This document shows, piece by piece, positions 1 to 64,000 of a stretch of 64,000 nucleotides of DNA. The position numbers and the translations under genes were made by a program. Positions within the stretch are counted from its first letter, which is position 1. Each line of letters opens with the position of its first letter. The stretch comes from Paractinoplanes rishiriensis (GTDB lineage Bacteria; Actinomycetota; Actinomycetes; Mycobacteriales; Micromonosporaceae), in the NCBI RefSeq assembly GCF_016862375.1, contig NZ_BOMV01000007.1:620001-684000 (forward strand), in the 5' to 3' direction. Below the pieces are notes generated by a model, which had not been told where the DNA came from, did no database searches, and worked only from the letters and a program-made list of their open reading frames with translations.

Positions 1-712
1 GCTGGCATAGATCCCAGCCGTCGAAGAATCGGCGCACCTGTTGGCGGGTGCGGGCGTGGAACTGATCCTTGCCGGGATAGTTGCCGCTGGTCAGCGCGTT
101 GACGTTCCGGCGCGGGACGAGGTCGTAACTGCCGTGGGAGAGCGCGATCATGCTGCCCGGCGCGAGTGCGTTCTTCAGCGTGTCGACGATGGTGTACGGG
201 TCGTCGTGTTCGGGGATGAAGTGCAGAACGGCGACCAGCATCAAAGCCACCGGCCGGCTCAGGTCGAGGGTTTTGGTCAGCGTGGGGTGCGCGAGGATGG
301 TGCCGGGGTGGCGCAGGTCGGCATCGATGTAGTCGGTGACGCCTTCTCGCGTGCTGGTCAGCAAGGCCCTGGCATGGACAAGTACCAGCGGGTCGTTGTC
401 GACGTAGACGATGCGGCTTTCCGGGTCGACCTGTTGCGCGACCTCGTGGGTGTTGTTCACGGTGGGCAGGCCGGTGCCGATGTCGAGGAACTGGCGGATA
501 CCGTGCCGCCTGGCGCAATACTCGACAGCGCGCCTCAGGAAGGCCCGATTCTCACGAGCAGCGGTCACGATGTGCGGCCAGCGTTGGGCGATCGCGTCGC
601 CGGACTGCCGGTCCGCCTCGAAGTTGTCCTTACCGCCCAGCCAGTAGTCATACCGGCGGGCCGGATGCGGCGTGGCGGTGTCGAGCCGGGCAAGAAGGTC
701 GTCGCTGGTCAT
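1..712 (-). CDS. SAM-dependent methyltransferase, DUF574 type (partial, cut by window edge)
   Basis: Predicted S-adenosylmethionine-dependent methyltransferase of the actinomycete DUF574 type; substrate unknown. Only about 237 N-terminal residues are present and the frame is still open at base 1. The ATG at 712 gives MTSDDLLARLDTATPHPARR, then the family-typical YDYWLGGKDNF, the glycine-rich SAM loop FLDIGTGLP at residues 75-83 and the acidic VYVDNDP at 102-108. It follows the GPP34 gene by 28 nt on the same strand, so it is probably the last gene of the permease-acetamidase operon. These methyltransferases are very numerous in actinomycetes and their roles are mostly undefined. Confidence 0.85.
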   Translation of the reverse strand, partial: MTSDDLLARLDTATPHPARRYDYWLGGKDNFEADRQSGDAIAQRWPHIVTAARENRAFLRRAVEYCARRHGIRQFLDIGTGLPTVNNTHEVAQQVDPESRIVYVDNDPLVLVHARALLTSTREGVTDYIDADLRHPGTILAHPTLTKTLDLSRPVALMLVAVLHFIPEHDDPYTIVDTLKNALAPGSMIALSHGSYDLVPRRNVNALTSGNYPGKDQFHARTRQQVRRFFDGWDLCQ

Positions 713-740
713 GATCGCGTCCAGGTGAGTCGGGTGCCGG

Positions 741-1445
741 CTAGAACGGGGCGGTGGCGAGGTCGCCGATGGTGTCGCTGACGGCCTGGGCCAGGTCGGG
801 GACAGCGAGAAGCGGCGATTCTTTTCCAGCGCGAAGCGGGATGCTGTTGGTGATGCCGCTCAGGATGTGTTCGATCTCCGCGGCGTCGTACGGGGTCATC
901 AGGCTGCCGTGCAGACGCAAACTCAGGATGAGAGCACACAGACAGTCCGTGGTCGCATCGGCTGGCCGGTCGAGGTAGACGAGGCGGTGGTTGAGCCGGC
1001 CACGGATCGTGGAGATGAGTTCCTGGTTCCTCAGGTGATAGCAGCTCGACCGTAGCCGGCGGCGTTCTTCACGCAGGTGGCCGGCCGCGATCAGCACGGC
1101 CCGGGTGCGCTGGTACACCTCCTGGTACGGGTTGGGCTCGTCGCCGTACCAGTCAGCGCGAGCCCCCCGCAGGACGCTGGTCAGCAACGGCGCATGCGCT
1201 GCCCCGATAGCGATCTGGATGGCCGCGCCAACCGGGTCGGGCACCAGCTCACGGCTCTCATCGGTGATGTAGATGCGGCCCGCTGCGATGTGGATCCGGT
1301 CGGCCAGCAGCAGGTCCGTCAGGGTCGCGGCGACCAAGCCGATGTTCAACGCACGCACATCGATCATCAGGCGCAAGGGTGTGTAGCGTTCGTCGTGGGC
1401 CAGCAACCACAGCTGGTCGCGGACGCCGGTAATCCCGGGCCGCAT
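741..1445 (-). CDS. GPP34 (GOLPH3/VPS74-like) family protein
   Basis: 234-residue protein resembling bacterial GPP34-domain proteins, relatives of the eukaryotic Golgi phosphoprotein GOLPH3. The N-terminal LWLLAHDE (residues 12-19) and the helix LVAATLTDLLLADRI (about 37-51) match the family start; the rest is helical and Arg-rich. In bacteria these are soluble proteins with no assigned activity and are often found beside regulators or methyltransferases. The start ATG at 1445 overlaps the acetamidase stop (TGATG), implying translational coupling, and the DUF574 methyltransferase follows. No enzyme motif is visible. Confidence 0.75.
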   Translation of the reverse strand: MRPGITGVRDQLWLLAHDERYTPLRLMIDVRALNIGLVAATLTDLLLADRIHIAAGRIYITDESRELVPDPVGAAIQIAIGAAHAPLLTSVLRGARADWYGDEPNPYQEVYQRTRAVLIAAGHLREERRRLRSSCYHLRNQELISTIRGRLNHRLVYLDRPADATTDCLCALILSLRLHGSLMTPYDAAEIEHILSGITNSIPLRAGKESPLLAVPDLAQAVSDTIGDLATAPF

Positions 1446-2467
1446 CAGTCTCCTCCCCGGATCGCGCGGAGCACCTTGTGGGCGCCGTGGTAGGGCAACA
1501 CCGGCGCAATCAGCGCCTTGTCGATCGCGGCGGCGATGGTGTAGTCGGCGTCGACGACATTGCCGACATACGCGCTACCGGCCTGCGAGACCAGCTGGTA
1601 GGCGTCCAACTCATCCAGGCCGGTCAACTGGACCAGCTGCCGCACGAGGTCGAGGTGAGCGGCCCGGTAGCTGTCTTCCAGAGGCCGGGCCACACCGATC
1701 GACATGAACTGCGCGTCGGTCTCCAACCGCGGCACCGGCGTAGACACCTCGGACAGGACATCGACGACCAAGGTCACGTGCATCGGCACCTCGACCGCGA
1801 CCCCGCACAACTCCCCATCGCCCTGCCGGGCGTGCCCGTCACCGACCGCCAACAAGGCACCTTCGACACCCACCGGCAGATACACGGTGGTCCCGGCCCG
1901 CAACTGGGGCATGTCCAGGTTCCCGCCGTGCACCCCCGGCACGATCGACGCGCGGACTTCACCGCCGGCCGGTGCCACACCGACGGTGCCGAGCATCGGC
2001 TGCAACGGCAGGTCCACCTCGAACGCACACGAGCGCGCCGTGTAGCGGACCGTGCCGCGCTGGTGGTCGATGGTGTACTGCCAGACCCGCTCTTCCAGCG
2101 CCGGATGCAGCATGGCCGTGGTCGCTGTGCCGGTCAGCGCGCCGAAGTGCGGGAACGTCGACGAGAACCCGACATCGGCGGCCGGCGTCAGCTCGACCAC
2201 GTGCACCGCGAGGGTGTCGCCGGGCCGTGCACCGTCCACGTACAGCGGCCCGGTGACCGGGTTCAGGTACGGGAACTGGCACACCTTGCTGGGCAGGTCG
2301 TCGGTGCTGGCGACTTTCCCGGCGAAACAGTCCCACGTGCGCAGCCGAACCAGCTCATACGGTTCGATCACAGCGACCGGGTCACGGCGACCGAACGTGT
2401 ACCCAACAGTCGCATCAGTGGCGTCGATGAACCTCGACTCAGCCACGGTGACCTGCCACCACAGCAT
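1445..2467 (-). CDS. acetamidase/formamidase family protein
   Basis: Predicted amide hydrolase of the FmdA/AmdA family, which splits formamide, acetamide or related short amides to the acid and ammonia in the cytosol. The 340 residues cover the whole fold: the metal-site region with GDTLAVHV and FPHFGALTG, then PGVHGGNLDMPQL and the GDGHARQGDGE segment typical of this family. It lies directly downstream of, and overlaps by 29 nt, a permease gene, suggesting uptake and hydrolysis of an amide or amino-acid amide. An alternative GTG start at 2446, with CAGG six bases ahead, is equally plausible. Substrate is not predictable from sequence. Confidence 0.88.
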   Translation of the reverse strand: MLWWQVTVAESRFIDATDATVGYTFGRRDPVAVIEPYELVRLRTWDCFAGKVASTDDLPSKVCQFPYLNPVTGPLYVDGARPGDTLAVHVVELTPAADVGFSSTFPHFGALTGTATTAMLHPALEERVWQYTIDHQRGTVRYTARSCAFEVDLPLQPMLGTVGVAPAGGEVRASIVPGVHGGNLDMPQLRAGTTVYLPVGVEGALLAVGDGHARQGDGELCGVAVEVPMHVTLVVDVLSEVSTPVPRLETDAQFMSIGVARPLEDSYRAAHLDLVRQLVQLTGLDELDAYQLVSQAGSAYVGNVVDADYTIAAAIDKALIAPVLPYHGAHKVLRAIRGGD

Positions 2468-3887
2468 CGGTAACCGGGCCGGGCTGGCTGTCGTCCATAC
2501 CCGCCAGGCGGGGCCGACGGCCGGTAGCGACCATCAGCCCGAGCACGACGACGCCCAGGCACAGCCAGGCGAACCCGAGCTTCTGCGCAAGGATGTTTGC
2601 GTTCACGATCACCACCACCAGGATCGCGATACCTATCACCGGCAGCACCCACGACCGGAACACCCCCGCCACCCGCCGCTGTTGCGGGCGAAGGTTGCGA
2701 GCCAGCACCGACAGGTGCACCACGATGAAGCTGAGGATCGCGCCGAAGTTGACCAGGCTCGCCATCAGGCTGATCCCGTCCTCGCGCGCCGCCATCAACA
2801 GGCCCAGGCCCAGCGACACAGCCGCGGTGAGCAGGATGCCGTTGGTCGGCACCGACCGCATCGGCGACACCCTCGCCAAAAACGCGGGAAGCTGGCCGTC
2901 GCGAGCCATCGCATACAACAGCCGGGACGTGCCGACCTGCGCGACCATGTTGTTCGCCAACCCCCACGCCAGCGCCGTCGCCAACGCCGTCAACGTGGCC
3001 AACCACGGACCCGCCGCGACCCGGGCCGTGTCGTAGAACGCCGTGCCAGCCGGGTCACCCTCGGCGATCAGCTTGGCCGGGTCCTCGACCAGCAGCGCGG
3101 CGACGAACGTCTGCGCCATGAACAGCACCCCGGTCACACCGAGCGCGGCGATCTGCGCCCGGGACACCTGCCGCGCGCCGCCCTTCGCGTCCTCGGCCAT
3201 CGTCGACAACGCGTCAAACCCGAGAAACGACAGCATTCCCACCGACACCGCCGCCGCGATCAGCCCGAGCTGGAACTGGCTACTGTCGAAGACCGGCGCC
3301 CAGGAGAACCCTCGCCCGGCCCCCGACATCAACGCCAGCAGGCCCGCAATCAGATAGAGCCCCAGCACGGCTAGCGCACCGACCAGGAACGCCTTGTTCA
3401 ACCGTCGGGTCGTCTTGATCCCCCGCAGGTTCAGCCCGGCGTTGACCACCACGAAGATCACAATCCACGCCCACACCGGAACCCCGGGCAGCACCGCTGT
3501 CATGCTCGCCGCCGCGACCAGCGACAACAGCCCAGGAACCAGGATGTAGTCCAGCAGGATCGTCCACCCCGCCAAAAAGCCCACCCACGGCGCGATCGCG
3601 CGGCCGGCGTACGCATACACCGAGCCAGCCGTCGGATACGCCCTGACCATCACCCCGTACGACGACGCAGTCACCAGCATCGCGACCACCCCGACCGCGT
3701 ACGCCAGCACCACCATCCCCGCCGACGCCTGGAACACCGACCCGAAGATCCCGAACGGCGCGATCACCACCATGTAAATCAAGCCGTAGATCAACAAATC
3801 ACCGAAGCTCAGCGTGCGTCTCAGCTCCGGCTTATAGCCGTACTGCTCCAAACGTCGAACATCATCGAGGCGGCCGACCGCAGTCAT
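2439..3887 (-). CDS. APC superfamily amino-acid/amine permease
   Basis: Integral membrane transporter of the amino acid-polyamine-organocation superfamily, about 480 residues with roughly 12 hydrophobic segments. The cytoplasmic start RRTLSFGDLLIYGLIYMVVIAPFG is followed by the first-helix pattern FGSVFQASAG and by PTAGSVYAYAGRAIAPWVGF, a typical APC helix 3 signature. Start chosen at the ATG 3887 because AGGAAGG lies about 11 nt upstream; a longer in-frame reading to 3953 has no such site. Its 3' end overlaps the acetamidase gene, so it probably imports the amide or amine that enzyme uses, or a product of it. Substrate unassigned. Confidence 0.88.
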   Translation of the reverse strand: MTAVGRLDDVRRLEQYGYKPELRRTLSFGDLLIYGLIYMVVIAPFGIFGSVFQASAGMVVLAYAVGVVAMLVTASSYGVMVRAYPTAGSVYAYAGRAIAPWVGFLAGWTILLDYILVPGLLSLVAAASMTAVLPGVPVWAWIVIFVVVNAGLNLRGIKTTRRLNKAFLVGALAVLGLYLIAGLLALMSGAGRGFSWAPVFDSSQFQLGLIAAAVSVGMLSFLGFDALSTMAEDAKGGARQVSRAQIAALGVTGVLFMAQTFVAALLVEDPAKLIAEGDPAGTAFYDTARVAAGPWLATLTALATALAWGLANNMVAQVGTSRLLYAMARDGQLPAFLARVSPMRSVPTNGILLTAAVSLGLGLLMAAREDGISLMASLVNFGAILSFIVVHLSVLARNLRPQQRRVAGVFRSWVLPVIGIAILVVVIVNANILAQKLGFAWLCLGVVVLGLMVATGRRPRLAGMDDSQPGPVTDAVVAGHRG

Positions 3888-3933
3888 CAGGGGGACTGCC
3901 TTCCTATCGAGGGAAATCAGCAATAAGGGGAAG

Positions 3934-3979
3934 GTGGGCTGGGCGTACAACACGTGTCAGGCGGCACGCCCCAGCCCAC
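3934..3979 (-). promoter_or_regulatory. leader hairpin upstream of permease operon
   Basis: Inverted repeat with arms GTGGGCTGGGCGT (3934-3946) and ACGCCCCAGCCCAC (3966-3979), one bulged base, 19-nt loop, 47 nt upstream of the permease start. It would lie in the 5' leader of a leftward transcript and could act as an attenuator or RNA-regulatory structure. I recognise no known riboswitch class. The rest of 3888-4359 shows no convincing gene. Confidence 0.4.
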
Positions 3980-4144
3980 GCCCTACCGCGGAGATGTGGC
4001 ACGCGGTCCGCGCGGTCGGGCCGTTGACGCCTCGCCCGCCGCACCGCATCGGGGGCAGGGAACGGCAGGCGAGGAGCTTTGGATCTTCCGGCTGCGACAG
4101 CCCGGTTCAATACAGAGGAGTGTGGTCAGCCGATCGCCCCAGAA

Positions 4145-4164
4145 GTGACACAGTTCGGTGTCAC
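4145..4164. promoter_or_regulatory. palindromic operator-like site
   Basis: Perfect 7-bp dyad GTGACAC-agttcg-GTGTCAC in the non-coding stretch between the divergent permease operon and the dehydrogenase gene. Such a symmetric site at a divergent promoter region fits a dimeric regulator; the XRE protein encoded at 5241 is one candidate, but this is inference only. Confidence 0.35.
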
Positions 4165-4359
4165 CCGCTGGTCCACGACGGCCACGGGGTGTGCTTGTAC
4201 GAATTTCGATCGGCCTTATGGTTGAGGGTCCGGGCCGTTAAGGCCATGATCTAAGCGAGTGAGGCAGCGGCTCGCCGCGCCGGCGGCGGTCCTAGGCGGC
4301 CAATCGAGCCGCGCACCGGTGGTGAGCCGCCCAGCCATCAACACTTGGGGAGTTCAGAT

Positions 4360-5175
4360 ATGTACGTGGTCGGCGCCCAGGGATACCTCGGCTCACGAGT
4401 GATGGCCAGCGCACTCGGTGCGGGCGTCGAGGCCACGGCGGTGAGCCGAAGTGGCGACACGCGACATGGGATTTCCAGCATCAGCTGGTCTCAGTTGCTT
4501 AAGGACCTGAGCGCGAAACCTGGCCGGCGGACCGAGGTCATCTGGATCCTTGACGGCGCGAAGCACAACGAACTTGATCGACTCAGCGACCTTCTCGGTG
4601 TCGCCGGGGAAGCCATCTACATCACAGCGGTTTCCTCGTGCACGGTCTACGGAGACCAGCAAGGTCGGAGTTGCGACGAGACCACGCCGCGCAGCCTCAT
4701 GACCGACAACGCACAGCTGAAGGCCGCTTGCGAGGACGCTCTTGAGGCATCGTCGGTGTCCTATAGCGCATTGCGACTCGGTGCACTGTATGGAGTTGAC
4801 GATCGAGGCGTGCGACAGGACCGTATAGAGAAGTGGGTAACCGAGGCTGCACGCGAGGGGTCGGTTACGGTTCCCGAACCTACCCACTGGCGGGGTTGGC
4901 TGCACCGCGAACAGGGAGCGCGAGCACTCCTTCGCGCCGCCAGCCGACGCATCGAAGGCGTCTTCAATGTCGCGTCGTCGAACTACCGCTTCGGAGATGC
5001 GGCAGCGTTCGCCGCAACCCACTTCGACGCCGCCGTAGCGAGCGACGGCAAGGACGACCCGATGGACTACCGGATCGACTCGACAAAGGCGGAACGAGCA
5101 TGCCTCCTTGATCAACTCGGCGGTGAGGCTCTGCCGGACGCCGTGACATCCTTCGCAGAGCAGTACAAACTGTAG
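4360..5175 (+). CDS. NAD(P)-binding SDR/epimerase-like protein
   Basis: 271-residue extended short-chain dehydrogenase-like protein. The N-terminal Rossmann motif GxxGxxG is present (G5, G8, G11 in VVGAQGYLG), followed by ITAVSSCTVYGDQQG, the usual strand-5 region of NAD-dependent epimerases. The active-site YxxxK appears as NxxxK (NAQLK), so the catalytic tyrosine is missing and the protein may be a binding or atypical enzyme. The ATG at 4360 is preceded by GGGGAG eight bases upstream; a TTG 15 bases earlier is in frame but overlaps that ribosome site. It is 65 nt upstream of the XRE regulator gene on the same strand. Substrate unknown. Confidence 0.75.
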   Translation: MYVVGAQGYLGSRVMASALGAGVEATAVSRSGDTRHGISSISWSQLLKDLSAKPGRRTEVIWILDGAKHNELDRLSDLLGVAGEAIYITAVSSCTVYGDQQGRSCDETTPRSLMTDNAQLKAACEDALEASSVSYSALRLGALYGVDDRGVRQDRIEKWVTEAAREGSVTVPEPTHWRGWLHREQGARALLRAASRRIEGVFNVASSNYRFGDAAAFAATHFDAAVASDGKDDPMDYRIDSTKAERACLLDQLGGEALPDAVTSFAEQYKL

Positions 5176-5240
5176 CGAGGGCATAGTCTCCGCAGCCGAG
5201 GGAATACACCTCCGAACTACTACTCTGCACCGGTGGCGAG

Positions 5241-6458
5241 ATGGACTACGACGACGACCTGGGAATCGGTAGCCGCATAGCCGAGGCGCGGAAGCTTCGA
5301 CGAATGAGCCAGGAAGAGCTTGCGGCACGCATTCCGTTTAGCCTGTCCATGCTGCGCAAGGTCGAGCAAGGCAAGAGGGACGCCACCCCCGCGTTCACGG
5401 CGGCCGTAGCGAAGACTCTCGCCACCGACGTGACCGCCCTCACCGGCCAGCCCTATGACCAACACGGCCGGAGTCGCGACAGAATTCACGCACTAATGCC
5501 AGGTCTCCGGCAAGCCCTGACCTATTGGGATCTGAGTCCTCAACTAGATCGACCAATTAGGAGCTGGGAGGTTCTTAAGGCCGAGACCCTTGTGGCAGCA
5601 GAACTGCGCCGCAGGGCGCAGCACGTGAGACTGGTTCAATTACTCCCCGAGCTTATGCTTGAAGTCACTGCCGCCACACACGAAGTCGCCGACCACGAGC
5701 GCGAGAGACACTTTGAGCTTCTTGCAGTTCTACTGTTCGCTGCGCACTCGGTTACCTATAAGACTGGGTATCTGGATCTATCAAGTGTGGTTGAGGATCG
5801 CATTAATTGGGCCGCGGGAAAATCGTCCGATCCGCTGATGGGGGCGCTCGCGGCTTGGGCTCGTACGACGTCGATGCTTCAGAACGGCTCTTACGGCATC
5901 GGCGTCAAGCTGCTTGATCGAGCGCAGGCCGAGATAGAGCCCCAACGCACCGAAAGCGAGGCGTTGGCGCTTCCCGTGTCAGGCTCCCTACACCTTCGAT
6001 CGGGCATGCTGGCGGCACGGGCCGGAGATGGGGACACCGCAACCGCCCATTTGAGGGAAGCCCGCAGTATCGCGGCTCACCTCGGCGGCGCAGACCACGA
6101 CGGCGGTTGGCACCAGCTCTCGTTCGGCCCGACGAACGTCGAGATTCACGAGGTCGCTGCACGTATTGAGCTTGGCGATGGCCCTGGAGCGATGGAACGG
6201 GCAGAACGGATAACGATCCCGACGAGCCTGCCACCCATACGCGCTGGCCATCATTTTGTGGATCTTTCCAGAGCTCAGCTTTGGGTCGGCGATCGAGACG
6301 GTGCATTAAAGAGTCTCTATCAGGCGAGAAGGCTGGCGCCACAACAGACACGCCACTTGCCGACGACACGCGAGGTACTACGCATGCTTGTGAGAGCCCA
6401 CCGCCGGAGCAGCGAACCGCTCGCGAAGATGGTGAATTGGATCGGCGGCGAGCTCTAG
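5241..6458 (+). CDS. XRE-family helix-turn-helix regulator with TPR-like C-terminus
   Basis: 405-residue actinomycete regulator. Residues about 8-65 form an XRE helix-turn-helix (IGSRIAEARKLRRMSQEELA, then SLSMLRKVEQGKR for the recognition region). The remaining helical part has Ala/Leu-rich tetratricopeptide-like repeats such as GDGDTATAHLREARSIAAHL and GDRDGALKSLYQARRLAP. Proteins with this layout are common standalone regulators in Streptomyces and Micromonosporaceae and often control adjacent genes; ligand unknown. It follows the SDR-like gene by 65 nt and has a weak GGCGAG just before the ATG. Confidence 0.85.
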   Translation: MDYDDDLGIGSRIAEARKLRRMSQEELAARIPFSLSMLRKVEQGKRDATPAFTAAVAKTLATDVTALTGQPYDQHGRSRDRIHALMPGLRQALTYWDLSPQLDRPIRSWEVLKAETLVAAELRRRAQHVRLVQLLPELMLEVTAATHEVADHERERHFELLAVLLFAAHSVTYKTGYLDLSSVVEDRINWAAGKSSDPLMGALAAWARTTSMLQNGSYGIGVKLLDRAQAEIEPQRTESEALALPVSGSLHLRSGMLAARAGDGDTATAHLREARSIAAHLGGADHDGGWHQLSFGPTNVEIHEVAARIELGDGPGAMERAERITIPTSLPPIRAGHHFVDLSRAQLWVGDRDGALKSLYQARRLAPQQTRHLPTTREVLRMLVRAHRRSSEPLAKMVNWIGGEL

Positions 6459-6490
6459 TCCGATAACCAGCTTCTATGCCCATGCCGTAA

Positions 6491-6721
6491 ACGAAGATAA
6501 CCGCCCCCGTTCCATCGCGAGGATGGAGCGGGGTGGGTTGCGATGCTACATCGAACGCGCTCGCAGCGATCCACGTCCGTCCGGACTACTTCCTGGCGGT
6601 CGTTGCGAAGGACACCGGGGCGCTGATCGGCTTCGCAGCACTCAGGCCCCCGTCCGGGCACCGACGCAGGATGTCTCACCTCAGGCGCGGCCGATGGTCG
6701 CGGGCGGCGCGCGGGTCCTAG
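6491..6721 (+). pseudogene. remnant of a GNAT-type acetyltransferase
   Basis: Short open stretch whose reading AALAxxHVRPDYFLAVV-like part (DYFLAVVAKDTGALIGFAAL) resembles strands 2-3 of GNAT N-acetyltransferases, where the family carries a V-x-x-x-TGxLIGxxxL pattern. It begins directly after a stop at 6488-6490, lacks a convincing start and ribosome site, and loses similarity after LRPPSGH (near 6660), stopping at 6721 against the prepilin peptidase gene on the other strand. The acetyl-CoA binding segment is absent. It may mark a recombination border such as one end of the integrated element. Assignment rests on pattern only. Confidence 0.35.
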
Positions 6722-7386
6722 GCAAAGATCGTTGCCAATATCGAGGCGCCGAAGAGAACCGGTCCGAACGGTAGTTTGGTGGAGCGGTCGCGGCTTCTGG
6801 CGACCGTGACCAACGCGAGAACCCATTGGGCGACGAGGGCGGTCAGGATGGCGGTGGCCGAGACCTGCCATCCAAGCCAGCCAAGCGTGAAGGCCGTCGC
6901 GCCGGCGAAATGGACGTCACCGAGACCGAGCTGGCCAGGTGCGACTAAAGCGACGAGGAGCAGTATGGCCGACACCGCGAGTCCTGAACAGATGGCTTGG
7001 GCCAGGGCGGTGAAACGGCCGTCGTTGATCGACTCGATGGTGAACAGGACAGCACACGTGAGCCAGGTCGCGCCGACCATGGCGTGTGGAAGTCGATGCC
7101 GTCGAAGATCGATGTAGGACAATCCCACGCCGAGGACGCTGAACAGCCAGTATCCCGGGGCGGAGATCCGCCACCCGACTCGGAGACACACGGCGTAGGC
7201 GATCACGGCAGTCGTCACCGCCATGATCGCGGTGAGTAGGTGCGGCGTGTTGTTTGACCACCATCGAGGCGGCAGCCGCACCGGACCGTCGGCGGGAGCG
7301 GCGTGTGCGGTCGCGGCGACGGGTAGCGCTGCTATGAAGCCACCAGCCGCCGCGACCGCTGCCATAGGACCGGCTAGGTCCGCCAT
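6718..7386 (-). CDS. prepilin leader peptidase (A24/TadV-CpaA type)
   Basis: 222-residue polytopic membrane aspartic peptidase that would cleave the Flp prepilin encoded at 14852. Both catalytic aspartates are visible: one in YIDLRRHRLPHAMV (D-x-R-x3-LP) and one in the GxGDV motif of LGLGDVHFAG. Hydrophobic segments fill most of the chain; the start is N-terminally longer than minimal TadV proteins, with a probable leader helix GGFIAALPVAATAHA. The ATG at 7386 lies 13 nt inside the upstream winged-helix gene, implying coupling. It is transcribed away from the rest of the Tad locus. Confidence 0.85.
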   Translation of the reverse strand: MADLAGPMAAVAAAGGFIAALPVAATAHAAPADGPVRLPPRWWSNNTPHLLTAIMAVTTAVIAYAVCLRVGWRISAPGYWLFSVLGVGLSYIDLRRHRLPHAMVGATWLTCAVLFTIESINDGRFTALAQAICSGLAVSAILLLVALVAPGQLGLGDVHFAGATAFTLGWLGWQVSATAILTALVAQWVLALVTVARSRDRSTKLPFGPVLFGASILATIFA

Positions 7387-7703
7387 GAGTCGGACTTGCC
7401 TGGCTGTTCGGCAAGGTGGTCCTGGTCCCAAGCTTCGATGTGGCGGAGGGCGACCACGAGGCGCTGCCCGCTGTTGGTCAGGGTGTAGTCGGGTGGCACA
7501 CGTTTGGTGCGGTGCTCGATGAGGCCCTGCCCGGTCAGCGCGACGAGGGTGGCTTGGAAGGTTCGGGAGTGGACCGGCTGGTCTGCGGCGACCACGCCGA
7601 GCCGTACGAGTAGGTCGGTGTACCGGAGGGGCTCGGACGACAGGATGTCGAGAATCTCCCGGCCCCACTTCGGTTTGATCGCTTGATGGGCGCGTTGCAG
7701 CAT
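7374..7703 (-). CDS. winged-helix transcriptional regulator (HxlR-like)
   Basis: 109-residue small DNA-binding protein. KPKWGREILDILSSEPLRYTDL (first helices) and SRTFQATLVALTGQGLIEHR (recognition helix plus start of wing), followed by YTLTNSGQRLVVALRHIEAW, match the HxlR/PadR-like winged-helix pattern. No ligand domain. It overlaps the prepilin peptidase gene by 13 nt and lies 173 nt downstream of a second, related regulator gene, so it probably controls the Tad locus or its own operon. Effector unknown. Confidence 0.8.
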   Translation of the reverse strand: MLQRAHQAIKPKWGREILDILSSEPLRYTDLLVRLGVVAADQPVHSRTFQATLVALTGQGLIEHRTKRVPPDYTLTNSGQRLVVALRHIEAWDQDHLAEQPGKSDSWRT

Positions 7704-7876
7704 GTTTTCCAGCGCGACTCACCTCCCCTCGTGGGCGCGCCGCTGACCCAAACGAATGATCAGTGTATTGCCTCATGTCGAACGTTTGCGAACCAATTCT
7801 GTCACTTTGGTTACACACGAGGCTCTGTCGAGAGGTTCCCATTAATCCGAAGAATAACTATTACACCGAATGTGTA

Positions 7877-8218
7877 TTAGTGCCGCTGGCGATGGAACGG
7901 TCTCGTGACCGGGAAGTCGTCGGCCCATGCCTGAAGTGCGGCAAGGTGGGGGAAGAGCGTAGCCCCCGCCGAGGTCAACGCGATCGGGGCATCCGGGCAA
8001 GGGATGGTGTCCCACGATCCGCATCGAGGACTGCTGATGAGACCTTCGGCCGCGAGCGCGCGTAGGCACCGCTCAGCGTGCGGGTATACCGCCTGATTGA
8101 TCTGTGCGAAGGTGGCGACACCGTCTCGCCGATGCAGCGTTACCAACGTCTGATAGACGCCGGGCCTGCCGACGAGTTCGAGGATCCGGCTCAGTGACCG
8201 GCGGCCGTCACCCAACAA
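7877..8218 (-). CDS. winged-helix regulator, paralogue of the neighbouring one
   Basis: 113-residue winged-helix protein with the same layout as the gene at 7374: helix segment FAQINQAVYPHAERCLRALAAEGLI and the closing ITLTSAG-like PIALTSAGATLFPHLAALQAWADD. The start is TTG at 8218, supported by GGAG five bases upstream; no ATG or GTG fits better. The two regulators probably arose by duplication and may form heterodimers or act sequentially. The 173-bp gap between them (7704-7876) is AT-richer than the surroundings and probably holds a promoter. Confidence 0.7.
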   Translation of the reverse strand: MLGDGRRSLSRILELVGRPGVYQTLVTLHRRDGVATFAQINQAVYPHAERCLRALAAEGLISSPRCGSWDTIPCPDAPIALTSAGATLFPHLAALQAWADDFPVTRPFHRQRH

Positions 8219-8536
8219 AGTATCTCCAAAAAACTTTGGCCACTTCGTTCGGGATTGTACGACCGATCGAAAGATGATGATCTGTCGTGTTTACGACACT
8301 AGATATGCCCGCTTTGCACCTTGTGGTGGATGCACCGACAGTGCTGTAGGGCCGGCAGTGAGCGCGCGTCAAGGATCGAGAACGCGCGTACCTCGGGACG
8401 CGCGTAGTTGCGACTCTCGACAGTTGCGGACTAGACACGTTGGGTGACCTTGGTTCGGGCTGGCTGGGCGAGGGTGTAGATGCGGGCTGCGCGGTGTCTT
8501 GACGTGCAGTCGGAGGTCAACGGAGGAGGCAGAATC
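8219..8536. promoter_or_regulatory. AT-richer divergent intergenic region upstream of the Tad operon
   Basis: About 320 bp without a supported gene between the leftward regulator/peptidase genes and the rightward pilus operon. It is visibly richer in A and T than the coding DNA (for example around 8220-8320) and must hold the promoters of both units. I could not fix individual -35/-10 boxes with confidence. The strong ribosome site GGAGGAGG at 8522-8529 belongs to the lipoprotein gene. Confidence 0.5.
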
Positions 8537-9088
8537 GTGAACCGGCGCGCGGGGGTGATGGGGCTAGTGACAGTCCTGGTGATAGGTCAGGCTGGCTGTA
8601 GCTCGGACGGGGGCGACGGCGGCACACCGGCGAGCAGCACGGTGCCGGAACCGTCGCCATCGGCGAGTCTTCCGCTGAGCGTCGCGGCCGAGCGGGATGC
8701 GCTCGTCGCTTACCGCGGTATGTGGTCTGCGTTCGTCGAGGCTGGTAAGACGTCTGACCCTGACGCTCCCGACCTGCGTAGGTACGCGTCGGACAACGCG
8801 CTGAAGCTCATCGTCAGTTCTCTGTTCACCGACCGGGACCAAGGCAAGGTGACCAAGGGACCGTTGCACATCGACCCGAAGACAACGGAGTCGAAGCCGC
8901 CGGACGCGCCCACCGAGGTCAAGATCCTCGATTGCGTCGATTCCACGAACTGGCTCGAATACAAAAAGTCCGGCGAGCTGTGGGACAAGGAATCGGGCAG
9001 TAAACACCGCACCACCGCCACGGTGAGACTGACCGACGGTGTGTGGAAGGTGTCCTCCTTCGTCCTCGAAGGAGCAGCGACATGCTGA
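8537..9088 (+). CDS. predicted lipoprotein of the Tad locus
   Basis: 183-residue exported protein. The GTG start at 8537 is chosen because GGAGGAGG lies eight bases upstream; it gives a basic NRRAG start, a hydrophobic stretch and Cys21 in GQAGCSS, a slightly atypical lipobox, followed by a Gly/Ser/Pro-rich linker. The globular part (residues about 50-183) contains LVAYRGMWSAFVEAGKTSDP and has two cysteines, and looks like a NTF2-like small lipoprotein fold, as commonly found first in actinomycete Tad operons. It overlaps the next gene by 7 nt. Confidence 0.75.
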   Translation: MNRRAGVMGLVTVLVIGQAGCSSDGGDGGTPASSTVPEPSPSASLPLSVAAERDALVAYRGMWSAFVEAGKTSDPDAPDLRRYASDNALKLIVSSLFTDRDQGKVTKGPLHIDPKTTESKPPDAPTEVKILDCVDSTNWLEYKKSGELWDKESGSKHRTTATVRLTDGVWKVSSFVLEGAATC

Positions 9089-9999
9089 CCCAGCTGCGAC
9101 GTCTGGTGCTGGTAGTGGTCCTCTGGATCGCCGCCGCCCTGGCAGTCGCCGGACCGGCGACCGCCGGAGACGGCACCGGTGGCGTGAGCTGCCCGATTGG
9201 CTCCACCGCCCCGGGGTGTGACATCAACGCTGGCACGGGGGGCGACTCCGGCAGCACCAACCCCAGCACGGGCGGCAAGGGCGGTGACGGCAAGTGCCGC
9301 AACCCGCAAGGCACGGAGATCCCCTGCCAGCGCGACGGCGGGTGGGCTGGCGACGACGGTTGTTACTACAAGCCCGCCGATGTGTCGCAGTCCACGATCG
9401 ACGCTCTCGGTGGTCAGCCTGCTGGCGAGGGCGGTTGGTACCAGCGGGTTTGCTACAACGACGACGGTGAAGCGACCTCGGGCTTTGGCGGCCCGGTATG
9501 GATTGCCGGGGCACCGCCCGTGGTGTCGCCAGAGGTGCTGGCCCGTCAGGTACGCTCGCGGCTGAATCTGCCGAGGGTCGAGATCCAGACCAACCCTCCG
9601 GGCAAACAGTTGACGCATCTACCGACGTGGCTGTCCTTGGATGCCTCGTCGTGGGAGTCCAGGTCGGCCACCGCGTCGGTGCCCGGGGTGTCAGTGACGG
9701 CGACCGCGCGGCCGGTGCAGGCGTCCTGGGCGATGGGCAACAACACGACGAAGGTGTGCACGGGGCCGGGTACTAAGTGGACGCCGGGAACAGATCCGAA
9801 GCTGCCGTCGCCGGACTGCGGATACACCTACACCCACCCGTCGGCGCAGGCTCCGGGCGGCAAGTACACGGTCACCGTGACGGTGACGTGGGAGGTGACC
9901 TGGGCCGGTGCTGGGCAATCGGGCACGGTACCGGGGCTGACTACGACTGGGAGCCTGCCGGTCACCGTCCAGGAGTCGCACGCCCTCATCACGAGCTGA
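9082..9999 (+). CDS. secreted Tad-locus protein of unknown function
   Basis: 305-residue protein with a Sec signal peptide (MLTQLRRLVLVVVLWIAAAL, cleavage probably after GPATA near residue 29). The mature part is Gly/Thr/Cys-rich at first (paired cysteines suggest disulphides) and ends in a beta-rich domain GKYTVTVTVTWEVTWAGAGQ. ATG at 9082 has AAGGAG eight bases upstream. I recognise no characterised family. Its place between the lipoprotein and CpaB suggests an extracellular or wall-associated pilus accessory. Confidence 0.7.
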   Translation: MLTQLRRLVLVVVLWIAAALAVAGPATAGDGTGGVSCPIGSTAPGCDINAGTGGDSGSTNPSTGGKGGDGKCRNPQGTEIPCQRDGGWAGDDGCYYKPADVSQSTIDALGGQPAGEGGWYQRVCYNDDGEATSGFGGPVWIAGAPPVVSPEVLARQVRSRLNLPRVEIQTNPPGKQLTHLPTWLSLDASSWESRSATASVPGVSVTATARPVQASWAMGNNTTKVCTGPGTKWTPGTDPKLPSPDCGYTYTHPSAQAPGGKYTVTVTVTWEVTWAGAGQSGTVPGLTTTGSLPVTVQESHALITS

Positions 10000-10039
10000 C
10001 ATCCGGCGCCCGAGGGGGCGCCACATCGGGGAGGTAGTC

Positions 10040-10753
10040 ATGTCGGTGGGTGCCGTGCGCCCAAAATCGGGCCTTGAAGATCGTCCGCAGGCGGCGCAGC
10101 CGCGTGCCGGGCGAGGACCCTGGCGGGCGGCTCGCCGCCGCCGCCGGATGCCGTTCGTCGCGCTCGGCGGGCTGTTGGTCATCGTGTGCGTCCTCGCGTA
10201 CGCCTACGGGGCAGTGGCCTTGGGTGACCGGGTACAGGTCCTCGCGGTGGCCCGGGCGGTCGCGGCGGGGCAGGCGTTCACGACGGCGGACCTCCGGCCG
10301 GTGTCAGCGGCGCAGGACCGCACGGTGCAGCTGATCCCGGCGGACCAGGCCACGCAGGTCGTTGGCCGTACGGCGGTGGTGCCGCTACTGCCGGGAACCC
10401 TCCTGACCCCGGCGCTCCTCGGTGACGCGGCGTTCCCACCGGCGGGGAAGGTGACCGCCTCGGTGGCGGTGAAGCCCGGCCAGTACCCGCAGGGCCTCGC
10501 GGCGGGCGCGCGGGTGAGCGTGTACGTGACAACGGACTCCGCCGGTGCCGGTGCGGCACCGGCGGGAACCTCTGCCCCGGCCTTGTCCACGCCGGCCCGG
10601 ATGCCGGCGGTCGTCCTCTCCGTGGACCTGGCCGGTGACGGCCAGGGCGCCATCGTGATCACGCTGCTACTCGACGCGGACGACGGTGGTCGATTGGCGG
10701 CGGCTGCGGCGGGCGGCGTGGTCCTGATGCAGACCACACCGGAAGAGAGCTGA
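10040..10753 (+). CDS. cpaB: SAF-domain pilus assembly protein (CpaB/RcpC-like)
   Basis: 237-residue membrane-anchored protein of the CpaB/RcpC type, which lines or guides the Flp pilus through the envelope. A basic cytoplasmic start is followed by a single transmembrane helix (about 37-60, FVALGGLLVIVCVLAYAYGAV) and then an SAF fold: AVARAVAAGQAFTTADLRPV and VVPLLPGTLLTPALLG are the classic SAF halves, and SVAVKPGQYPQGLAAGARVSVYV is the following RcpC-like part. A strong GGGGAGG precedes the ATG. It lies two bases before the TadZ-like gene. Confidence 0.85.
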   Translation: MSVGAVRPKSGLEDRPQAAQPRAGRGPWRAARRRRRMPFVALGGLLVIVCVLAYAYGAVALGDRVQVLAVARAVAAGQAFTTADLRPVSAAQDRTVQLIPADQATQVVGRTAVVPLLPGTLLTPALLGDAAFPPAGKVTASVAVKPGQYPQGLAAGARVSVYVTTDSAGAGAAPAGTSAPALSTPARMPAVVLSVDLAGDGQGAIVITLLLDADDGGRLAAAAAGGVVLMQTTPEES

Positions 10754-10755
10754 CG

Positions 10756-11562
10756 ATGCCGCTGCTGGCGATGTGCTCGATCAAAGGCCCCGGCGTGACG
10801 ACGGCCGCCCTCGGGCTGGCCGCGGTCGCCGACGAGTCGGCGCGGGTAGTGCTGGTGGAGTGTGACCCGGCGGGCGGTGACCTGATGTTGCGGCACGGGT
10901 TAGCCGCGAAGCCGAACGTGGTCGATCTGGCCTCGGCGGCCCGGGCCAACGGAAGTGACTCGGCCGTGTACCGGACCGTGGTGCAGGCGCTGCACGTCGG
11001 GGACCGGGCCGTGGAGGTAGTGGTGGCACCGGCGGGTGGGGCGCAGAGCCGGGCAGCGCTGCCAGAGCTGACCCGCGCCGGGCAACTCGTGCTGAACCCG
11101 CCAGACCGTCTCGTGGTGGCCGACTGCGGACGGTTCGAGGCGCTGTCGGCGGCCAGGCCGATCCTGGCCCTCGCGGATGTGGTGGCCGTGGTGGTGCGGG
11201 CGACCGCCGATGCGCTGGCCCATCTGGAGGAACATCTCGGCGAGTTGCTCGACGTAGTGACCGGTCGTCTGCTGGTGCTACTGGCGCACGGCGGGATCTA
11301 CGACGAGACCGACGTCGCCGACGTGCTCGGCCGGTACGTGGCCGAGGAGCTGATGGGACCGGTGGACCAAATGGCGGTGCACGGCCCGCTGCCTGAGGAC
11401 CGGCGCGCGGCGGCGCTGCTGGGCGGTGGCCTCGTCGCGGGCCGCCGGTGGCGGCGGCTGCCGCTGCTGCGATCCCTCGACCGCATCGCGGGCGAACTGG
11501 CGCCGCTGCTGGCGATCGCCCCGCAAGGCGGCGCGGCCTCGCGGACGGACGTGCCAGGATGA
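10756..11562 (+). CDS. tadZ: TadZ/CpaE-like P-loop protein of the Tad locus
   Basis: 268-residue MinD/ParA-like protein; TadZ/CpaE homologues place the Tad machine at the right cell site. The deviant Walker A is KGPGVTT (in SIKGPGVTTAALGLA), where the usual second lysine-like GKT is altered, so ATP hydrolysis may be lost. VLVECDPAGGDLMLRHG is the switch region and LVVADCGRF the Walker B strand. It overlaps the TadA gene by 4 nt (ATGA). Assignment comes from motif order and operon position. Confidence 0.75.
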   Translation: MPLLAMCSIKGPGVTTAALGLAAVADESARVVLVECDPAGGDLMLRHGLAAKPNVVDLASAARANGSDSAVYRTVVQALHVGDRAVEVVVAPAGGAQSRAALPELTRAGQLVLNPPDRLVVADCGRFEALSAARPILALADVVAVVVRATADALAHLEEHLGELLDVVTGRLLVLLAHGGIYDETDVADVLGRYVAEELMGPVDQMAVHGPLPEDRRAAALLGGGLVAGRRWRRLPLLRSLDRIAGELAPLLAIAPQGGAASRTDVPG

Positions 11563-12998
11563 GCGCACCGTTCAACGCGTTGTCGGCAGCGCCGGTCAAC
11601 GGACATTGGCACCATGGCCGCCCAGTTGAGCGGGACCTCGGCCCGGATGTGGCGGTGGTCCGGCAGATCCGCCGTGAGGTCGCCGAGCGGCTGACCAAGG
11701 CCAGCCGGGTCCGCGAGGCCGCGACCAACACGCCGATGCCGACGGAGGAACGGGAGGCGTTGACGCGCCGGCTGATCAGCGAGGCCCTCGACGCCTACGC
11801 CACGGCAGAGATGCAGGCCGGTCGCCCGCCGCTACGCCCGCAGGTGGAGTCGCGGGTGGCGCGGACGGTCGCGGACACTCTGTTGGGCGCGGGCGGGTTG
11901 CAGCCCTGGCTGAACAACCCGGAGGTGGAGGAGATCGTCGCGAACGGCTGCGATCAGGTCTTCGTGCGCTTCTCCGACGCGCGCCACGAACGGGTGGAGC
12001 CGATCGCGGACTCCGACGCGGAGATGGTGGACCTGATCCGGATGTTGGCCGCTCGGACCGGCAACGACGAGCGCCGCTGGGACCGGGCCGCGCCGCTGTT
12101 GAACCTGCAGCTCGCCGACGGCAGCCGACTCAACGCCGTCCTCGACGTGGTCCGGCGCCCGTCGCTGTCAATCCGGCGGCACCGCTACCTGACAATGACC
12201 CTGCCCGAGCTGGTCGAGTTGGGTGCCATCGACACCGCGCTGTCCGAGCTGTTCGGCGCCGCCGTGCGGTCGCGGCTCAACACGATCGTGGGTGGCCCGA
12301 CCGGTGCCGGGAAAACCACGTTCCTGCGCGGACTGGCCTCGGCGATCCCGGCTCGCGAACGCCTGGTGACGATCGAGGACACCTACGAACTCGGCTTCGA
12401 CCACGACCGTGCTGCGCACCCGAACGTGGTCGCCATGCAGGCCCGTGACGCCAACGTGGAAGGCGAGGGCGCGGTGGACATGGCGGCGCTGTTCCGTAAC
12501 GCGCTGCGGATGGTGCCTTCGCGGGTGTTCGTCGGCGAGGTCCGGGGGCACGAGGTGGTGCCACTACTGAATGCCATGTCGCAGGGCAACGACGGCTCAA
12601 TGTCGACCATCCACGCCTCGTCGTCGGCCGGCGTGTTCCGCAAGCTGGTCCTCTACGCCGCCGCGGCCCCGGAGCGCCTCGACCCGGCCACGACGAACCT
12701 GCACATCGCCGAAGGGCTGCACCTGGTGGTGCAGTTGCGGCTCACCGACACCGGGCGCCGGTTCGTCACCAGTGTCCGGGAGGTCGTGGACGCCGACGGG
12801 TTGCAGGTCGCGTCCAACGAGATCTTCCGGCCCGGCCCGAACGAACACGCGGTCCCGGGAGCACCGCCGTCGACCGCACTCATGGACCGGCTGGCCTTCC
12901 ACGGCTTCGACCCCACCCTGTTGCAGCGCCGAGCGGGCTGGTGGGACAGCACCGGCCGCGCGGCCCGGACCGGTGACGGCGGGGGGTGGCCGCGATGA
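11559..12998 (+). CDS. tadA: TadA/CpaF-type secretion ATPase
   Basis: 479-residue cytosolic hexameric ATPase that powers Flp pilus assembly, type II/IV secretion family. Walker A GPTGAGKT is at residues 246-253, the Asp box is TIEDTYELG, Walker B is FVGEVRGHE, and the His box follows in SQGNDGSMSTIHA. The N-terminal domain carries the CpaF pattern NPEVEEIVANGCDQVFV. The ATG at 11559 overlaps the TadZ stop (ATGA). Length is normal for the family. Confidence 0.93.
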   Translation: MSAPFNALSAAPVNGHWHHGRPVERDLGPDVAVVRQIRREVAERLTKASRVREAATNTPMPTEEREALTRRLISEALDAYATAEMQAGRPPLRPQVESRVARTVADTLLGAGGLQPWLNNPEVEEIVANGCDQVFVRFSDARHERVEPIADSDAEMVDLIRMLAARTGNDERRWDRAAPLLNLQLADGSRLNAVLDVVRRPSLSIRRHRYLTMTLPELVELGAIDTALSELFGAAVRSRLNTIVGGPTGAGKTTFLRGLASAIPARERLVTIEDTYELGFDHDRAAHPNVVAMQARDANVEGEGAVDMAALFRNALRMVPSRVFVGEVRGHEVVPLLNAMSQGNDGSMSTIHASSSAGVFRKLVLYAAAAPERLDPATTNLHIAEGLHLVVQLRLTDTGRRFVTSVREVVDADGLQVASNEIFRPGPNEHAVPGAPPSTALMDRLAFHGFDPTLLQRRAGWWDSTGRAARTGDGGGWPR

Positions 12999-13897
12999 CG
13001 TTGACGGTGCCCCTGGCGGCGCTGCTGGGGCTGGGAACGGCGCTGGGGCTGGTGTTGGTCACCGTCGGGCTGACGGGCCGGGAGAATCCGCCGCCGGGAC
13101 TCGATGGCGAGGCGTCGTGGTGGTTGAGGCTGACCGCCGGTCGTGATCCGGTGGACCGGCGTCGGCTGGCACTGTGTGTGGCCGTCGGCGTTGTCGTGGC
13201 CGTGGTGACCCGCTGGCCGGTCGCAGCGCTGTTGTCCGCTGGGGCGGCGTGGGTGCTGCCGAACATCATCGGCCCGGACCGGGGTCACGCCCGCCGGGTC
13301 GCCCGGATCGAGGCCATCGCCACCTGGACCGAGGCGCTGCGTGACAACCTGTCCGGCGCGGCCGGATTGGAGCAGGCAATCGGGGCCAGCGCCATCGAGT
13401 CACCCGAGCCGATCCGCGAGGAGGTAACTCGGCTGGCGTTACGGCTGCAACGCGGCTGGCGGCTGCGCGACGCCCTGCGCGGGTTCGCCGCCGAGATGGC
13501 CGACCCGACCGCTGACCTCGTTGTGGCCGGGCTGGTGATCGCCGCGAAGGGCAGCGCCGGGCAGCTCGGCAACGTCCTGGGCGAACTGGCCCTCTTCGCG
13601 CGGGCGAAGGTCGCTTCCCGCCAACGGATCGCAGCCAGCCGAAAGAGCAACCGCACGTCGGCCCGAGTGGTGGTCGGCGCGACGTTGGCCATGGCAGCTG
13701 TGTTGTTGCTGATCAACCAGGGCTATCTGGCGCCGTTCGACACCGTCACTGGTCAGCTCATCCTGCTGTTCGGCGTCGGCGGATGCTTCGGGTTCGCGTT
13801 CTGGTGGCTGGCGCGATTGATGCGGGAGAAGGACACCAGCCGCGTGCTCGCCGCTGCCGCCGACGACCCGGCCGAGCGTCAGGCGGTGCCGTCATGA
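12995..13897 (+). CDS. tadB: TadB-like inner-membrane platform protein
   Basis: 300-residue type II secretion F-domain protein. Hydrophobic segments flank the cytoplasmic helical domain that carries WTEALRDNLSGAAGLEQAI and LVIAAKGSAGQLGNVLGELA, the T2SF hallmark; two transmembrane helices close the protein. TadB and TadC form the membrane platform on which TadA acts. ATGA overlap with tadA at 12995 and with tadC at 13894 indicates coupled translation; a GTG three codons upstream is possible. Confidence 0.88.
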   Translation: MTLTVPLAALLGLGTALGLVLVTVGLTGRENPPPGLDGEASWWLRLTAGRDPVDRRRLALCVAVGVVVAVVTRWPVAALLSAGAAWVLPNIIGPDRGHARRVARIEAIATWTEALRDNLSGAAGLEQAIGASAIESPEPIREEVTRLALRLQRGWRLRDALRGFAAEMADPTADLVVAGLVIAAKGSAGQLGNVLGELALFARAKVASRQRIAASRKSNRTSARVVVGATLAMAAVLLLINQGYLAPFDTVTGQLILLFGVGGCFGFAFWWLARLMREKDTSRVLAAAADDPAERQAVPS

Positions 13898-14787
13898 CCG
13901 GCCTCGTGTTGTTCGCCGGGCTCGGCACCGGCCTGGGTTTGTGGCTGATCGTCATCGGCTTGTTCCCGCGTCCACCTCGCCTGGACAAGATCCTCGACGC
14001 CCCTGCCGGGCTGACCCCGCTGGCCGACGACACCGAGCCGGTATCCGGGTGGACTGCCAGGTGGGGGCGTCCGGCGGTCCGGTTCCTGCGCCGCGTCGGC
14101 CTGCCGCTCGCCGCGACCCGCCGCGACCTGGCCACCGTCGACAAGCCCGTCGACGTGCACCTCGCCGAACAGGCCACGGCCGCGCTCGCCGGGGTGATCC
14201 TGCCTCCGGCCGCTGCGACCCTGCTCGCCTTCGGCGGTATCGCCACCGGCCTGGTCGTGCCGGTGGCCGCCTCGCTGATCCTCGGTGTAGCCGGGTTCCT
14301 CGCGCCCGAGCTCTCAGTACGCAGCGACGCGGCCAAGTACCGGGCGGCGTTCCGCGATGCCCTGTCGTCGTTTCTGGACCTCGTGGTCATCAGCCTCGCG
14401 TCCGGGGCCGGCGTGGATCAGGCCCTCGACGAGGCCGCCCAGGTCGGCTCCGGACCCGCGTACAGCGAGCTGAGCTACGCCCTGGCCGAAGCCCGGCTGG
14501 CCCGGGTACCGCCGTGGGACATCCTCGCCGTCCTCGGCCGCCGCGTCGCGGTGCCCGAGTTGCAGCAGCTCGCCGCCAGCGTCGGCCTTGCCGGGACCGA
14601 GGGCGCCCGAGTGCGTGCCTCGCTGCGATCCCGGTCAGTGTCGCTGCGCGACCGGCAACTCACCGAGGCCGAAGGCGAGGCCAACGCAGCCACCGAACGA
14701 ATGTCACTGCCGATCGTGACCCTGTTCGCCGGGTTCCTGATCTTCCTCGGATACCCCGCTGTCGCCGCCGTGCTGAGCGGCCTATGA
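13894..14787 (+). CDS. tadC: TadC-like inner-membrane platform protein
   Basis: 297-residue T2SF-domain membrane protein, partner of TadB. The F-domain part reads FLDLVVISLASGAGVDQALDEAA, then LRDRQLTEAEGEANAATERMSLP and a final helix PIVTLFAGFLIFLGYPAVAAVL, the standard TadC ending. The ATG at 13894 overlaps the tadB stop (ATGA). A 64-nt gap then separates it from the pilin gene. Confidence 0.88.
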   Translation: MTGLVLFAGLGTGLGLWLIVIGLFPRPPRLDKILDAPAGLTPLADDTEPVSGWTARWGRPAVRFLRRVGLPLAATRRDLATVDKPVDVHLAEQATAALAGVILPPAAATLLAFGGIATGLVVPVAASLILGVAGFLAPELSVRSDAAKYRAAFRDALSSFLDLVVISLASGAGVDQALDEAAQVGSGPAYSELSYALAEARLARVPPWDILAVLGRRVAVPELQQLAASVGLAGTEGARVRASLRSRSVSLRDRQLTEAEGEANAATERMSLPIVTLFAGFLIFLGYPAVAAVLSGL

Positions 14788-14851
14788 ATCCCTCCAGTCA
14801 GTTCGCGAACCTGAAGCGCCGCCCGATAAGAATCCGAAGGAGGCACCATCC

Positions 14852-15043
14852 ATGTCCGCTCTACTGAGCTACCTCACTGCCGAGCTGCGACACCGCTGGC
14901 AGCTCGTACGCGACACCAAGGACGGCGGTTACACCACCGAGTCTGTCGTGGTCACCGCCGTGCTGATCACGATCGCGCTCGCCGTCATCGCGATCATCGG
15001 CACCAAGCTCGTCGGCAAGGCCAACTCCCTCAACTTGGGCTGA
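14852..15043 (+). CDS. flp: Flp-type pilin
   Basis: 63-residue major pilin precursor. The basic leader (ELRHRWQLVRDTKDG) ends at a GG pair; cleavage between these glycines by the peptidase at 6718 leaves Glu at +5 (G-Y-T-T-E-S), as required for type IV pilins, followed by the hydrophobic helix SVVVTAVLITIALAVIAIIG. Position +6 is Ser in place of the usual Tyr. AAGGAGG lies about eight bases before the ATG, one of the strongest ribosome sites in the window, consistent with high expression. Confidence 0.88.
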   Translation: MSALLSYLTAELRHRWQLVRDTKDGGYTTESVVVTAVLITIALAVIAIIGTKLVGKANSLNLG

Positions 15044-15048
15044 CCGTG

Positions 15049-15537
15049 ATGACGACGATCGTCCGAATCCGCCGTGCCCTCCGCCGTCCCCCGTCGGCGG
15101 CGGCCACGGCCGGATGGCAGCGTGCTCGCTGGCGGCGCGCGGCCACCCGCCCGGACGAGGGCGCCGTCACCGCCGAGCTGGTCATCGCGATGCCGCTGGT
15201 GCTGCTCATGATCATGTTCGTGATCCAGGCCGGAGTGTGGATGCACGCCACCCACGTGGCACAGGCCGCCGCGACCCGCGCGGCGAGCACCGCCGCCGCG
15301 TACCAAGGCAGCGCCGCCGCCGGACAGAGCGCCGGAGCGCAGACCCTCGCCGCGATCGGCAGTGGCGTGCTCAAGTCGCCGGCGGTCTCGGTGACTCGGA
15401 CCGCGACGCAGGTTCGCGTCGAGGTGACCGGCACGGCCGCGACCGTCGTGCCCGGCGTGCGGTGGCGGGTCCGAGCGGTGGTGGTGCGCCCGGTCGAGCG
15501 GTTCGTGCCCGACCTAGCGGCGGGAGGACCGTCATGA
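15049..15537 (+). CDS. tadE: TadE-like pseudopilin
   Basis: 162-residue minor pilin-like protein. After a basic N-terminus, DEGAVTAELVIAMPLVLLMI gives a TadE-type cleavage region with Glu in the +5 position and an N-terminal hydrophobic helix, then an Ala-rich exported domain. GTG at 15046 directly precedes the ATG used here. Minor pilins of this kind initiate or cap the Flp pilus. It overlaps the next gene by 4 nt. Confidence 0.82.
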   Translation: MTTIVRIRRALRRPPSAAATAGWQRARWRRAATRPDEGAVTAELVIAMPLVLLMIMFVIQAGVWMHATHVAQAAATRAASTAAAYQGSAAAGQSAGAQTLAAIGSGVLKSPAVSVTRTATQVRVEVTGTAATVVPGVRWRVRAVVVRPVERFVPDLAAGGPS

Positions 15538-16010
15538 CCGGCGAAACCGTGCGGCGTCGGCTCCGGGCCGGGCTTGCTGGCCGGTGGCGTCAGGTCGCCG
15601 CTACCGCCGATGCCGGGTCCAGCACTGCGGAGCTGACCCTACTGGCTCCGCTGCTGGTGGCCGTCCTGTTGTTCGTCGTGCTCTGCGGGCGGCTCGTTGC
15701 GGTGCAACTCGATGTGGACGCCGCCGCCAGCGGCGCTGCCCGCACCGGCTCCATCGCCCGCACCGAATCAGCGGCCCGCGCGCAGGCCGAACGCACGGCC
15801 CGCGACACTCTCGCCGGACGCGGACTGACCTGCTCCGACGCCGCCGTCTCCGTGTCCACCGGCGGGTTGCGTGCTGGCGGTGCGGTCACCGTCACTGTCT
15901 CGTGCCGGGTTCCACTGGCAGATCTCGTATTGCTCGGCGTCCCAGGGAGTCGGGTGGTTTCAGCCACGGCGACCTCCCCGATCGACCAGTGGCGTGGAGG
16001 GCCAGCGTGA
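15534..16010 (+). CDS. second TadE/TadF-like pseudopilin
   Basis: 158-residue paralogue of the preceding TadE: GSSTAELTLLAPLLVAVLLFVVL is the prepilin-type helix with Glu near +5, followed by an Ala/Thr-rich exported domain containing two cysteines (LTCSDAA, VSCRVP) that could form a disulphide. ATGA overlap with tadE at 15534 and GTGA overlap with tadG at 16007. Could be named TadF by position. Confidence 0.8.
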   Translation: MTGETVRRRLRAGLAGRWRQVAATADAGSSTAELTLLAPLLVAVLLFVVLCGRLVAVQLDVDAAASGAARTGSIARTESAARAQAERTARDTLAGRGLTCSDAAVSVSTGGLRAGGAVTVTVSCRVPLADLVLLGVPGSRVVSATATSPIDQWRGGPA

Positions 16011-16465
16011 GAAGCATGATTGCCGTCGCGGTGCGGTGGATCCAGCGGCGCACCGGCGGAGGCGACGCCGGGCAGGTGACGCCCTTCGCCGTGATCCTCA
16101 CCATAGCGTTGCTGGCGGTGGCCGGGCTGGTCCTCGACGGCGGGCTGGCCCTGTCGGCGAAGGTACAGGCCCTCGATGTCGCCCAGGCCGCCGCGAGGGC
16201 CGGGGCCCAGCAGCTCGATCTCGTGCAGTACCGGACCACCAACGTCGCAGTACTCGACCCAACCCGCGCTGCCTCGGCCGCTCGCGCCTGGCTGGCCGCC
16301 GCCGGGGTGGCCGGGGACGCGCGCGCCACCACCGCGACGGTCACGGTGACCGTGCGCCGCACCAGCAATACCCAGCTCCTGCAACTCGTCGGCGTGAGGC
16401 AGCTTCGCGTGTCCGCGTCGGCGACGGCGACCGCCGTGCAGACCGTCACCGCCCCCAACCCGTAG
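16007..16465 (+). CDS. TadG-like pilus protein
   Basis: 152-residue protein with DAGQVTPFAVILTIALLAVAGLVLDGGLAL, the TadG/RcpC-locus prepilin-like helix followed by the D-G-G pattern common to TadG family starts, and then an Ala-rich exported domain. It is far shorter than proteobacterial TadG and lacks a von Willebrand domain, as is usual in actinomycetes. Start GTG 16007 overlaps the previous stop (GTGA); an ATG three codons later is possible. Confidence 0.78.
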   Translation: MRSMIAVAVRWIQRRTGGGDAGQVTPFAVILTIALLAVAGLVLDGGLALSAKVQALDVAQAAARAGAQQLDLVQYRTTNVAVLDPTRAASAARAWLAAAGVAGDARATTATVTVTVRRTSNTQLLQLVGVRQLRVSASATATAVQTVTAPNP

Positions 16466-16496
16466 CCACGACGACGTGAGAACGGAGCGCCCGACC

Positions 16497-19365
16497 ATGC
16501 TGCGAGTCTTGGCCACCGGAGGCCGGCTGCTCCGCGCCCTGGTCGCGCTGGTCGCCCTCGTCGGGTTCCTCGTCGGGGTGCCCTGGCTGCTCGTGAACGT
16601 CATCGGCTGGCCGTTCGGCTGGGCCGGGTGGGCACAACCCGGCACCATGCCCGGCCTCGCCGACCTGTCCACGGCACTCACGACAGCGTGGTACGACGAC
16701 AAGATCCTCGCCCTGCTCGCCACCGTGGGCTGGATCCTGTGGGCGCTGTTCTGCCGCGACGTGCTCGTGGAGGTCATCGAGGCGTCCGCCGGGGCCACCG
16801 CCACCCGCCGGGGACACCACCGCCCGCCGGTACCGGGGCGCGGCCCGATCCGGTGGGTCGCCGCCGTCCTCGTCGGCGCCATCGTCGGCGCGATCCTGTT
16901 CGACGCGATGCGCGGGATCAGTGGTGCCGCACCGAGCGCCGCTGCTGACGCTGCCGCCCGCCGCCCCGCCGTCGCGGTCACGGCGGCACGGGATGTCACG
17001 GTGGTTACGCTGACCCCACCGTCCGGGCCACGCCCGGCGCTCACTGCGGCCCCAATCACCATGGCAACCGTCACCAGCGCAGCGGCGCACGCGGCCGACG
17101 ATCTGCCCGCGTGGGCGCGAGACGCACCCGGAGGTATACACCGGGTCACCGCCGGGGACAACCTGTGGGACATCGCCGAGCAGCGCCTCGGCGACCCGCA
17201 CCGGTGGCGCGAGATCTACGTTCTCAATCGGGGCCACGAGCAGGCCAACGGCTACGCCCTGAGCGACCCCGACGAAATCCACATCGGCTGGGTCCTCGCC
17301 CTACCCGCTCACGAGGCCGCCCCCGCCACTCCCGACAAGGAATCGGCCGAACCCGCCAACCCCGCACCTGCCAAGACCGCGCCCGATGGTTCGGCCGCCG
17401 CCAGCCCGAGCGGCCCGGCCAGCCCAGCACCGACCAAGGCCGCGCCCTCGGCCACGGCGACCACGCCGGGCACGGCCGCGCCCACCGTGGACGCCTCCGC
17501 CCCGGGCGAGCACACCGAGTCACACGCCGACCAGCAGGCGGGGATCACGTTGCCGTCGCAAGGATGGATCAGCCTCGGGCTCGCCGCCACGATCGCGGCC
17601 GTCGCCGCGCTGCTGCGTCTGCACCGCCGCCGCCGCGCCCGCCTCCATGCGCCCATCCTCGTCGCGACCGGCCCGACCCGGCCACCCGTCCCGCCGGAGC
17701 TGGCCCTCGCCGACGCCGCCGGCCGCCGCGACCTCACGCTGGACACCGACCTAGAGGCCAACCTCGACGGCTCGGAGGAACGGCCCCGCCCCGGCGCCCG
17801 GCCCGCCGCGCCGGTGCCACCCGCTCCGATCGGTTTGGACGCCACCGGCGCAGAGGTGAGCTTGTTCGCGCTGCCCGGCCCCGGCCTAGCCGTGCGCGGG
17901 CCGGGCGCCGACGCCGTGGCCCGTGCCGTGCTCGCCAGCGCCCTCGCCACCGGCGTCTACGACCCGCCAGCCGTGCGGCCCGTTGTGGTCACCACCCCGG
18001 ACACCCTCGCCCGGCTGCTACCTGACGGTGCCGAACCGACCGGCCTGGACCCGTACGGCGTCACCTTCGACGGTGAACGGCTGATCGTGCTGGCCGACAC
18101 CGGCGCCGCTGTCACCCACGCAGAGGAGGAGATGATCGGACGGCGAAGGTTGCTCGACACCCTTGACGCCGACACGATCACCGACCTCAACACCCGTGAC
18201 GACCACATCGAGCACCAGCCGCCCTACGTCCTGCTCATCGACGGCACCCACCGGCACACGGGCCGGATCGCGGCCATCGCGGCGCACCGCAGCGCGCTGC
18301 ACCTGCACCCGGTCGTGCTCGGCGACCTCGACGGCGCCCCAACCGTAGAGGTCGCCGCCGACGGCGCCCTGCCCGACGGCGGCAGGTTGGCGACGCTCGC
18401 CGCCTCAGACCTGGCGCACCTCCTGGCCATGATCGCCGAGGCAGCCGCACGGCCCGAACCCGGCACCGACGTCGACCCGCCCGCCGAAGTCGGCCAGCCG
18501 GACCGGTCGGCCGGCCCGATGGAGGCGGGCGACGAGGCCGCACCCGCCGACCTCGCACCGCTGCCCGACCTTCCCCCCGCCAGCGGTGACTCTCCGCCGC
18601 TGGCCCGCCTCACCGTGCTCGGCGCGGTCACCCTGACCACCGATACCGGACCGGTCACCACCGGCATGCGCTCCGGGTCCTACGCCGCCCTCGCACTGCT
18701 GGCCGCGCACCCCCACGGACGCACCCTCGCCCAAATCAGCGCCGACCTACACCCCGAGACCGACCCGACGGCCGCCGCCAAACGCATCCGCACCGACATC
18801 AACACCGTGCGCCGGGTCCTGCGCACCGCAACTGGCGCAGCGAAGGCGAAGTTCGTCCTCTACGAGCCGGGCACCGGCCGCTACCGCATCGACCCCGACA
18901 CCATCGAGGTCGACCTGTGGCGGATGCTCACCGCGATCGGCGCGGCCAACACCGCCACCGACGACACCGCCGCCCTGAGCGCGCTACGCGAGGCCGCCGA
19001 CCTGTACGGCGGAGACTTCGCCGACCGGACAGGACCGGATCTGGGTCACCGACTACGCCACCACCCACCGCCACCAGGTCCTCAACGTTTACGCCCGCAT
19101 CGCCGAACTCCTCGAACCCGACCAACCCGACGCGGCAGTAGCCGCACTGGAGACGGCCCTGCACCACGACCCGGTCAACGAGGAGCTTTACCAGCGCATC
19201 ATCCGCATCCACGGCCGCCAACACCGGCCCGACGCCGTCCGCCGCACTCTGCGCCGCCTGGAGAACCAGCTCGCTGACCTCGGCGAGGCGGAACCGTCCG
19301 AGGCGACCCGTCGCATCGTCGCCCGGCAGTTGCTCCCCACCGTCACGTCCGGGACACGAGCATGA
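16497..19365 (+). CDS. membrane LysM-BTAD protein (frameshifted near 19,030)
   Basis: Large multidomain protein of the Tad locus, about 955 residues if the frameshift is corrected. N-terminal membrane helices (about residues 12-38, 70-90 and 120-140), a LysM peptidoglycan-binding domain at about 211-268 (HRVTAGDNLWDIAEQRLGDP), a Pro/Ala linker with another membrane helix near 345-365, then a bacterial transcriptional activation domain at the C-terminus. The zero frame stops at 19277 in low-complexity Arg/Pro sequence, but the +1 frame from about 19,030 gives coherent helices (IWVTDYATTHRHQVLNVYARIAELL) and ends TGA at 19363-19365, overlapping the next ATG as ATGA. That overlap is strong evidence for the corrected frame. 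The start has GGAG nine bases upstream. Confidence 0.8.
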
Positions 19366-20237
19366 TCGAGCCACGCCTGCGCCGGCTGCGGTGGGGAGTC
19401 CGGGGAGCGTTGGTACTCGGCGTCGCCGCGTCGGTCACCGCCAACGTCCTGCACGCCCTCGACAACCCGATCAGCCAGGCCATCGCGGCGTGGCCCCCGC
19501 TGGCGCTGCTGCTCACCGTCGAGCTGATCTCCCGTGTCCCCATCCACACGAGAGCTCTCGCCTTCGTGCGCCTGTTCGCCACCGCCGTCATCGCGGGCAT
19601 CGCCGCATGGGTTTCCTACTGGCACATGGCGGCCGTGGCCGCCCGCTACGGCGAGACCGGCGCCTCCCCCTACCTGCTGCCCCTGTCCGTTGACGGGTTG
19701 ATCGTCGTCGCGAGCATCTGCCTTGTCGAACTCACCGCCCGCATCACCCAGGCCGAGCGAACCGACCTCCCCAACCGGCCTGCACCCGCGCCGGCAGCCC
19801 GCGAAGAGCCCGCAGACGCACTCCGCCACAACCCTCCCCACGAGGCACTCGACACCAGCCCAACCGCACACGGGGTGACGCCAGCCGAGCCAACCGACGA
19901 CCTTGCTCACGACCCGCACGACGGGACCGACCCAGATCACGACGACCAGGGCGACGAGACCGACAAAAAGGCAACCGAGGCCGACGGTTCGCCGCGGCCC
20001 GCTGAGGGCAACGACCGGACCGTCCAACTCGCGCCGGACCTCGTCCCGCTGCTACCAGCCGCCCGAGCGGCCCGTGAGGAGTTGGTCAGCGCGGGCAAGA
20101 CAGTCGGCCGCGACGCCCTCGCAGCCCAACTTCGCCGCAACGGCGTTCCTATCCGCAATACCCGAGCATCCGAGCTACTCGCTGCGCTGAAAGCCGAGGG
20201 CACAGCCGACGGCTACCGCCCGAAAGTGCCGGTCTAG
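19362..20237 (+). CDS. DUF2637 membrane protein (SpdB-like transfer protein)
   Basis: 291-residue protein with four hydrophobic segments in the first 130 residues (GALVLGVAASVTANVLHAL, WPPLALLLTVELISR, FATAVIAGIAAWVSYWHM, PLSVDGLIVVASICLVEL), the DUF2637/SpdB pattern found in actinomycete plasmids and ICEs, followed by a long acidic linker and a C-terminal helix-turn-helix-like segment (GKTVGRDALAAQLRRNGVPI). SpdB proteins aid plasmid spread in mycelium. ATGA overlap with the LysM-BTAD gene links it to the Tad operon. Confidence 0.8.
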   Translation: MIEPRLRRLRWGVRGALVLGVAASVTANVLHALDNPISQAIAAWPPLALLLTVELISRVPIHTRALAFVRLFATAVIAGIAAWVSYWHMAAVAARYGETGASPYLLPLSVDGLIVVASICLVELTARITQAERTDLPNRPAPAPAAREEPADALRHNPPHEALDTSPTAHGVTPAEPTDDLAHDPHDGTDPDHDDQGDETDKKATEADGSPRPAEGNDRTVQLAPDLVPLLPAARAAREELVSAGKTVGRDALAAQLRRNGVPIRNTRASELLAALKAEGTADGYRPKVPV

Positions 20238-20329
20238 CCGCACCCCACCGGGTGCGCGCCCGACGGTGTCAGCGTGACACCCGAACCGGGTCGCACTCGT
20301 GCCGCTCGATGGATTCCAGGAGATCGCCC

Positions 20330-20770
20330 ATGGACGAGTTCGCCCCGGCGCGCGACGCCGCCCTCGACCTGCAGCATCCGGCGCACTGCCCGCCCTGGTG
20401 CGTCGACTGCACTCACCGCGACCTCGGCCCGCCCGGCGCGGTCCTACACCGCAGCCCGCCGGCCACCGTGGCTCTCTATGACGAAGGCTGCGAGCTGGTC
20501 GAAGCGCAGGTGCGGGCCGCGTTCTGGGACAAGGCACCGGACTGGATCGGCACCGACCCTCCCGACCTCGAACGTCCCCACGTCGAGATCTGCGTCTCCG
20601 ACAGCAGCGCCATGCAGGTGTACCTGACTCCCGGCCAAGCCCATGCCCTCGCTGCCGCCCTCGTGCGCGCCGCCGATGCCGCCGACACCGAAGCCTTCTA
20701 CCGCACACCAGTCCCGCCCGGCGCGCCCTCGGCTGCCGCGCCCGCCAGTGCGCCGCCGCAGCAGGCTTGA
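20330..20770 (+). CDS. DUF6907-like small protein
   Basis: 146-residue cytosolic protein with an N-terminal cysteine cluster CPPWCVDC (possible zinc knuckle), a beta-rich middle and the closing segment QVYLTPGQAHALAAALVRAAD, the layout of DUF6907 proteins abundant in actinomycete mobile elements. AGGAGA lies seven bases before the ATG. Function unknown. The final segment resembles the ends of the proteins encoded at 23603 and 24140, hinting at one shared fold. Confidence 0.7.
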   Translation: MDEFAPARDAALDLQHPAHCPPWCVDCTHRDLGPPGAVLHRSPPATVALYDEGCELVEAQVRAAFWDKAPDWIGTDPPDLERPHVEICVSDSSAMQVYLTPGQAHALAAALVRAADAADTEAFYRTPVPPGAPSAAAPASAPPQQA

Positions 20771-20849
20771 TCCCTCGGCACCGGTCGGCATGGATGGGTC
20801 ACGGGTGCCCGATCCGGGCGCCCGCTGTGATCACCCAGGAGGTATCGAC

Positions 20850-21020
20850 ATGCAACCGTCCACGCCCACCACCCGCATCATCGAGGTCGACGAGGATGTG
20901 TACGACGTGCTCGCCCGCACCGCCGCGACCAGGGACACCGACATCAACGGTGCCCTGAAGTACCTGATCGAGGCACCGGCGGTGCCAGCCGCGCCGACCT
21001 CGGACAACGACGAGGAGTAG
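20850..21020 (+). CDS. small protein, possibly ribbon-helix-helix
   Basis: 56-residue acidic protein beginning MQPSTPTTRIIEVDEDVYDV. A short beta strand (TRIIEVDEDVYDVL) followed by two helices (ARTAATRDTDINGALKYLIEA) fits a small ribbon-helix-helix DNA binder, like antitoxins or plasmid copy regulators, but length and similarity are too small to be sure. AGGAGG nine bases before the ATG strongly supports translation. Confidence 0.6.
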   Translation: MQPSTPTTRIIEVDEDVYDVLARTAATRDTDINGALKYLIEAPAVPAAPTSDNDEE

Positions 21021-21031
21021 CACGCGGGCAC

Positions 21032-21070
21032 GGGAGGCGCTGCCGGAAGGGGGGACCGGCGGCGCCTCCC
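21032..21070. terminator. hairpin terminator between convergent genes
   Basis: Perfect 9-bp stem GGGAGGCGC (21032-21040) / GCGCCTCCC (21062-21070) with additional pairing in the loop, exactly between the rightward gene ending at 21020 and the leftward gene ending at 21088. No T-run on either side, as is common in actinomycetes. Likely bidirectional terminator. Confidence 0.65.
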
Positions 21071-21087
21071 ATGTTTGAGGGGCGAGT

Positions 21088-21735
21088 CTAAAGGTTGGCC
21101 TCGGCGGCGGTGAGCAGCCGTTGCGCGGTCCGCTGGGCAACACCGAGACGGCGGGCCAGTTCCACTCCGAGGCCGCGTCGGTCGCGCCCGTTCTGCTGTG
21201 CCTCGGCCAGCAACTCGGCGGCGACCTGTAGACGTGGGTCGTCGGCGTACGGGTGCGGTTTGAGCGGGCCGGTGGTGGTGCCGGGGGTACGGCCGGTGGA
21301 TTGGCGGCCGGTGCGGGCATCGGCGATGGCCCACACGGTGCGCCGGTACCAGCGACGCCGCAGCCTGCCGTCGGACAGGATCTCGATGTCGTCGGGCCGG
21401 TCGCTAAGCTGGTCGGGCAGGTTGCGGTACGAGCCGTAGCGCAGGATCTTCGCGGCTTCGCCGGACCCGACGAGTTCGTCCGGGTCGCCGCTGCGGTCGA
21501 CCTCGGTGAGGACGGCCACCTTCGCCTGCTGGTGGGCGGTGTGGAAGGCGGTGATCTGGTCGAGCCAGAACCACTCGCGGCCGGATTCGTCGGTGAAGCC
21601 GTGGGGAAAGCCGGTGCGCTCGCGGTTGCGGTGCCAGAGGTTGACGGTGCGCCGGGCCGCGCCGGTGTGCGCGGCAACCCCGGCGCGGTCGACGGCGACT
21701 CGGCCGCCGATGGTGTGTCGGCCCACGATGACCAT
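21088..21735 (-). CDS. putative DNA-binding protein with two HTH-like segments
   Basis: 215-residue basic protein. AGVAAHTGAARRTVNLWHRNRERTGFP looks like an AlpA/excisionase-type helix-turn-helix, followed by the wing-like GREWFWLDQITAFHTAHQ; a second similar unit is GSGEAAKILRYGSYRNLPDQL. The C-terminal LARRLGVAQRTAQRLLTAAEA is a third HTH-like helix pair. Start ATG at 21735 follows a purine-rich GGGGGAGA. It is probably an element-encoded regulator; target unknown. Confidence 0.6.
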   Translation of the reverse strand: MVIVGRHTIGGRVAVDRAGVAAHTGAARRTVNLWHRNRERTGFPHGFTDESGREWFWLDQITAFHTAHQQAKVAVLTEVDRSGDPDELVGSGEAAKILRYGSYRNLPDQLSDRPDDIEILSDGRLRRRWYRRTVWAIADARTGRQSTGRTPGTTTGPLKPHPYADDPRLQVAAELLAEAQQNGRDRRGLGVELARRLGVAQRTAQRLLTAAEANL

Positions 21736-21979
21736 TCTCCCCCGCCGTCTCGAGCGGTGCGTTCGGCGGGCCGCGGCGGGAGCTGCGGCTTCGCTAGGAT
21801 CGGCGCCACGCCCGCGCCGGGAGGATACGGGCTCATGCGGGCCGTGGGTGGCCCGGTGCGGGCGAGGTGGCCGGTGGGGTTTCGCCACACCCTATGCGGG
21901 TGTGTCCCACCGGCCGCCGCCACCACGCCCGACCCGCACGTGTGGCCGCGCGCAGCTCCGACGTTTGGCGCTGGGCGTG

Positions 21980-22351
21980 TCAGGAGTCCGGGCGCAGGAC
22001 CCGCCACGCGAACGACGCCATGATCTCGATCGGCAACGAGGCGATCTTGGCCTGCGTCTTCGGGGTGGCGGCGTCGTAGACGGTGAGGATCGCGTTCGCG
22101 GTGGTGGCGTCCACGAAGACACCGCCGATCTTACGGCTGCGTCCGGCCTTCGCCTCGCGCAAGATGGCGATGACCTGTGGGTCGCCGGTAGTGGCGTCGT
22201 CGGGGATGGCCTCGTTTGCGGCGGCGTCCGGGCAGTCGGGGCAGGTGACCAGGTGCGGCTCGTCGGTGACCCGCGTGTGCGGTCCCTCGTCAGCGCCGCA
22301 GACGGCTCCGGGGTGGCGGGCGGAGCGTCCGTGGGTCCAGCGGACGGTCAT
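21980..22351 (-). CDS. hypothetical mobile-element protein
   Basis: 123-residue soluble protein of unknown family. Two cysteine pairs in its first half (AVCG and VTCPDCPD) may bind zinc; the second half is helical (VDATTANAILTVYDAATPKTQAKIASLPIEIMASFAWRVL) and resembles small actinomycete phage/ICE proteins. Its ATG at 22351 overlaps the stop of the upstream gene (ATGA), so the two are coupled. A non-coding 245-bp gap follows to 21735. Confidence 0.6.
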   Translation of the reverse strand: MTVRWTHGRSARHPGAVCGADEGPHTRVTDEPHLVTCPDCPDAAANEAIPDDATTGDPQVIAILREAKAGRSRKIGGVFVDATTANAILTVYDAATPKTQAKIASLPIEIMASFAWRVLRPDS

Positions 22352-22743
22352 GGTGTCACCTGCTCGGTGTCGGCCAGCGGATCGAGGTGGGCCGGGTCGA
22401 GGGTGATCCCGAGGCGCGTTTGCGCAGTGCCGTGGATGGCCAGCAGGAGGCCGATGAGGTCGGTGCTGAGCTGCTCGTCGTAGTCGTGGGCGATGCGGCA
22501 GGCATCGCGCAGCGCCCGGCAGGCGGTGGTGAAGGCGGTCACGAGGGCGGTGTGGTCGTCGTCGCGGGTGCACCCGACGATCGCCTGTGGCGGGTACGTG
22601 CGCGTTTCCCCGGTAGGGAATCGGAGTTCGTAGCGCTGGATGTAAGTGGTGGAGCCATTGGTGAACAGATCGGTGACGGTGGCAAGGCGGTGCTCGATCG
22701 GATCGGCGGGTTGGCGTACCCGGGCGGTGTCGTTGAGTTCCAT
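22348..22743 (-). CDS. hypothetical mobile-element protein
   Basis: 131-residue acidic protein with a beta-rich N-terminal half (ATVTDLF..YIQRYELRFPTGETRTYPPQAIVG) and a helical C-terminal half. No recognisable domain. The ATG at 22743 follows a 98-bp spacer carrying a very strong hairpin, and the stop overlaps the next gene (ATGA). Confidence 0.6.
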   Translation of the reverse strand: MELNDTARVRQPADPIEHRLATVTDLFTNGSTTYIQRYELRFPTGETRTYPPQAIVGCTRDDDHTALVTAFTTACRALRDACRIAHDYDEQLSTDLIGLLLAIHGTAQTRLGITLDPAHLDPLADTEQVTP

Positions 22744-22783
22744 GCGAGCCTCCGAAGGCGAATGTTGGTGTGGTGCGGCGGGT

Positions 22784-22839
22784 GCGGGGCCGAGACCGCC
22801 ACGGCGCGGACGCGGGGGTGCTGGCGGTCTCGGCCCCGC
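22784..22839 (-). terminator. 18-bp perfect hairpin after stop codon
   Basis: Arms at 22784-22801 (GCGGGGCCGAGACCGCCA) and 22822-22839 pair perfectly over 18 bp with a 20-nt loop, beginning 2 nt past the stop of the leftward gene at 22842. Factor-independent-like terminator or intra-operon attenuator/mRNA stabiliser. Confidence 0.7.
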
Positions 22840-22841
22840 TG

Positions 22842-23264
22842 TCAGTCGGTGGTGGCCGGGGTCAGGGTGTCGAGGTGGCCGTCGAGGTAGGTGTTCGCGG
22901 TGGCGGTGAGCGCGTCGAACACCTCACCTAGGGCGTGGTGGAGTAGGTAGTGGTCGCGGGCGGCTGTGATGGCGTGATCGAAGATGGTGCGGATCGCGGC
23001 GAGATCGGTCCGGATGATCTCGGCTTGTGCGGTGAAGGGCACCACGGTCAGTTCGTCGCGGAAGTGCCAGTCGGTGATGCCGTCGCGGAACCGCACGCGG
23101 TACCGGTTCCCGTTGGGGATGCTCGGGCGGCGGAGGATGTCGATGATCACGCCGGGGTGTTCCTGGTGGTCCTGGAGAACGAACCGGGCGCGGACCAGGT
23201 CACGCAGTCGCGGCTCCGGGCCGACCGGTGCGAAGGCGCTGGGCTCAGCGGTGGTGTCGGTCAT
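22842..23264 (-). CDS. hypothetical mobile-element protein
   Basis: 140-residue protein of unknown function. RDLVRARFVLQDHQEHPGVIIDILRRP and NRYRVRFRDGITDWHFRDELTVV form a beta barrel-like N-terminal part (SH3-like or small barrel); the rest is helical. It is 15 nt downstream of the gene ending at 23280 and belongs to the same leftward operon. Confidence 0.6.
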   Translation of the reverse strand: MTDTTAEPSAFAPVGPEPRLRDLVRARFVLQDHQEHPGVIIDILRRPSIPNGNRYRVRFRDGITDWHFRDELTVVPFTAQAEIIRTDLAAIRTIFDHAITAARDHYLLHHALGEVFDALTATANTYLDGHLDTLTPATTD

Positions 23265-23279
23265 GGCGGCGGTGCTCCT

Positions 23280-23606
23280 TTACCGGGTGGGGTGGTCGTG
23301 TTCGCCGAGTCCGTTGACCTCGAACGCGATGATCCGGTCGGGGGTCTCGGTGGTGTCGGCGTGCAGGTAGAAGTCGTGGTCGCGGCGCAGGGCGCCGATG
23401 GAGACGCCGTGCAGGTCGAGCACGATGTAGTCGGTGGCGGCGCCGGTTTCCGGGTTGATCGGGTAGACGCGCAGGTGCAGGTTGCGCAGGACATCGGCGA
23501 TGACCGGGTCGAGGTCGCTGATCAGAGCGAGGGCGCCGAGGAGTTGGTGGGCGCTGAGGGTGTGCTGGCCGCCGTCGCCGAGGGCGTCCAAGGGGTCGGA
23601 GGTCAT
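23280..23606 (-). CDS. hypothetical mobile-element protein
   Basis: 108-residue acidic protein beginning MTSDPLDALGDGGQHTLSAH, helix-rich at first and beta-rich at the end (YIVLDLHGVSIGALRRDHDFYLH). No known domain. ATG at 23606 overlaps the upstream stop as ATGA, so translation is coupled. Confidence 0.6.
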   Translation of the reverse strand: MTSDPLDALGDGGQHTLSAHQLLGALALISDLDPVIADVLRNLHLRVYPINPETGAATDYIVLDLHGVSIGALRRDHDFYLHADTTETPDRIIAFEVNGLGEHDHPTR

Positions 23607-24076
23607 GACTGGCTCCCGTTCTCGGGCGTGGCGCCGGCCGCGGTCGGCTCCGCGTTGAGGTCGGTGGTCGGGAAGGCGGGCAGGATGGTAGTGAGGGTGC
23701 CGCCGGTCTGTTCGTCGGCGAGGGCGCCGCAGGCGACGAGTGCGGTTCCGGCGGCGATGGCCTGCGCCGGGGTGTAACGCACGCGAACGCTGCGGCTGTG
23801 ATCGGGCAACACGGCGCGGGCCTCGACGGTGCCCCGCTGCCAGGTACATACCGGGAGGCGCTCGTCGGGCACGGCGCGCACCGTGGTGCGAGTCAGTGCG
23901 TCGAGAGAGGTGTGGAGCTGCGCGTGGTACACCGTCGCGGCGGCGTCGTACTTGGCGGCCTCGGTTGCGAGGAAGTCACCGGGGTCGTCAACGAGGCACT
24001 CCAGCAGAGTGCGGTGATGTTCGGCGGACGCGCACGCGGTGGCGTAGTCCTGTACGAGGGCAAGTAGGTCTTTCAC
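23603..24076 (-). CDS. hypothetical protein, paralogue of the 24140 product
   Basis: 157-residue protein. A helical N-terminal half (LLALVQDYATACASAEHHRTLLECL) precedes a C-terminal part with VRYTPAQAIAAGTALVACGALADE, which aligns position by position with the protein encoded at 24140 (IAFTAAQALTIGTHLTALGAVALD). This suggests gene duplication inside the element. Function unknown. Confidence 0.6.
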   Translation of the reverse strand: MKDLLALVQDYATACASAEHHRTLLECLVDDPGDFLATEAAKYDAAATVYHAQLHTSLDALTRTTVRAVPDERLPVCTWQRGTVEARAVLPDHSRSVRVRYTPAQAIAAGTALVACGALADEQTGGTLTTILPAFPTTDLNAEPTAAGATPENGSQS

Positions 24077-24103
24077 GAGGGGTTCCTCCGAGTGTCCTGA
24101 GGT

Positions 24104-24134
24104 CGCCGCGCGGCCGATGACCGGCCGCGCGGCG
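24104..24134 (-). terminator. 12-bp perfect GC-rich hairpin
   Basis: CGCCGCGCGGCC (24104-24115) pairs with GGCCGCGCGGCG (24123-24134), loop of 7 nt, five bases past the stop of the gene at 24140 and before the next start at 24076. Same placement as the other post-stop hairpins in this operon. Confidence 0.6.
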
Positions 24135-24139
24135 GCGGG

Positions 24140-24652
24140 TCATCGCGGGTCGGTGGGGCCAGGGATCACCGGTGGCGGCCCGGGACGGGTGCTGGTGCTG
24201 GTGAAGGGCGCCGCCTCGGTGATGGCAGGCAGAGCGGCGTCGACCTTCGCGCCGACGCGGTCGAGGGCGACCGCACCGAGGGCGGTGAGGTGCGTGCCGA
24301 TGGTGAGGGCCTGCGCGGCTGTGAACGCGATCACTAGGGGTCGGGCGGTGGTGTCGCGGGCGTGTACCTCGATGTGACCACCGGTGGTCGGACGGACCGG
24401 CAGGAACGCCTCCGGGTGGGCGCCGTCGGGCAGCGCCTCACGGACGGTCGCGGCGAGGGCCTGGTATCCGGCCTGGACGGCCTGTTCCCAGTACTCGGCC
24501 TGGGCGACGAGGTGTTGGGCTTCGTTGTCGGTGGCGGCGTGCCCGGCGAGGACACGGTTGACCTCGCCTTTGGCATGGGCGTCGCAGAGTTGCCAGATCG
24601 CGGCGAGCATCGCCTCGGCGGTCGTGGTGGGGTTCACGGTGGGTGCCTCCAT
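24140..24652 (-). CDS. hypothetical protein, paralogue of the 23603 product
   Basis: 170-residue protein. The helical start (TTTAEAMLAAIWQLCDAHAKG) is followed by GGHIEVHARDTTARPLVIAFTAAQALTIGTHL, shared in outline with the 23603 protein and more loosely with the DUF6907-like protein at 20330. ATG at 24652 chosen as the first start after a long non-coding spacer. Function unknown; the repeated occurrence of this module suggests it has some general role in the element. Confidence 0.6.
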   Translation of the reverse strand: MEAPTVNPTTTAEAMLAAIWQLCDAHAKGEVNRVLAGHAATDNEAQHLVAQAEYWEQAVQAGYQALAATVREALPDGAHPEAFLPVRPTTGGHIEVHARDTTARPLVIAFTAAQALTIGTHLTALGAVALDRVGAKVDAALPAITEAAPFTSTSTRPGPPPVIPGPTDPR

Positions 24653-24827
24653 CGCGGTGGAGCCGGATGTGAAGTCGGGCGCCGGTGGCGCCGGTGCGGC
24701 CGGGCGCAGGCGCGGCGGCTTGCTAGCTGGGTGATCAGCGGCCGGGCCGGACGGGCGGCGGGGGCCGGTGGGCTGCGGCGGGCGGATCACTGGCCGTGTC
24801 GGGCGGGCGTCCGTCGTGGTGCCCGGC

Positions 24828-24855
24828 GGGGCCGCCGCCCGCCGGTGGCGGCCCC
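24828..24855 (-). terminator. hairpin downstream of DUF932 gene
   Basis: GGGGCCGCC (24828-24836) pairs with GGCGGCCCC (24847-24855) across a 10-nt loop, 16 nt past the DUF932 stop codon. The rest of the 24653-24870 spacer is GC-rich and shows no gene. Confidence 0.6.
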
Positions 24856-24870
24856 GGTACCGGGTGTGCA

Positions 24871-25857
24871 TCAGAGCGCGAACAGCTCGAACGCGCGGGC
24901 CTTCAGGTCCGCGCCTTTGCCCGTCAGTGCCCGCGTCGCGCGTACCGTGTCGCTGGTGGCGGGGGCGAAGTGGTCGAGGTATTCGGTGACGGCCTGGTAT
25001 CCGGCCCACCGGGTGCCTTTGATCGCCTTCTGCGTGTCCGCGTCCCGGATGAGGTAGCGCAGCGAACTGGTGCGCTGCTTCGCGTTGTTCTTCGCGATGT
25101 CGGAGGCGTCGTCGGCGATCGGCCAGAGCTGGGCGGTGATCTTTTCGAACTCGCCCATGGTCAGCGACTCGTTGATCATCTTCTCGGCTTCGGTCTCGAA
25201 CGCGGCGAAGTGTTTCCACACCAGGCCGAGGGCCTGACGGGCCTCGCCGATTTTCGCGGTGATCGTGGGGGCGTGCCGGAAGGTGTACGAGCCGAGCGAC
25301 CGCTCGTAGGCCATGCGCTGCGTGTTCGCGCACACGATCCGTACCGGGGTCGCGTCCAGGCGTAGCGAGGCGGTGCCGTCGTGGCTGGTCGTCGCGGCCA
25401 GATAGAGATCCATCCGGTCGACTCCGGCGATCTCCATCGCTTTCGGCAGCTTCATCGTAACGAAGACGCTCTTGCCTTTACGCATCGAGCCGGCCGTCTC
25501 GAAGTGCGCGCCGGACTCGTCAACGAGCAGGTTCAGCAACTCCGCGACCTGCTCGTTCTGCACGGTGGTGTAGTCCTCACCAACGACGCCGAGATACTCG
25601 GTCGCGCCGGTGACGGGGTTGGTCCGGACCGTCATGAACTTGTCGGGGCAGTCGACCTTCGTGACACCGGCGTCGGTGACCTCGATGCCCTGAAGGGCGA
25701 TCTTGCGGACCTCCCAACCACCGAGCCACGCCCTACTCATGACCTCTTCCGCGGTCATGCACTCGTCGGTGATCTGGCCGAGCTGATGCCACGCCGACTT
25801 GCGGGCGGAGGCGAATGCGGTCTGTCCGTTGGCGAGGGTTTCGAGTTCGTGTGCCAT
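24871..25857 (-). CDS. DUF932 domain protein
   Basis: 328-residue soluble protein covering the whole DUF932 family: WHQLGQITDECMTAEEVMSRAWLGGW at the start, YLGVVGEDYTTVQNEQVAELLN and CANTQRMAYE in the middle, and a helical end. DUF932 proteins are widespread in phages, plasmids and conjugative elements, where their role is unproven (a link to recombination or DNA exchange has been suggested). It heads the leftward accessory operon; the Tn7-like transposon is inserted 154 bp upstream of its start and may have separated it from its original upstream neighbour at 34.5 kb. Confidence 0.88.
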   Translation of the reverse strand: MAHELETLANGQTAFASARKSAWHQLGQITDECMTAEEVMSRAWLGGWEVRKIALQGIEVTDAGVTKVDCPDKFMTVRTNPVTGATEYLGVVGEDYTTVQNEQVAELLNLLVDESGAHFETAGSMRKGKSVFVTMKLPKAMEIAGVDRMDLYLAATTSHDGTASLRLDATPVRIVCANTQRMAYERSLGSYTFRHAPTITAKIGEARQALGLVWKHFAAFETEAEKMINESLTMGEFEKITAQLWPIADDASDIAKNNAKQRTSSLRYLIRDADTQKAIKGTRWAGYQAVTEYLDHFAPATSDTVRATRALTGKGADLKARAFELFAL

Positions 25858-26006
25858 GACTGGCGTGTCCTTTCATGCGGGGTTCGGTGGTGGTGGCGGC
25901 GACGCCGGGGTTTCGCGGCCCGGCGGCGCCGTCATAGGTAATGTTTCCTACCTCCACGGGCCGATCAAGGCGATCGGCTGGAGTCGATCGAGGTTTTTGG
26001 CGGCAA

Positions 26007-26011
26007 TCTGA
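26007..26011. repeat. left target-site duplication TCTGA
   Basis: The five bases TCTGA directly before the 5'-TGT terminus at 26012 recur directly after the ACA-3' terminus at 34510-34514. A 5-bp duplication is what Tn7-like transposases generate. Confidence 0.9.
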
Positions 26012-26057
26012 TGTGATTGCCAGCGATAGATGGCGGTTACCAGCGGTAGATGGCGGG
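26012..26057. repeat. transposon left end with tandem transposase-binding repeats L1 and L2
   Basis: Terminal 25-bp inverted repeat (26012-26036) containing L1, TTGCCAGCGATAGATGGCGG (26017-26036), followed at a 20-bp pitch by L2, TTACCAGCGGTAGATGGCGG (26037-26056). These differ at two positions and are the same sequence found in inverse orientation at the right end, so they are presumptive TniA/TnsB binding sites. Confidence 0.85.
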
Positions 26058-26103
26058 ACGGCGCTGCCGGCGTCTCGCCGGCTCTTGAGCCGAAGCACGG
26101 TAG

Positions 26104-26142
26104 TTGTCACGTAGGTAGGCTTGTTGTCACCTGCGTGTTCGG
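26104..26142. repeat. possible further left-end repeats L3 and L4
   Basis: TTGTCACGTAGGTAGG (from 26104) and TTGTCACCTGCGTG (from 26124) repeat with the same 20-bp pitch as L1/L2 and share TTG-x-CA with them. They are weaker matches and may be degenerate transposase sites or an operator for the Nudix gene. The stretch 26143-26279 shows no gene. Confidence 0.45.
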
Positions 26143-26279
26143 GGCCCAACATGTCGATCTTGAGAATGAGGAGGTCGGCGCGGTGGGTGAGGATGTTCTT
26201 GACGGCTCCGTGTTGAGCGAGGGCGCTTCGCGAGTCATCTGAAGAGCCCGACCAGCGCTCAGACCGCGGCCAGATCCGC

Positions 26280-26714
26280 ATGGGTCAGAATGTGCCGATG
26301 ACGATCTCCGCTGACGATTCCGGTCCGGTCCGGATTGTTACGGCCGTTCTTCGCGACGGCGATCGGGTGTTGCTGTGTCATCGAAGCGCCGGGCGCCGTT
26401 GGTATCCCGACGTGTGGGACCTGCCGGGCGGTCATGTTGACGAGGGGGAGGATCCGAAGGAAAGCCTTGTCCGCGAGCTTCGGGAAGAGTTGGGGATCAC
26501 GGCGCCGGAGCCGTCCAGCCCGCCGATGCATGAGATCCGGACCGCGACGTTCGACATGCAGATCTGGTTGGTCGACAGGTGGACCGGAATACCCGTCAAC
26601 GCCGCGCCGGACGAACACGACGCGGTGGCGTGGTTCGAGACGTCCGACCTTGACAGCCTGCGTCTCGCCCACGAGTCGTACCTTTCGATGCTTACCACCG
26701 TGCTCGCCACCTGA
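26280..26714 (+). CDS. Nudix hydrolase (transposon cargo)
   Basis: Small pyrophosphohydrolase of the MutT/Nudix family, about 138-144 residues. The Nudix box is complete: GHVDEGEDPKESLVRELREE followed by LGI, matching Gx5Ex7REUxEExGU, so metal-dependent hydrolysis of a nucleoside diphosphate-X substrate is expected. ATG at 26280 is used; a second ATG at 26298 is possible, and neither has a clear ribosome site, so a leaderless transcript is conceivable. It is convergent with tniQ and lies inside the transposon ends, hence cargo; the benefit to host or element is unknown. Confidence 0.88.
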   Translation: MGQNVPMTISADDSGPVRIVTAVLRDGDRVLLCHRSAGRRWYPDVWDLPGGHVDEGEDPKESLVRELREELGITAPEPSSPPMHEIRTATFDMQIWLVDRWTGIPVNAAPDEHDAVAWFETSDLDSLRLAHESYLSMLTTVLAT

Positions 26715-26891
26715 CGTCGCTCCGGGGCCTGGGGTGCGCGCTCATCGGCGATCCGGAGGCCGGCTGGCGTCCCATCCGCCTGCCCTCGTGCACTGCAGGT
26801 CACCCCGCCTCCGCGGTGTCAACTACCGCGCTTCGGCGCAGCTCTCTGCCGTCTCGTTGGCTGGCGGCTCCGATCGAGGACTCAGCTGGCG
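26715..26891. other. short convergent spacer without a gene
   Basis: 177 bp between the convergent Nudix and tniQ genes. I see no credible coding sequence and no strong terminator hairpin. Confidence 0.5.
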
Positions 26892-28798
26892 TTACTGGCG
26901 CGGCGACTGGGCGTTGTCGATGTGTTCGCCGAGTTGTCGGATGAATGGATCGAGGCGGTCGCGGAGTTGTCGGAAGTGGCCGTAGGGCGAGGGGCGCAGC
27001 AGGTGTTGCCAGCGGGTGTGGACGTAGTGGACGTCTTCGCCTCCGGGCCGGGTGGCGTGGAGGTCGGGGCGGACGGCGGGAGCGTAGATGTGATCGCCGT
27101 GAGTCAGTTCGGTCCAGGCCCAGGTGCTGGCCAGTCGGCGTTTTCCGTCGCCCCAGTGGGTGTGCGGCACGAGGCGGTTCTTGATCAGTTGGCCGGGCAG
27201 TCCGTCGATGAGTTCCTGCCATTGGCCGGGAGGGATCTCCCAGGTGCGCAGTGCGTCGCGACGTCGGCCGTGGTCGGTCAAGCCCGCAGTGGTGTCGAGG
27301 TGTTCGATGAGGTTGCCGACGGCGTGGTCGAACGCCTTGTGGCGGGAGGTGGCGGCCAGCGCCCGGTGGGTGACGCGTAGCGCGTTGTCGGCGGCGAGTC
27401 GAGGAATGCCGAGCTGGTTCGCGGCGTCGATGAGGGTTCCGCCGGTCGTGGCGTGCGCGAGCCGGATCACGAGGACGTGCTCCAGCAGCCGCGACTTGAG
27501 GTCGATGAACTCGTAGAGGTAGTTGAGCCAAGGTTCGGGCGGGCGCTGCGGGATGTGCTGGATGCCGAAGCGGACCCCCAACGGCGCAGGTAGGCGCCGA
27601 CGAGTGGAGTAGTGCGGGACGCCGGTGCGTTTGATGACGTGCAGCGCGCCGACTTCAGGACCGAGGGCGGCTTGCAGCCCTGGTGAGCAGTAGCCGTCGC
27701 CGGGTAGGAACTTCCTGACCCACGGGCGGGCGCCTGGCTGGTCCTCCAGTAGCGGAGCGACGATGTCGCGGGCCGAGTCGGGGCTGTCCGCGTCGGTGAT
27801 GTGTGCTGCCGCGGTGAGCAGCGCCGCGGCGGTGGCGGCGTCGGAGGGCGGCGCGTCGTAGAGGGCGTTGTCGCGCGGGTATCGCCGCTCGCGACGGTCT
27901 TGGTCGATCTGGCGTTGGACGTTCTCGGCGTGCCGGTCGATGAGGCCGGCCGCGTCCGTGGTGTCGACCAGATGCCGGCTGGTGGGCCAGGCGGCGGTGA
28001 TCAGGCAGGTGAGGATTCGCAGGTCAGTGACGTACTGGCTGGAGGTGGCCGGACCGCCGGCGCTGATCGTGGTCGCGTTGTCGGTGCTGAGCAGGGTCAG
28101 CAGCCGGTGTTGCAGGGCGATCGGTGCCGCAACGTCGTGGGTGCTGGTGGAGGCCGGTGCCTGGTCCAGCCGGTGACCGCAGGAGCCGCTGGCTGGTCGC
28201 GATCGGGGGGGTGGGCTCGGCAGGCGGCGGGGTGCAGTGTGCTGTCGCCTCCGCGCGGGATCATCGCCGCGCCGGGGCCGCGCGCCAGGGCGGGCTGCGC
28301 GCAGGCGGGGCAGGTGTGTGCGAGTAGCCGCTGGTGGGTGGGGCAGGCGAAGACGATCGGGAGGCGCCAGAGTTTATTCCAGCCGCCGCCGTGGTGTTGT
28401 TGGATGAGGCTGCCGTCCCCGGTCAGGCAGTGGGGGCAGTAGCGGGTGAAGCGGGCGAATACCCAGCTTTCGCGGACGAACAGGCCGTGCACGAGGCGCC
28501 GCTGGTCGCGGCCGGTGCGGGCGAGGTCGACCGGTGGGTAGCGAGTGGCGAGGCTGCTCAGGGTCAGGGCGGTGACCTCGGTGGTGCTGAGCCGGGTCGC
28601 GTGGGCGAAAGCGGCGGTCGTTTCAGGGGTCAGGGCGAGCATGGTGCTGGCTCGGGCGGCGTTGGGTGGTGTTGCGAGGCCGGTTGCCTGTTGCAGTCGG
28701 GTGGGTGCCAGTCCGAGGCGGTGGGAGAGCCGGAGTAGGTAGCCGGGCAGCGATTCGTCGGGCAGCGGGTCGAGGCTGCGCGGCAGGCGGCCGGTCAC
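26892..28798 (-). CDS. tniQ: TniQ/TnsD-like target-selection protein, -1 frameshift at C7 run
   Basis: Target-site selector of the transposon, about 635 residues if read through a -1 shift. The first frame (GTG 28798 to TGA 28097) has the TniQ start LPRSLDPLPDESLPGYLLRL and zinc-ligand pairs YCPHCL, ACPTHQRLL and TCPACAQP. The reading then moves -1 at seven C (plus-strand G 28205-28211) and continues as CGHRLDQ and ALQHRLLTLL, the expected TniQ continuation, to a stop at 26892. In the zero frame the run is phased C_CCC_CCC, a textbook slippery heptamer, so programmed frameshifting, mutation or a sequencing error are all possible. The GTG overlaps the tniB stop (GTGA). Without the shift a 233-residue N-terminal product would result. 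Confidence 0.85.
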
Positions 28799-30063
28799 GC
28801 GGTCGATGCCGTTGGCTGGTCGCCGCTGGTGCCGCCGTGGTCGTCGAAGACGGTGTTGCGGCGCTTGCTGCTCTTGCCGGTGGTCGGGGCCGGTCGTGGG
28901 GGGATGTCGGGGATCTCACCTGCGGTGGTGTCGCGGCGGGCCAGGTTGCCGAGGTTGATGTCGATGGTGTCGAGCAGATCGGTGGTCAGTTGCTCGGCGC
29001 CGGTGTCGATGGCGTGTGCGGCGCCGTCTTCGATGAGCCGTTCGAGGAGGCCGACGATGCCGCCGGTGCGGCGGAACAGGTATTCGGGCATGGCCCCGTC
29101 GGTGAGCATGCCCGGCTCGGCGCGCAGCAGCCGCAGGTTGTCCTCGATGCCGGCCAGGTGGGTGACCCACGCCGCGATGGTCTGCGGGGTGTCGTAGCGG
29201 AACGGGTCGAGGTCGATCAGGTCGAAGCGGCGTTCGGTCTGGGTGGCTGCTTCGTCGGTGAACGTGCGGGCGTGGCGGGGTTGGGCGAAGACGACCTGTC
29301 CGGTGGCCCGGTCCCGGCGGCCTTCGCGCAGCAGCCCGGAGGCGGGGATGCCGACGCCGACCAGGACCAGGGTCAGGTGCATGCTCATCAACGCGCGGAT
29401 CAGATCGAGGGCGTCCTGGTCGGCCTCGCGGTGCATCCGCAGCCGGGTGATGTCGTCCAGGATGAGGACCTTGGTGGCGTGGTCGTAGAGCGAGCCGCGC
29501 ACGGCGTGGACCAGTTGCGGCAGCGTCATGCCCTTGTGGAGTGCGCCGTAGAAGTCGAGGATCGCCTGGCAGACGCTTTTCGGGGTCGCGGTGACCGGCG
29601 TCTGCACGTAGGCGACGGCGGCGTGCAGGTCCCGGGTGCCGGGCACCGCGTGCGGGTTGATCTGCTGGTGCAGGTCCAGCCACTGGTCTTCGAACGCGGC
29701 GGCGATCTCGCAGACCGTCTCCGTCTTGCCCTGGTAGCCGCCGCCGTTGATCATGAGCCCGGCGCGGGTGGTCGGCTTGTGCTTGAGGGCGTTGTTGAAC
29801 AGCCGGGAGCCCATCACCCGGGCGACCCTGGCGCTCATCGGGGTCTCTTGAATGGGCAGGTTCGCGTGGGTCGCGGCCCGGTGCAGGTCGTGCAGGACCC
29901 GCTGTCGCGGACTCAACGTTCGCCACTGCGCCAGCGACAACCGCGGCGCCGGGGTGAAGCCGTGCCGGGTGGTCCGCCACTGGCTCCAGCCTGCGGCGGT
30001 CTCCCGGGCGATCGCCGGCCCAGGCAGCGTGAACGCCGCGGTGTCCGGCACTTCGCCGCTCAT
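28795..30063 (-). CDS. tniB: TniB/TnsC-like AAA+ transposition regulator
   Basis: 422-residue AAA+ ATPase that links target selector and transposase. Walker A GGGYQGKT is at residues 107-114, Walker B VLILDDITR has the acidic pair at 203-204, and VGVGIPASGLL plus the Arg-rich RRDRATGQ continue the fold. The N-terminal helical part (SPRQRVLHDLHRAATHANLPI) resembles the DNA-binding region of TniB. It overlaps tniA (ATGA at 30060-30063) and tniQ (GTGA), so the three products should be made in fixed ratio. Confidence 0.92.
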   Translation of the reverse strand: MSGEVPDTAAFTLPGPAIARETAAGWSQWRTTRHGFTPAPRLSLAQWRTLSPRQRVLHDLHRAATHANLPIQETPMSARVARVMGSRLFNNALKHKPTTRAGLMINGGGYQGKTETVCEIAAAFEDQWLDLHQQINPHAVPGTRDLHAAVAYVQTPVTATPKSVCQAILDFYGALHKGMTLPQLVHAVRGSLYDHATKVLILDDITRLRMHREADQDALDLIRALMSMHLTLVLVGVGIPASGLLREGRRDRATGQVVFAQPRHARTFTDEAATQTERRFDLIDLDPFRYDTPQTIAAWVTHLAGIEDNLRLLRAEPGMLTDGAMPEYLFRRTGGIVGLLERLIEDGAAHAIDTGAEQLTTDLLDTIDINLGNLARRDTTAGEIPDIPPRPAPTTGKSSKRRNTVFDDHGGTSGDQPTASTA

Positions 30064-32327
30064 CCGGCCTGCCCCGGCTCGTCCGGCTCGTCGGCGGGAA
30101 GCAGGAACAGGCTGCGCCGCCGGAACGCATCACCGAGACGCGGCGGAGGCTGCGGCCGGTCCGGCACCGCGGCCTCGCGGCGCCGTCGACGCTCGGCGTC
30201 CACCGCGGTCTGCACCTGCGCGACCCGGCCCACCGGACGCATCGGCACCACCGTCCCCACGTCCTGCCCGCACCCAGGCTCGGCCGCCGGAGGCGCCTCA
30301 GGGCGGTCGGCGTGCGCGGCTGCGGCCCGCGTCGCCTCCCGCGCGTGCTCGGTGCGGTGCCGTTTACCCGTCCCGGCTGGGCCGGCTTGAGTCGGCCACT
30401 GGTGTACTGGAGTTACGTCGCTGAGCAGGTCCAGCAGCAGCGGCAACAGCTCCGCGTCCGAGCGTGGTTTCAGGCCGGCCTGACGGGCGTGCTCGAGAAG
30501 CTGCCGGGCTCGGGCATCGGAGAACGACGGGATCTCGCCCTCGGCCGGCAGCCCGGTCCACCGCAACGTGTGCCACTGCCCGCCGCCGGGGTCGTGGAAG
30601 AACACGGTCCGCCGGTCGCGGGGATCGGAGCGCACGACCCACTTCCCTTTGTGGACGCCACCTCGCGTCGATGGCTCGTGGCGGTAGTCGTCCAGGCCCG
30701 GCCCGTCGTACCACAATCCGCGGATCTTCACCCCGCGTCGGCCGTGAACGCTGACGTGGTGGGCGGGTAGCAACTCGTAGTACAACTCCGGCGTGGGGAT
30801 CTGCAACGCGAACCCGCCCTGGGCCATCGCGGCGGCGAACAACGTGTTCGGGCTGTGCCGACCACCCGGATCCCAAGCCGGGGCGTACTCGCCCAACACC
30901 CGATTCTGCCAAATCTTCACCGACCAGGTCGCGACCAGGTGTTCCATCGCCTCGACCGTGAGCACCGCATCGGCCTCCGGGTCGACACCCCGGTCCGCGA
31001 CATCGACGCCCTGATAGCCCAGCAAATTCTCGAACAGCAGGCTCTGTATGGCGCCGAACGCCCGTTCCACGGCCTGCTTATCCGTCGGGCGCAGCACCCG
31101 AGCGGGGAGTATGTTCGCGCCGATGACCCGCTGCACTTCCACGAGATTGTGGTTTTTGTAGACCGAGCCGTGGTCGGTCGTGACGGTCTCCGGGGTGAAG
31201 AACGGCAACGCGGCCACCGGGTATCCCGCGAACTCGGCCACCACCGCGGCCGGCACTCCCGGGTAGGGCCAGATCATGTCCTCGCCCCACCCGTCGCGTA
31301 GCGGCAGTGGCGTCATCACGTCCCGCAGCAGCATCGCCACGTCCACCGACGTGTCCGACACCAAGGTCAGCCGGAACGCCACCAGCGAATGCGTGTACAC
31401 GTCCAACGCGATCGTTAAATGTGCCGATACCGGGTCGCCGAACACGCTCTCGCGGACCTTCACCGGCAGAATCGTGGTGTCCAACGCGATGACCTGCCCC
31501 GGCCTGTGCACCACCACATGGATCCCGGTGGCCTCGACCGCGGCAGCCGACCGCTGATAGCGCTGCCGGGCCCCGCCGGGACCGAACCATTCCCGCCACA
31601 CCTGCCGCAGCGTCTCGTAGCACGGCACCTGGACCTGCTCGTCGTACTTCTCCCGCACGTACTGGCAGACCAGCCGACGCCGCGCCATCATGCTGATCCG
31701 CGACCGGTGCAGCGTCTCGGCCCGCACCGCGAAGATCGCCTCGCGGACCGGTTCGGTGATGCTCGGCCGCCCACCGCTGCGGCGTACCCAACTGCCCAGG
31801 ATCGCCCCGGCGACCCCGAACCGGCGGCAGTCCGCACCCAGCCGCTCCAGCGTGCGCAGGCTGACGTGGGCGAACCCGAGCCGCCGCGCGTCCTGCGGAT
31901 CAAGTGCTTGGAGTTCGGCTACCTTCGCCAGCCGCCGCGCGGTCAACGTCGTGGCGTTCGGGTCGTAGCCACGTCTGGGCTCGCCCGGGGCCGGCCGCAA
32001 CGGATCCCCGCCACGGAAACCGGTCTCCACCTCCAGCACGTGTCCCAGCCGGACCAGCGCCAACTCCCGCTGATCCTGAGTCAGGTCGGCGAGCGTCATC
32101 GGTTGCCGGGTCGCCGAGTCCGTCCCCAGGATCAGCGCGTTCACCGGCGCGCGGTGTGCCGGGCCGGTCAGCAGGGCCCGCACCGTGGTCTGCATCGTCG
32201 TACCGTCACCACGGTGCAGCTGGATGTGCCCGTACTGCGGGGCGAACGACTCGACCAGCCACTCGACGCCATCGACCACGACGACGGCGCCGGGCGACAG
32301 GTCAAGCATGCCGACGTGCTGACTCAT
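30060..32327 (-). CDS. tniA: TniA/TnsB-like DDE transposase (Mu transposase C-terminal type)
   Basis: 755-residue retroviral-integrase-like transposase that joins the 3' ends to the target. The catalytic triad is intact: D283 in VIALDTTILP, D385 in VTTDHGS and E421 in DKQAVERAFG. N-terminal helix-turn-helix domains for end binding lie before residue 260, and the Mu-type C-terminal beta barrel around GRRGVKIRGLWYDGPGLDDYR. The ATG at 32327 overlaps the tnsA stop (ATGA); a longer reading to 32354 is disfavoured. Length is normal for TniA/TnsB. The C-terminal Arg/Pro-rich tail probably contacts TniB. Confidence 0.93.
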   Translation of the reverse strand: MSQHVGMLDLSPGAVVVVDGVEWLVESFAPQYGHIQLHRGDGTTMQTTVRALLTGPAHRAPVNALILGTDSATRQPMTLADLTQDQRELALVRLGHVLEVETGFRGGDPLRPAPGEPRRGYDPNATTLTARRLAKVAELQALDPQDARRLGFAHVSLRTLERLGADCRRFGVAGAILGSWVRRSGGRPSITEPVREAIFAVRAETLHRSRISMMARRRLVCQYVREKYDEQVQVPCYETLRQVWREWFGPGGARQRYQRSAAAVEATGIHVVVHRPGQVIALDTTILPVKVRESVFGDPVSAHLTIALDVYTHSLVAFRLTLVSDTSVDVAMLLRDVMTPLPLRDGWGEDMIWPYPGVPAAVVAEFAGYPVAALPFFTPETVTTDHGSVYKNHNLVEVQRVIGANILPARVLRPTDKQAVERAFGAIQSLLFENLLGYQGVDVADRGVDPEADAVLTVEAMEHLVATWSVKIWQNRVLGEYAPAWDPGGRHSPNTLFAAAMAQGGFALQIPTPELYYELLPAHHVSVHGRRGVKIRGLWYDGPGLDDYRHEPSTRGGVHKGKWVVRSDPRDRRTVFFHDPGGGQWHTLRWTGLPAEGEIPSFSDARARQLLEHARQAGLKPRSDAELLPLLLDLLSDVTPVHQWPTQAGPAGTGKRHRTEHAREATRAAAAHADRPEAPPAAEPGCGQDVGTVVPMRPVGRVAQVQTAVDAERRRRREAAVPDRPQPPPRLGDAFRRRSLFLLPADEPDEPGQAG

Positions 32328-33166
32328 CGGCCAACTCCGGCCAGTGAGGCCCACACCTTCGCGGCGTCATTCAGCGGGGCCGATAGGTCGATCCCGAGTC
32401 GCCGGTGCCAGATCAGGTGCAGGGCATGCGCTCGTGCCACCGCGGGTAGCCGGGTGGCCGCCACGAGATCGCCGAACGCTCGCGGACCTGACGCGACCGC
32501 CGTGAACAACTCCGACTGCAGGCCCAACGGGTCGCGCAGCGGGCGGCGCTGCGCGGAGAGCGTGTCCAGGCCGGTCTGCACGTGTGGCCGCCAGCCGGTG
32601 ACAACCAGATACGACCAGCCGGCCGCCAACGCCGCTTCCCGCGCTGCGGCGAAGCACACCCGGTCGTCGTCGCCGATCCGCTCACCCGGCCGCACATCGA
32701 TCAACAAGCCACCTTCGGCCGTCACCGCCAGGAAGTCCGGGATGTGCTCCCGCCAACCCGACCCGGTCGCGAACCGTAACCGGAACGGCTGGCCCAACAC
32801 GTCGCTCACGCCGCCCGCGAAGTCCAACGCCAGCAGCAGCCGTTGCTCGGCGATGCTCTCGAAACCGTGGTGACGGCCGGTCGACACCATGAACTGCAAG
32901 CCCGGACGGTGCCGCTGTCCCCGACGCCAGGAGAACCGCCGCACCGGCTCGCACCGTGATATCGGCATCGACGCCAAGTCGCGCACCGCGCAGAGCACCG
33001 GGGCGCCCGACGCCCGCCACTGCGCCCGCCACCTTCCGGTCCACCCATCCGCCAGAACCAGCGATCCCCGTGCCCTGTCGAAGCCGACCCACTGCGTGCA
33101 CAGACCCGCCAGCCCGCACCGGTCGGACCAGAGTTCACCACAGCTGGCCGTAACGCCCGACGACAT
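32324..33166 (-). CDS. tnsA: TnsA-like endonuclease subunit
   Basis: 280-residue restriction-like endonuclease that would cut the 5' ends of the transposon. The core reads FESIAEQRLLLALD (acidic residue E107), VLGQPFRLRF, HIPDFLAV (D144) and LLIDVRPGERI (D157, R159). In Tn7 TnsA the last position is lysine, so R159 is a substitution that many might regard as inactivating, although I believe related actinobacterial TnsA-like proteins share it. An extra N-terminal region of about 95 residues precedes the nuclease fold. ATG 33166 chosen; a TTG at 33181 is in frame. First gene of the core operon. Confidence 0.85.
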   Translation of the reverse strand: MSSGVTASCGELWSDRCGLAGLCTQWVGFDRARGSLVLADGWTGRWRAQWRASGAPVLCAVRDLASMPISRCEPVRRFSWRRGQRHRPGLQFMVSTGRHHGFESIAEQRLLLALDFAGGVSDVLGQPFRLRFATGSGWREHIPDFLAVTAEGGLLIDVRPGERIGDDDRVCFAAAREAALAAGWSYLVVTGWRPHVQTGLDTLSAQRRPLRDPLGLQSELFTAVASGPRAFGDLVAATRLPAVARAHALHLIWHRRLGIDLSAPLNDAAKVWASLAGVGR

Positions 33167-33471
33167 CCATCCATCCAACAAGACTGATGTCTACCCGAGC
33201 CGAGGTTTCCGATTCGCGTTGCTTTGCGGCGAGTCGAACAGCGCAACGGGCGCTATCGTGCCCTTCGCGCTGAGTAACTTTTGTGTAACGGTGGATTCCA
33301 TCTCGGCTGGCGCACTTGAGTTTGCGCTCATGTCTGGAAACGGATACGAGATCTCTGCCGGCGGCAGTGTCTCAAGGCAACGGTCTCCACCGTATGGGCG
33401 ATCAGCGAAGCCGCATCCCGCCCGGGGCTCGCCCATGATCCACGCACTTGGGGCCACTATGGCGATCGGCT
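33167..33471. promoter_or_regulatory. promoter region of the transposition operon
   Basis: About 305 bp between the unknown cargo gene and tnsA, AT-richer than its flanks (for example TAACTTTTGTGTAACGG at 33274-33290). No gene is supported. It must hold the promoter of tnsA-tniA-tniB-tniQ and possibly a TniA-dependent operator; no copies of the end repeats were found here. Confidence 0.5.
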
Positions 33472-34269
33472 CTACAGGCTTCCTATGGAAGCTCCCGGCG
33501 GGTCTTGCTGGTCGAGGTCCGGCGGCGGCTGGGTTAAGTCAGGTGGCACGGGAGTACGTGGCGCACCCTCGACTGAAGCCGCCGGTGTCGTCGATCGAGT
33601 TTCGCGGTCGCCAAGCGCAACGCTCTCGACTGGCGCGGAACCCCTCGTCACCTCATCTGCGCGTTTAGTCAGCAGCGACGGCGGCGAACCGGCCGTAGAA
33701 GATCCTGCCGGAGGTTGCTCCGACTCCCGTTTCGGCGAAACGGATCCGTGAGATTGAAGACTGAGCCGCCGCCGGCCAACCCTGGCCTCCGGCGCGGCTG
33801 GCCTCTGCCCCGCAGCCGACTGGGAGATCCGACGCTGACGGAGATGGCCGACCATCTCCGTCAGAGCGGAAGCGATCATCGTGCCGACGAACGCCTTCAC
33901 CGTCTCCTTGACCAGCGATTCACCGACAACCGCCGCCGCGATCGGGGCGGCACCGGTCACCGCGAGGACGACGGCCCCAACTGTAACAGCGGCACCGAGC
34001 ACCGTGTCGGGGTCGACCCATGCGGAAACCGGGTCATGGCGGTAGGAATGCTCAAGCCAACTCAGCTCTTCGTCGACGTCGGACGATGCAATGTCCGATG
34101 CATGAGCGGCAGCGCGGAGGAGATCTACCGCGGCAAGGCCACGCATCCTGAACAACTCTTCGCGATCCCGTCGCTCACCGGTGTACCGCAAAGCCTCGTC
34201 GTACGCGTGCAGCCGGGCTTGCTGGAGTCGTACTTCAGCGAAGGCATCCGCCTCGTCTTCGTCGGCCAT
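33472..34269 (-). CDS. unknown cargo protein with hydrophobic centre
   Basis: 265-residue protein with no recognised family. An acidic helical N-terminal half (ADAFAEVRLQQARLHAYDEALR; two further helices to about residue 80), a central hydrophobic stretch (TVLGAAVTVGAVVLAVTGAAPIAAAVVGESLVKETVKAFVG, about 92-132, written in parts: VLGAAVTVGAVVLAVTG then IAAAVVG) and a long Ser/Pro-rich disordered tail. It sits between the tnsA promoter and the right end of the transposon, where Tn7 relatives usually have no gene. It may be cargo (for example a defence or addiction membrane protein) or a transposition accessory. ATG 34269 selected; upstream extension to 34491 would run through the end repeats and is unlikely. 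Confidence 0.6.
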   Translation of the reverse strand: MADEDEADAFAEVRLQQARLHAYDEALRYTGERRDREELFRMRGLAAVDLLRAAAHASDIASSDVDEELSWLEHSYRHDPVSAWVDPDTVLGAAVTVGAVVLAVTGAAPIAAAVVGESLVKETVKAFVGTMIASALTEMVGHLRQRRISQSAAGQRPAAPEARVGRRRLSLQSHGSVSPKRESEQPPAGSSTAGSPPSLLTKRADEVTRGSAPVESVALGDRETRSTTPAASVEGAPRTPVPPDLTQPPPDLDQQDPPGASIGSL

Positions 34270-34373
34270 GAAGCAATTGTGGTAACCGTGTGCAACTCTG
34301 CGCCAACTGCGCCCCCGTTGTGCCCACTCCTGGCCGCCGCCCGGCGGAGCCGGGTCGCCCGTCACCTCTGCCT

Positions 34374-34509
34374 CACCCGCCACCACAGGCTGGGACTTCC
34401 GGCGGCCCCGCCAACCACGTCTAGTAAGCCCCGCCAAACGTCGCTGGCAACCGGAGCCTATCTCCCTGGGCATCAGGCACTTCCCCGCCATCTATCGCTG
34501 GCAGTCACA
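34374..34509. repeat. transposon right end with four transposase-binding repeats R1-R4
   Basis: Read inward on the minus strand: R1 TGCCAGCGATAGATGGCGG in the terminal repeat (34485-34503), R2 TGCCAGCGACGTTTGGCGGG (34429-34449), R3 ending TTGGCGGGG (34406-34426) and R4 TCCCAGCCTGTGGTGGCGGG (34375-34394). R2 and R3 abut at 23 bp and R4 is about 31 bp further. All share the CCAGC...TGGCGGG frame. The denser right end versus the left resembles Tn7 asymmetry. Confidence 0.78.
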
Positions 34510-34514
34510 TCTGA
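34510..34514. repeat. right target-site duplication TCTGA
   Basis: Second copy of the 5-bp duplication, immediately outside the ACA-3' terminus at 34507-34509. Joining the two flanks gives the empty site GGCGGCAA-TCTGA-CGCCC. Confidence 0.9.
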
Positions 34515-34515
34515 C

Positions 34516-34550
34516 GCCCGACGTCACGCCCGGGTTACCGGGTGTCGGGC
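34516..34550 (-). terminator. compound hairpin at end of the interrupted accessory gene
   Basis: Outer stem GCCCGAC (34516-34522) / GTCGGGC (34544-34550) and inner stem CCCGG (34529-34533) / CCGGG (34538-34542). It overlaps the stop codon of the leftward gene at 34535 and its outer edge is one base from the transposon target duplication, so it could be the structural feature recognised at insertion. Confidence 0.6.
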
Positions 34551-35103
34551 CGTGCGTTCAGTCGCCCGTCCGGGCCGTACACATAGGCGTGCACGGTGCG
34601 AAACGATGCCGGTAGGTACACCGTCAGTCCGTGTTCCGGGATGAACATGGTGCGGTAGGTGCGGGTGATGCCCAGGGTCCACCCGTCGGGTTTGGTCCCG
34701 TGCGACCCCGGCGGGATGATGCCCGCGCTCGGCCGGTCGGCGCGGGCGCGGCGGTGCCGGGCGAGGGTTTGATGTGCGGGCACAACGTCAGAGCAGCCGT
34801 CATACGCGGGGTGCCCCGGCGGATCAGAGAATCGGCGCAGCTCGGCGGCGCGGGGCGTGCCCAGGAACGCCGCCCAATACTCCATCGACTCGCCGCACAG
34901 CGAGCACGCGCGGCCGGCGGCGAGCTGCGTCGAGTCGTGGTGTTGAGGGTGGTGAAGTCGACGTACGTGCCGGGGCCACCGTGCGGGTCGGGGTGCTCGT
35001 TGACCGGCGGGATCGGCAGGCCGCGCCGTGCGTCGCGGGGCCGCGCGGCCAGCGCGGCGGGCAGGTCGCCAGGCACCTCGGGCGGGGTGGGCGGCCGGGT
35101 CAT
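34535..35103 (-). pseudogene. frameshifted actinomycete mobile-element gene
   Basis: Reads as a conserved phage/ICE-type protein only when frames are combined. From ATG 35103 the first frame gives NEHPDPHGGPGTYVDFTTLNTT, and after about 34,940 another frame continues with TQLAAGRACSLCGESMEYWA (zinc-like CxxC) and ends GLTVYLPASFRTVHAYVYGPD at TAA 34535. A short stretch MTAALTLCPHI near 34,780 appears in the first frame again, so two further compensating shifts are possible. Function of the family is unknown to me. ATGA overlap with the upstream gene. The Tn7-like transposon lies 20 nt past its stop. Sequencing error cannot be excluded. Confidence 0.65.
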
Positions 35104-35758
35104 TCCGCCTCACCCGCCGCGCCGTGCCGGACGTCGGTGATGACCAGGTGGGGGTGCTCGGCGCGCAGGACCGCCCGCGCGGTGTCCCATTGCGCCGGGG
35201 TCATCGCCGAGGCGATGGTGTCCAGATTGGCGGCTTCCATCACGGTGCGCTGGATTCCGGCCGCGTCGGGGTTGTCGAACACCGCGACCATGTCTCCGGC
35301 CGCGACCACGTACACGCGGGACTCGCCGGTGACCTCCGGCGGCACCGTCAGCCGCGCGGTCCGACGGTGCTCGGCCAGCCATCGGCCGATCACCTCCGCC
35401 GGGTCACCCTCGATCGTGTCAGTGTCATAGCCCTCACCGTCGAGCCACGACAGGTGATCCTCGACGGTCCAGTCCGGGTGAATGAGCCAACTCTGCCGCA
35501 CGGCCTGCCACATCGTCAGCCGCGCCGGGACACCGACGGGGATAGCCGGTTGTGAGCCGTCCGGGCCGGGCACCGGGCACAGCGCCGTCCCGTCGGTGTG
35601 CGACGCGGCAGGCCGCGCCAGGAACGCGGCGAGGGCCATTCGCGCGGCGGTACGGCGCGGGCCGGTTCCCCACATTCGGGGCAGCGCAGCGACCCCGGTT
35701 GAGCCGGGGTGGTGCCGCTGTCCGGCCCGGTGCGGTCGTGAGCGTGAGGATTGGTCAT
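35100..35758 (-). pseudogene. frameshifted zinc-ribbon accessory gene
   Basis: From ATG 35758 (AAGGA about nine bases upstream) the frame gives LRCPECGEPARAVPPREWPSPRSW, a zinc-ribbon-like start, but then stops at 35516. The neighbouring frame from about 35,640 continues as LARPAASHTDGTALCPVPGPDGSQ, which supplies the second cysteine expected in such small actinomycete proteins, and runs to 35100 with a helical end (LDTIASAMTPAQWDTARAVL). Correcting one base would yield one protein of about 219 residues. Function unknown; the stop overlaps the next gene (ATGA). Confidence 0.6.
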
Positions 35759-35800
35759 CACGGGTTGTCCTTTCGGGTGTAGGTAACGGGGTATGCGGGT

Positions 35801-35831
35801 GCCGGGGCCGGGCGTGGTGCCCGGCCCCGGC
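35801..35831 (-). terminator. 13-bp perfect hairpin after regulator gene
   Basis: GCCGGGGCCGGGC (35801-35813) pairs with GCCCGGCCCCGGC (35819-35831) over a 5-nt loop, 11 nt past the stop of the leftward regulator gene. Confidence 0.65.
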
Positions 35832-35841
35832 GGGGGTGGTG

Positions 35842-37035
35842 TCAGGCCGCGATCGGTGCGGGGGTGGCCTCGTGGTCGGCCGTTGTCGCGCCGGTGGTGG
35901 CGGCGTCGCTTTCGGTGGTGGCGGGCGTGTCCGTGCCCGCGTCGGCCGTGTCGTCGCCGTTGGCGTCGTCGGTGCTGGCCGCGTCGGTGTCGGCGGTCGC
36001 GGCGGCGTCATCGGTGGCGGCCTCGGTGTCGGCCTCGTCGGTCAGCGGCCGGGTCATGTACGCCCGAACCTCGGCGGTCGGGGCCGGGGCAGTCTCGGCC
36101 ATGGCGTACTTCACCGGGGCCTCACTGGTCATGACCAGCACACCCTCGGCGGTGAGCCGGGCCATGGCGTTGCCGACCGCACCGGAGGACCGTCCGCCCA
36201 ACTCACGGGCGACGGTGCCGGGGGTCACGTCGTGACCGGTGCCGAGGTCGCGCATGAACGCCTCGACCTGGTTACGCAGGCCGTTCTTGGCGAGCTTCGC
36301 CGACCCATCGCTGTTGATCTCGCCGGTGGTGCGGTCCGTGCTCGTGGCGGCGGCACGTCGCGCCGAGGGTCGGCGGATCTTGCGGGTGTGCCCGCACGTC
36401 GGGCAGGTGGTGTGCGTCGGCGCGTTCGCCGGGTCCACCTTCGCCAGGTCGGCGTCCGCGACCGGCACCCACAACTCGGTACCGTCCGCCTCGGTCGGCA
36501 GGCGACGCGCGGCCCCGCTGACCTCCATCGCGGCGAGGATCGTGTCGCCCATCGCTACCGACAGTCCGCTCTCGTTGATCGCCGCGTCCGCCGTGACGCC
36601 CTCGGGGTGTCCGCCAAGGACACCTGCCATGATCAGCACCTTCAGGTCCGGATGACGCGGCCCGACCGGCGCACCCGACACCGCAGCCGCCGGGGCGTCA
36701 GCCGGGGCCTCGTCCGCCGGGGTGGCGTCCGCCGGGGTGGCGTCAGCCGGGGCCTCGTCCGCCGGGGTGGCGTCAGCCGGGGCCTCGTCCGCCGGGGTGG
36801 CGTCGGCAGGGGTCGGGGTGTTCGGGTGCCAGATGTCGGCTGTCTTGCGGTTGCCGTTGGCGGGGCCGGGGGTGCGGGTGGCGGTGCCGTCGGCCTCCAT
36901 CGCGGTGAGGGTTTTCGCGACGGTGGAGGCGCTGACGCCGGAGGCGTCGGCCAGTGCGCGGGTGGTGATGCCGTCCGGGTGGGCGGTCAGGGTGGCGGCG
37001 ACGGTGACGGCGGCGGGCGTGGTGGGCGTGGTCAT
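35842..37035 (-). CDS. multi-winged-helix DNA-binding regulator with acidic repeats
   Basis: 397-residue protein with three MarR/IclR-like winged-helix segments: HPDGITTRALADASGVSAST (about 19-38), HPEGVTADAAINESGLSVAM (about 130-149) and TPGTVARELGGRSSGAVGNA (about 255-275). Between the first two lies a Pro/Ala/Asp repeat (ATPADEAPAD units) and a zinc ribbon CPTCGHTRKIRRP precedes the third. The tail is Ala/Asp/Thr-rich and unstructured. ATG 37035 has GGAGG ten bases upstream. Such architecture suggests a DNA-looping or partition-type protein of the element; precise role unknown. Confidence 0.75.
   Translation of the reverse strand: MTTPTTPAAVTVAATLTAHPDGITTRALADASGVSASTVAKTLTAMEADGTATRTPGPANGNRKTADIWHPNTPTPADATPADEAPADATPADEAPADATPADATPADEAPADAPAAAVSGAPVGPRHPDLKVLIMAGVLGGHPEGVTADAAINESGLSVAMGDTILAAMEVSGAARRLPTEADGTELWVPVADADLAKVDPANAPTHTTCPTCGHTRKIRRPSARRAAATSTDRTTGEINSDGSAKLAKNGLRNQVEAFMRDLGTGHDVTPGTVARELGGRSSGAVGNAMARLTAEGVLVMTSEAPVKYAMAETAPAPTAEVRAYMTRPLTDEADTEAATDDAAATADTDAASTDDANGDDTADAGTDTPATTESDAATTGATTADHEATPAPIAA
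36700..36815. repeat. 30-bp tandem repeats within the regulator gene
   Basis: Units built from GCCTCGTCCGCCGGGGTGGC and GTCAGCCGGG repeat about three times, encoding the ATPADEAPAD repeats of the regulator. In-frame length variation between strains is expected. Confidence 0.8.
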
Positions 37036-37508
37036 GGCAGTGATACCTCCGTTAATAGGGATGGCAATAGCGTTCCCGCGATTAATGCGGTGCGCTTTCC
37101 GATGATGTTCCGGCGGGGCGTTTGTTGTTGCCCACGTCCATGGACCCTCTGCACGCATTGTTTGTCAACCCGCATTTTCATGACTCTTTACGGGCGGCTG
37201 TTCGGGACACGTTTTGCCTCGTGCCGCGCGGTGACCGTCCGGATTGCATCGGGGCGTTAGCGCCGTTGTATTGCCCGCTCGGCGCGTTCTGGCGCACGCC
37301 GGTGTATCGGGTAGGCGTAGCACCCCGTGCACGTATATGGCGTTGTGGTGGCTCGCTGCTTGCGGCCGGACACTCCGCCGTGTCCGGCCGCAGGCAATGG
37401 GCGGCGCCTATTGCTCGGTAGTGCGGTGAAGTCAAGTCGACGTATTGAGCTAAATATCACTTCGCGGGCCGGCGGCCGGAGCGCTCGACGCCTCGGAATT
37501 GTCAAGCG
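37036..37508. other. non-coding region between T4SS operon end and regulator gene
   Basis: About 470 bp, AT-richer than neighbours, with no supported gene; short open frames here have poor codon usage. It carries the regulator promoter and the palindrome at 37361-37392. A plausible place for oriT. Confidence 0.5.
37361..37392. promoter_or_regulatory. perfect 13-bp palindrome, terminator or oriT candidate
   Basis: TGCGGCCGGACAC (37361-37373), loop TCCGCC, GTGTCCGGCCGCA (37380-37392), perfect pairing. It lies 117 nt past the end of the T4SS operon and 326 nt before the regulator start, flanked by AT-richer DNA. It could terminate the transfer operon or be the hairpin of an origin of transfer. 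Confidence 0.55.
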
Positions 37509-38546
37509 TCAGTTCGGCACGATGCGACGTATTGCCGCTGTCTGATGTATCCATGCGGACAATTTGCTGATCTTCACCACGTCGCCGGTTTTCGGAGCTT
37601 GCACGATGAGCCCGGAACCGAGGTACATGCCGACGTGACCGGGGTCGGCGCGGGTGCCGCCACCGCCCGGGATCAAGATCAGGTCTCCGGGCCGAAGGGC
37701 GGCGGGGTCGGGGACGGAGGTGCCCGCGTGGACCTGATCGGCGGTGGTGCGCGGGATGCGGATTCCGGCGGCCCGGTACGCCTGTTGCATCAGTGAGGAG
37801 CAGTCGCACTGACGCCGGGGGTTGCCCGAGTGCGGCGCGGTGCAGTCGCCACCGAAGGTGTACGGGGTGCCCAACTGTGCCAGCGCCCACCCGATCGCCG
37901 TCACCACCGGCGCGGGGGTGCCCGCCGGGAGGGTGAAGCCCGGTGGCAGCTTCGCGGCGGCCTCGGGCGGGAGGTTGTCGCCGCCGTCGCACACCACACC
38001 GCCGGTGTAACCGGCCACAATGGAAGCGGCCCACGCCTCATGCTTGGAGTACGCATCACCGTACGCCGACCGTTGCACCGCCTGGGCGGCATCGGTGAGC
38101 GGTAGCGTCTGCCACCGGGGCACCCGCCGGAGACGCTCGTAGAACGTCGTCGCGGCGTAGTCGGGATTCATGATCTGTGCCGGGGTGCCCCACCCCTGAC
38201 TCGGGCGTTGTTGGAACAGGCCCAACGAGTCATGATCGTTGCGGGCGCCGAGGTCACCGAGGTTGATCAAGTTCGACTCTTGCAGGGCGGTCGCGACGGC
38301 GATCACCCACCCGCGCGGGGGCACGCCCATGCGCTGACCTACCCCCACTATCACGGCGGCGTTACCGGCCTGCTCGGCGGTCATCCCGGCGGGGGCCGCG
38401 CCGGGGGTGGTGGCGGTGGCCGTGCACGCGTACGCGGCGCTCTGGCCGCCGCCGACCACCCCGGAGACGACTCCGGCCGCCGCGCCGACGATGATCACGA
38501 GGAGTAGGACGAGGCCGCCGACCGCGCCGGTGACTACCCGTCCCAT
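37509..38546 (-). CDS. VirB1-like bifunctional wall hydrolase (lysozyme-like + NlpC/P60)
   Basis: 345-residue membrane-anchored peptidoglycan hydrolase that would open the wall for the transfer channel. An N-terminal membrane helix (GGLVLLLVIIVGAAAGVV, about 10-27) precedes a lysozyme-like domain with probable catalytic E90 in ATALQESNL, and DSLGLFQQRPSQGWG. The C-terminal NlpC/P60 peptidase has C249 in CDCSSLMQQAY and H304 in DPGHVGMYLG. ATG 38546 lies 13 nt inside the upstream gene. Last gene of the leftward T4SS operon. Confidence 0.9.
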   Translation of the reverse strand: MGRVVTGAVGGLVLLLVIIVGAAAGVVSGVVGGGQSAAYACTATATTPGAAPAGMTAEQAGNAAVIVGVGQRMGVPPRGWVIAVATALQESNLINLGDLGARNDHDSLGLFQQRPSQGWGTPAQIMNPDYAATTFYERLRRVPRWQTLPLTDAAQAVQRSAYGDAYSKHEAWAASIVAGYTGGVVCDGGDNLPPEAAAKLPPGFTLPAGTPAPVVTAIGWALAQLGTPYTFGGDCTAPHSGNPRRQCDCSSLMQQAYRAAGIRIPRTTADQVHAGTSVPDPAALRPGDLILIPGGGGTRADPGHVGMYLGSGLIVQAPKTGDVVKISKLSAWIHQTAAIRRIVPN

Positions 38547-39424
38547 ACGGCACCGCCGGACAGGGGCAGATCGGCGAGGGTGAGCCGTCCGGGGTGTCCG
38601 GGTAGCTGCCACACGGCTCCGGCGGGGCCGCCGTGGTTGGCGGCGTAGTCGTCGGCGGCGGTCGTCACGCTCACCCCGTCTGGTATTCCGGTGCGCGACA
38701 AGTGGGCGTGGAGGTGGGCTTCCCGGGCGGCGGTGGGAAGCCAGAATGCCACCGGGTACGCGCGGCGGGGGCCGAGGGCGGCGTAGCCGGTGAGTTTGGC
38801 CGCGACCCGATGAACGGTCTCGGTGCCGAGATCCATCTCCAGCCAGAACGGCACCGTCCGTCCGCCGGTGGCCCAGACCCCGTGACCGTCCGGGCGTACG
38901 AGGTTGCCGGTGGCTTCCCGGCACCGTTGCTCACTCCACCACCGCGCCAACCGCGCCCCGGGCCGGGTGCGGGCGGTCCCGGTCAGCGCGACGAAAAACC
39001 CGTTCGTGGCGAGGAGGTGCTTCAACGTCGGGGACATGGCCAACCGGGCGGTGGTGTCGCGCACGGCGGCCGGGCGGGGCATCGCCTCGCCGTGCCCGGC
39101 GGAGACGATGGCCGCGCCTACCGGGCCGAGGGTCCACCTCCACGACTGTGAGCCGGGGCGCTCGTAGTGGCGGAACCGGTCGAGGATGTCTCGATCATGC
39201 AGGGTGTTGAGTCGGTTGCGGGCGCGCCCGACGGAGCCGAAGGCTAGGTCGGTCAGGTGCTCGGTGGTGAAGGTGGAGTGCTGGTCGAGCAGGTCGAGCA
39301 GGAGCCGGTCGCGGGGGGTGAGCCGGGCGAGTTCGGCCGCGACGACGGACGCCGTGAGGCGCAGGCTGCTGGCAGCGTGTTTACCGGTAGGAGGGATATC
39401 TCTTATCAGTCGGTTCCGGTCCAC
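38534..39424 (-). CDS. replication-relaxation family protein (relaxase-like)
   Basis: 296-residue protein of the actinomycete/firmicute replication-relaxation family, thought to act in plasmid/ICE replication initiation or DNA relaxation (MobC-like). LARLTPRDRLLLDLLDQHSTFTTEHLTDLAF is the N-terminal winged helix with the following LNTLHDRDILDRFRHY; the C-terminal part has VPFWLEMDLGTETVHRVAAKLTGY, the conserved E-x-D core. GTG 39424 has GAGGAGG four bases upstream and overlaps virD4 by 19 nt. It is the only relaxase candidate in the window. Confidence 0.82.
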   Translation of the reverse strand: MDRNRLIRDIPPTGKHAASSLRLTASVVAAELARLTPRDRLLLDLLDQHSTFTTEHLTDLAFGSVGRARNRLNTLHDRDILDRFRHYERPGSQSWRWTLGPVGAAIVSAGHGEAMPRPAAVRDTTARLAMSPTLKHLLATNGFFVALTGTARTRPGARLARWWSEQRCREATGNLVRPDGHGVWATGGRTVPFWLEMDLGTETVHRVAAKLTGYAALGPRRAYPVAFWLPTAAREAHLHAHLSRTGIPDGVSVTTAADDYAANHGGPAGAVWQLPGHPGRLTLADLPLSGGAVWDG

Positions 39425-41001
39425 CAGTCCTCCTCACCGTCGTCCACCAGCGGGTATGACGTGTTCATGGGCGAGGGTTCAGGCGAGCGTTGGTGGTCGT
39501 TGGAAACCTCGTTAGACCTCTCGTTAGAACCCTCTAGAGATCCCGCCCCTTGAACAGCGAAGGTGTTACGACCGATCAGCAGGCCACTGCCACCGTCAGC
39601 CGGGTCGACGTCAGCGTCGACGTCTGGTTGGTCGGTGGCCGCATCGCCGAGCAACTGTCGACGCTCACCGATCGGCAGTCCGGTGTGCTCACGAGCCAGC
39701 CGACGCAACTCGGAGGACCGGCCTCGGATTGGCTCGGGCGGCGCAATGGTGTCCGCGGTGACCGGTGGAGCGACCCGCCCGCCGGCCACCGGCCGAAGGA
39801 CCACTTCGTAGCCACCGAGGCGCATCAGATCGCCCTGGTCCAGGTACGGGAGCACGTGGTGGGACTGGTCGACGGCGTCTTTCGGGGCGAGCGCGAAGTA
39901 CACCTTGTTCCGGGCGTTGGCGTCGATCGCCTCGGCCATATCCGAGGACAGTTGCCCGAGGTACTGATGCGCGAGGACGAACGAGGTGTGCAGGCCGCGG
40001 GCCTCGGCGAGGGCATCATCGATGCCGATCGGCAGGTGCAGGAAATTGTGGCACTCGTCTAGCACGATGCTGGCGTCGAGGCGGTCGTTCTCGGGGATAC
40101 GAGCGCGTGCAGCGGTGGCCTGCCACAACCCGGCCAGCATCAGCGACCCGACTAGCCGGGCGCCGTCCTCCCCGATCACCCCCTTGGGCAGCCGCGCCAG
40201 CAGGACTCCGCCGTCGAGGATGTCGGCGAACCGGAACGTGGTGCTGGGCACCCCGAACAGGCCATTCGCCAAGGGGTGCGCGAGGACCAGCCGCAGCCGG
40301 GACAGCAGCGGGGCGACGAGCCCGGCGCGTTGCCCTGCGGGTAGGCCGTCGAAGCCTTCCCAGAACTCGCCGAGGGTGCTGCCTTCCCACGCGCCGAGAC
40401 TGTTCACCACGGCCCGGACCCGCCCGGCCCGCCATTTGGTGTCCGATAGCAGGCGCGGGAGCTGCGCCAGGGTGGAGCCGGGCAGGTGGGCCAGGGTGAG
40501 CAGGCCGTGGTAGCAGATGTCGGCGGTGCGGTGGCCCCACCACCTTGACCACACCTTGCTCATGACGGAGGTGACGGCGGCGGCCACGTCGTGCGCGGTG
40601 CCGCCGTGGACCTTCGGGTCGAGCAGGTTGATCGCCGGCGGGGACGAGCGCTCATCGGGGTCCACGATGACGAGGCGGTCCCCGCAGGCGCTCGGCAGCA
40701 CGTCGAGCAGATCCCGGATCAGGTCGCCTTTGGCGGGGTCGAACGCGGCGACCCCGCGCCCGGCCTCCACGTCATCGAGGATCGTCCGCAACAACAGCGA
40801 CGTCTTGCCGGTGCCAGTCGGGCCGCAGACATGCAGGTGGTGACGGCAGTCTTCCAGCGAGATCCCGACGCGCACGGCGGGACCGGAGTTGGCGACGCCG
40901 ATCACCTTGCCGGGCAGTCCGCGCCGTTCGGACGGCGGCACGAGGTTGAGGGGCCGCTGGCCTCGGGTAGCCCGTGCGGCTGAGCTCTCGGCAGTCGTCA
41001 T
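39406..41001 (-). CDS. VirD4/TraG-type coupling ATPase
   Basis: 531-residue DNA-pumping ATPase that links the relaxosome to the transfer channel. Walker A GPTGTGKT at residues 60-67; Walker B region ASIVLDECHNFLHLP; FDPAKGDLIRDLL and the C-terminal motif QLSSDMAEAIDANARNKVYFAL are typical of type IV coupling proteins. It lacks N-terminal membrane helices, which may be supplied by the protein encoded at 40998. ATG 41001 overlaps the upstream stop (ATGA). Confidence 0.9.
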   Translation of the reverse strand: MTTAESSAARATRGQRPLNLVPPSERRGLPGKVIGVANSGPAVRVGISLEDCRHHLHVCGPTGTGKTSLLLRTILDDVEAGRGVAAFDPAKGDLIRDLLDVLPSACGDRLVIVDPDERSSPPAINLLDPKVHGGTAHDVAAAVTSVMSKVWSRWWGHRTADICYHGLLTLAHLPGSTLAQLPRLLSDTKWRAGRVRAVVNSLGAWEGSTLGEFWEGFDGLPAGQRAGLVAPLLSRLRLVLAHPLANGLFGVPSTTFRFADILDGGVLLARLPKGVIGEDGARLVGSLMLAGLWQATAARARIPENDRLDASIVLDECHNFLHLPIGIDDALAEARGLHTSFVLAHQYLGQLSSDMAEAIDANARNKVYFALAPKDAVDQSHHVLPYLDQGDLMRLGGYEVVLRPVAGGRVAPPVTADTIAPPEPIRGRSSELRRLAREHTGLPIGERRQLLGDAATDQPDVDADVDPADGGSGLLIGRNTFAVQGAGSLEGSNERSNEVSNDHQRSPEPSPMNTSYPLVDDGEEDWWTGTD

Positions 41002-42395
41002 GGGGTACTCCACACGGTCGGCGGGTCACCCTGCGCCGGGTTGTTCTGGGCCAGGTCGGGGGCCGGGCGGCGCTTCGGCCGGGTGGCTGGGGCCGGTCCG
41101 GCGGTGAACACTTCCCGGCTGGCCGGGCGCCGCCGCGACGCGGCGGCGGGCATGCCGTGCGCGGACGGCTCGGCGGGCAGCCCGGCCAGGGCGGCGGTCT
41201 CGTCCACCGAGGCGAGGGTCATCCGGGACGCGGGCACCCACCGCCAGGTCGCGGCGGCGCGGGCTCGACGTAGCCGGCGGCGGCTGAAGTGCGGCGATAG
41301 CAGCCCGAACCCGGAGGTGATATCGGCGGCGGCAGCCCGCGCCGCAGCCACCGTCGGCCCGGTGGCGGTGGCGTGGACCGCGACGAGCAGGTGCGGCGCG
41401 GCGGCCAGCTTCCCGCGCGCCTGCCGGGCCAGCTCGGCCAGGTACGGATCCGCCCGGCCGCTCTGATGCTTACGCGTGGCCGGGCCGGGGGTGACCAGGT
41501 CGAGGACACCGATGATCACCGCCCGGAGGGCGTCCGCGAGCAGGCCGATGGCGCGGGATGCGCCGGTGCGGGGTCGGCGGGCACGGTCGGGGTGGATTGT
41601 GGCGCGGCGCAATCCTCGGACGCGGTGGGCGGGGGCGCGGGTGACGTGGACCTGCAGCAGCCCGCCACCGGTGCGCCCGGCGGCGGCCAGCCCGTCATAC
41701 ACCGCCCGGAGCCGGTCTTCTTCCGGCGGGGCACCGGCCTCCCACCGCTGCCCCCGGCTCGGCGCGGCATCGTCTACCAGGGGCAGCCACTCCGGCTGGG
41801 TGGGCAGCAACGCCACCGCGACGACCGGGCTGCCCGGGGCGAAGGCCGGTGCCTTCGCCTGCTCGGCGCGGGCACCGGGCCACGCGCGTTGCAGCAACCG
41901 GAGCACGGCGGTCGGGTTCACCCCGGGCGGCAGCCACAGCCCGCACCGCATCCCTTTCGGGTCGGACTGGACCTCCCAGACGAGCCGGTGCGGGCGCCGC
42001 GACCACCGGCTCGAGGCGGGCAACGCGGTCGCGAGCAACCGCCACAATCCCACGGTCGCGGCCGGGGTGGCGGACACCGGCGGAACGATCTCCAACCAAC
42101 GGGCCTGCCCGGCGTGACGACGCCACACATGCCGCCGCCACCACGCCCACCCGAGGCGGGCGGCGACGAGCAGGGCGAGGGCAGCAAGCAGCAGCGGCCA
42201 GTACGCCCGCATGAACACCGCCATCGAGGCGGGGGCGTCGTCGGCCCAGGTGCCGCACATCAGGTGCCCGATCACCGAATCCGGGATTCCGTCGTGGCCG
42301 GGGACGCAGGTCGCGGACGGGAGCACGGGTGCCGGGGTCGGCGGTGATGTCGGGGTCAGCGACGGTGGGATGAGTAGGGTCAACGTGACGGGCAT
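40998..42395 (-). CDS. transfer membrane protein paired with the coupling ATPase
   Basis: 465-residue protein with a short exported N-terminus, a membrane helix around residues 63-83 (YWPLLLAALALLVAARLGWAW) and a large cytoplasmic domain containing WEVQSDPKGMRCGLWLPPGVN and LLVAVHATATGPTVAAARAAA. In actinomycete conjugation clusters a protein of this layout sits between virB4 and virD4 and looks like the missing membrane part of the coupling protein. ATGA overlap with virD4. Family name not known to me. Confidence 0.65.
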   Translation of the reverse strand: MPVTLTLLIPPSLTPTSPPTPAPVLPSATCVPGHDGIPDSVIGHLMCGTWADDAPASMAVFMRAYWPLLLAALALLVAARLGWAWWRRHVWRRHAGQARWLEIVPPVSATPAATVGLWRLLATALPASSRWSRRPHRLVWEVQSDPKGMRCGLWLPPGVNPTAVLRLLQRAWPGARAEQAKAPAFAPGSPVVAVALLPTQPEWLPLVDDAAPSRGQRWEAGAPPEEDRLRAVYDGLAAAGRTGGGLLQVHVTRAPAHRVRGLRRATIHPDRARRPRTGASRAIGLLADALRAVIIGVLDLVTPGPATRKHQSGRADPYLAELARQARGKLAAAPHLLVAVHATATGPTVAAARAAAADITSGFGLLSPHFSRRRLRRARAAATWRWVPASRMTLASVDETAALAGLPAEPSAHGMPAAASRRRPASREVFTAGPAPATRPKRRPAPDLAQNNPAQGDPPTVWSTP

Positions 42396-42425
42396 GGCAG
42401 GCTCCCAAAGAGGGTCAGCTGAGCT

Positions 42426-44186
42426 TCAGCGGCGGCCGGCGGTGGGGCCGGTGACGACGAGTTGGTGCTCGACGTCGGAGGCGAGGCTGTGAAAGGCGAC
42501 CCGGCTGTTGCCGCACGCGAGGAGGGCGTCTCCGCGTGCCGCGGACAGCAGGAAGGTCCGCTCGCCGTCGGTCAGCCCGAACGCGTCGGTGACTGCGTCG
42601 ATCGCCTGCGGGGCCTGACGCAGCAGCACCTGCGTGGCCGCGTTGCTGGCGACGGCCCGGCCGACCTCGGTGCCGAGCACGTCGGCGGCGTCCTGGGTGA
42701 CCACGGTCAAACCGGCGCCGTACTTGCGCGCCGACTTGGCGAGGCGGAACAGGAACTTCGCGCCGAGCCCGGCGCGCAGCAGCAGCCACGCCTCATCGAC
42801 CAGCACCATCCGGCGCACGTCCGGCGAGGAATTGGCGACCTTGCGCCAGATCGCATCCAAGGTGAGCAGCGTCCCGACCGGCTTCAACTCATCAGGCAGG
42901 TCTTTGATCGCGTACACCACCAGGTGCCCCTCCGGGGCGGTGGTGGTCGGCCCGTCGAACAGCCCGGCGAACGACCCCTTCACGTACGGGTGCAACCGCG
43001 CGGCGAGGGTCCGCCCGGCGTCACCGATCTCCGTCAACGCGTGCGCCACATCGGCCAACAGCGGCGGCGGGCGCCGCCAGGTACGCGGGTCGGTGGTGAT
43101 GCCCTTGCCCCGGTAGGCCGCCAGCACGGCGGCGTCGAGGACCGGCACATCCTCCGGCGCCAGGGTGGCGGCGGTGTCGTCGCCGGCGGTGAGTACCGCG
43201 ACGAACGTCTGCATGAACAGGGTCCGCCGGAACAGGGCATCATCACCGTCAGCGGCGGACAGATCGAGGGGGTTGATCCGCACCCCGGGGGCGCCGGGCC
43301 GGATGATCGTCCCGCCGACCGCCTCAGCGAGCCGGAGGTATTCGTCTTCCGGGTCGATGACGAACGCCTCCACCCCGAGGTAGAGGTTGCGCAGCAGGTC
43401 CAGTTTCGCCAGGTAGGACTTACCTTCACCGGAACGGGACAGGATGACCGCGTTGAAGTTCGACTGCGCCCACCGGTCCCAGACCACCACCCCCGCCGAA
43501 GCGAGGTTCAACCCGTAGAGGACGCCCATGCCGGTGTTCCCGGCGGTGACCGGCAGGTCCGGGCTGGTGAACGGGAACGCGGCGGCCAGCGCATCGGTGT
43601 CGAAAACCCGGCGCATGCCGAGGGCGTCGAAGGCCAGGGGCAGGCTGGTGATCCAGCCCTGCAACTGCCGCCACGTCGCCGGGGCCAGGTCGAGCAGCAG
43701 CGACGACGCCAGCGCCCGCACTTCGGCCACCCGGTCGGTCAGCTCGGCCTCGGTATCGGCGTGCACGGTCAGGTACAGACCGAGCCGGAACAGCCGAGCC
43801 TCGCCCCGGGCGACCCGGGCGGCCAGCTCGGCGGCGTCCGCCGCGGCGGCGTCCAACCCCGGGTCATCCAGGCGGCCCTTCCCGGCGTCGGTACGCCGGG
43901 AGGATTCGAGGCGTCCGCGCTGTTTACGCAGCCGATCGGAGGCGACGACCGGCGGGACGGGTTCGATGTGCAGGGCGACATCGACCCGGCCTGGGTAGGA
44001 CAGGATCGGCTCCAGCCAGCCGGCGCCGACCTCGACCGGGTAGCCGGTCACCGCGAGAGTCGCGGAGTAATCGGCGCCGACGTGCACGGACCGCCCGCCG
44101 ACCTCCACGGCGTCGGGGCTGCCGGGCAGCACGCCACCGGTCTCGGCCGCTGGGCGGCGGCTGCGGCGCAGGGTGAACAGCTTCAC
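42426..44186 (-). CDS. virB4: VirB4-like T4SS ATPase
   Basis: 586-residue cytoplasmic ATPase powering assembly and transfer. Walker A SRSGEGKS at residues 250-257, Walker B MVLVDEAWLLL, and the C-terminal VVTQDAADVLGTEVGRAVASNAATQVLL, typical of VirB4/TraU. The N-terminal half carries the VirB4 pattern GYPVEVGAGWLEPIL. ATG 44186 overlaps the PrgI gene stop (ATGA). Confidence 0.93.
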   Translation of the reverse strand: MKLFTLRRSRRPAAETGGVLPGSPDAVEVGGRSVHVGADYSATLAVTGYPVEVGAGWLEPILSYPGRVDVALHIEPVPPVVASDRLRKQRGRLESSRRTDAGKGRLDDPGLDAAAADAAELAARVARGEARLFRLGLYLTVHADTEAELTDRVAEVRALASSLLLDLAPATWRQLQGWITSLPLAFDALGMRRVFDTDALAAAFPFTSPDLPVTAGNTGMGVLYGLNLASAGVVVWDRWAQSNFNAVILSRSGEGKSYLAKLDLLRNLYLGVEAFVIDPEDEYLRLAEAVGGTIIRPGAPGVRINPLDLSAADGDDALFRRTLFMQTFVAVLTAGDDTAATLAPEDVPVLDAAVLAAYRGKGITTDPRTWRRPPPLLADVAHALTEIGDAGRTLAARLHPYVKGSFAGLFDGPTTTAPEGHLVVYAIKDLPDELKPVGTLLTLDAIWRKVANSSPDVRRMVLVDEAWLLLRAGLGAKFLFRLAKSARKYGAGLTVVTQDAADVLGTEVGRAVASNAATQVLLRQAPQAIDAVTDAFGLTDGERTFLLSAARGDALLACGNSRVAFHSLASDVEHQLVVTGPTAGRR

Positions 44187-45133
44187 CGGTCATCACCGTC
44201 TTCCAGGTCGGTCGTCCGATCGGGGCTGTCGGCCGCCGCCCAGGCCGGGGCGGGGGCGGCCGGGTCGAGGCAGGCGGCGAGGGCGGCCTGGGTGTCGTAG
44301 GCGTCCAGGACCGTCCCGGCGACCTCGCACCCGGCCAGGGCACGTACCGCCTCCAGCGCCTGGTGGGCGGTGTGGCCGGGGTTGCGCCGCCCGCGCACCG
44401 CGACGGTGACCTGCCGGTGCAGCAGCTCCCGCTGGGTGGCGAGATCGTCGAGGAACGCGGCGTGAGATCGTGCCGCGTCTTCCAGCGCCGGGTGCGGCAA
44501 CGCCGGGGCACGGTGCTCGATGCGGTCGGCGACGTGGGTCAGGTCGACGCGCTGTGCCCGCACGAGGATCTGCGTCGGCGCGTCGAGGCTGTTCAACCAG
44601 CGGGCGAACCCGGCGACCAGGCCGTTCTGCTCACCGGGTGAGCGCAGCCCGAACGCCACCGTCGAAGCGGACACAAGCGCGGTGGTGCCGTCCGGGCCGA
44701 GGTCGATCAGCCCGTCGCCGGTGATGCCCTTCGCCGGCAGCCGCAGCGGCGCCGGGAGGGGCAGCTTGTCACCGCGCCCGCCGGTGGTGGTGATCCAGGC
44801 TGGTGCCGGGTGGATCGGTTCGTCGGTCGGGACCAGGCGATGCGGGGCACGCCGGTGCCGGAGCGCGGCGAGCAGCCAGGCGTCGAGGTTGGTGCCGTCG
44901 CGGCGGCCGACTGCGAGGAAGAACGCCGCCCCGGCGACGGGGATCGACCCGGCGATGAAGTACAGCGGATTGACCACCGTCGCGAGGGCGGTCCAGACCG
45001 CGTAGAGGATCAGCGCGGTGACGGTCAGGATGACGACCTGGCGCAGAGTCAGCCCGAACACGATCCGGTCGGGTCGCTCGACGTCGGCGGGTACTCGTGC
45101 TCTTAACGGCTCATCGGCGGTTCGGCGTGCCAT
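44183..45133 (-). CDS. PrgI-family T4SS membrane protein
   Basis: 316-residue protein with an N-terminal PrgI domain: RARVPADVERPDRIVFGLTLRQ followed by two membrane helices (VVILTVTALILYAVWTAL and PLYFIAGSIPVAGAAFFLAV), then a cytoplasmic domain with GPDGTTALVSASTVAFGLR and AGFARWLNSLDAPTQILVRAQR. The latter resembles VirB4 N-terminal sequences, and PrgI proteins are thought to work with VirB4 in Gram-positive T4SSs (VirB3-like). ATGA overlap with virB4. Confidence 0.88.
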   Translation of the reverse strand: MARRTADEPLRARVPADVERPDRIVFGLTLRQVVILTVTALILYAVWTALATVVNPLYFIAGSIPVAGAAFFLAVGRRDGTNLDAWLLAALRHRRAPHRLVPTDEPIHPAPAWITTTGGRGDKLPLPAPLRLPAKGITGDGLIDLGPDGTTALVSASTVAFGLRSPGEQNGLVAGFARWLNSLDAPTQILVRAQRVDLTHVADRIEHRAPALPHPALEDAARSHAAFLDDLATQRELLHRQVTVAVRGRRNPGHTAHQALEAVRALAGCEVAGTVLDAYDTQAALAACLDPAAPAPAWAAADSPDRTTDLEDGDDR

Positions 45134-45339
45134 CGGTGATCACTCCTGTCGGGGACGGCGACGGACGGGCGGGCGGCTCCGCACAAGGCGGTGCCGCAGG
45201 GGCGGGGTCGCGAGGCGGTACGGGCGCCGGAGTCGGAGCCCGGGTGGGGACGGGACGGCGGGCCGGGACGGGACAGCCGCCCGTACGGGCGGGGAAGGAC
45301 GATCCGGCGGGGACGGCCGCGCGGTCGGGGACGGACCGG

Positions 45340-47340
45340 TCACCGGGACCGTCCGGGTGGCCGGGGCGGACGGGGCGCCGGGGACGGGGCCGCCGCCGGT
45401 ACGGACGGGGACGGACGGGCCGCCGGGTTCGGTCGGGCCGCCGGGGCGGCGGTCCGGTTGGCCCGGGGCGGGGCGGTCCGGGGCGGGGCGGCCGGGGTAG
45501 CACCGGTGGGCCGGGGCGTGCGTGCGGGCGTCGCCGGTGCTCGTTTCGCCGCTGTCGGACGCGGCCGAGCCGGTGTCGCCGGCGCGACCGAGAACGTCGG
45601 CGTGACCGGTGCCGGAGGCCGTTTCGGCGCGGTCTGGGCACGTGATGCGGACGAGAACACCACCCCTGGTGCGCTGGTGGAGGCCGGTGCGGAGCCGGTC
45701 GCGGTGCCGGTCGCCGCCGGGGTGGTCGGTGGGTGGCTGAACGGCACCGCGCTCGGCGGCGGCGCGGCGCTGACCGCCGGTGGGGTGCTCGGCGCGGCCG
45801 AGAACACGGCGGGCGGGGCGGCACCCGCCGGGGCGGCGCTTGCCGTGGCGGGCGGCCCGGCGTGACTGAATGCCGGGGCGGCCGTGGTTCCGGCGGGCTG
45901 TGCGAGGGGGGTGTGCGTGGCCGGGGCGTGGCTGAACGCGGCCGGTCCGGCGGGCGCCGGGGACGGGCGGGACGGTCCCGCTCGGGGCGGGCGGGGCGGG
46001 CGCGGTGTGCCGGGGCTGGGCGGGCGTCCCGGTCCGGGACGACCGGGACCGGGGCGGGGGCGGGGCGCCGTCCCCGGGCCTCGGCGGGCGGCCGTCCCCG
46101 CGACGGCGCCCGCCGCCTTCGCCCCACCGAGGACGCTGGCCGCCGCCCCGAGGGTCTTGATCGTCAGGATGGTGGAGACGAGCTGCCCGAGCAGCCCGCG
46201 GCCCTTCGACTGTCCGAGCGAGCCGAGGATGAACATCTTCATCCAGCCCGGCAGTTTGATCAGGACCCACAGCATCGTCAGGCAGACCAGGATCCCGAGG
46301 AAGCCGTCCACCGTGGCGGGGACACCGAGGACCGCTGGGCCGTTCGGGGTCAGGAACACCCGGACGGTGGCCAGCATGATCACGGCTTGGGCGAGCTGCA
46401 TGCCCAGGCACGCGCCGAGCGCCCGCCACCAGGTGTAGGCCAGGCCCTCGGTCTGCGGGGTGGCGTGACAGACCAGCGCGAGCGGTGCCACGCCGATGAG
46501 CAGGACCGTGGCCGCTACTCGCAGGATGAAGGTCAGCACGACGACGATCGCCATCACCAGCGCGACCAGGACCAGCAACGTCAACAGGAAGTAGCCGCCC
46601 TGGCCGGCGCGTTCGAGTGCCTGGGTGATGGCGGTCGCGGCGGTCGGGCCGTCGATGCCTTGACCGGCTATCGCGGCGGTCAGCGCGTTGACCGCTGTCA
46701 GGATCTGCTCGCACAGCAGCAGCGACACGTTCGCGCCGACCCCGCCGATCACCAGACGCGGCAGGATCTCTTTGAGCCCGTGCCGGGTTTGCAGGGTTTC
46801 CCGGGAGGTCACGACGAACCCGCCGATGACCACGAACAGCACGAAGACCGCGTTGGCTATGACCAGGCACGTCGTCCAGATCGCCTTGACCTGCGGATTG
46901 TTCGTCAGGTCCGGGGTGGACAACACCGTGCTACCGAGGGCTTCCATGACCGGGTTCAGGCCGGACTCGACCACCCACGCGAAGAAGTCGCTGATCGCCT
47001 TGCGGATCTGGCCCGGGATGTCGTACCAGGCCGGATCGTCGTCGGTTCCCGTCGTGGGCGCCGGGGCCGGGTTGGTACCGGGCGACGGGTTCGGAGTAGG
47101 GCTTGGGTTGGGGTCCGGGGTCGGGTTGCCCGTCGGTGGCGGGCCGATCGGGCTCGGCGTCGGGTTCGGGCTCGGGCTCGGTGGGGCGCCCGGTGCCGGG
47201 GCGGGTGACGGCTCGGCCGCCGCCGGGGAGGCCGCCGCGACGGCGATGCCACCGGCCAGACCCGCCCCGAGCAGCAGCGCGAGGGCCAGCCGGGCGGCGC
47301 GGGAGGTGCGCCGCCCGGCGCGTGTCGGTGTGCGTGTCAT
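45340..47340 (-). CDS. VirB6/TrbL-like polytopic channel protein with Pro-rich tail
   Basis: 666-residue membrane protein. A signal peptide (ARLALALLLGAGLAGGIAVA, residues about 17-36), a Pro/Asn repeat linker, then about six to seven membrane helices (TTCLVIANAVFVLFVVIGGF, LTLLVLVALVMAIVVVLTFI, and others, about residues 145-400) matching TrbL/VirB6, and a very long Pro/Ala-rich cytoplasmic tail. A 206-bp gap to the PrgI gene is unusual for this operon; another frame in the Pro-rich stretch stays open to 45111, so a frameshift near the tail is possible. ATG 47340 precedes the pilin gene stop by 3 nt. Confidence 0.85.
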   Translation of the reverse strand: MTRTPTRAGRRTSRAARLALALLLGAGLAGGIAVAAASPAAAEPSPAPAPGAPPSPSPNPTPSPIGPPPTGNPTPDPNPSPTPNPSPGTNPAPAPTTGTDDDPAWYDIPGQIRKAISDFFAWVVESGLNPVMEALGSTVLSTPDLTNNPQVKAIWTTCLVIANAVFVLFVVIGGFVVTSRETLQTRHGLKEILPRLVIGGVGANVSLLLCEQILTAVNALTAAIAGQGIDGPTAATAITQALERAGQGGYFLLTLLVLVALVMAIVVVLTFILRVAATVLLIGVAPLALVCHATPQTEGLAYTWWRALGACLGMQLAQAVIMLATVRVFLTPNGPAVLGVPATVDGFLGILVCLTMLWVLIKLPGWMKMFILGSLGQSKGRGLLGQLVSTILTIKTLGAAASVLGGAKAAGAVAGTAARRGPGTAPRPRPGPGRPGPGRPPSPGTPRPPRPPRAGPSRPSPAPAGPAAFSHAPATHTPLAQPAGTTAAPAFSHAGPPATASAAPAGAAPPAVFSAAPSTPPAVSAAPPPSAVPFSHPPTTPAATGTATGSAPASTSAPGVVFSSASRAQTAPKRPPAPVTPTFSVAPATPARPRPTAAKRAPATPARTPRPTGATPAAPPRTAPPRANRTAAPAARPNPAARPSPSVPAAAPSPAPRPPRPPGRSR

Positions 47341-47342
47341 GG

Positions 47343-47786
47343 CTAGGCCACCCACTGCCCGACGATGGTGACGAACAGCGGCGCCAGCAGCGCGAGGCCG
47401 TAGCCGATCGCGGCCGACTTGAGCGCCGTCTTGGCCTTTTCCACCTCACCGGGGTCACCGTTCGCGGCGGTGAGACGCAGGCCGCCGACGGTGAGGAACA
47501 GCGTGGCGACCGCGAGCAGGACGCCGATCAGCCAGAGGCGGATCCGGTCGATCACGACGTTGATCGACGCGGGGGCGGCCAGCACCGTGACGCCGGACTC
47601 GGCGGCGTGGGCGGCGGTGTCGCCCAACACCATGACGGTGGTGAGCACTGCGGCCACCACGATCAGGACCGGGATCAGACGGGTGGCCTGGTAGAGCACC
47701 CACATCGAGGGGTGCAGCCGGGGACGGCGCTCACGCCGCGACGGCTTACGCCCCTTTGGGCGTACTCGGGTCGGTTTGCTGGTCAT
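47343..47786 (-). CDS. VirB2/TrbC-like T4SS pilin
   Basis: 147-residue small membrane protein. A basic cytoplasmic start is followed by a signal-like helix (LIPVLIVVAAVLTTVMVLG) and, after TAAHAAESGV, two membrane helices LWLIGVLLAVATLFLTVGGL and SAAIGYGLALLAPLFVTIVG with the loop AANGDPGEVEKAKTALK, exactly the pattern of Gram-positive T4SS pilins (GDP/GEVEKAK loop). First gene of the transfer operon, 236 bp downstream of the promoter-like element at 48023. Confidence 0.88.
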   Translation of the reverse strand: MTSKPTRVRPKGRKPSRRERRPRLHPSMWVLYQATRLIPVLIVVAAVLTTVMVLGDTAAHAAESGVTVLAAPASINVVIDRIRLWLIGVLLAVATLFLTVGGLRLTAANGDPGEVEKAKTALKSAAIGYGLALLAPLFVTIVGQWVA

Positions 47787-48022
47787 GGAATGGGCACCTC
47801 CGGGCGCAGGCCGCCACCGGCCCCGGGGCATGGCGGGGCTCGTGGTGCGGCGCGTGGGTGGCAGAGGCGGGAACCGGATGGATCCGCACGTGGTGACCTG
47901 CGAAGTTCCGACCGGCGCGAGGGCCGTCCTCCTCACAGAGGGTCTGGTGGGCCGGGCGAACGGGGTGTCAGCGCCGTCAGCGGGGCCGGTCGGAAGGGTC
48001 ACCTACGCGGGAAGTCCCGCAC

Positions 48023-48055
48023 TAAGGGAATACAAATTCGAGGGTCGATTTGGAG
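48023..48055 (-). promoter_or_regulatory. 33-bp promoter/operator element facing the T4SS operon
   Basis: Near-identical to 49565-49597 in inverted orientation (29 of 33 bases, the 15 bp TAAGGGAATACAAAT perfect, and TCGATTTGGAG perfect). Read leftward it ends ATTTGTATTCCCTTA and points at the pilin gene. Presence of the same element before two separate operons strongly suggests a shared promoter or regulator site. Confidence 0.65.
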
Positions 48056-48078
48056 AAGCGCAGCTCAGCGGGGGTGCG

Positions 48079-48912
48079 TCACGGGCGGCGCCCGGGTGTC
48101 ACCTCCGCCACGGTGGTGAGCGTGGCCTCGGCGATGACATCGGCGGTCGGGTCGCGCAGTTCCCCGGCCCGGATCGCCGCGACGAGCCGCTCGACGGCGG
48201 CGCTGCGCCGCTTGTAGACACCCCAGCGGGCCAGGCCGGTGCGCTGCGCGTACGCGGCGAGGCTGGTGTCCTCCAGGTAGGTGCCACCGATCAGGTCGGC
48301 CTCGGCGACGGTGAGCACACCAAGGCGCACCGCGCGGGCCAGGACCAGGTCCGGGTGGCCGTACGGGGCAGGGGGCAGCGCCGAGCCGGGCGCGAAGTTC
48401 GCCTCCCCGGATGCGGCCGGTTCCTGGTCGCGCAGTGCGGCGCGGGCGCCGGAGAACGCGGCGTTGAGCAGGGCGTTCACGATGCCCGGCTGGTCGATGT
48501 CGACCTTGTGCAACGCCTTCAGGAACGCCTCCACCAGCGCGGCGTGTAGGTCACCGGACGACAGCTTCGACAGCAGGTGCGCCCGGTGCCGCAGGCCCGG
48601 CAGGGCCACCCCGACCGCGCCGACGACCCACCGCTGCGCGCCGGTGCGGGCCTGAGTGACGAGGAACCTCCAGGCCGCGTCCTGGGCCGCCGTGCCGCAG
48701 GAGGGGTGCATGAGGATCGCCGACAGCTCGGTCAACGCGATCGGGCGGCGGGGCAGGCCGTGGCCGAGCTGGCTGCCATCGACCGCCTGCGGCTGCGGGC
48801 CTTCGCCGCGCAGCCGGAACCGGTAATCGATCGCGTCGAGCAGCGCCGCGCCGGGCTGGGAGCCCGGGTGCTCAGCGAGCGGGCCGGCGACCGGGCGAGT
48901 GTTCGCAGACAT
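48079..48912 (-). CDS. sigma-factor-like / HTH regulatory protein of the element
   Basis: 277-residue helical protein. AAWRFLVTQARTGAQRWVVG, LLSKLSSGDLHAALVEAFLKAL and the C-terminal ELIGGTYLED-like VAEADLIGGTYLEDTSLAAYAQRTGLARWGVYKRRSAAVERLVAAI resemble sigma-70 region 4-type HTH (DLIGGTYLEDTSLAAYAQRT then recognition helix). Proteins like this occur beside T4SS genes in actinomycete ICEs. It lies just upstream of the 33-bp promoter element and could direct it. The ATG 48912 is preceded by AGGGAGTA about eight bases upstream. Sigma identity is an inference. Confidence 0.6.
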   Translation of the reverse strand: MSANTRPVAGPLAEHPGSQPGAALLDAIDYRFRLRGEGPQPQAVDGSQLGHGLPRRPIALTELSAILMHPSCGTAAQDAAWRFLVTQARTGAQRWVVGAVGVALPGLRHRAHLLSKLSSGDLHAALVEAFLKALHKVDIDQPGIVNALLNAAFSGARAALRDQEPAASGEANFAPGSALPPAPYGHPDLVLARAVRLGVLTVAEADLIGGTYLEDTSLAAYAQRTGLARWGVYKRRSAAVERLVAAIRAGELRDPTADVIAEATLTTVAEVTPGRRP

Positions 48913-48989
48913 GGATGTACTCCCTGATGGTGAGGTGGTTGCCGGACCGGCGATCACGGGCCGGTCGGCGGTGCAGCACCTACGCCACC

Positions 48990-49510
48990 AGGCAGGTTGA
49001 ACACATCTTGAACACTGATGATCTTGTTTCAGGTTGAACACAACGTGGTCAGCCGAGGTCGCGATGACGACCCTCGATGCGGGCAGCCGACCGGCGCGGG
49101 GCGGGTGTTCACGGCTTGTGCAACCCAGTAGCTGCCCGTTCAACCCCCGCTGCCTGACGGGCTCACCGCCCGCCTCGGCGGGGCTTCGGCGAGCCATGAA
49201 CCCACACGGCGCCGGGAACGCAAAAAAGGCCCGCGCCGGAAGGCGCGGGCCAGAGGTGTTCATGGTCAGCGACGGCCTATGAACCGTGAGTGGATCTTGT
49301 TCAAGGCATTCCGCCGCCGAGTCGATCTTGTTCAATGTGAAGTGTCGATCTTGTTCAAGGCCCCGCGAGGGACATTCCGGGGCTGCTGGCATGCCACCGG
49401 CGTGGCGCTGCCACGAAAGTCACCACCATCAATAAGTGTGTGAATCTGGCGTCGGTGGTGTTCAACGTCTGACCTGCGTGTTCAACCTTCAGTCGATCTT
49501 GTTCATGGGG
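48990..49510. repeat. repeat-rich control region (TTGAAC/GTTCAA motifs)
   Basis: GATCTTGTTCAA occurs at 49293, 49324 and 49347, with variants at 49020 (GATCTTGTTTCA) and 49495 (GATCTTGTTCAT). TTGAACAC occurs at 48997, 49008 and 49034, and GTTCAAC at 49138, 49460 and 49480. The region separates the leftward sigma-like/T4SS genes from the rightward methyltransferase/integrase genes and contains no convincing gene. Candidate origin, partition site or regulator-binding array. Confidence 0.7.
49222..49251 (-). terminator. rho-independent terminator, leftward
   Basis: GGCCCGCGCC (49228-49237), loop GGAA, GGCGCGGGCC (49242-49251), preceded on the plus strand by AAAAAA (49222-49227); on the minus strand this is a stem followed by six T. 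It would stop transcription entering the sigma-like/T4SS genes from the right, or end a small RNA from 49.3-49.5 kb. Confidence 0.8.
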
Positions 49511-49564
49511 GGGTGTGACCACGCCGATGTGAGGAGGTCGGCGGCCGGTGGTCGCGGCGGCGTC

Positions 49565-49597
49565 CTCCAAATCGAGGCCCGGATTTGTATTCCCTTA
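49565..49597 (+). promoter_or_regulatory. 33-bp promoter/operator element facing the methyltransferase operon
   Basis: Inverted copy of the element at 48023-48055, reading CTCCAAATCGA then ATTTGTATTCCCTTA toward the gene at 49634, whose start is 37 bp downstream. TGTATT could be a -10 hexamer. Its two copies suggest coordinated expression of transfer and methylation/integration genes. Confidence 0.65.
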
Positions 49598-49633
49598 ATG
49601 TCAGCGCTTGTCGGCGGACGTGGCCCACCACCC

Positions 49634-50335
49634 ATGCCGCAGACCTCCCCGCACACCCCCGATCCCAGCTCCGAACGCCCGCGCGTCGGGCTGTTCCTCG
49701 TCCCTCCGCACCGCCGCGCCGCGCCGCTGGCCGACGCGGCGGCCTGGTACGGACTCGACCCGCAGCGCCTCGCCTGGCTGATCCGGCACTACACCCGGGA
49801 CGGCGACGTCGTGCTGGACCTCGACAACCACCCGGGCGTCGCCAGCGCCGCCCGGCACCTGCACCGCCACCCGGCCACCATCACCACCGACGGTGACCAC
49901 ACCCGGGTCACCGACGACCGGCCCGCCCGAGCCCGGCACCTCGCCGAAGACGGCGTCGCGCTGCTGCTGGCCGGACTACCCCGGCCCGGCGGCGACCGCC
50001 TCGGCGTCCACGCCGTCACCGAGGCGATGCACCAGTGGCACCGGCTGCTGCGCCCCGGCGGATTCATCCTCACCGCGCTGCCCGCCGCCGGACCACAGCC
50101 GAGCCGGACCTCGCGGCGGAGCACCGTCATCACCGCCGCCCGCGCCGCCGGGCTGCGCTACCACCAGCACCTCCCGGTGCTGCTGGTCCCGCTCCCGGCC
50201 GTCGAACCGCGCACCGACGCGGCCACCGCCGCGAGCACCCGGCCCGCGCTGCTCGACGGGCGGCACGTACCCACCCACATGGACATCCTCGCGTTCACGG
50301 CGACCACCATCGATCAGGAGGCCGCCGATGCGTGA
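49634..50335 (+). CDS. degenerate SAM methyltransferase-like protein
   Basis: 233-residue protein with the shape of a DNA-methyltransferase half: AAWYGLDPQRLAWLIRHYTRDGDVVLDLD aligns with motif I regions (GDVVLDL in place of DPFMGSG), and HQWHRLLRPGGFILTALPAAGP matches the motif following the catalytic loop. No (D/N/S)PPY motif IV is seen, so it is probably inactive or a specificity partner. It is followed with 8-nt overlap by a complete methyltransferase gene. ATG 49634 chosen; an earlier ATG at 49598 is in frame but lies on the promoter element. Confidence 0.65.
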   Translation: MPQTSPHTPDPSSERPRVGLFLVPPHRRAAPLADAAAWYGLDPQRLAWLIRHYTRDGDVVLDLDNHPGVASAARHLHRHPATITTDGDHTRVTDDRPARARHLAEDGVALLLAGLPRPGGDRLGVHAVTEAMHQWHRLLRPGGFILTALPAAGPQPSRTSRRSTVITAARAAGLRYHQHLPVLLVPLPAVEPRTDAATAASTRPALLDGRHVPTHMDILAFTATTIDQEAADA

Positions 50336-51293
50336 GCCCATCTCCACCGCCGCGTTCACCCTCGGCCTCAACCCCGACTCCAACGCTTCCGCCCTCGACG
50401 TCGGCCGGCTGTTCGCCCTGATCGCCGACGGGGTGCAGGGCTCGGTCCTGCTGACCGGGCAGACTGCCTCCCGCGACTTGCGGCGTGGCCGGTACACCCC
50501 GGAATCGATGGAACACCCCGGCAAAATGCTGCCCACCATCCCCCGCTACCTCGTCGCCACCTACACCGAGCCCGGCGATCTGGTGGCCGACCCGATGGCC
50601 GGGATCGGCACTACCGTCGTAGAGGCCATGCACCTCGGCCGCCGTGGTGTCGGCGTCGAGTACGAGACCCGGTGGGCGCAGCACGCCGCCGACAACATCC
50701 GCCTCGCCACCAGCCAAGGCGCCACCGGCACCGGCGAGATCTACACCGGTAACGCCCGACGCCTGCCCGCACTGCTGCCACCCGAGGTCCACGGCCGGAT
50801 CGCGCTGGTCATCACCTCACCGCCATACGGGCCGTCCACCCACGGCCACGTCCGGACCCCCGGCCCGCGCCGGGGCAAGGTCCGCAAGATTCACCACCGA
50901 TACGGTGCCGACGCCGCGAACCTCGCCTACACCGAACACGCCGAACTGGCCGAAGGGTTCGCCCAGATCCTCACCGGCTGCGCCGCAGTGCTGCGACCCG
51001 GCGGATACGTCGCGGTCACCGCCCGCCCGTACCGGCGCCACGGCGAACTCATCGACATCCCCGGCATGGTCGCAGCGGCCGGTCTCGCCGCCGGGCTAAC
51101 CCTGGTCGAGGAACTCGTGGCCCTCATTGCCGGAGTCCGTGACGGGGTACTCGTGCCGCGGGCCTCGTTCTTCCAGATGAAGAACGTCCGCGATGCCGTC
51201 GCCGCCGGTGACCCGCAATGGCTCATCCAGCATGAGGATCTGCTGCTGTTCCGGCTCGGCCCGGTGCCCGCTGACGGCGGGTCGCAGCGGTGA
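50328..51293 (+). CDS. DNA methyltransferase
   Basis: 321-residue S-adenosylmethionine-dependent DNA methyltransferase of the N4/N6 amino type. Motif I DPMAGIGTTVVEAMHLGRRG and motif IV TSPPYGPS are intact; GYVAVTARPYRRHGELIDIP belongs to the C-terminal part. AGGAGG lies six bases before the ATG. Such orphan methyltransferases in conjugative elements usually protect incoming DNA from host restriction; no restriction enzyme gene is nearby. Recognition sequence unknown. Confidence 0.85.
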   Translation: MREPISTAAFTLGLNPDSNASALDVGRLFALIADGVQGSVLLTGQTASRDLRRGRYTPESMEHPGKMLPTIPRYLVATYTEPGDLVADPMAGIGTTVVEAMHLGRRGVGVEYETRWAQHAADNIRLATSQGATGTGEIYTGNARRLPALLPPEVHGRIALVITSPPYGPSTHGHVRTPGPRRGKVRKIHHRYGADAANLAYTEHAELAEGFAQILTGCAAVLRPGGYVAVTARPYRRHGELIDIPGMVAAAGLAAGLTLVEELVALIAGVRDGVLVPRASFFQMKNVRDAVAAGDPQWLIQHEDLLLFRLGPVPADGGSQR

Positions 51294-51508
51294 CCAGGCG
51301 ACGAGGGCGTGATGTCCGAGGCGATGTCGATCGTGTCGGCGGTGCCCGGGACACGGCACCGACCGATGCGCCGTTGCAGGTCGACTTCGACATCACGGTG
51401 GTCGATGGGGAGCACGGTCGGCGTCTCGCCGTTCTGCAGGCCCAGGTCGTCCTCGACGTGCTGACCTGGTTGCACGATCATCACCGCGCCGGCCCGGTCG
51501 CCGAGTAA
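51290..51508 (+). CDS. small conserved-looking protein coupled to methyltransferase
   Basis: 72-residue protein, GTG 51290 overlapping the methyltransferase stop (GTGA). VDFDITVVDGEHGRRLAVLQAQVVLDVLTWLHDHHR predicts a strand and a long helix; the rest is basic. Too short to classify. The overlap is the main evidence that it is translated. Confidence 0.5.
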   Translation: MTRRRGRDVRGDVDRVGGARDTAPTDAPLQVDFDITVVDGEHGRRLAVLQAQVVLDVLTWLHDHHRAGPVAE

Positions 51509-51586
51509 CCGAGGTCAGGCATCGGGTAGCGCACCGCCGCCGATGCCAGCCTTGATCACCGCATCGAGTTGCGGGTCGATCGGTGC

Positions 51587-51625
51587 ACACCCGGCGTTCC
51601 GGCCAGCGGCCGGAACGCCGGGTGT
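51587..51625. terminator. 18-bp perfect hairpin, 3-nt loop
   Basis: ACACCCGGCGTTCCGGCC (51587-51604), loop AGC, GGCCGGAACGCCGGGTGT (51608-51625). No T-run. Lies between the small gene ending at 51508 and the gene starting at 51661; a strong terminator, or a cruciform/structured site close to the integrase gene. Confidence 0.75.
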
Positions 51626-51660
51626 CCGATCCCCCATCCGACACCGGAGGCAACGGTTCC

Positions 51661-52071
51661 ATGCAAGTCACCATCAATCGCGACGACACCGGACGATTGA
51701 CCGCCCACGCCGCGCCCGCCGCGCCGCACAACACGGCCGGGGTCACGGTCCGGCTCTGCCCGCCGGACGCCTGCGAACGGTGGTCCGGCACCCTCGCCCA
51801 CCCGCATCAGTACGCCTACGCCAGCGCCGAGCTTGCCGCTATACCCGCACAGCCGCCACGCGACGAGACGGTGGCTGACCTCAACGCACCCACCGTCATC
51901 GTGGCCATCCATCCTCGCTGCCGACAAACCCTCGCCGTCGACCCGTTCACCGGACCCGACCGCGCCCGTCAGTGGTGGCAAGCCACCCCCAACCGGTTCG
52001 CTGCCAGCGGCGCCACCTGCCACGTTCTTCCGCTGTCCGAGCCTGACTGCCAGGAAGGAGGACTTCGATGA
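51661..52071 (+). CDS. hypothetical protein upstream of integrase
   Basis: 136-residue protein, beta-rich at the start (MQVTINRDDTGRLTAHAAPA) with one Cys pair later (LCPPDAC). No recognised domain. Its stop overlaps the integrase ATG (ATGA at 52068-52071), so the two genes are coupled; it could be an excision or directionality partner, but nothing in the sequence proves that. Confidence 0.6.
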   Translation: MQVTINRDDTGRLTAHAAPAAPHNTAGVTVRLCPPDACERWSGTLAHPHQYAYASAELAAIPAQPPRDETVADLNAPTVIVAIHPRCRQTLAVDPFTGPDRARQWWQATPNRFAASGATCHVLPLSEPDCQEGGLR

Positions 52072-54410
52072 CCGCCGCCCTGCCCGAATGGCTACGGCCC
52101 ACAGCCACCGGCGGCCCGCTTCCGCAGCAGACGATCAGGGTCGCGTTCCTCGGTCGGACCTCCACCGACGAACAGCAAGACCCCACCCTGTCGCTGCCCC
52201 GACAGTTGACCAACTCCGAGCGCGCGCTGCTACCCGGGATGGTGATCGTCGCGTGGTTCTACGACGTCGAATCCTCTCGAAAGGAACTCGCCCAGCGCGG
52301 TTCCAGCACCGCGTGGAGCAAGTACGACATCGGCATTCAACGCGACGGCGGCCTCAATGATCTAATCGCCGAGGCCACCGCCCCGGACCGCCGCTTCGAC
52401 GTCGTCATCTGCGAGTCGATCGACCGCATCGCCCGCTACACCCACCAGGGCACGAAGATCGAGCATGACCTCGAACTTGCCGGTGTCCCCCTGCTGGCCG
52501 CCGACGAACCGATCATTCTCGACGGGCGGACCAACGGCCGCAAACGCAAGCGTGCCAGCCAGGTTCTCCTGCGCCGCACCAAACAGGGCGTGGCGGAGTG
52601 GTACATCATCGAAATGCTGGAGAAGTCCTGGGACGGGTTCGAGACCCACACCGGGCAGGGCTGGAACGTCGGGAAGCCGCCCTACGGCTACCTTGCCGAG
52701 AAGCACAAGCATCCCGTGCCCGCGAAACGAGCGCAGGGTAAGCACAAGACGAAACTGGAGATCGACCCGGTTCGCAGCCCCGCCGTCATCCAGATCTACG
52801 CATGGCGCATCGACGAGAAGCTGTCCTACCGAGCCGTCGCCGAACGACTCAACACCGACCTCGACCGATACCCGCCTCCGCAGCCAGTTGACCCGGAACG
52901 CGCGGTAGGCCGGTGGACCGGCTCCGCCGTCCGGGAGATCTTGTTCAACCCGAAGTACACCGGCCACATGGTGTGGAACCGCCGATCGACCAAAGACAAG
53001 CTCCACCCAGGCAAGAACAACCCTCGCGAAGAGTGGATCGTCTCCGCCGAACCCACCCACCCCGGGATCGTGCCGATCGACACGTACGTTGCCGCTCAGA
53101 GCATCGCCGCGTCCCGCCAGCGATCCCGCGCCGACGCGCGGCCCGACACCCCCAACCGGCATCGCCAAACCCGCCGGGTCTACGCCCTGCGGTCATACGT
53201 GTGGTGCGACCCCTGCCAACGGCGCATGTTCGGCCGGACTGTGTTGCCGTACACCTATTACTCCTGCCAACCGCGGGAGCGGGAGATCCCCGACGGGCAT
53301 CCCGGCACCATCTCGGTGACCGAGGAGACGCTGCTCGACTTCACCACCCGCTTCTTCAACACCTACGTGCTCGGCCCGGACCGCCTGCAACTCGCCGTAC
53401 ACACCGTGGACCTCACCGCCCAACAGGCCGCTGAGGAACACCGCCGCAAGATCGCTTCCCTTCGCCATGCCCTCACCGACATCACCAACCGCCGTACCCG
53501 GCTTCTACGCGTGCTCGAAGAAGCCGACGACACCGACGGCAGCATGTTCAACGACATCCGAGAACGACGCGCCCAGCTCGATCAGGACCTCGGTATCAAG
53601 ACCGCTGAGCTGGCGCACCTCGAAGCCAGCACCCCGGCCGGCTCAGCCGACAACGTCGAGCTCCTCGCCGACCTGCCCGAGATGGAGATCGACCTCGGGC
53701 TCCTACCCACCGATCGCATCCGGCGCTTCCTCGACGCGTTCGCCGTAAAGATCACCCACGACTTCCGAACCAACCGAGTCAGGTTCCAAGCCACCATCAC
53801 CGGCCGCGACGCAGCCAACCTGTCCCGGCTGACCCGCACCATCAGCCCGGTCCAACGCCGCCCAAACCACGCCGTGACCACCGGACACGACGCCGCCCCC
53901 GCCAACGACGGCGGGGGCGGCGTCGATTTGCAGTTCTGTGACATGCCCCGCCGGGGGCACCAGTTCAGGCTCTTCCTGCTCGCGGAAAGCGCTCGCCGGC
54001 AACTGGTGCGTTTTTCCTGGGGCCGGGCCCCAGACCCCACGCCGGGGGCACGCCCCCGGACCCCGGGTCGGTTACGGCCTCGCACCAGGCTACGGACATC
54101 GGGTGTTCGCGCTCCGCCCGGGCGACACGTTTCATACCGCTGCGCGACCGGCCGACCGGCATGCGCGACGGCCTCAGGCCGCAAGGCAACCTGCGCCGCG
54201 CGACCGCCACCGGCACCGCCACCGCCACCGGCGCCGTGGCGTCGGCGCCGGCGCCACGGCGCGACCACCCCGGGCCCATCAGAAACCGGCGCCCGCGACC
54301 GCCACCCCGCGCCACGACGCCAACCGGCTGTTGATCGGGTGCCTTGCCTGTGCATTCCGCTCGAGTCGTGGCCGTCGGTTCGATCTTGGCTTCGACACCA
54401 CCGGAGTTGA
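52068..54410 (+). CDS. large serine recombinase (element integrase)
   Basis: Site-specific serine integrase that probably inserts and excises the element. The resolvase domain starts with VAFLGRTSTDEQQDPTLSL, nucleophile S32; CESIDRIARYT is the conserved Arg helix. A recombinase domain (GWNVGKPPYGYLAEK, EILFNPKYTGHMVWNRR) and a zinc ribbon (WCDPCQRRMFG.YYSC) follow, with a coiled coil near residues 445-510. AAGGAGG lies six bases before the ATG. Homologues are about 600-650 residues; the last 150 codons are Pro/Arg-rich, cover hairpins such as 54042-54059 and look non-coding, so the natural stop seems lost, perhaps because the attachment site lies here. Confidence 0.88.
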   Translation: MTAALPEWLRPTATGGPLPQQTIRVAFLGRTSTDEQQDPTLSLPRQLTNSERALLPGMVIVAWFYDVESSRKELAQRGSSTAWSKYDIGIQRDGGLNDLIAEATAPDRRFDVVICESIDRIARYTHQGTKIEHDLELAGVPLLAADEPIILDGRTNGRKRKRASQVLLRRTKQGVAEWYIIEMLEKSWDGFETHTGQGWNVGKPPYGYLAEKHKHPVPAKRAQGKHKTKLEIDPVRSPAVIQIYAWRIDEKLSYRAVAERLNTDLDRYPPPQPVDPERAVGRWTGSAVREILFNPKYTGHMVWNRRSTKDKLHPGKNNPREEWIVSAEPTHPGIVPIDTYVAAQSIAASRQRSRADARPDTPNRHRQTRRVYALRSYVWCDPCQRRMFGRTVLPYTYYSCQPREREIPDGHPGTISVTEETLLDFTTRFFNTYVLGPDRLQLAVHTVDLTAQQAAEEHRRKIASLRHALTDITNRRTRLLRVLEEADDTDGSMFNDIRERRAQLDQDLGIKTAELAHLEASTPAGSADNVELLADLPEMEIDLGLLPTDRIRRFLDAFAVKITHDFRTNRVRFQATITGRDAANLSRLTRTISPVQRRPNHAVTTGHDAAPANDGGGGVDLQFCDMPRRGHQFRLFLLAESARRQLVRFSWGRAPDPTPGARPRTPGRLRPRTRLRTSGVRAPPGRHVSYRCATGRPACATASGRKATCAARPPPAPPPPPAPWRRRRRHGATTPGPSETGARDRHPAPRRQPAVDRVPCLCIPLESWPSVRSWLRHHRS

Positions 54411-54949
54411 ATCTCTTCAGGGTGTGGTGGAGTGCGATGTCACATCCCGCCGGGCAGGGCGGCGCTCGTCCAGGCCTTTTGGCAAACGTCCCCCGCTGGC
54501 GCTTGTCCGCGACGCGATGTTGTCGATCTGCTGCATCGGGGATGCTGCGCCGAGGATGACCGCAGATCGCCAAGATCTGGGTCCCGGCGACCTATCTGCG
54601 TCCGATTAAAGCAGCAGTTATCGGAAATATCCCAAGCGAGCTGCCGCCGCGCGGCCGACAGGGCTGGGAGGTGGTCCGCCTGTTCGGGTCGCGGCAATAC
54701 CGGGGAGTGCAAGAACGGCACGCGATCGGTGGCATGACATCAGCGAGCACCGATCCACGCAGACGTCTCCACTGGCGGCGCTGAGCGTCCCGCCCATGCG
54801 ACTGCCGCTCTCGGCGATCGGCTTGGCGCCACGTCCGCTAGGGACGGGCTGGGCGCAGCGCCGTGGGTTTTTGGTTGCAAGTTTGCTCAAGGCGGCTCGT
54901 GGACGGCCGATGGGAAGCGCGTTCGGCAGCGGCGGGAGGAGGCCGACGC
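54411..54949. other. region between integrase and chromosomal genes, no supported gene
   Basis: About 540 bp. One open stretch (about 54,590-54,780, reading YLRPIKAAVIGNIPSELPPR) has coding-like character but no start or family, and may be a gene remnant at the element border. The ribosome site GGAGGAGG at 54935-54942 belongs to the GGDEF gene. Confidence 0.4.
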
Positions 54950-56995
54950 ATGGAGACACGGGTCGGCCACCCCAGTGGCGTGCATCAGCCGCGGCGGCGG
55001 ATGATTCGGGCCAATGCGGTTTGCCGGGTGGTGCCGGCGGTGCTCGGTGCGGGCTATGCCGTCGGGACCTGGGGTGCGGAGCACCGCGGGCTCATGCTGC
55101 TCGTCGCCGGCGTGATGGCGATAACCGCGGTGCTCGCCTACGCGGCGGCGCCCCGTTTGTCGCAATCCCGGTGCTGGATGGGCATTCAGCTGGTCGGCGC
55201 GGGGGTCAGCCTCTCCGGGTCGGCGCTGCTCGGGGTTCTCGACGGAGCCGTGCACGGGCCGCTCGGTGCGCTCGTGCCGCTCACCGTCGTCTTTCTGGCG
55301 ATTGTGTTGCCGCCGCGAGCGTTCCTGACCATGGCCACGTACGCCATGGCGACGTACGCGATCGTCGTGGTCTTCTCCGAGCCCTCGCCGGACGGATATC
55401 CGATGGTGCACGCGCTCGGCTTCGGCGGGGCCGCGGCACTCTGTCTGCGGCACGCCATGGTGCTGGCCTCGCTGCGGCGGCGGCTCGCCGACACCTCGCG
55501 GACCGACCCGCTCACCGGGTGTCTCAACCGGCGCGGGTTCGACGAGCTGGTGGCGGCGGAGCTGTCCGAGGCCGAGCGGTCCGGCAGCCGGGCCAGCCTC
55601 GTTCTGCTGGACCTGGATCACTTCAAGGACGTCAACGACTCGCACGGGCACCGGGCCGGCGACGAGCTGCTGGCCTGGGCCGGCCACGTGCTGCGCACCG
55701 AGGTTTCGGTGCACGGCGGGGTCGCCCGGATCGGGGGCGACGAGTTCGCGCTGCTGCTCACCGACACCGACGCGGACGCCGCCGGGGTGGTCGTCGACCG
55801 GCTTCGCGAGCAGCTGCGGCCGTGCGCCCCGGCGAGCCTCGGGTTCGCCACCTACCCGCAGGACGCCCGGGACGCCACCGCCCTGGCGGGGGTGGCCGAC
55901 CGGCGGCTGTACGCGGACAAGGCCGCCCGCGACCGGCGCGCACCGTGCGCCGACGCGGTCGCCCAGGCCCGCACCCGGATCGGGCAGCTCGGGCCGGCCG
56001 CGACCGTCTCGACCCGGGAGCGGCGGCGGCACTCCATCGCGGACCCGGGCTGGATGTCGATGGCGCAGACCTGCGTCGCGCTGCTCTACGTGCTCCTGTT
56101 CACGGCCGGGCACCCGTACCGCGTCGGCATGGTGGCGATCTGCGGCTGGGGCTTCGTCTCCGGGCTGGCCGTCGTGCTCGGCGCCGACTGGCTGAGCCGG
56201 TCCCGCCTGGCGCGGCCGATCATGCTGGCCTTCGCCGTCAGCTCGTTCCTCAGCTGCGCCTCCATCGCCGTGCTGGACGGCGGCGTGCACGGTCCGCTCG
56301 GGGTGGGCATGCTGCTGTCGATCCCGCTGCTGATGCTCGGCATGCGGCCGAACGTGGCGGCGCCGGTCGCCGGGGTGGCCGCCGTGTTCTATCTCGGGGT
56401 GGCGGTTTTCGTCGGCGAGCCGGGATTCTGGTACGTCGCGATCAACGTGCTCGGCACCGCGGCCGCCTCGGTCGCCTGCGCCGTGCAGGGCCGGGCCGCC
56501 GCTCGCCAGCGCCGGCTGCTGACCCGGCTGTCCCGGGTCGACGTGCTCACCGACGCGCTCAACCGGCGCGGGTTCGCCGAGCGGTTCGCCGGCCAGCTCG
56601 ACCTCGCCCGGCGGCACGGCACCGGCGCCGCGCTGCTGGTCCTCGACCTGGACGGCTTCAAGCAGCTCAACGACACCGCGGGGCACGCGGCCGGCGACGA
56701 GTTGCTGCGCTGGGTGGCCGGCACGCTGCGCGGCAACCTGCAGGCGCACGACATCGTGGGCCGCCTCGGCGGCGACGAGTTCGTGGTGCTGGTCGAGGCC
56801 GACGGTGCCGAGGACACCGCGGACCGGCTGCAGCGGGCGCTGGCCGAGCGGACCGGCGCGAGCTTCGGCGTGGCCCTGCTCGGCCTGGACGGCGACGACT
56901 TCGACGGCCTGTACGCGGCCGCCGACGCCCGGCTGTACCGGCAGAAGGTGGAGCGCCGCGGCGGCCGCTCCCGCGAGCTCAGCGCTCCAGCGTGA
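54950..56995 (+). CDS. tandem membrane-GGDEF protein (diguanylate cyclase)
   Basis: 681-residue protein built from two copies of the same unit: about five membrane helices (first copy residues 20-190, second about 365-520) followed by a GGDEF domain. The signature GGDEF is intact in both (about residues 262 and 606), preceded by DLDHFKDVND and DLDGFKQLND, so both could make cyclic di-GMP. Neither has an upstream RxxD inhibitory site (the second reads QxxD). GGAGGAGG precedes ATG 54950. The 3' end overlaps the convergent PPTase gene by 17 nt. Confidence 0.9.
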   Translation: METRVGHPSGVHQPRRRMIRANAVCRVVPAVLGAGYAVGTWGAEHRGLMLLVAGVMAITAVLAYAAAPRLSQSRCWMGIQLVGAGVSLSGSALLGVLDGAVHGPLGALVPLTVVFLAIVLPPRAFLTMATYAMATYAIVVVFSEPSPDGYPMVHALGFGGAAALCLRHAMVLASLRRRLADTSRTDPLTGCLNRRGFDELVAAELSEAERSGSRASLVLLDLDHFKDVNDSHGHRAGDELLAWAGHVLRTEVSVHGGVARIGGDEFALLLTDTDADAAGVVVDRLREQLRPCAPASLGFATYPQDARDATALAGVADRRLYADKAARDRRAPCADAVAQARTRIGQLGPAATVSTRERRRHSIADPGWMSMAQTCVALLYVLLFTAGHPYRVGMVAICGWGFVSGLAVVLGADWLSRSRLARPIMLAFAVSSFLSCASIAVLDGGVHGPLGVGMLLSIPLLMLGMRPNVAAPVAGVAAVFYLGVAVFVGEPGFWYVAINVLGTAAASVACAVQGRAAARQRRLLTRLSRVDVLTDALNRRGFAERFAGQLDLARRHGTGAALLVLDLDGFKQLNDTAGHAAGDELLRWVAGTLRGNLQAHDIVGRLGGDEFVVLVEADGAEDTADRLQRALAERTGASFGVALLGLDGDDFDGLYAAADARLYRQKVERRGGRSRELSAPA

Positions 56996-57632
56996 TCGCG
57001 GTCAGGAGGAGGCCACGGCCGGCCGTCCAGCGGCCGGACAGCTCGGTCACCTCAATGCCGTCCAGCACCGGCCCGGGCACCGTGAGCCGGGCCGCAAACG
57101 TGCCGCCCGGGTCGAGGGTCACCACCGCCGCGTCGAACTCCATGAACCGCCGGATCAGCGGGAAGCACACCTTGTAGACCGACTCCTTGGCGCTGAACAG
57201 CAGCCGGTCCCAGCACACCTTCGGGTCCCGGGCGAGCAGGTCCGCGACCGCAGCCCGTTCCGTCCCGCCCGCGACCGCGCCGAGCACCCCCTCCGGGATC
57301 GGCTCGTTGTTCTCCGCGTCCACGCCCACCGACCAGGCCCGGCCGTCGGCGGCGACCACCGCGGCCCGGTAGCCGGTGCAGTGCGTGATGCTGCCGACCA
57401 CCCCGGCCGGCCACACCGGCGACCGGCGCTCGCCCACCGGCACCGCGACCGGCGGATGGCCCAGCCCGGCGAGCGCGGCCCGGGCGCACCGGCGGCCGGT
57501 GGCGAACTCGTTGCGGCGCTTCTCGACCGCCTTCGCCACCTCGCGCTCCTCCTCGGGGAACAGCGGCGCCGGGGTCAGGTCGTCGAATGCCTCCACCGCG
57601 ACGGCGAAGGGCGGCAGGATGTCGTCGATCAT
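56979..57632 (-). CDS. 4'-phosphopantetheinyl transferase (Sfp/EntD type)
   Basis: 217-residue enzyme that activates acyl or peptidyl carrier proteins by transferring phosphopantetheine from CoA. The two family motifs are present: GVDAENNEPIPEGVL (metal aspartate and Glu) and LFSAKESVYKVCFPL. RRNEFATGRRCARAALAGLG near the N-terminus is typical of EntD-type enzymes, as is SITHCTGYRAAVV. ATG 57632 chosen. It is convergent with the GGDEF gene and stands apart from any biosynthetic cluster in this window, so it probably serves siderophore or polyketide synthases elsewhere. Confidence 0.92.
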   Translation of the reverse strand: MIDDILPPFAVAVEAFDDLTPAPLFPEEEREVAKAVEKRRNEFATGRRCARAALAGLGHPPVAVPVGERRSPVWPAGVVGSITHCTGYRAAVVAADGRAWSVGVDAENNEPIPEGVLGAVAGGTERAAVADLLARDPKVCWDRLLFSAKESVYKVCFPLIRRFMEFDAAVVTLDPGGTFAARLTVPGPVLDGIEVTELSGRWTAGRGLLLTAITLER

Positions 57633-57639
57633 CAATTGG

Positions 57640-57841
57640 CACCTTACTGGCGCCGGCCCTGCTGGTGCACGGTGCCGCCGACCGCGTGGTGCCGGCCGGC
57701 CACGGCGCCTGGCTGGCCCGGCACCGCCCGGAGGCCGAGTGGCGGGAGGTCGCCGGAGCCGGTCACCTCTCGGTGCTGCCGGCCGCCGCTGTCTCGACGC
57801 TGGAGTGGCTCGGCGACCGAGAGTTTCGGAAGAACTCGTAA
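57640..57841 (+). pseudogene. C-terminal remnant of an alpha/beta hydrolase
   Basis: About 65 residues in frame: APALLVHGAADRVVPAGHGA with the acid residue and GAGHLSVLPA with the catalytic His of alpha/beta hydrolases, then TLEWLGD and a stop at 57839-57841. The core with nucleophile serine is missing; the remnant begins right at the PPTase start codon on the other strand, suggesting deletion. Confidence 0.6.
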
Positions 57842-57926
57842 GTTACGCGTTGACTTTCGCTCGGAGCGCTTCCACCATGTAGTGACGTTCCTCGATCGCG
57901 CTCCCCCACGCGAGGTGAAAATCCGC

Positions 57927-58946
57927 ATGCACCGCATCCGTCCCCGAGTACTGCTGCTGACCGGCGTCGCCGGTCTGGTCGCCGCGGCCGGCGCCGTCGC
58001 GCTCGCCCCCGCCGCCTCGGCCGCCGACTGTGCCAACGGCTACGTCGCCCTGACCTTCGACGACGGCCCCAACCCCGGCAACACCAACAATCTGCTGAAC
58101 ACGCTGCGCGCCAACGGCGTACGAGCAACGCTCTTCAACACCGGCCAGAACGCGGCTGCCAACCCGTCCCTGGTCGCGGCCGAAGCGGCCGCCGGTATGT
58201 GGATCGCCAACCACAGCTACACCCATCCGCACATGCTGACCCTGAGCTCCGCCCAGATGTCCTCGGAACTTTCTCGCACCCAGTCGGCCATCCAGGCGGC
58301 CGGCGGCGGCACCCCGCGACTGTTCCGTCCCCCGTACGGCGAAACGAATGCCACCCTGCAATCCGCCGCCTCCGCCCTCGGCCTGCGCACGGTGACCTGG
58401 GACGTCGACTCGCAGGACTGGAACGGTGCGAGCACCGCGGCGATCGTGCAGGCGGCCGGCCGGCTGACCAACGGCCAGTCGATCCTGATGCACGACCAGT
58501 ACGCGACCACGATCGCCGCCATCCCGCAGATCGTCTCCGGCCTGAAGAGCCGGGGCCTGTGCGCCGGCATGATCTCGCCGGCCACCGGCCGGGCCGTCGC
58601 CCCGGACGGCACCACGACCCCGACCACCGGACCGACAACTGGACCGACCACTGGACCGACCACGCCGCCCGCCGGTGGCAACTGCACCGCCACCTACGCC
58701 GAGGGCCAGAAGTGGGCCGACCGCTTCAACGGCCAGGTCACCGTCTCCGGCACCAGCAACTGGGTGGTGACCGTGACACTCCGCGCACCGCAGAAGATCA
58801 TCAACAGCTGGAGCGCCGCGGTCACCCTGGACAGCACCGGTACGGTGCTGACCGCCCGGCCGAACGGCAGCGGCAACGTCTTCGGCTTCACCGTCCAGCA
58901 CGGCGGGAACTGGATCTGGCCGGCACTCACCTGCCGGGTGGGCTGA
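57927..58946 (+). CDS. secreted polysaccharide deacetylase with CBM2 module
   Basis: 339-residue exported carbohydrate esterase. A twin hydrophobic signal peptide (MHRIRPRVLLLTGVAGLVAA, cleavage near ASA-AD at 33) precedes a NodB/CE4 domain: TFDDGPN (catalytic Asp and metal Asp), NHSYTHPHM (two metal His), RPPYGE and ILMHDQ. A Thr/Pro linker (TTPTTGPTTGPTT) leads to a C-terminal family-2 carbohydrate-binding module with paired cysteines. Likely removes acetyl groups from chitin, peptidoglycan or xylan outside the cell. GAGGTGA eight bases before ATG 57927. Confidence 0.92.
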   Translation: MHRIRPRVLLLTGVAGLVAAAGAVALAPAASAADCANGYVALTFDDGPNPGNTNNLLNTLRANGVRATLFNTGQNAAANPSLVAAEAAAGMWIANHSYTHPHMLTLSSAQMSSELSRTQSAIQAAGGGTPRLFRPPYGETNATLQSAASALGLRTVTWDVDSQDWNGASTAAIVQAAGRLTNGQSILMHDQYATTIAAIPQIVSGLKSRGLCAGMISPATGRAVAPDGTTTPTTGPTTGPTTGPTTPPAGGNCTATYAEGQKWADRFNGQVTVSGTSNWVVTVTLRAPQKIINSWSAAVTLDSTGTVLTARPNGSGNVFGFTVQHGGNWIWPALTCRVG

Positions 58947-59047
58947 CCTTCCTGGAGGGCAGGGTGCGGGGACGGGTAAGGGTCCTCGCACCCACCACCC
59001 TCGAGGTGGCCCTTTCCATCGGCCGGGCCCGGCGCAACCGTGGAGGC

Positions 59048-59797
59048 ATGACGGTTCTGCTCGTGCACGGCCACCCGTTCGACCACACGCTCTGGGATCC
59101 GCAAGCCGCCGCCCTCCGCGCCGCCGGCTACCACGTGATCGCGCCGGACCTGCGCGGCTACGGCGCCGCGCCACCGCCGGACGGCGACGTCACGCTGCTC
59201 TCCGACTTCGCCGCCGACCTGGCCGCCGAACTCGACCGGCACGGCGTCGACCGGGCGGTGGTCGGCGGCGTCTCGATGGGCGGCCAGATCACCATGGAGT
59301 TCCACCGGCTCTTTCCGGAGCGGGTGGCCGGGCTGATCCTCGCCGACACGTCGCCGGTCGCCGACGACGAGGCCGGCCGCCGGCTCCGGCACGCCACCGC
59401 CGACCGCCTGCTGGCCGAGGGCATGACCGGGTACGCCGGCGAGGTGCTGGACCGCATGATCACGCCGTACCACGTCATCGAAAAGCCCGCGGTGGCCGCG
59501 CACGTGCGCCGGATGATGCTCGGCACCGCGCCGAAGGGCGCCGCGGCTGCCCTGCGCGGACGGGCCGCTCGCCCGGACTACCGGGCCGGCCTGGCGACGG
59601 TCCGCGTGCCGACCCTGGTGCTGGTCGGCGCCGAGGACGCCTACACCCCGCTGGACCAGGCCGAACTTACCGCGAGCCTGGTCGCGGACAGCGAACTTGT
59701 GGTGGTCGATCGGGCCGGCCACCTGCCCGGCCTCGAGCAACCCGAGGTGGTCAACGAGGCGCTGCTGCGCTTCCTGGCCCGAGCCGGAGCGCGTTGA
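59048..59797 (+). CDS. alpha/beta hydrolase
   Basis: 249-residue hydrolase. Oxyanion-side HGHPFDHTLW, nucleophile S76 in GGVSMGGQ, acid in LVGAEDAYTP and His in DRAGHLPGLEQP complete the triad. Resembles haloperoxidase/esterase-type enzymes; substrate unknown. The ATG at 59048 lies only one base after GGAGG, which is close; a slightly upstream in-frame start would put no better site forward. Overlaps nothing; convergent with the kinase gene, stop-to-stop distance 3 bp. Confidence 0.88.
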   Translation: MTVLLVHGHPFDHTLWDPQAAALRAAGYHVIAPDLRGYGAAPPPDGDVTLLSDFAADLAAELDRHGVDRAVVGGVSMGGQITMEFHRLFPERVAGLILADTSPVADDEAGRRLRHATADRLLAEGMTGYAGEVLDRMITPYHVIEKPAVAAHVRRMMLGTAPKGAAAALRGRAARPDYRAGLATVRVPTLVLVGAEDAYTPLDQAELTASLVADSELVVVDRAGHLPGLEQPEVVNEALLRFLARAGAR

Positions 59798-59800
59798 GGC

Positions 59801-61765
59801 TCAGAGCGGCAGCACCACCGGCGTAGGCGTCCCGGCCACGCAGGTCACCGTGATCCGGTGCCGGCTCGAGTCACCCTTGAACACGATCAGCGGCGCCAAC
59901 GCCGGGCCCGCCTCGACCTTCTCCACGCTGTATCCCGGCGCGGGCTCCCACGAGTTCAGCTTCGCCTTGCCCTTCGCGCAGGTGGCATGGACGGCTCCGC
60001 CGGGCGACGTGAGCCGCTTGCCGTCCGGCGGCGCCGAGGCGTCCGGCGTGCCGTCGTCCCCGCCGGGCGCCTGGGCGGTCGGCTCACCGGCCGCCGACGA
60101 CGTGGGTCCCGCGCCCGGACTGGTCGCGCTGGCCGGCCCGCCGCCGGCAATCGGCGGCCGCTCGGGCAGGTCGGTCCCGGCCGGTAACGGCTGGCCGGCC
60201 GCCCCCGACGCCGTGGGCACCGGCGGCACCGCCCCGTCGACGGGAGTGGGCGCCGCGGCCGTGCCGGTGTCCCGGGCCCCGGTCCTGGCCGACCCGGACT
60301 CTCCCGCCGCCAGGAACCAGCCCGCCACCGCCGCCACGACGACAGCCGTGACCCCGACAGCCAGGTAGATCTTCCGCTCCCGCCCGGGCCGGTAGATCCC
60401 GCGCCGCGCGTCCTTGCCGGCCGCCCCGGGACGCCGCCCGCCGGCAGCCGGCCCGGCACCAGCCGCTCCCCGGCTGCGCCCCGACGCCGGGCCCCACCCG
60501 GCCAGACCACCCGGCGATTCGGGCCCACCGGGCGATTCGGGCCCACCCGGCGACTCGGGCCCACCCGGTGACGGGTTCGACTCGACAGCCGGGAAAGCCC
60601 CGCCACCGGCCGCGCGAGCCGCGCCCCGCCCACCGGTCTCGGACCGCTGATTGCCACCGGCTCGCGCCGCCCGTGCACCACCGGCCTGCTCGAGGTCGCG
60701 CCCCGGGCCGGCATTCCCGCCCTTGCGCGGATCATCGGTGGCCGGAAGCACCTCGGCCCCCGCTATCAGCCCGGCCGCCGCGCCGCGCAGAGACCGGGGA
60801 CGCTCCGACGTCTCCTCGTGCGGTGCCTCCGCGCTCCCGTCGACGCCCTCCGGCACCCGAGGCCCCGTCGCGCCGGGCGTCGCGCGTACCGGATCGATCA
60901 AAGCTGAAGCCTCCGCCGCGTCGGCCAGGGTGCCCGACACCTCGCTCGCGCTCGGCCGCTGATCAGGGTCTTTGCGCAGGCAGCGGGCGATGAGATCGAC
61001 CACCGCGGACGGCACGCCGGGCAGCGGCGGCAACGGCTCCGGCTCCACGTAGATGTGCGCGCGCAGCATCTGGGTCGTCGTCTCAACCGACCACGGGGAC
61101 TCGTGCGCGAGCAGGCGGTACAGCAGTACACCCAGCGCATACACGTCCGAGGCCGGCACCACCGCGTCGCCGGTCAGGCGTTCCGGCGCCAGGTACGCCG
61201 GGGTGCCCACCAGCATCTCCTCGGGCTGGGCCGGGCCCGCCGCGGCCGCGATGCCGAAATCCACCACCTTGGCGCCGCCCGGCGTGACCATGATGTTGGC
61301 CATCTTGACGTCGCGGTGCACCAGGCCGTGCCGGTGCGCGGCGGCCAGCGCGGCGGCCACCTCGCCGCAGATCCGGAACACCGTGCGCGGCGGCAGCGAG
61401 CCGGACGTCACCCGCTGCTGCAGTGTCGGCCCGTTGATCAATTCCATGACCACGTACGGGCCCTCGTCCGCCTCGCCGAAGTCGTAGACCTGGGCGATGT
61501 TCGGGTGCGAGAGCGTGGCCGCGGCGCGGGCCTCGTCGCGGATGCGGGCCCGCTGCTGTGGGTCGTCCAGGTAGCGCCCGGCCAGCAGTTTGACCGCGAC
61601 GGGCCGGCCCAGCACCTCGTCGCGGGCGCGCCACACCACCGCCATGCCGCCGCGGCCCAGTTCATCGAGCAGTTTGTAGCGGCCGCCGAGTGTCTGCCGA
61701 ACCTCCACCGTGGCAGTCTGCCCGTCCGACCGGAAATTCGCACATCCTCGCCACTCGAATGCCAT
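59801..61765 (-). CDS. transmembrane Ser/Thr protein kinase
   Basis: 654-residue Hanks-type kinase. Gly loop GRGGMAVVWRA, VAVKLL lysine, HRDVKMANIM catalytic loop, DFG (VVDFGIAAAA) and the APE-like YLAPERL are all present in residues about 25-290. A long Pro/Gly/Ala-rich juxtamembrane region contains repeats (PGGPESPGGPESPGG), then one membrane helix (IYLAVGVTAVVVAAVAGWFL, about 465-487) and a short extracellular domain with two cysteines. No PASTA repeats. ATG 61765 or, more speculatively, a GTG at 61708; neither has a good ribosome site. Confidence 0.92.
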   Translation of the reverse strand: MAFEWRGCANFRSDGQTATVEVRQTLGGRYKLLDELGRGGMAVVWRARDEVLGRPVAVKLLAGRYLDDPQQRARIRDEARAAATLSHPNIAQVYDFGEADEGPYVVMELINGPTLQQRVTSGSLPPRTVFRICGEVAAALAAAHRHGLVHRDVKMANIMVTPGGAKVVDFGIAAAAGPAQPEEMLVGTPAYLAPERLTGDAVVPASDVYALGVLLYRLLAHESPWSVETTTQMLRAHIYVEPEPLPPLPGVPSAVVDLIARCLRKDPDQRPSASEVSGTLADAAEASALIDPVRATPGATGPRVPEGVDGSAEAPHEETSERPRSLRGAAAGLIAGAEVLPATDDPRKGGNAGPGRDLEQAGGARAARAGGNQRSETGGRGAARAAGGGAFPAVESNPSPGGPESPGGPESPGGPESPGGLAGWGPASGRSRGAAGAGPAAGGRRPGAAGKDARRGIYRPGRERKIYLAVGVTAVVVAAVAGWFLAAGESGSARTGARDTGTAAAPTPVDGAVPPVPTASGAAGQPLPAGTDLPERPPIAGGGPASATSPGAGPTSSAAGEPTAQAPGGDDGTPDASAPPDGKRLTSPGGAVHATCAKGKAKLNSWEPAPGYSVEKVEAGPALAPLIVFKGDSSRHRITVTCVAGTPTPVVLPL

Positions 61766-61871
61766 TCACTTTTCATTTTTCGGGCATTCGATCTATTGTT
61801 TCGTCGGCCGTTATTGATCACGACGGCCGGATTGATCATGACGGTCCCATTGATCACGTTCGGGAGCGGGG

Positions 61872-63521
61872 ATGCCGATGTCGACCCGGCAGCGACTGAC
61901 CGACACCGCCCTGAGCCGGCTGCTGCGGCTGCCGCCCGCGCGCAACGGCTACGCCGTGACGCCGGTGCGCACGCCCATGCGGGACGGGACGGTCCTGGTC
62001 GGCGACCACTTCGCGCCGCGGACCAGCGAGCCGCGGGGCACCGTCCTGGTGCGTACCCCGTACGGCCGCAGCTTCCCGGTGACCGCGACCAACGCGCGGA
62101 TCTTCGCGGCCCGCGGCTACCACGTGGTGTTGCAGAGCGTGCGCGGCACGTTCGGCTCGGGCGGCACCTTCCGGCCGATGGTCCAGGAGGTCGAGGACGG
62201 CCCGGACACCGTGGCCTGGCTGCGCGAACAGCCCTGGTTCGACGGCCGGCTGGCCACCCTGGGCGCGTCCTACCTGGGCTGGACCCAGTGGAGCGCGCTG
62301 CTCGACCCGCCGCCGGAACTGCGGACCGCGATCGTCTACGTGGCGCCGCACGACTTCCGCGAGGCCGTGTACGGGACCGGCGCGTTCACCCTCGGCGACT
62401 TCCTCGGCTGGAGCGACATGATCGCCCACCAGGAGGACGGCAACCTGCGCCGGGTGCTGAGCATGGCGACCGCGAACCGCCGGCTGCGCCCCGCGCTGGC
62501 CGGCCTGCCGCTGCCGGAGGCCGCCGAGACCGTGCTGCGCGGCCGGGCGCCCTGGTACCGCGAGTGGGTCGCCCACCACGACGCGGACGACCCGTGGTGG
62601 CAACCGCTGCGGGCCGGCGCCGCGCTTGGCCGGGTCACCGCGCCGGTGCTGGTGATGAGCGGCTGGCAGGACCTGTTCCTGGGCCAGTCGCTGGAGCAGT
62701 ACGAGGCACTGGCCGCCCGCGGCGTCGACGTGGCGCTGACCGTCGGCCCGTGGACCCACCTGGAGATGGGCACCCGGGCCGCCGCCCGGGTCAGCGGCGA
62801 GACCCTGGCCTGGCTCGACCAGCACATGGCCGGCGGCCCGGCGGCCCGCAGCCACCCGGTCCGCGTGCACCGCACCGGCGAGGGGCGCTGGCACGACCTC
62901 GCTGCCTGGCCGCCGCCCACCACTCCGGCGACGTTCCGGCTGACCCCGGACCGCGCCCTGACCCTGACCGGTCCGGCCGAGCCCGGCACGGTGAGCTTCC
63001 GCTACGACCCGGCCGACCCGACCCCGGCGCTCGGCGGCCGCACGCTGACCGGTTCGATGGGCATCCAGGACAACCGCGCCCTGGAGTCCCGGCCCGACGT
63101 GGTCACCTTCACCACCGACCCGCTGCCCACCGCCGTCGACGTCGCCGGCACGCCGCTGCTCGACCTGGCGATCGCCGTCGACCCGGCGCACGCGGACGTC
63201 TTCGTGCGGCTCTGCGACGTGGACGAGCGCGGCCGATCACGCAACTTCTCGGACCACCTGCACCGGCTCGACCCGGCGGTGCCGGCCGGTGAGGTGCAGC
63301 ACCTCACGCTGCGGATGGACGACTGCTTCCACCGCCTGCTCGCCGGGCACCGGCTGCGCCTCCAGGTGTCCGGCGGGGCCTTTCCGCGATATGCCCGCAA
63401 CCTGGGCATGCCGGGCACGCCGGCCGAGGGTCACCTGCTGCGGCCGTCGGTGCACACCGTGCACTGCCCGGACTCCCGGCTCACCCTGCCGGTCCTGGAT
63501 GCTTCATCCACCATTCGGTGA
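61872..63521 (+). CDS. CocE/NonD-family hydrolase (X-Pro dipeptidyl-peptidase-like)
   Basis: 549-residue serine hydrolase of the S15/CocE family. Nucleophile in LGASYLGWTQW, TPYGRS near the N-terminus, GWQDLFLGQ (acid region) and GPWTHLEMG (His) form the expected triad, and the C-terminal jelly-roll (HLTLRMDDCFHRLLAGHRLRLQVSGG) is the family C-domain. Cytosolic; substrate may be a peptide or ester. GGGAG lies five bases before ATG 61872. Its 3' end overlaps the convergent SnoaL-like gene by 41 nt. Confidence 0.9.
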   Translation: MPMSTRQRLTDTALSRLLRLPPARNGYAVTPVRTPMRDGTVLVGDHFAPRTSEPRGTVLVRTPYGRSFPVTATNARIFAARGYHVVLQSVRGTFGSGGTFRPMVQEVEDGPDTVAWLREQPWFDGRLATLGASYLGWTQWSALLDPPPELRTAIVYVAPHDFREAVYGTGAFTLGDFLGWSDMIAHQEDGNLRRVLSMATANRRLRPALAGLPLPEAAETVLRGRAPWYREWVAHHDADDPWWQPLRAGAALGRVTAPVLVMSGWQDLFLGQSLEQYEALAARGVDVALTVGPWTHLEMGTRAAARVSGETLAWLDQHMAGGPAARSHPVRVHRTGEGRWHDLAAWPPPTTPATFRLTPDRALTLTGPAEPGTVSFRYDPADPTPALGGRTLTGSMGIQDNRALESRPDVVTFTTDPLPTAVDVAGTPLLDLAIAVDPAHADVFVRLCDVDERGRSRNFSDHLHRLDPAVPAGEVQHLTLRMDDCFHRLLAGHRLRLQVSGGAFPRYARNLGMPGTPAEGHLLRPSVHTVHCPDSRLTLPVLDASSTIR

Positions 63522-63846
63522 ACTGGCGCGCCTGGCCGAGGTTGTCGAGACGCAAGACCCAGAGATTGCTGTACGCCTTCGTCGGGTAGCGGGTGGTCGC
63601 CTCGATGATCGCCAGGTCGTCGGTGACGATCAGCGGGTGCCACTCGAACGTCGTGGTGCCCGGTTTGTCCCGCGCGGCGAGCCAGCCCGCGACGATCGCC
63701 TCGCGGCCCAGCCACGGCTTCGCGTACGGCTCGGTGAAGTAGGCCGCGCCGTCGGCGAACAGGTCTGCGATGTCGTGCGGATCGTTGGATTCCCAGGCCT
63801 TGCGATAGTTGTCCACCCACGCCGTGACCGCGTCGAGACTGCTCAT
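63481..63846 (-). CDS. SnoaL-like / nuclear-transport-factor-2 fold protein
   Basis: 121-residue protein of the NTF2-like fold: AVTAWVDNYRKAWESNDPHDIADLFADGAAYFTEPYAKPW is the classic start (helices then strand with FADGAAYFT), followed by GREAIVAGWLAARD, VTDDLAIIEATTRY and a C-terminal TEWWMKHPGP. Such proteins act as isomerases, cyclases or binding proteins; active residues cannot be fixed here. Convergent overlap with the CocE gene. Confidence 0.85.
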   Translation of the reverse strand: MSSLDAVTAWVDNYRKAWESNDPHDIADLFADGAAYFTEPYAKPWLGREAIVAGWLAARDKPGTTTFEWHPLIVTDDLAIIEATTRYPTKAYSNLWVLRLDNLGQARQFTEWWMKHPGPAG

Positions 63847-63938
63847 CGGGCCTCCCCAGCGCGACCACGACCGGGCCGCGCCCCCACACCCTACGAGCGG
63901 AGCACCGCCGGGAACAGAGCCCTCGTTAAGGTCTCGCC

Positions 63939-64000
63939 ATGGAACAGAACTGGCGCCACCTGCCGCCACCGGCCCGGCCCATCGCGGCGGCCACCAGCAC
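63939..64000 (+). CDS. N-terminal fragment of a gene leaving the window
   Basis: ATG at 63939 starts MEQNWRHLPPPARPIAAATS and stays open to the window end. Too short to identify. The 93-bp divergent gap to the SnoaL-like gene (63847-63938) may hold promoters. Confidence 0.35.
   Translation, partial: MEQNWRHLPPPARPIAAATS

Follow-up and report, generated by a model that had tools for sequence, protein, structure and literature searches.

In the window (the whole 64,000-nucleotide stretch of DNA that was analysed), the segment 26012..34509 (8,498 bp) is very probably a Tn7-like transposon of the autonomous type, belonging to an actinomycete clade, that settled in a conjugative element and was later invaded by a NUDIX mini-element moved in trans. 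The boundaries, the duplications, the empty target, the gene set, the conserved end architecture and the nesting order can be read directly, and the Tn7-like identity proposed in the earlier note is borne out by the TnsA fold, a DDE transposase, an AAA+ TniB, a TniQ domain, conserved ends and a 5-bp duplication.

Boundaries, ends and target of the outer element

The outer element is delimited by its inverted ends, by the TCTGA duplication and by empty sites in the same genus. The inverted repeats (26012-26036 and 34485-34509) have TGT ends and are identical at 24 of 25 positions, and the 5-bp TCTGA is perfect on both flanks (26007-26011 and 34510-34514), confirming previous observations. Seven TGT/ACA pairs were retained from the window; among the six listed, an exact 5-bp duplication accompanies solely the 26012/34509 pair, which has one mismatch, the next best pair having five. 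The two outer ends scored 30.0 and 24.6 with an end weight matrix for which 25 relatives, but not the window, served as training set, far above the maxima of five shuffled 64-kb sequences (6.9-11.7). The transposase-binding repeats earlier claimed for both ends were also recovered as predicted sites, at offsets 0 and 20 of the tniQ-side end (26012..26056, plus strand) and at 0, 54, 77, 108 (and 126) of the tnsA-side end (34370..34509, minus strand), so that site arrays at both ends and a 5-bp duplication occur together as in Tn7-like elements. Elsewhere in the same genome, the outer end box gave three exact matches, all within the outer element, and 14 further places with one or two mismatches, a total of 17 that is at chance level by comparison with the 16 of the reversed-pattern control.

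Among 92 related loci surveyed, 89 were testable for end pairs, the other three being too short. In 25 of the 89, ends of the form TG(T/A/C)G are accompanied by an exact 5-bp duplication; these 25 include L027, L034 and L086, accepted at six mismatches on the ground that both ends begin TGTGAC. Pairs with at most five mismatches and an exact duplication numbered 22 of 89 versus one in three shifted-duplication controls together. No accepted pair was present within the span searched in 64 of the 89 (L025, L031, L032, L033, L035, L036 and most genome loci have none). Internal site positions were not used in choosing the elements, and an asymmetric array of predicted binding sites with fixed spacing is common to most accepted relatives and the window: tnsA-side sites at 53-55 and at 76-78 are each found in 17 of 26 elements, and a tniQ-side site at 20 in 16 of 26. 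The two array types are swapped relative to the operon in L029, L080, L087 and L102, the array of L056 is ambiguous (0 and 20 on both sides), L098, L109 and L110 fit neither type well, and L030, L041, L086 and L093 each lack one expected inner site. A tnsA-side end scoring above 15 was found in 61 of the 92 loci, 25 of these 92 having trained the matrix, as against 5 of 92 in a reverse-orientation control. The window's own end box, sought in 13 relatives, gave nothing beyond two matches with three mismatches; at the level of sequence, the box itself is not conserved and the general end pattern is. Lack of conserved ends in homologous elements, the outcome named beforehand as contrary to the proposal, was looked for and did not refute it, the end pattern and the site arrays being recurrent.

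The insertion has a DUF932 gene on one side and a 192-aa ORF on the other, and the genes around it (TraG/VirB4-like, coupling protein-like, PrgI, T4SS pilin and Replic_Relax) agree with the location inside a conjugative element that had been proposed. The search for an empty site, also suggested beforehand, was successful: in related conjugative elements of the same genus the target is uninterrupted in 11 of 13 loci, TCTGA itself being present in seven of those 11. The target consensus over 26 insertions revealed no general motif, its top information equalling the 95% level of shuffles (0.44), and one Nocardia strain carries two copies at different sites with the duplications TCCGG and ACAAG. 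Eight relatives have one apparent chromosomal attachment site in common. In streptomycetes, such a fixed site would lie 27-29 bp from a TTGCAAGC palindrome that is itself upstream of a gene for an HTH regulator.

The core operon

The core genes are on the minus strand in the order tnsA-tniA-tniB-tniQ with 4-base overlaps, an arrangement previously noted and confirmed from the ORFs. The tnsA gene (32324..33181) encodes a TnsA-like endonuclease subunit (NF033179, E=3.6e-44), the AF2 model of which (pLDDT 87) has Tn7 TnsA (1f1z/1t0f) and 9bw1 as the closest solved structures, while at the sequence level the TnsA profile matched no PDB entry. A TnsA-fold endonuclease is encoded beside the transposase, as in Tn7-like elements. 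The latter, encoded by tniA/tnsB (30060..32327), was identified from homologues, those on actinomycete plasmids (55-62% identical) being among the best full matches, and from the match of its profile to ShCAST TnsB in the PDB (E=2.4e-18); the Pfam rve match falls below its cut-off, and single-sequence searches of genome contigs and viral contigs gave 11 and 3 pattern matches, respectively, and no relative. Translation may start at the ATG at 32327 or at a GTG 27 bases upstream (32354), so that the triad D283/D385/E421 of the ATG numbering corresponds to D292/D394/E430. That the triad is intact, as stated earlier and as expected of a Tn7-like DDE transposase, is supported by a 10-sequence alignment in which D292 and E430 are invariant and D394 is found in nine sequences, the TniA of L028 lacking the four residues surrounding it. 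The AAA+ regulator is the product of tniB/tnsC (28795..30063), with PF05621 (TniB) and PF13401 (AAA_22) above cut-off and with the Walker motifs, GGGYQGKT and VLILDD, as intact as reported. A cargo ORF of 265 aa (33472..34269, minus strand) has two homologues at 56% identity besides itself, and gave no match in Pfam/NCBIfam (scanned as a longer ORF) or PADLOC.

State of the copy and mode of transposition

The tniQ gene is found in two parts on the minus strand. The N-terminal part (28097..28798), extending through the frame break to the first stop, contains the TniQ domain of the target selector (PF06527, E=2.2e-23), and the C-terminal part, in another frame (26892..28193), is 27.6-32.5% identical to residues 203-636 of the TniQ of relatives, in which one continuous protein matches both parts. 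Comparison of the sequence with the TniQ of relatives places the loss of frame at 28205..28211, a G7 run that reads C7 on the coding strand. The description of the transposon as complete is unproven because the tniQ frame is broken; as sequenced, the present copy may for this reason depend on help from elsewhere to select targets. It is quite possible, although we lean against it, that the element has decayed to an immobile copy, a fossil insertion in which the tniQ frame was lost by mutation: the break is at a homopolymer, a nested insertion lies close to one end, and the genome contains no second copy of the outer element, the other TniA matches being just 30-33% identical. The well-matched ends, the perfect duplication and the open tnsA, tniA and tniB genes argue against decay. 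Furthermore, draft assemblies often contain errors at homopolymers, so that the break may not be real.

A different question is posed by TnsA, in which Arg is found where Tn7 TnsA has Lys (motif DVR in the window, QVK in Tn7) in 203 of 212 aligned sequences, namely those of 91 loci, the best 120 of 1,515 database matches and the window's own protein (P0001), a set that leans towards close relatives. The Lys/Arg correspondence is based on a weak profile alignment with Tn7 TnsA (probability 6%), on the stronger match to a Rhodococcus TnsA (98.8%) and on the fold. Because the canonical lysine is missing, cut-and-paste transposition is not certain. If replacement of the PD-(D/E)XK lysine by Arg left TnsA unable to cut, transposition would be replicative, through cointegrates. 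The prevalence of Arg is in favour of such a mechanism, which is nevertheless unlikely in view of the conservation of the remaining active-site residues (E112 in 212/212, D149 in 210/212 and D162 in 206/212), of the presence of tnsA beside tniA in 91 of 92 loci and of the absence of any resolvase match among the ORFs of the outer element.

Programmed −1 frameshifting at the C7 run, yielding a short and a long TniQ, would fit the C_CCC_CCC sequence in the right register, the direction of the shift needed and the match of both parts to the continuous TniQ of relatives, but is very improbable since the relatives compared (L053, L090, L098 and L114) need no shift, each having a single uninterrupted tniQ that exceeds 600 codons.

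The nested mini-element

The reading of the outer element as an autonomous-type transposon invaded by a second one rests on a feature that the earlier note missed, a 755-bp mini-element at 26086..26840 with inverted repeats matching at 22 of 25 positions and a GCTCT duplication on both sides. Its ends (matrix scores 26.6 and 20.5) are the only other strong matches in the window, and its sole gene and cargo encodes a NUDIX hydrolase (26280..26714, plus strand; PF00293, E=8.8e-22). Paired ends, a 5-bp duplication and no transposase are as in a non-autonomous Tn7-like element, but full site arrays are not present at both ends: predicted sites are at 0 and 20 on the left, and on the right there are the terminal site and a weak one at 128. 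The mini-element's own mobility may be lost because its right end lacks the internal sites at 55/78, unlike that of the sister element (L165) found in G013, another genome of the genus, which is 2,702 bp long, with the same ends, a TGCGC duplication and no transposase. The left end of the 755-bp mini-element is 24/25 identical to the ends of L026, an element of a Streptomyces plasmid; the NUDIX proteins of the two match at only 32% over 107 columns, so that we make no case for a common cargo. The distance from the tniQ stop to the outer end is 880 bp, or 120 bp after subtraction of the mini-element and its duplication, and in relatives it is 21-130 bp in 7 of 11 and 476-1,737 bp in the four with more cargo. 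It is hardly credible that the NUDIX segment belongs to the end of the outer transposon and that its repeats are additional TniA sites: the segment adjoins that end and has the same general motif family (TAG-TTG-CAC), but it has a 5-bp duplication of its own, its ends resemble those of another subfamily and not the outer ones, and the sister element carries its own duplication elsewhere.

Relation to known systems

The combination of TnsA with TniA/TniB/TniQ on a Gram-positive mobile element, initially regarded as not well described, has in fact precedents: an NCBIfam model exists for the window's TnsA (NF033179, TnsA_like_Actin), TnsA is the neighbour of TniA in 91 of 92 relatives, and such elements feature in PMC8649781 and PMC12915292. 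In the former, Benler et al. (2021) described an Actinobacteria-dominated Tn7-like clade (the ‘second clade’), no member of which had, according to that text, been experimentally characterised. The distinction between TnsABCD and TniA/B/Q is largely one of naming, since PMC8649781 handles tnsD/tniQ as one selector gene. As depicted there, the second clade resembles the outer element in its actinomycete hosts, its TnsB/TnsC/TniQ core and its terminal arrays of TnsB sites. It differs in the reported prevalence of tyrosine resolvases and in the absence of tnsA from some branches; the outer element has tnsA, and no resolvase was found in it. We infer membership of the outer element in this clade from the host and from our TniA tree, in which the window belongs to a 22-row actinomycete clade (support 100/100). 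The tree omits L002, L003 and L009, whose longest forward ORF is probably in a frame other than that of TniA, and a long Paenarthrobacter row, and its deep order is unsure, Tn7 TnsB and the Tn402 pair being long branches.

The sister group in the tree is Tn7706 of Rhodococcus, which, according to PMC12915292, carries tnsA, tnsB, tniQ and tniB, has inverted and direct repeats and is spread over plasmids, like the window's family, but is 19.4 kb long with a transposase approximately 31% identical (H25, on a plasmid that PMC12915292 names as a carrier). L026 (Streptomyces nojiriensis plasmid NZ_CP107888, 8,119 bp) has the same operon, 25/25 ends and a GTCGA duplication; it differs in its TniA (approx. 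60% identical) and in its ends, TGAGCCGAAGCAC as compared with TGTGAYTGCCAGC of the outer element. With Tn7 (TnsABCD+E, reference copy from plasmid R721) the outer element shares the TnsA fold, the DDE transposase, the 5-bp stagger and asymmetric site arrays. However, the Tn7 transposase is far away in the tree (long branch), its target is downstream of glmS instead of in a conjugative element, and TnsE and attTn7 near glmS, the marks of Tn7 proper, were not found, the Pfam and NCBIfam scan of the ORFs for TnsE being one that could miss a distant homologue. TniA, TniB and TniQ are shared with Tn402/Tn5053 (reference copy from plasmid R751), but in Tn402 a resolvase adjoins TniQ and no TnsA is annotated, whereas here TnsA is present and the scanned ORFs gave no resolvase match in Pfam or NCBIfam. 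With regard to CRISPR-associated transposons, no cas match was obtained among seven ORFs (Pfam and NCBIfam, ORFs alone being scanned), and PADLOC on six proteins returned only TniQ models and one NUDIX model. We regard the outer element as one more member of a widespread branch within a known family, not as a new kind of system.

Proposed history and significance

We infer the biochemical steps, the trans-mobilisation and any present-day activity, the steps by analogy with Tn7. The autonomous-type transposon inserted between two genes of the conjugative element. In its transposition, TniA (TnsB) would bind the site arrays, pair the ends and make a 5-bp staggered joint between the 3′ ends and the target; TnsA would be expected to cut the 5′ strands, leading to cut-and-paste; and TniB would connect the transposase steps to TniQ, which would pick the target. 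Later, the mini-element, of a different subfamily, landed 74 bp inside the tniQ-side end, leaving both end sites intact; lacking a transposase, it must presumably have been moved in trans. A wider picture, offered tentatively and with some reservation, is that of two interacting members of an actinomycete-wide Tn7-like family, namely autonomous elements working with an Arg-TnsA and trans-mobilised mini-elements of a sister subfamily nesting inside them, with TniQ directing two lifestyles: a fixed chromosomal site, as near the streptomycete palindrome, or insertions scattered over plasmids and conjugative elements, of which the window is an example.

The Lys-to-Arg change raises the question of whether a PD-(D/E)XR TnsA still permits cut-and-paste. 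The nested and sister mini-elements suggest, from their sequences, that transposase-less derivatives may move cargo genes within the genus. Since the boundaries and site arrays have been defined, together with empty targets and what appears to be an attachment site, characterising the Actinobacteria-dominated clade becomes direct: the ends, the four proteins and the target for such work can be named.

Boundaries and gene content of the transposon

The Tn7-like outer element occupies positions 26012–34509 of the window and is delimited by inverted 25-bp ends that are identical at 24 of 25 positions, with TCTGA flanking it on both sides, which bears out the ends and duplication claimed in the earlier note. 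A search for TGT/ACA pairs around the operon yielded seven, and among the six listed only this one has an exact duplication. The core operon proposed earlier was also recovered, on the minus strand, with the order tnsA, tniA, tniB, tniQ and overlaps of 4 bases. TnsA matches NCBIfam NF033179 (E=3.6e-44), TniB has hits to both PF05621 and PF13401, and PF06527 is matched by the first part of tniQ. The Pfam rve score of TniA is below the cut-off; the residues of its DDE triad, previously described as intact, do sit in conserved alignment columns, and a ten-sequence TniA profile finds ShCAST TnsB (E=2.4e-18) and, as a weaker match, Tn6677 TnsB (1e-6). In TnsA, the lysine of the PD-(D/E)XK motif is replaced by Arg in 203 of 212 aligned sequences (91 loci, the best 120 of 1,515 database matches and the window), the residue being Arg 164 in the window protein (32690–32700 region).

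The tniQ frame changes at a G7 run (28205–28211); the N part, which ends near residue 195, corresponds to the first half and the C part to the second half of the continuous TniQ proteins of relatives. Mutation, assembly error and programmed shifting are all compatible with this change, the first two being likelier than programmed shifting because tniQ is one open frame in the four relatives compared (L053, L090, L098 and L114). A second TniQ ORF, recalling dual target selectors, was seen in L045, L049 and L104; under a rough criterion, in which broken genes are counted too, 14 other loci have one as well.

Empty site and genomic surroundings

The left flank (24600–26011) was searched against 67 same-genus genomes, as the earlier note had proposed. 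When the 13 non-self loci were compared with the joined flanks, 11 aligned over the junction with the element absent, seven of them having TCTGA itself; in another the alignment stops at the junction and the locus ends about 190 bases further on, and in the last only the left flank is matched. The best such locus (L122), with a left flank 93% identical, reads GGCGGCAATCTGACGG. These element-free targets in the same genus show the insertion. The outer element is rare, with DNA matches at E<=1e-50 in two of 397 genomes of the order besides the window.

Domain matches around it comprise T2SSE, T2SSF, DUF2637, DUF932, a MarR-type regulator, Replic_Relax, TrwB_AAD_bind, TraG/AAA_10, PrgI and T4SS_pilin, and a large serine recombinase lies further right (52068–54410), likely the integrase of the surrounding conjugative element. 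No tRNA gene was found within the window. Gene content is consistent with an integrative conjugative element. The T2SSE and T2SSF genes are adjacent (11448–14787) and resemble a cluster of the Tad type or of secretion genes, lying inside that element or next to it.

Conserved ends and mobility in the family

TniA matches were found in 327 plasmid records, 11 of them with at least 80% query coverage, and, at roughly 29%, in three prophage records from mycobacteria. The best 80 of the 121 genome loci matched with the TniA alignment were combined with 12 plasmid loci, and 89 of these 92 were long enough for end testing. When pairs had to have TG ends, no more than five mismatches over the 25 bases and an exact duplication of 5 bp, 22 were observed versus one in three shifted controls combined; addition of three six-mismatch pairs with TGTGAC starting both ends gave a set of 25 elements, with the end consensus TGTGACTgngagCGaTAGTTGgCaC. 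One Nocardia strain contains two copies at different sites with their own duplications (TCCGG and ACAAG), which is direct evidence of mobility. The plasmid element L028 has perfect ends (25/25), and its tniA (12259–14247) lacks four residues, including the second catalytic aspartate.

Each end was scanned with its own terminal box. The repeats noted earlier at both ends of the outer element correspond to putative transposase sites at 0/54/77/108/126 on the tnsA side and 0/20 on the tniQ side. Among the 26 elements (the 25 and the window), sites recur at 53–55 in 17 and at 76–78 in 17 on the tnsA side, and at 20 in 16 on the tniQ side; of 52 interior control segments, 34 have no box, 17 one and one two. 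In L029, L080, L087 and L102 each array type lies on the other side of the operon; these four form one clade with L056, whose array is ambiguous (support 98/96).

A nested mini-element

Inside the outer element, 74 bp in from its tniQ-side terminus, lies a 755-bp mini-element (26086–26840), with inverted ends matching at 22 of 25 positions and GCTCT on both sides. With a weight matrix trained without the window, four sites score >12 in the 64 kb, namely the two ends of the outer element and the two of the mini-element. The left end of the mini-element agrees at 24 of 25 bases with each end of L026, a Streptomyces nojiriensis plasmid element, and has a 0/20 pair as on the tniQ side of L026; its right end has the terminal site alone. 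Its single gene (26280–26714) encodes a NUDIX protein. It hits PDC-S07, a candidate defence model of PADLOC (E=2.9e-21), and the NUDIX fold alone may account for this match.

The mini-element is present once in its own genome, and its end pattern was found in three of the 67 same-genus genomes, as against none for the control. One of these, G013, has a 2,702-bp sister element (L165:1753–4454, on G013:C77) with TGAGCC ends, a TGCGC duplication and 46 and 43 end bases matching those of the mini-element (93% and 91%); no transposase-like match to the query used was found in it. Judged by eye, the L165 ORFs resemble a membrane protein and a protein of the alpha/beta hydrolase type. G005 has two unpaired TGAGCC-type ends on separate contigs (L166, G005:C16; L167, G005:C49), one of which also carries sequence homologous to the target flank in the window.

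Target sites

No motif common to the 26 insertions was found. Eight relatives (L041, L045, L050, L052, L079, L086, L093, L104) share a tniQ-side flank, in which the element end lies 27–29 bp from a palindrome, TTGCAAGC-N5-GCTTGCAA, degraded in L041; the palindrome lies upstream of a conserved gene for an HTH-type protein starting MASLNVGNLGEYL, which reached none of the NCBIfam cut-offs. The motif also occurs in L049 and L089, and in L044 at the edge of the contig. A single ancestral insertion may account for some of the eight, L041 and L086 being 99% identical; TniA identities range from 59 to 99% pairwise, and the pairs at 59–68% argue for several insertions. The shared site appears to be an attachment site for part of the family; the window's outer element is not there.

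Tn7706 is described in PMC12915292. Searches of one open-access library listed no paper whose title or opening lines of abstract deal with this attachment site, the Arg motif or these mini-elements, a scope that does not prove absence. The segment 26012–34509 is a real, well-bounded Tn7-like transposon of a kind already known, carrying a nested mini-element.
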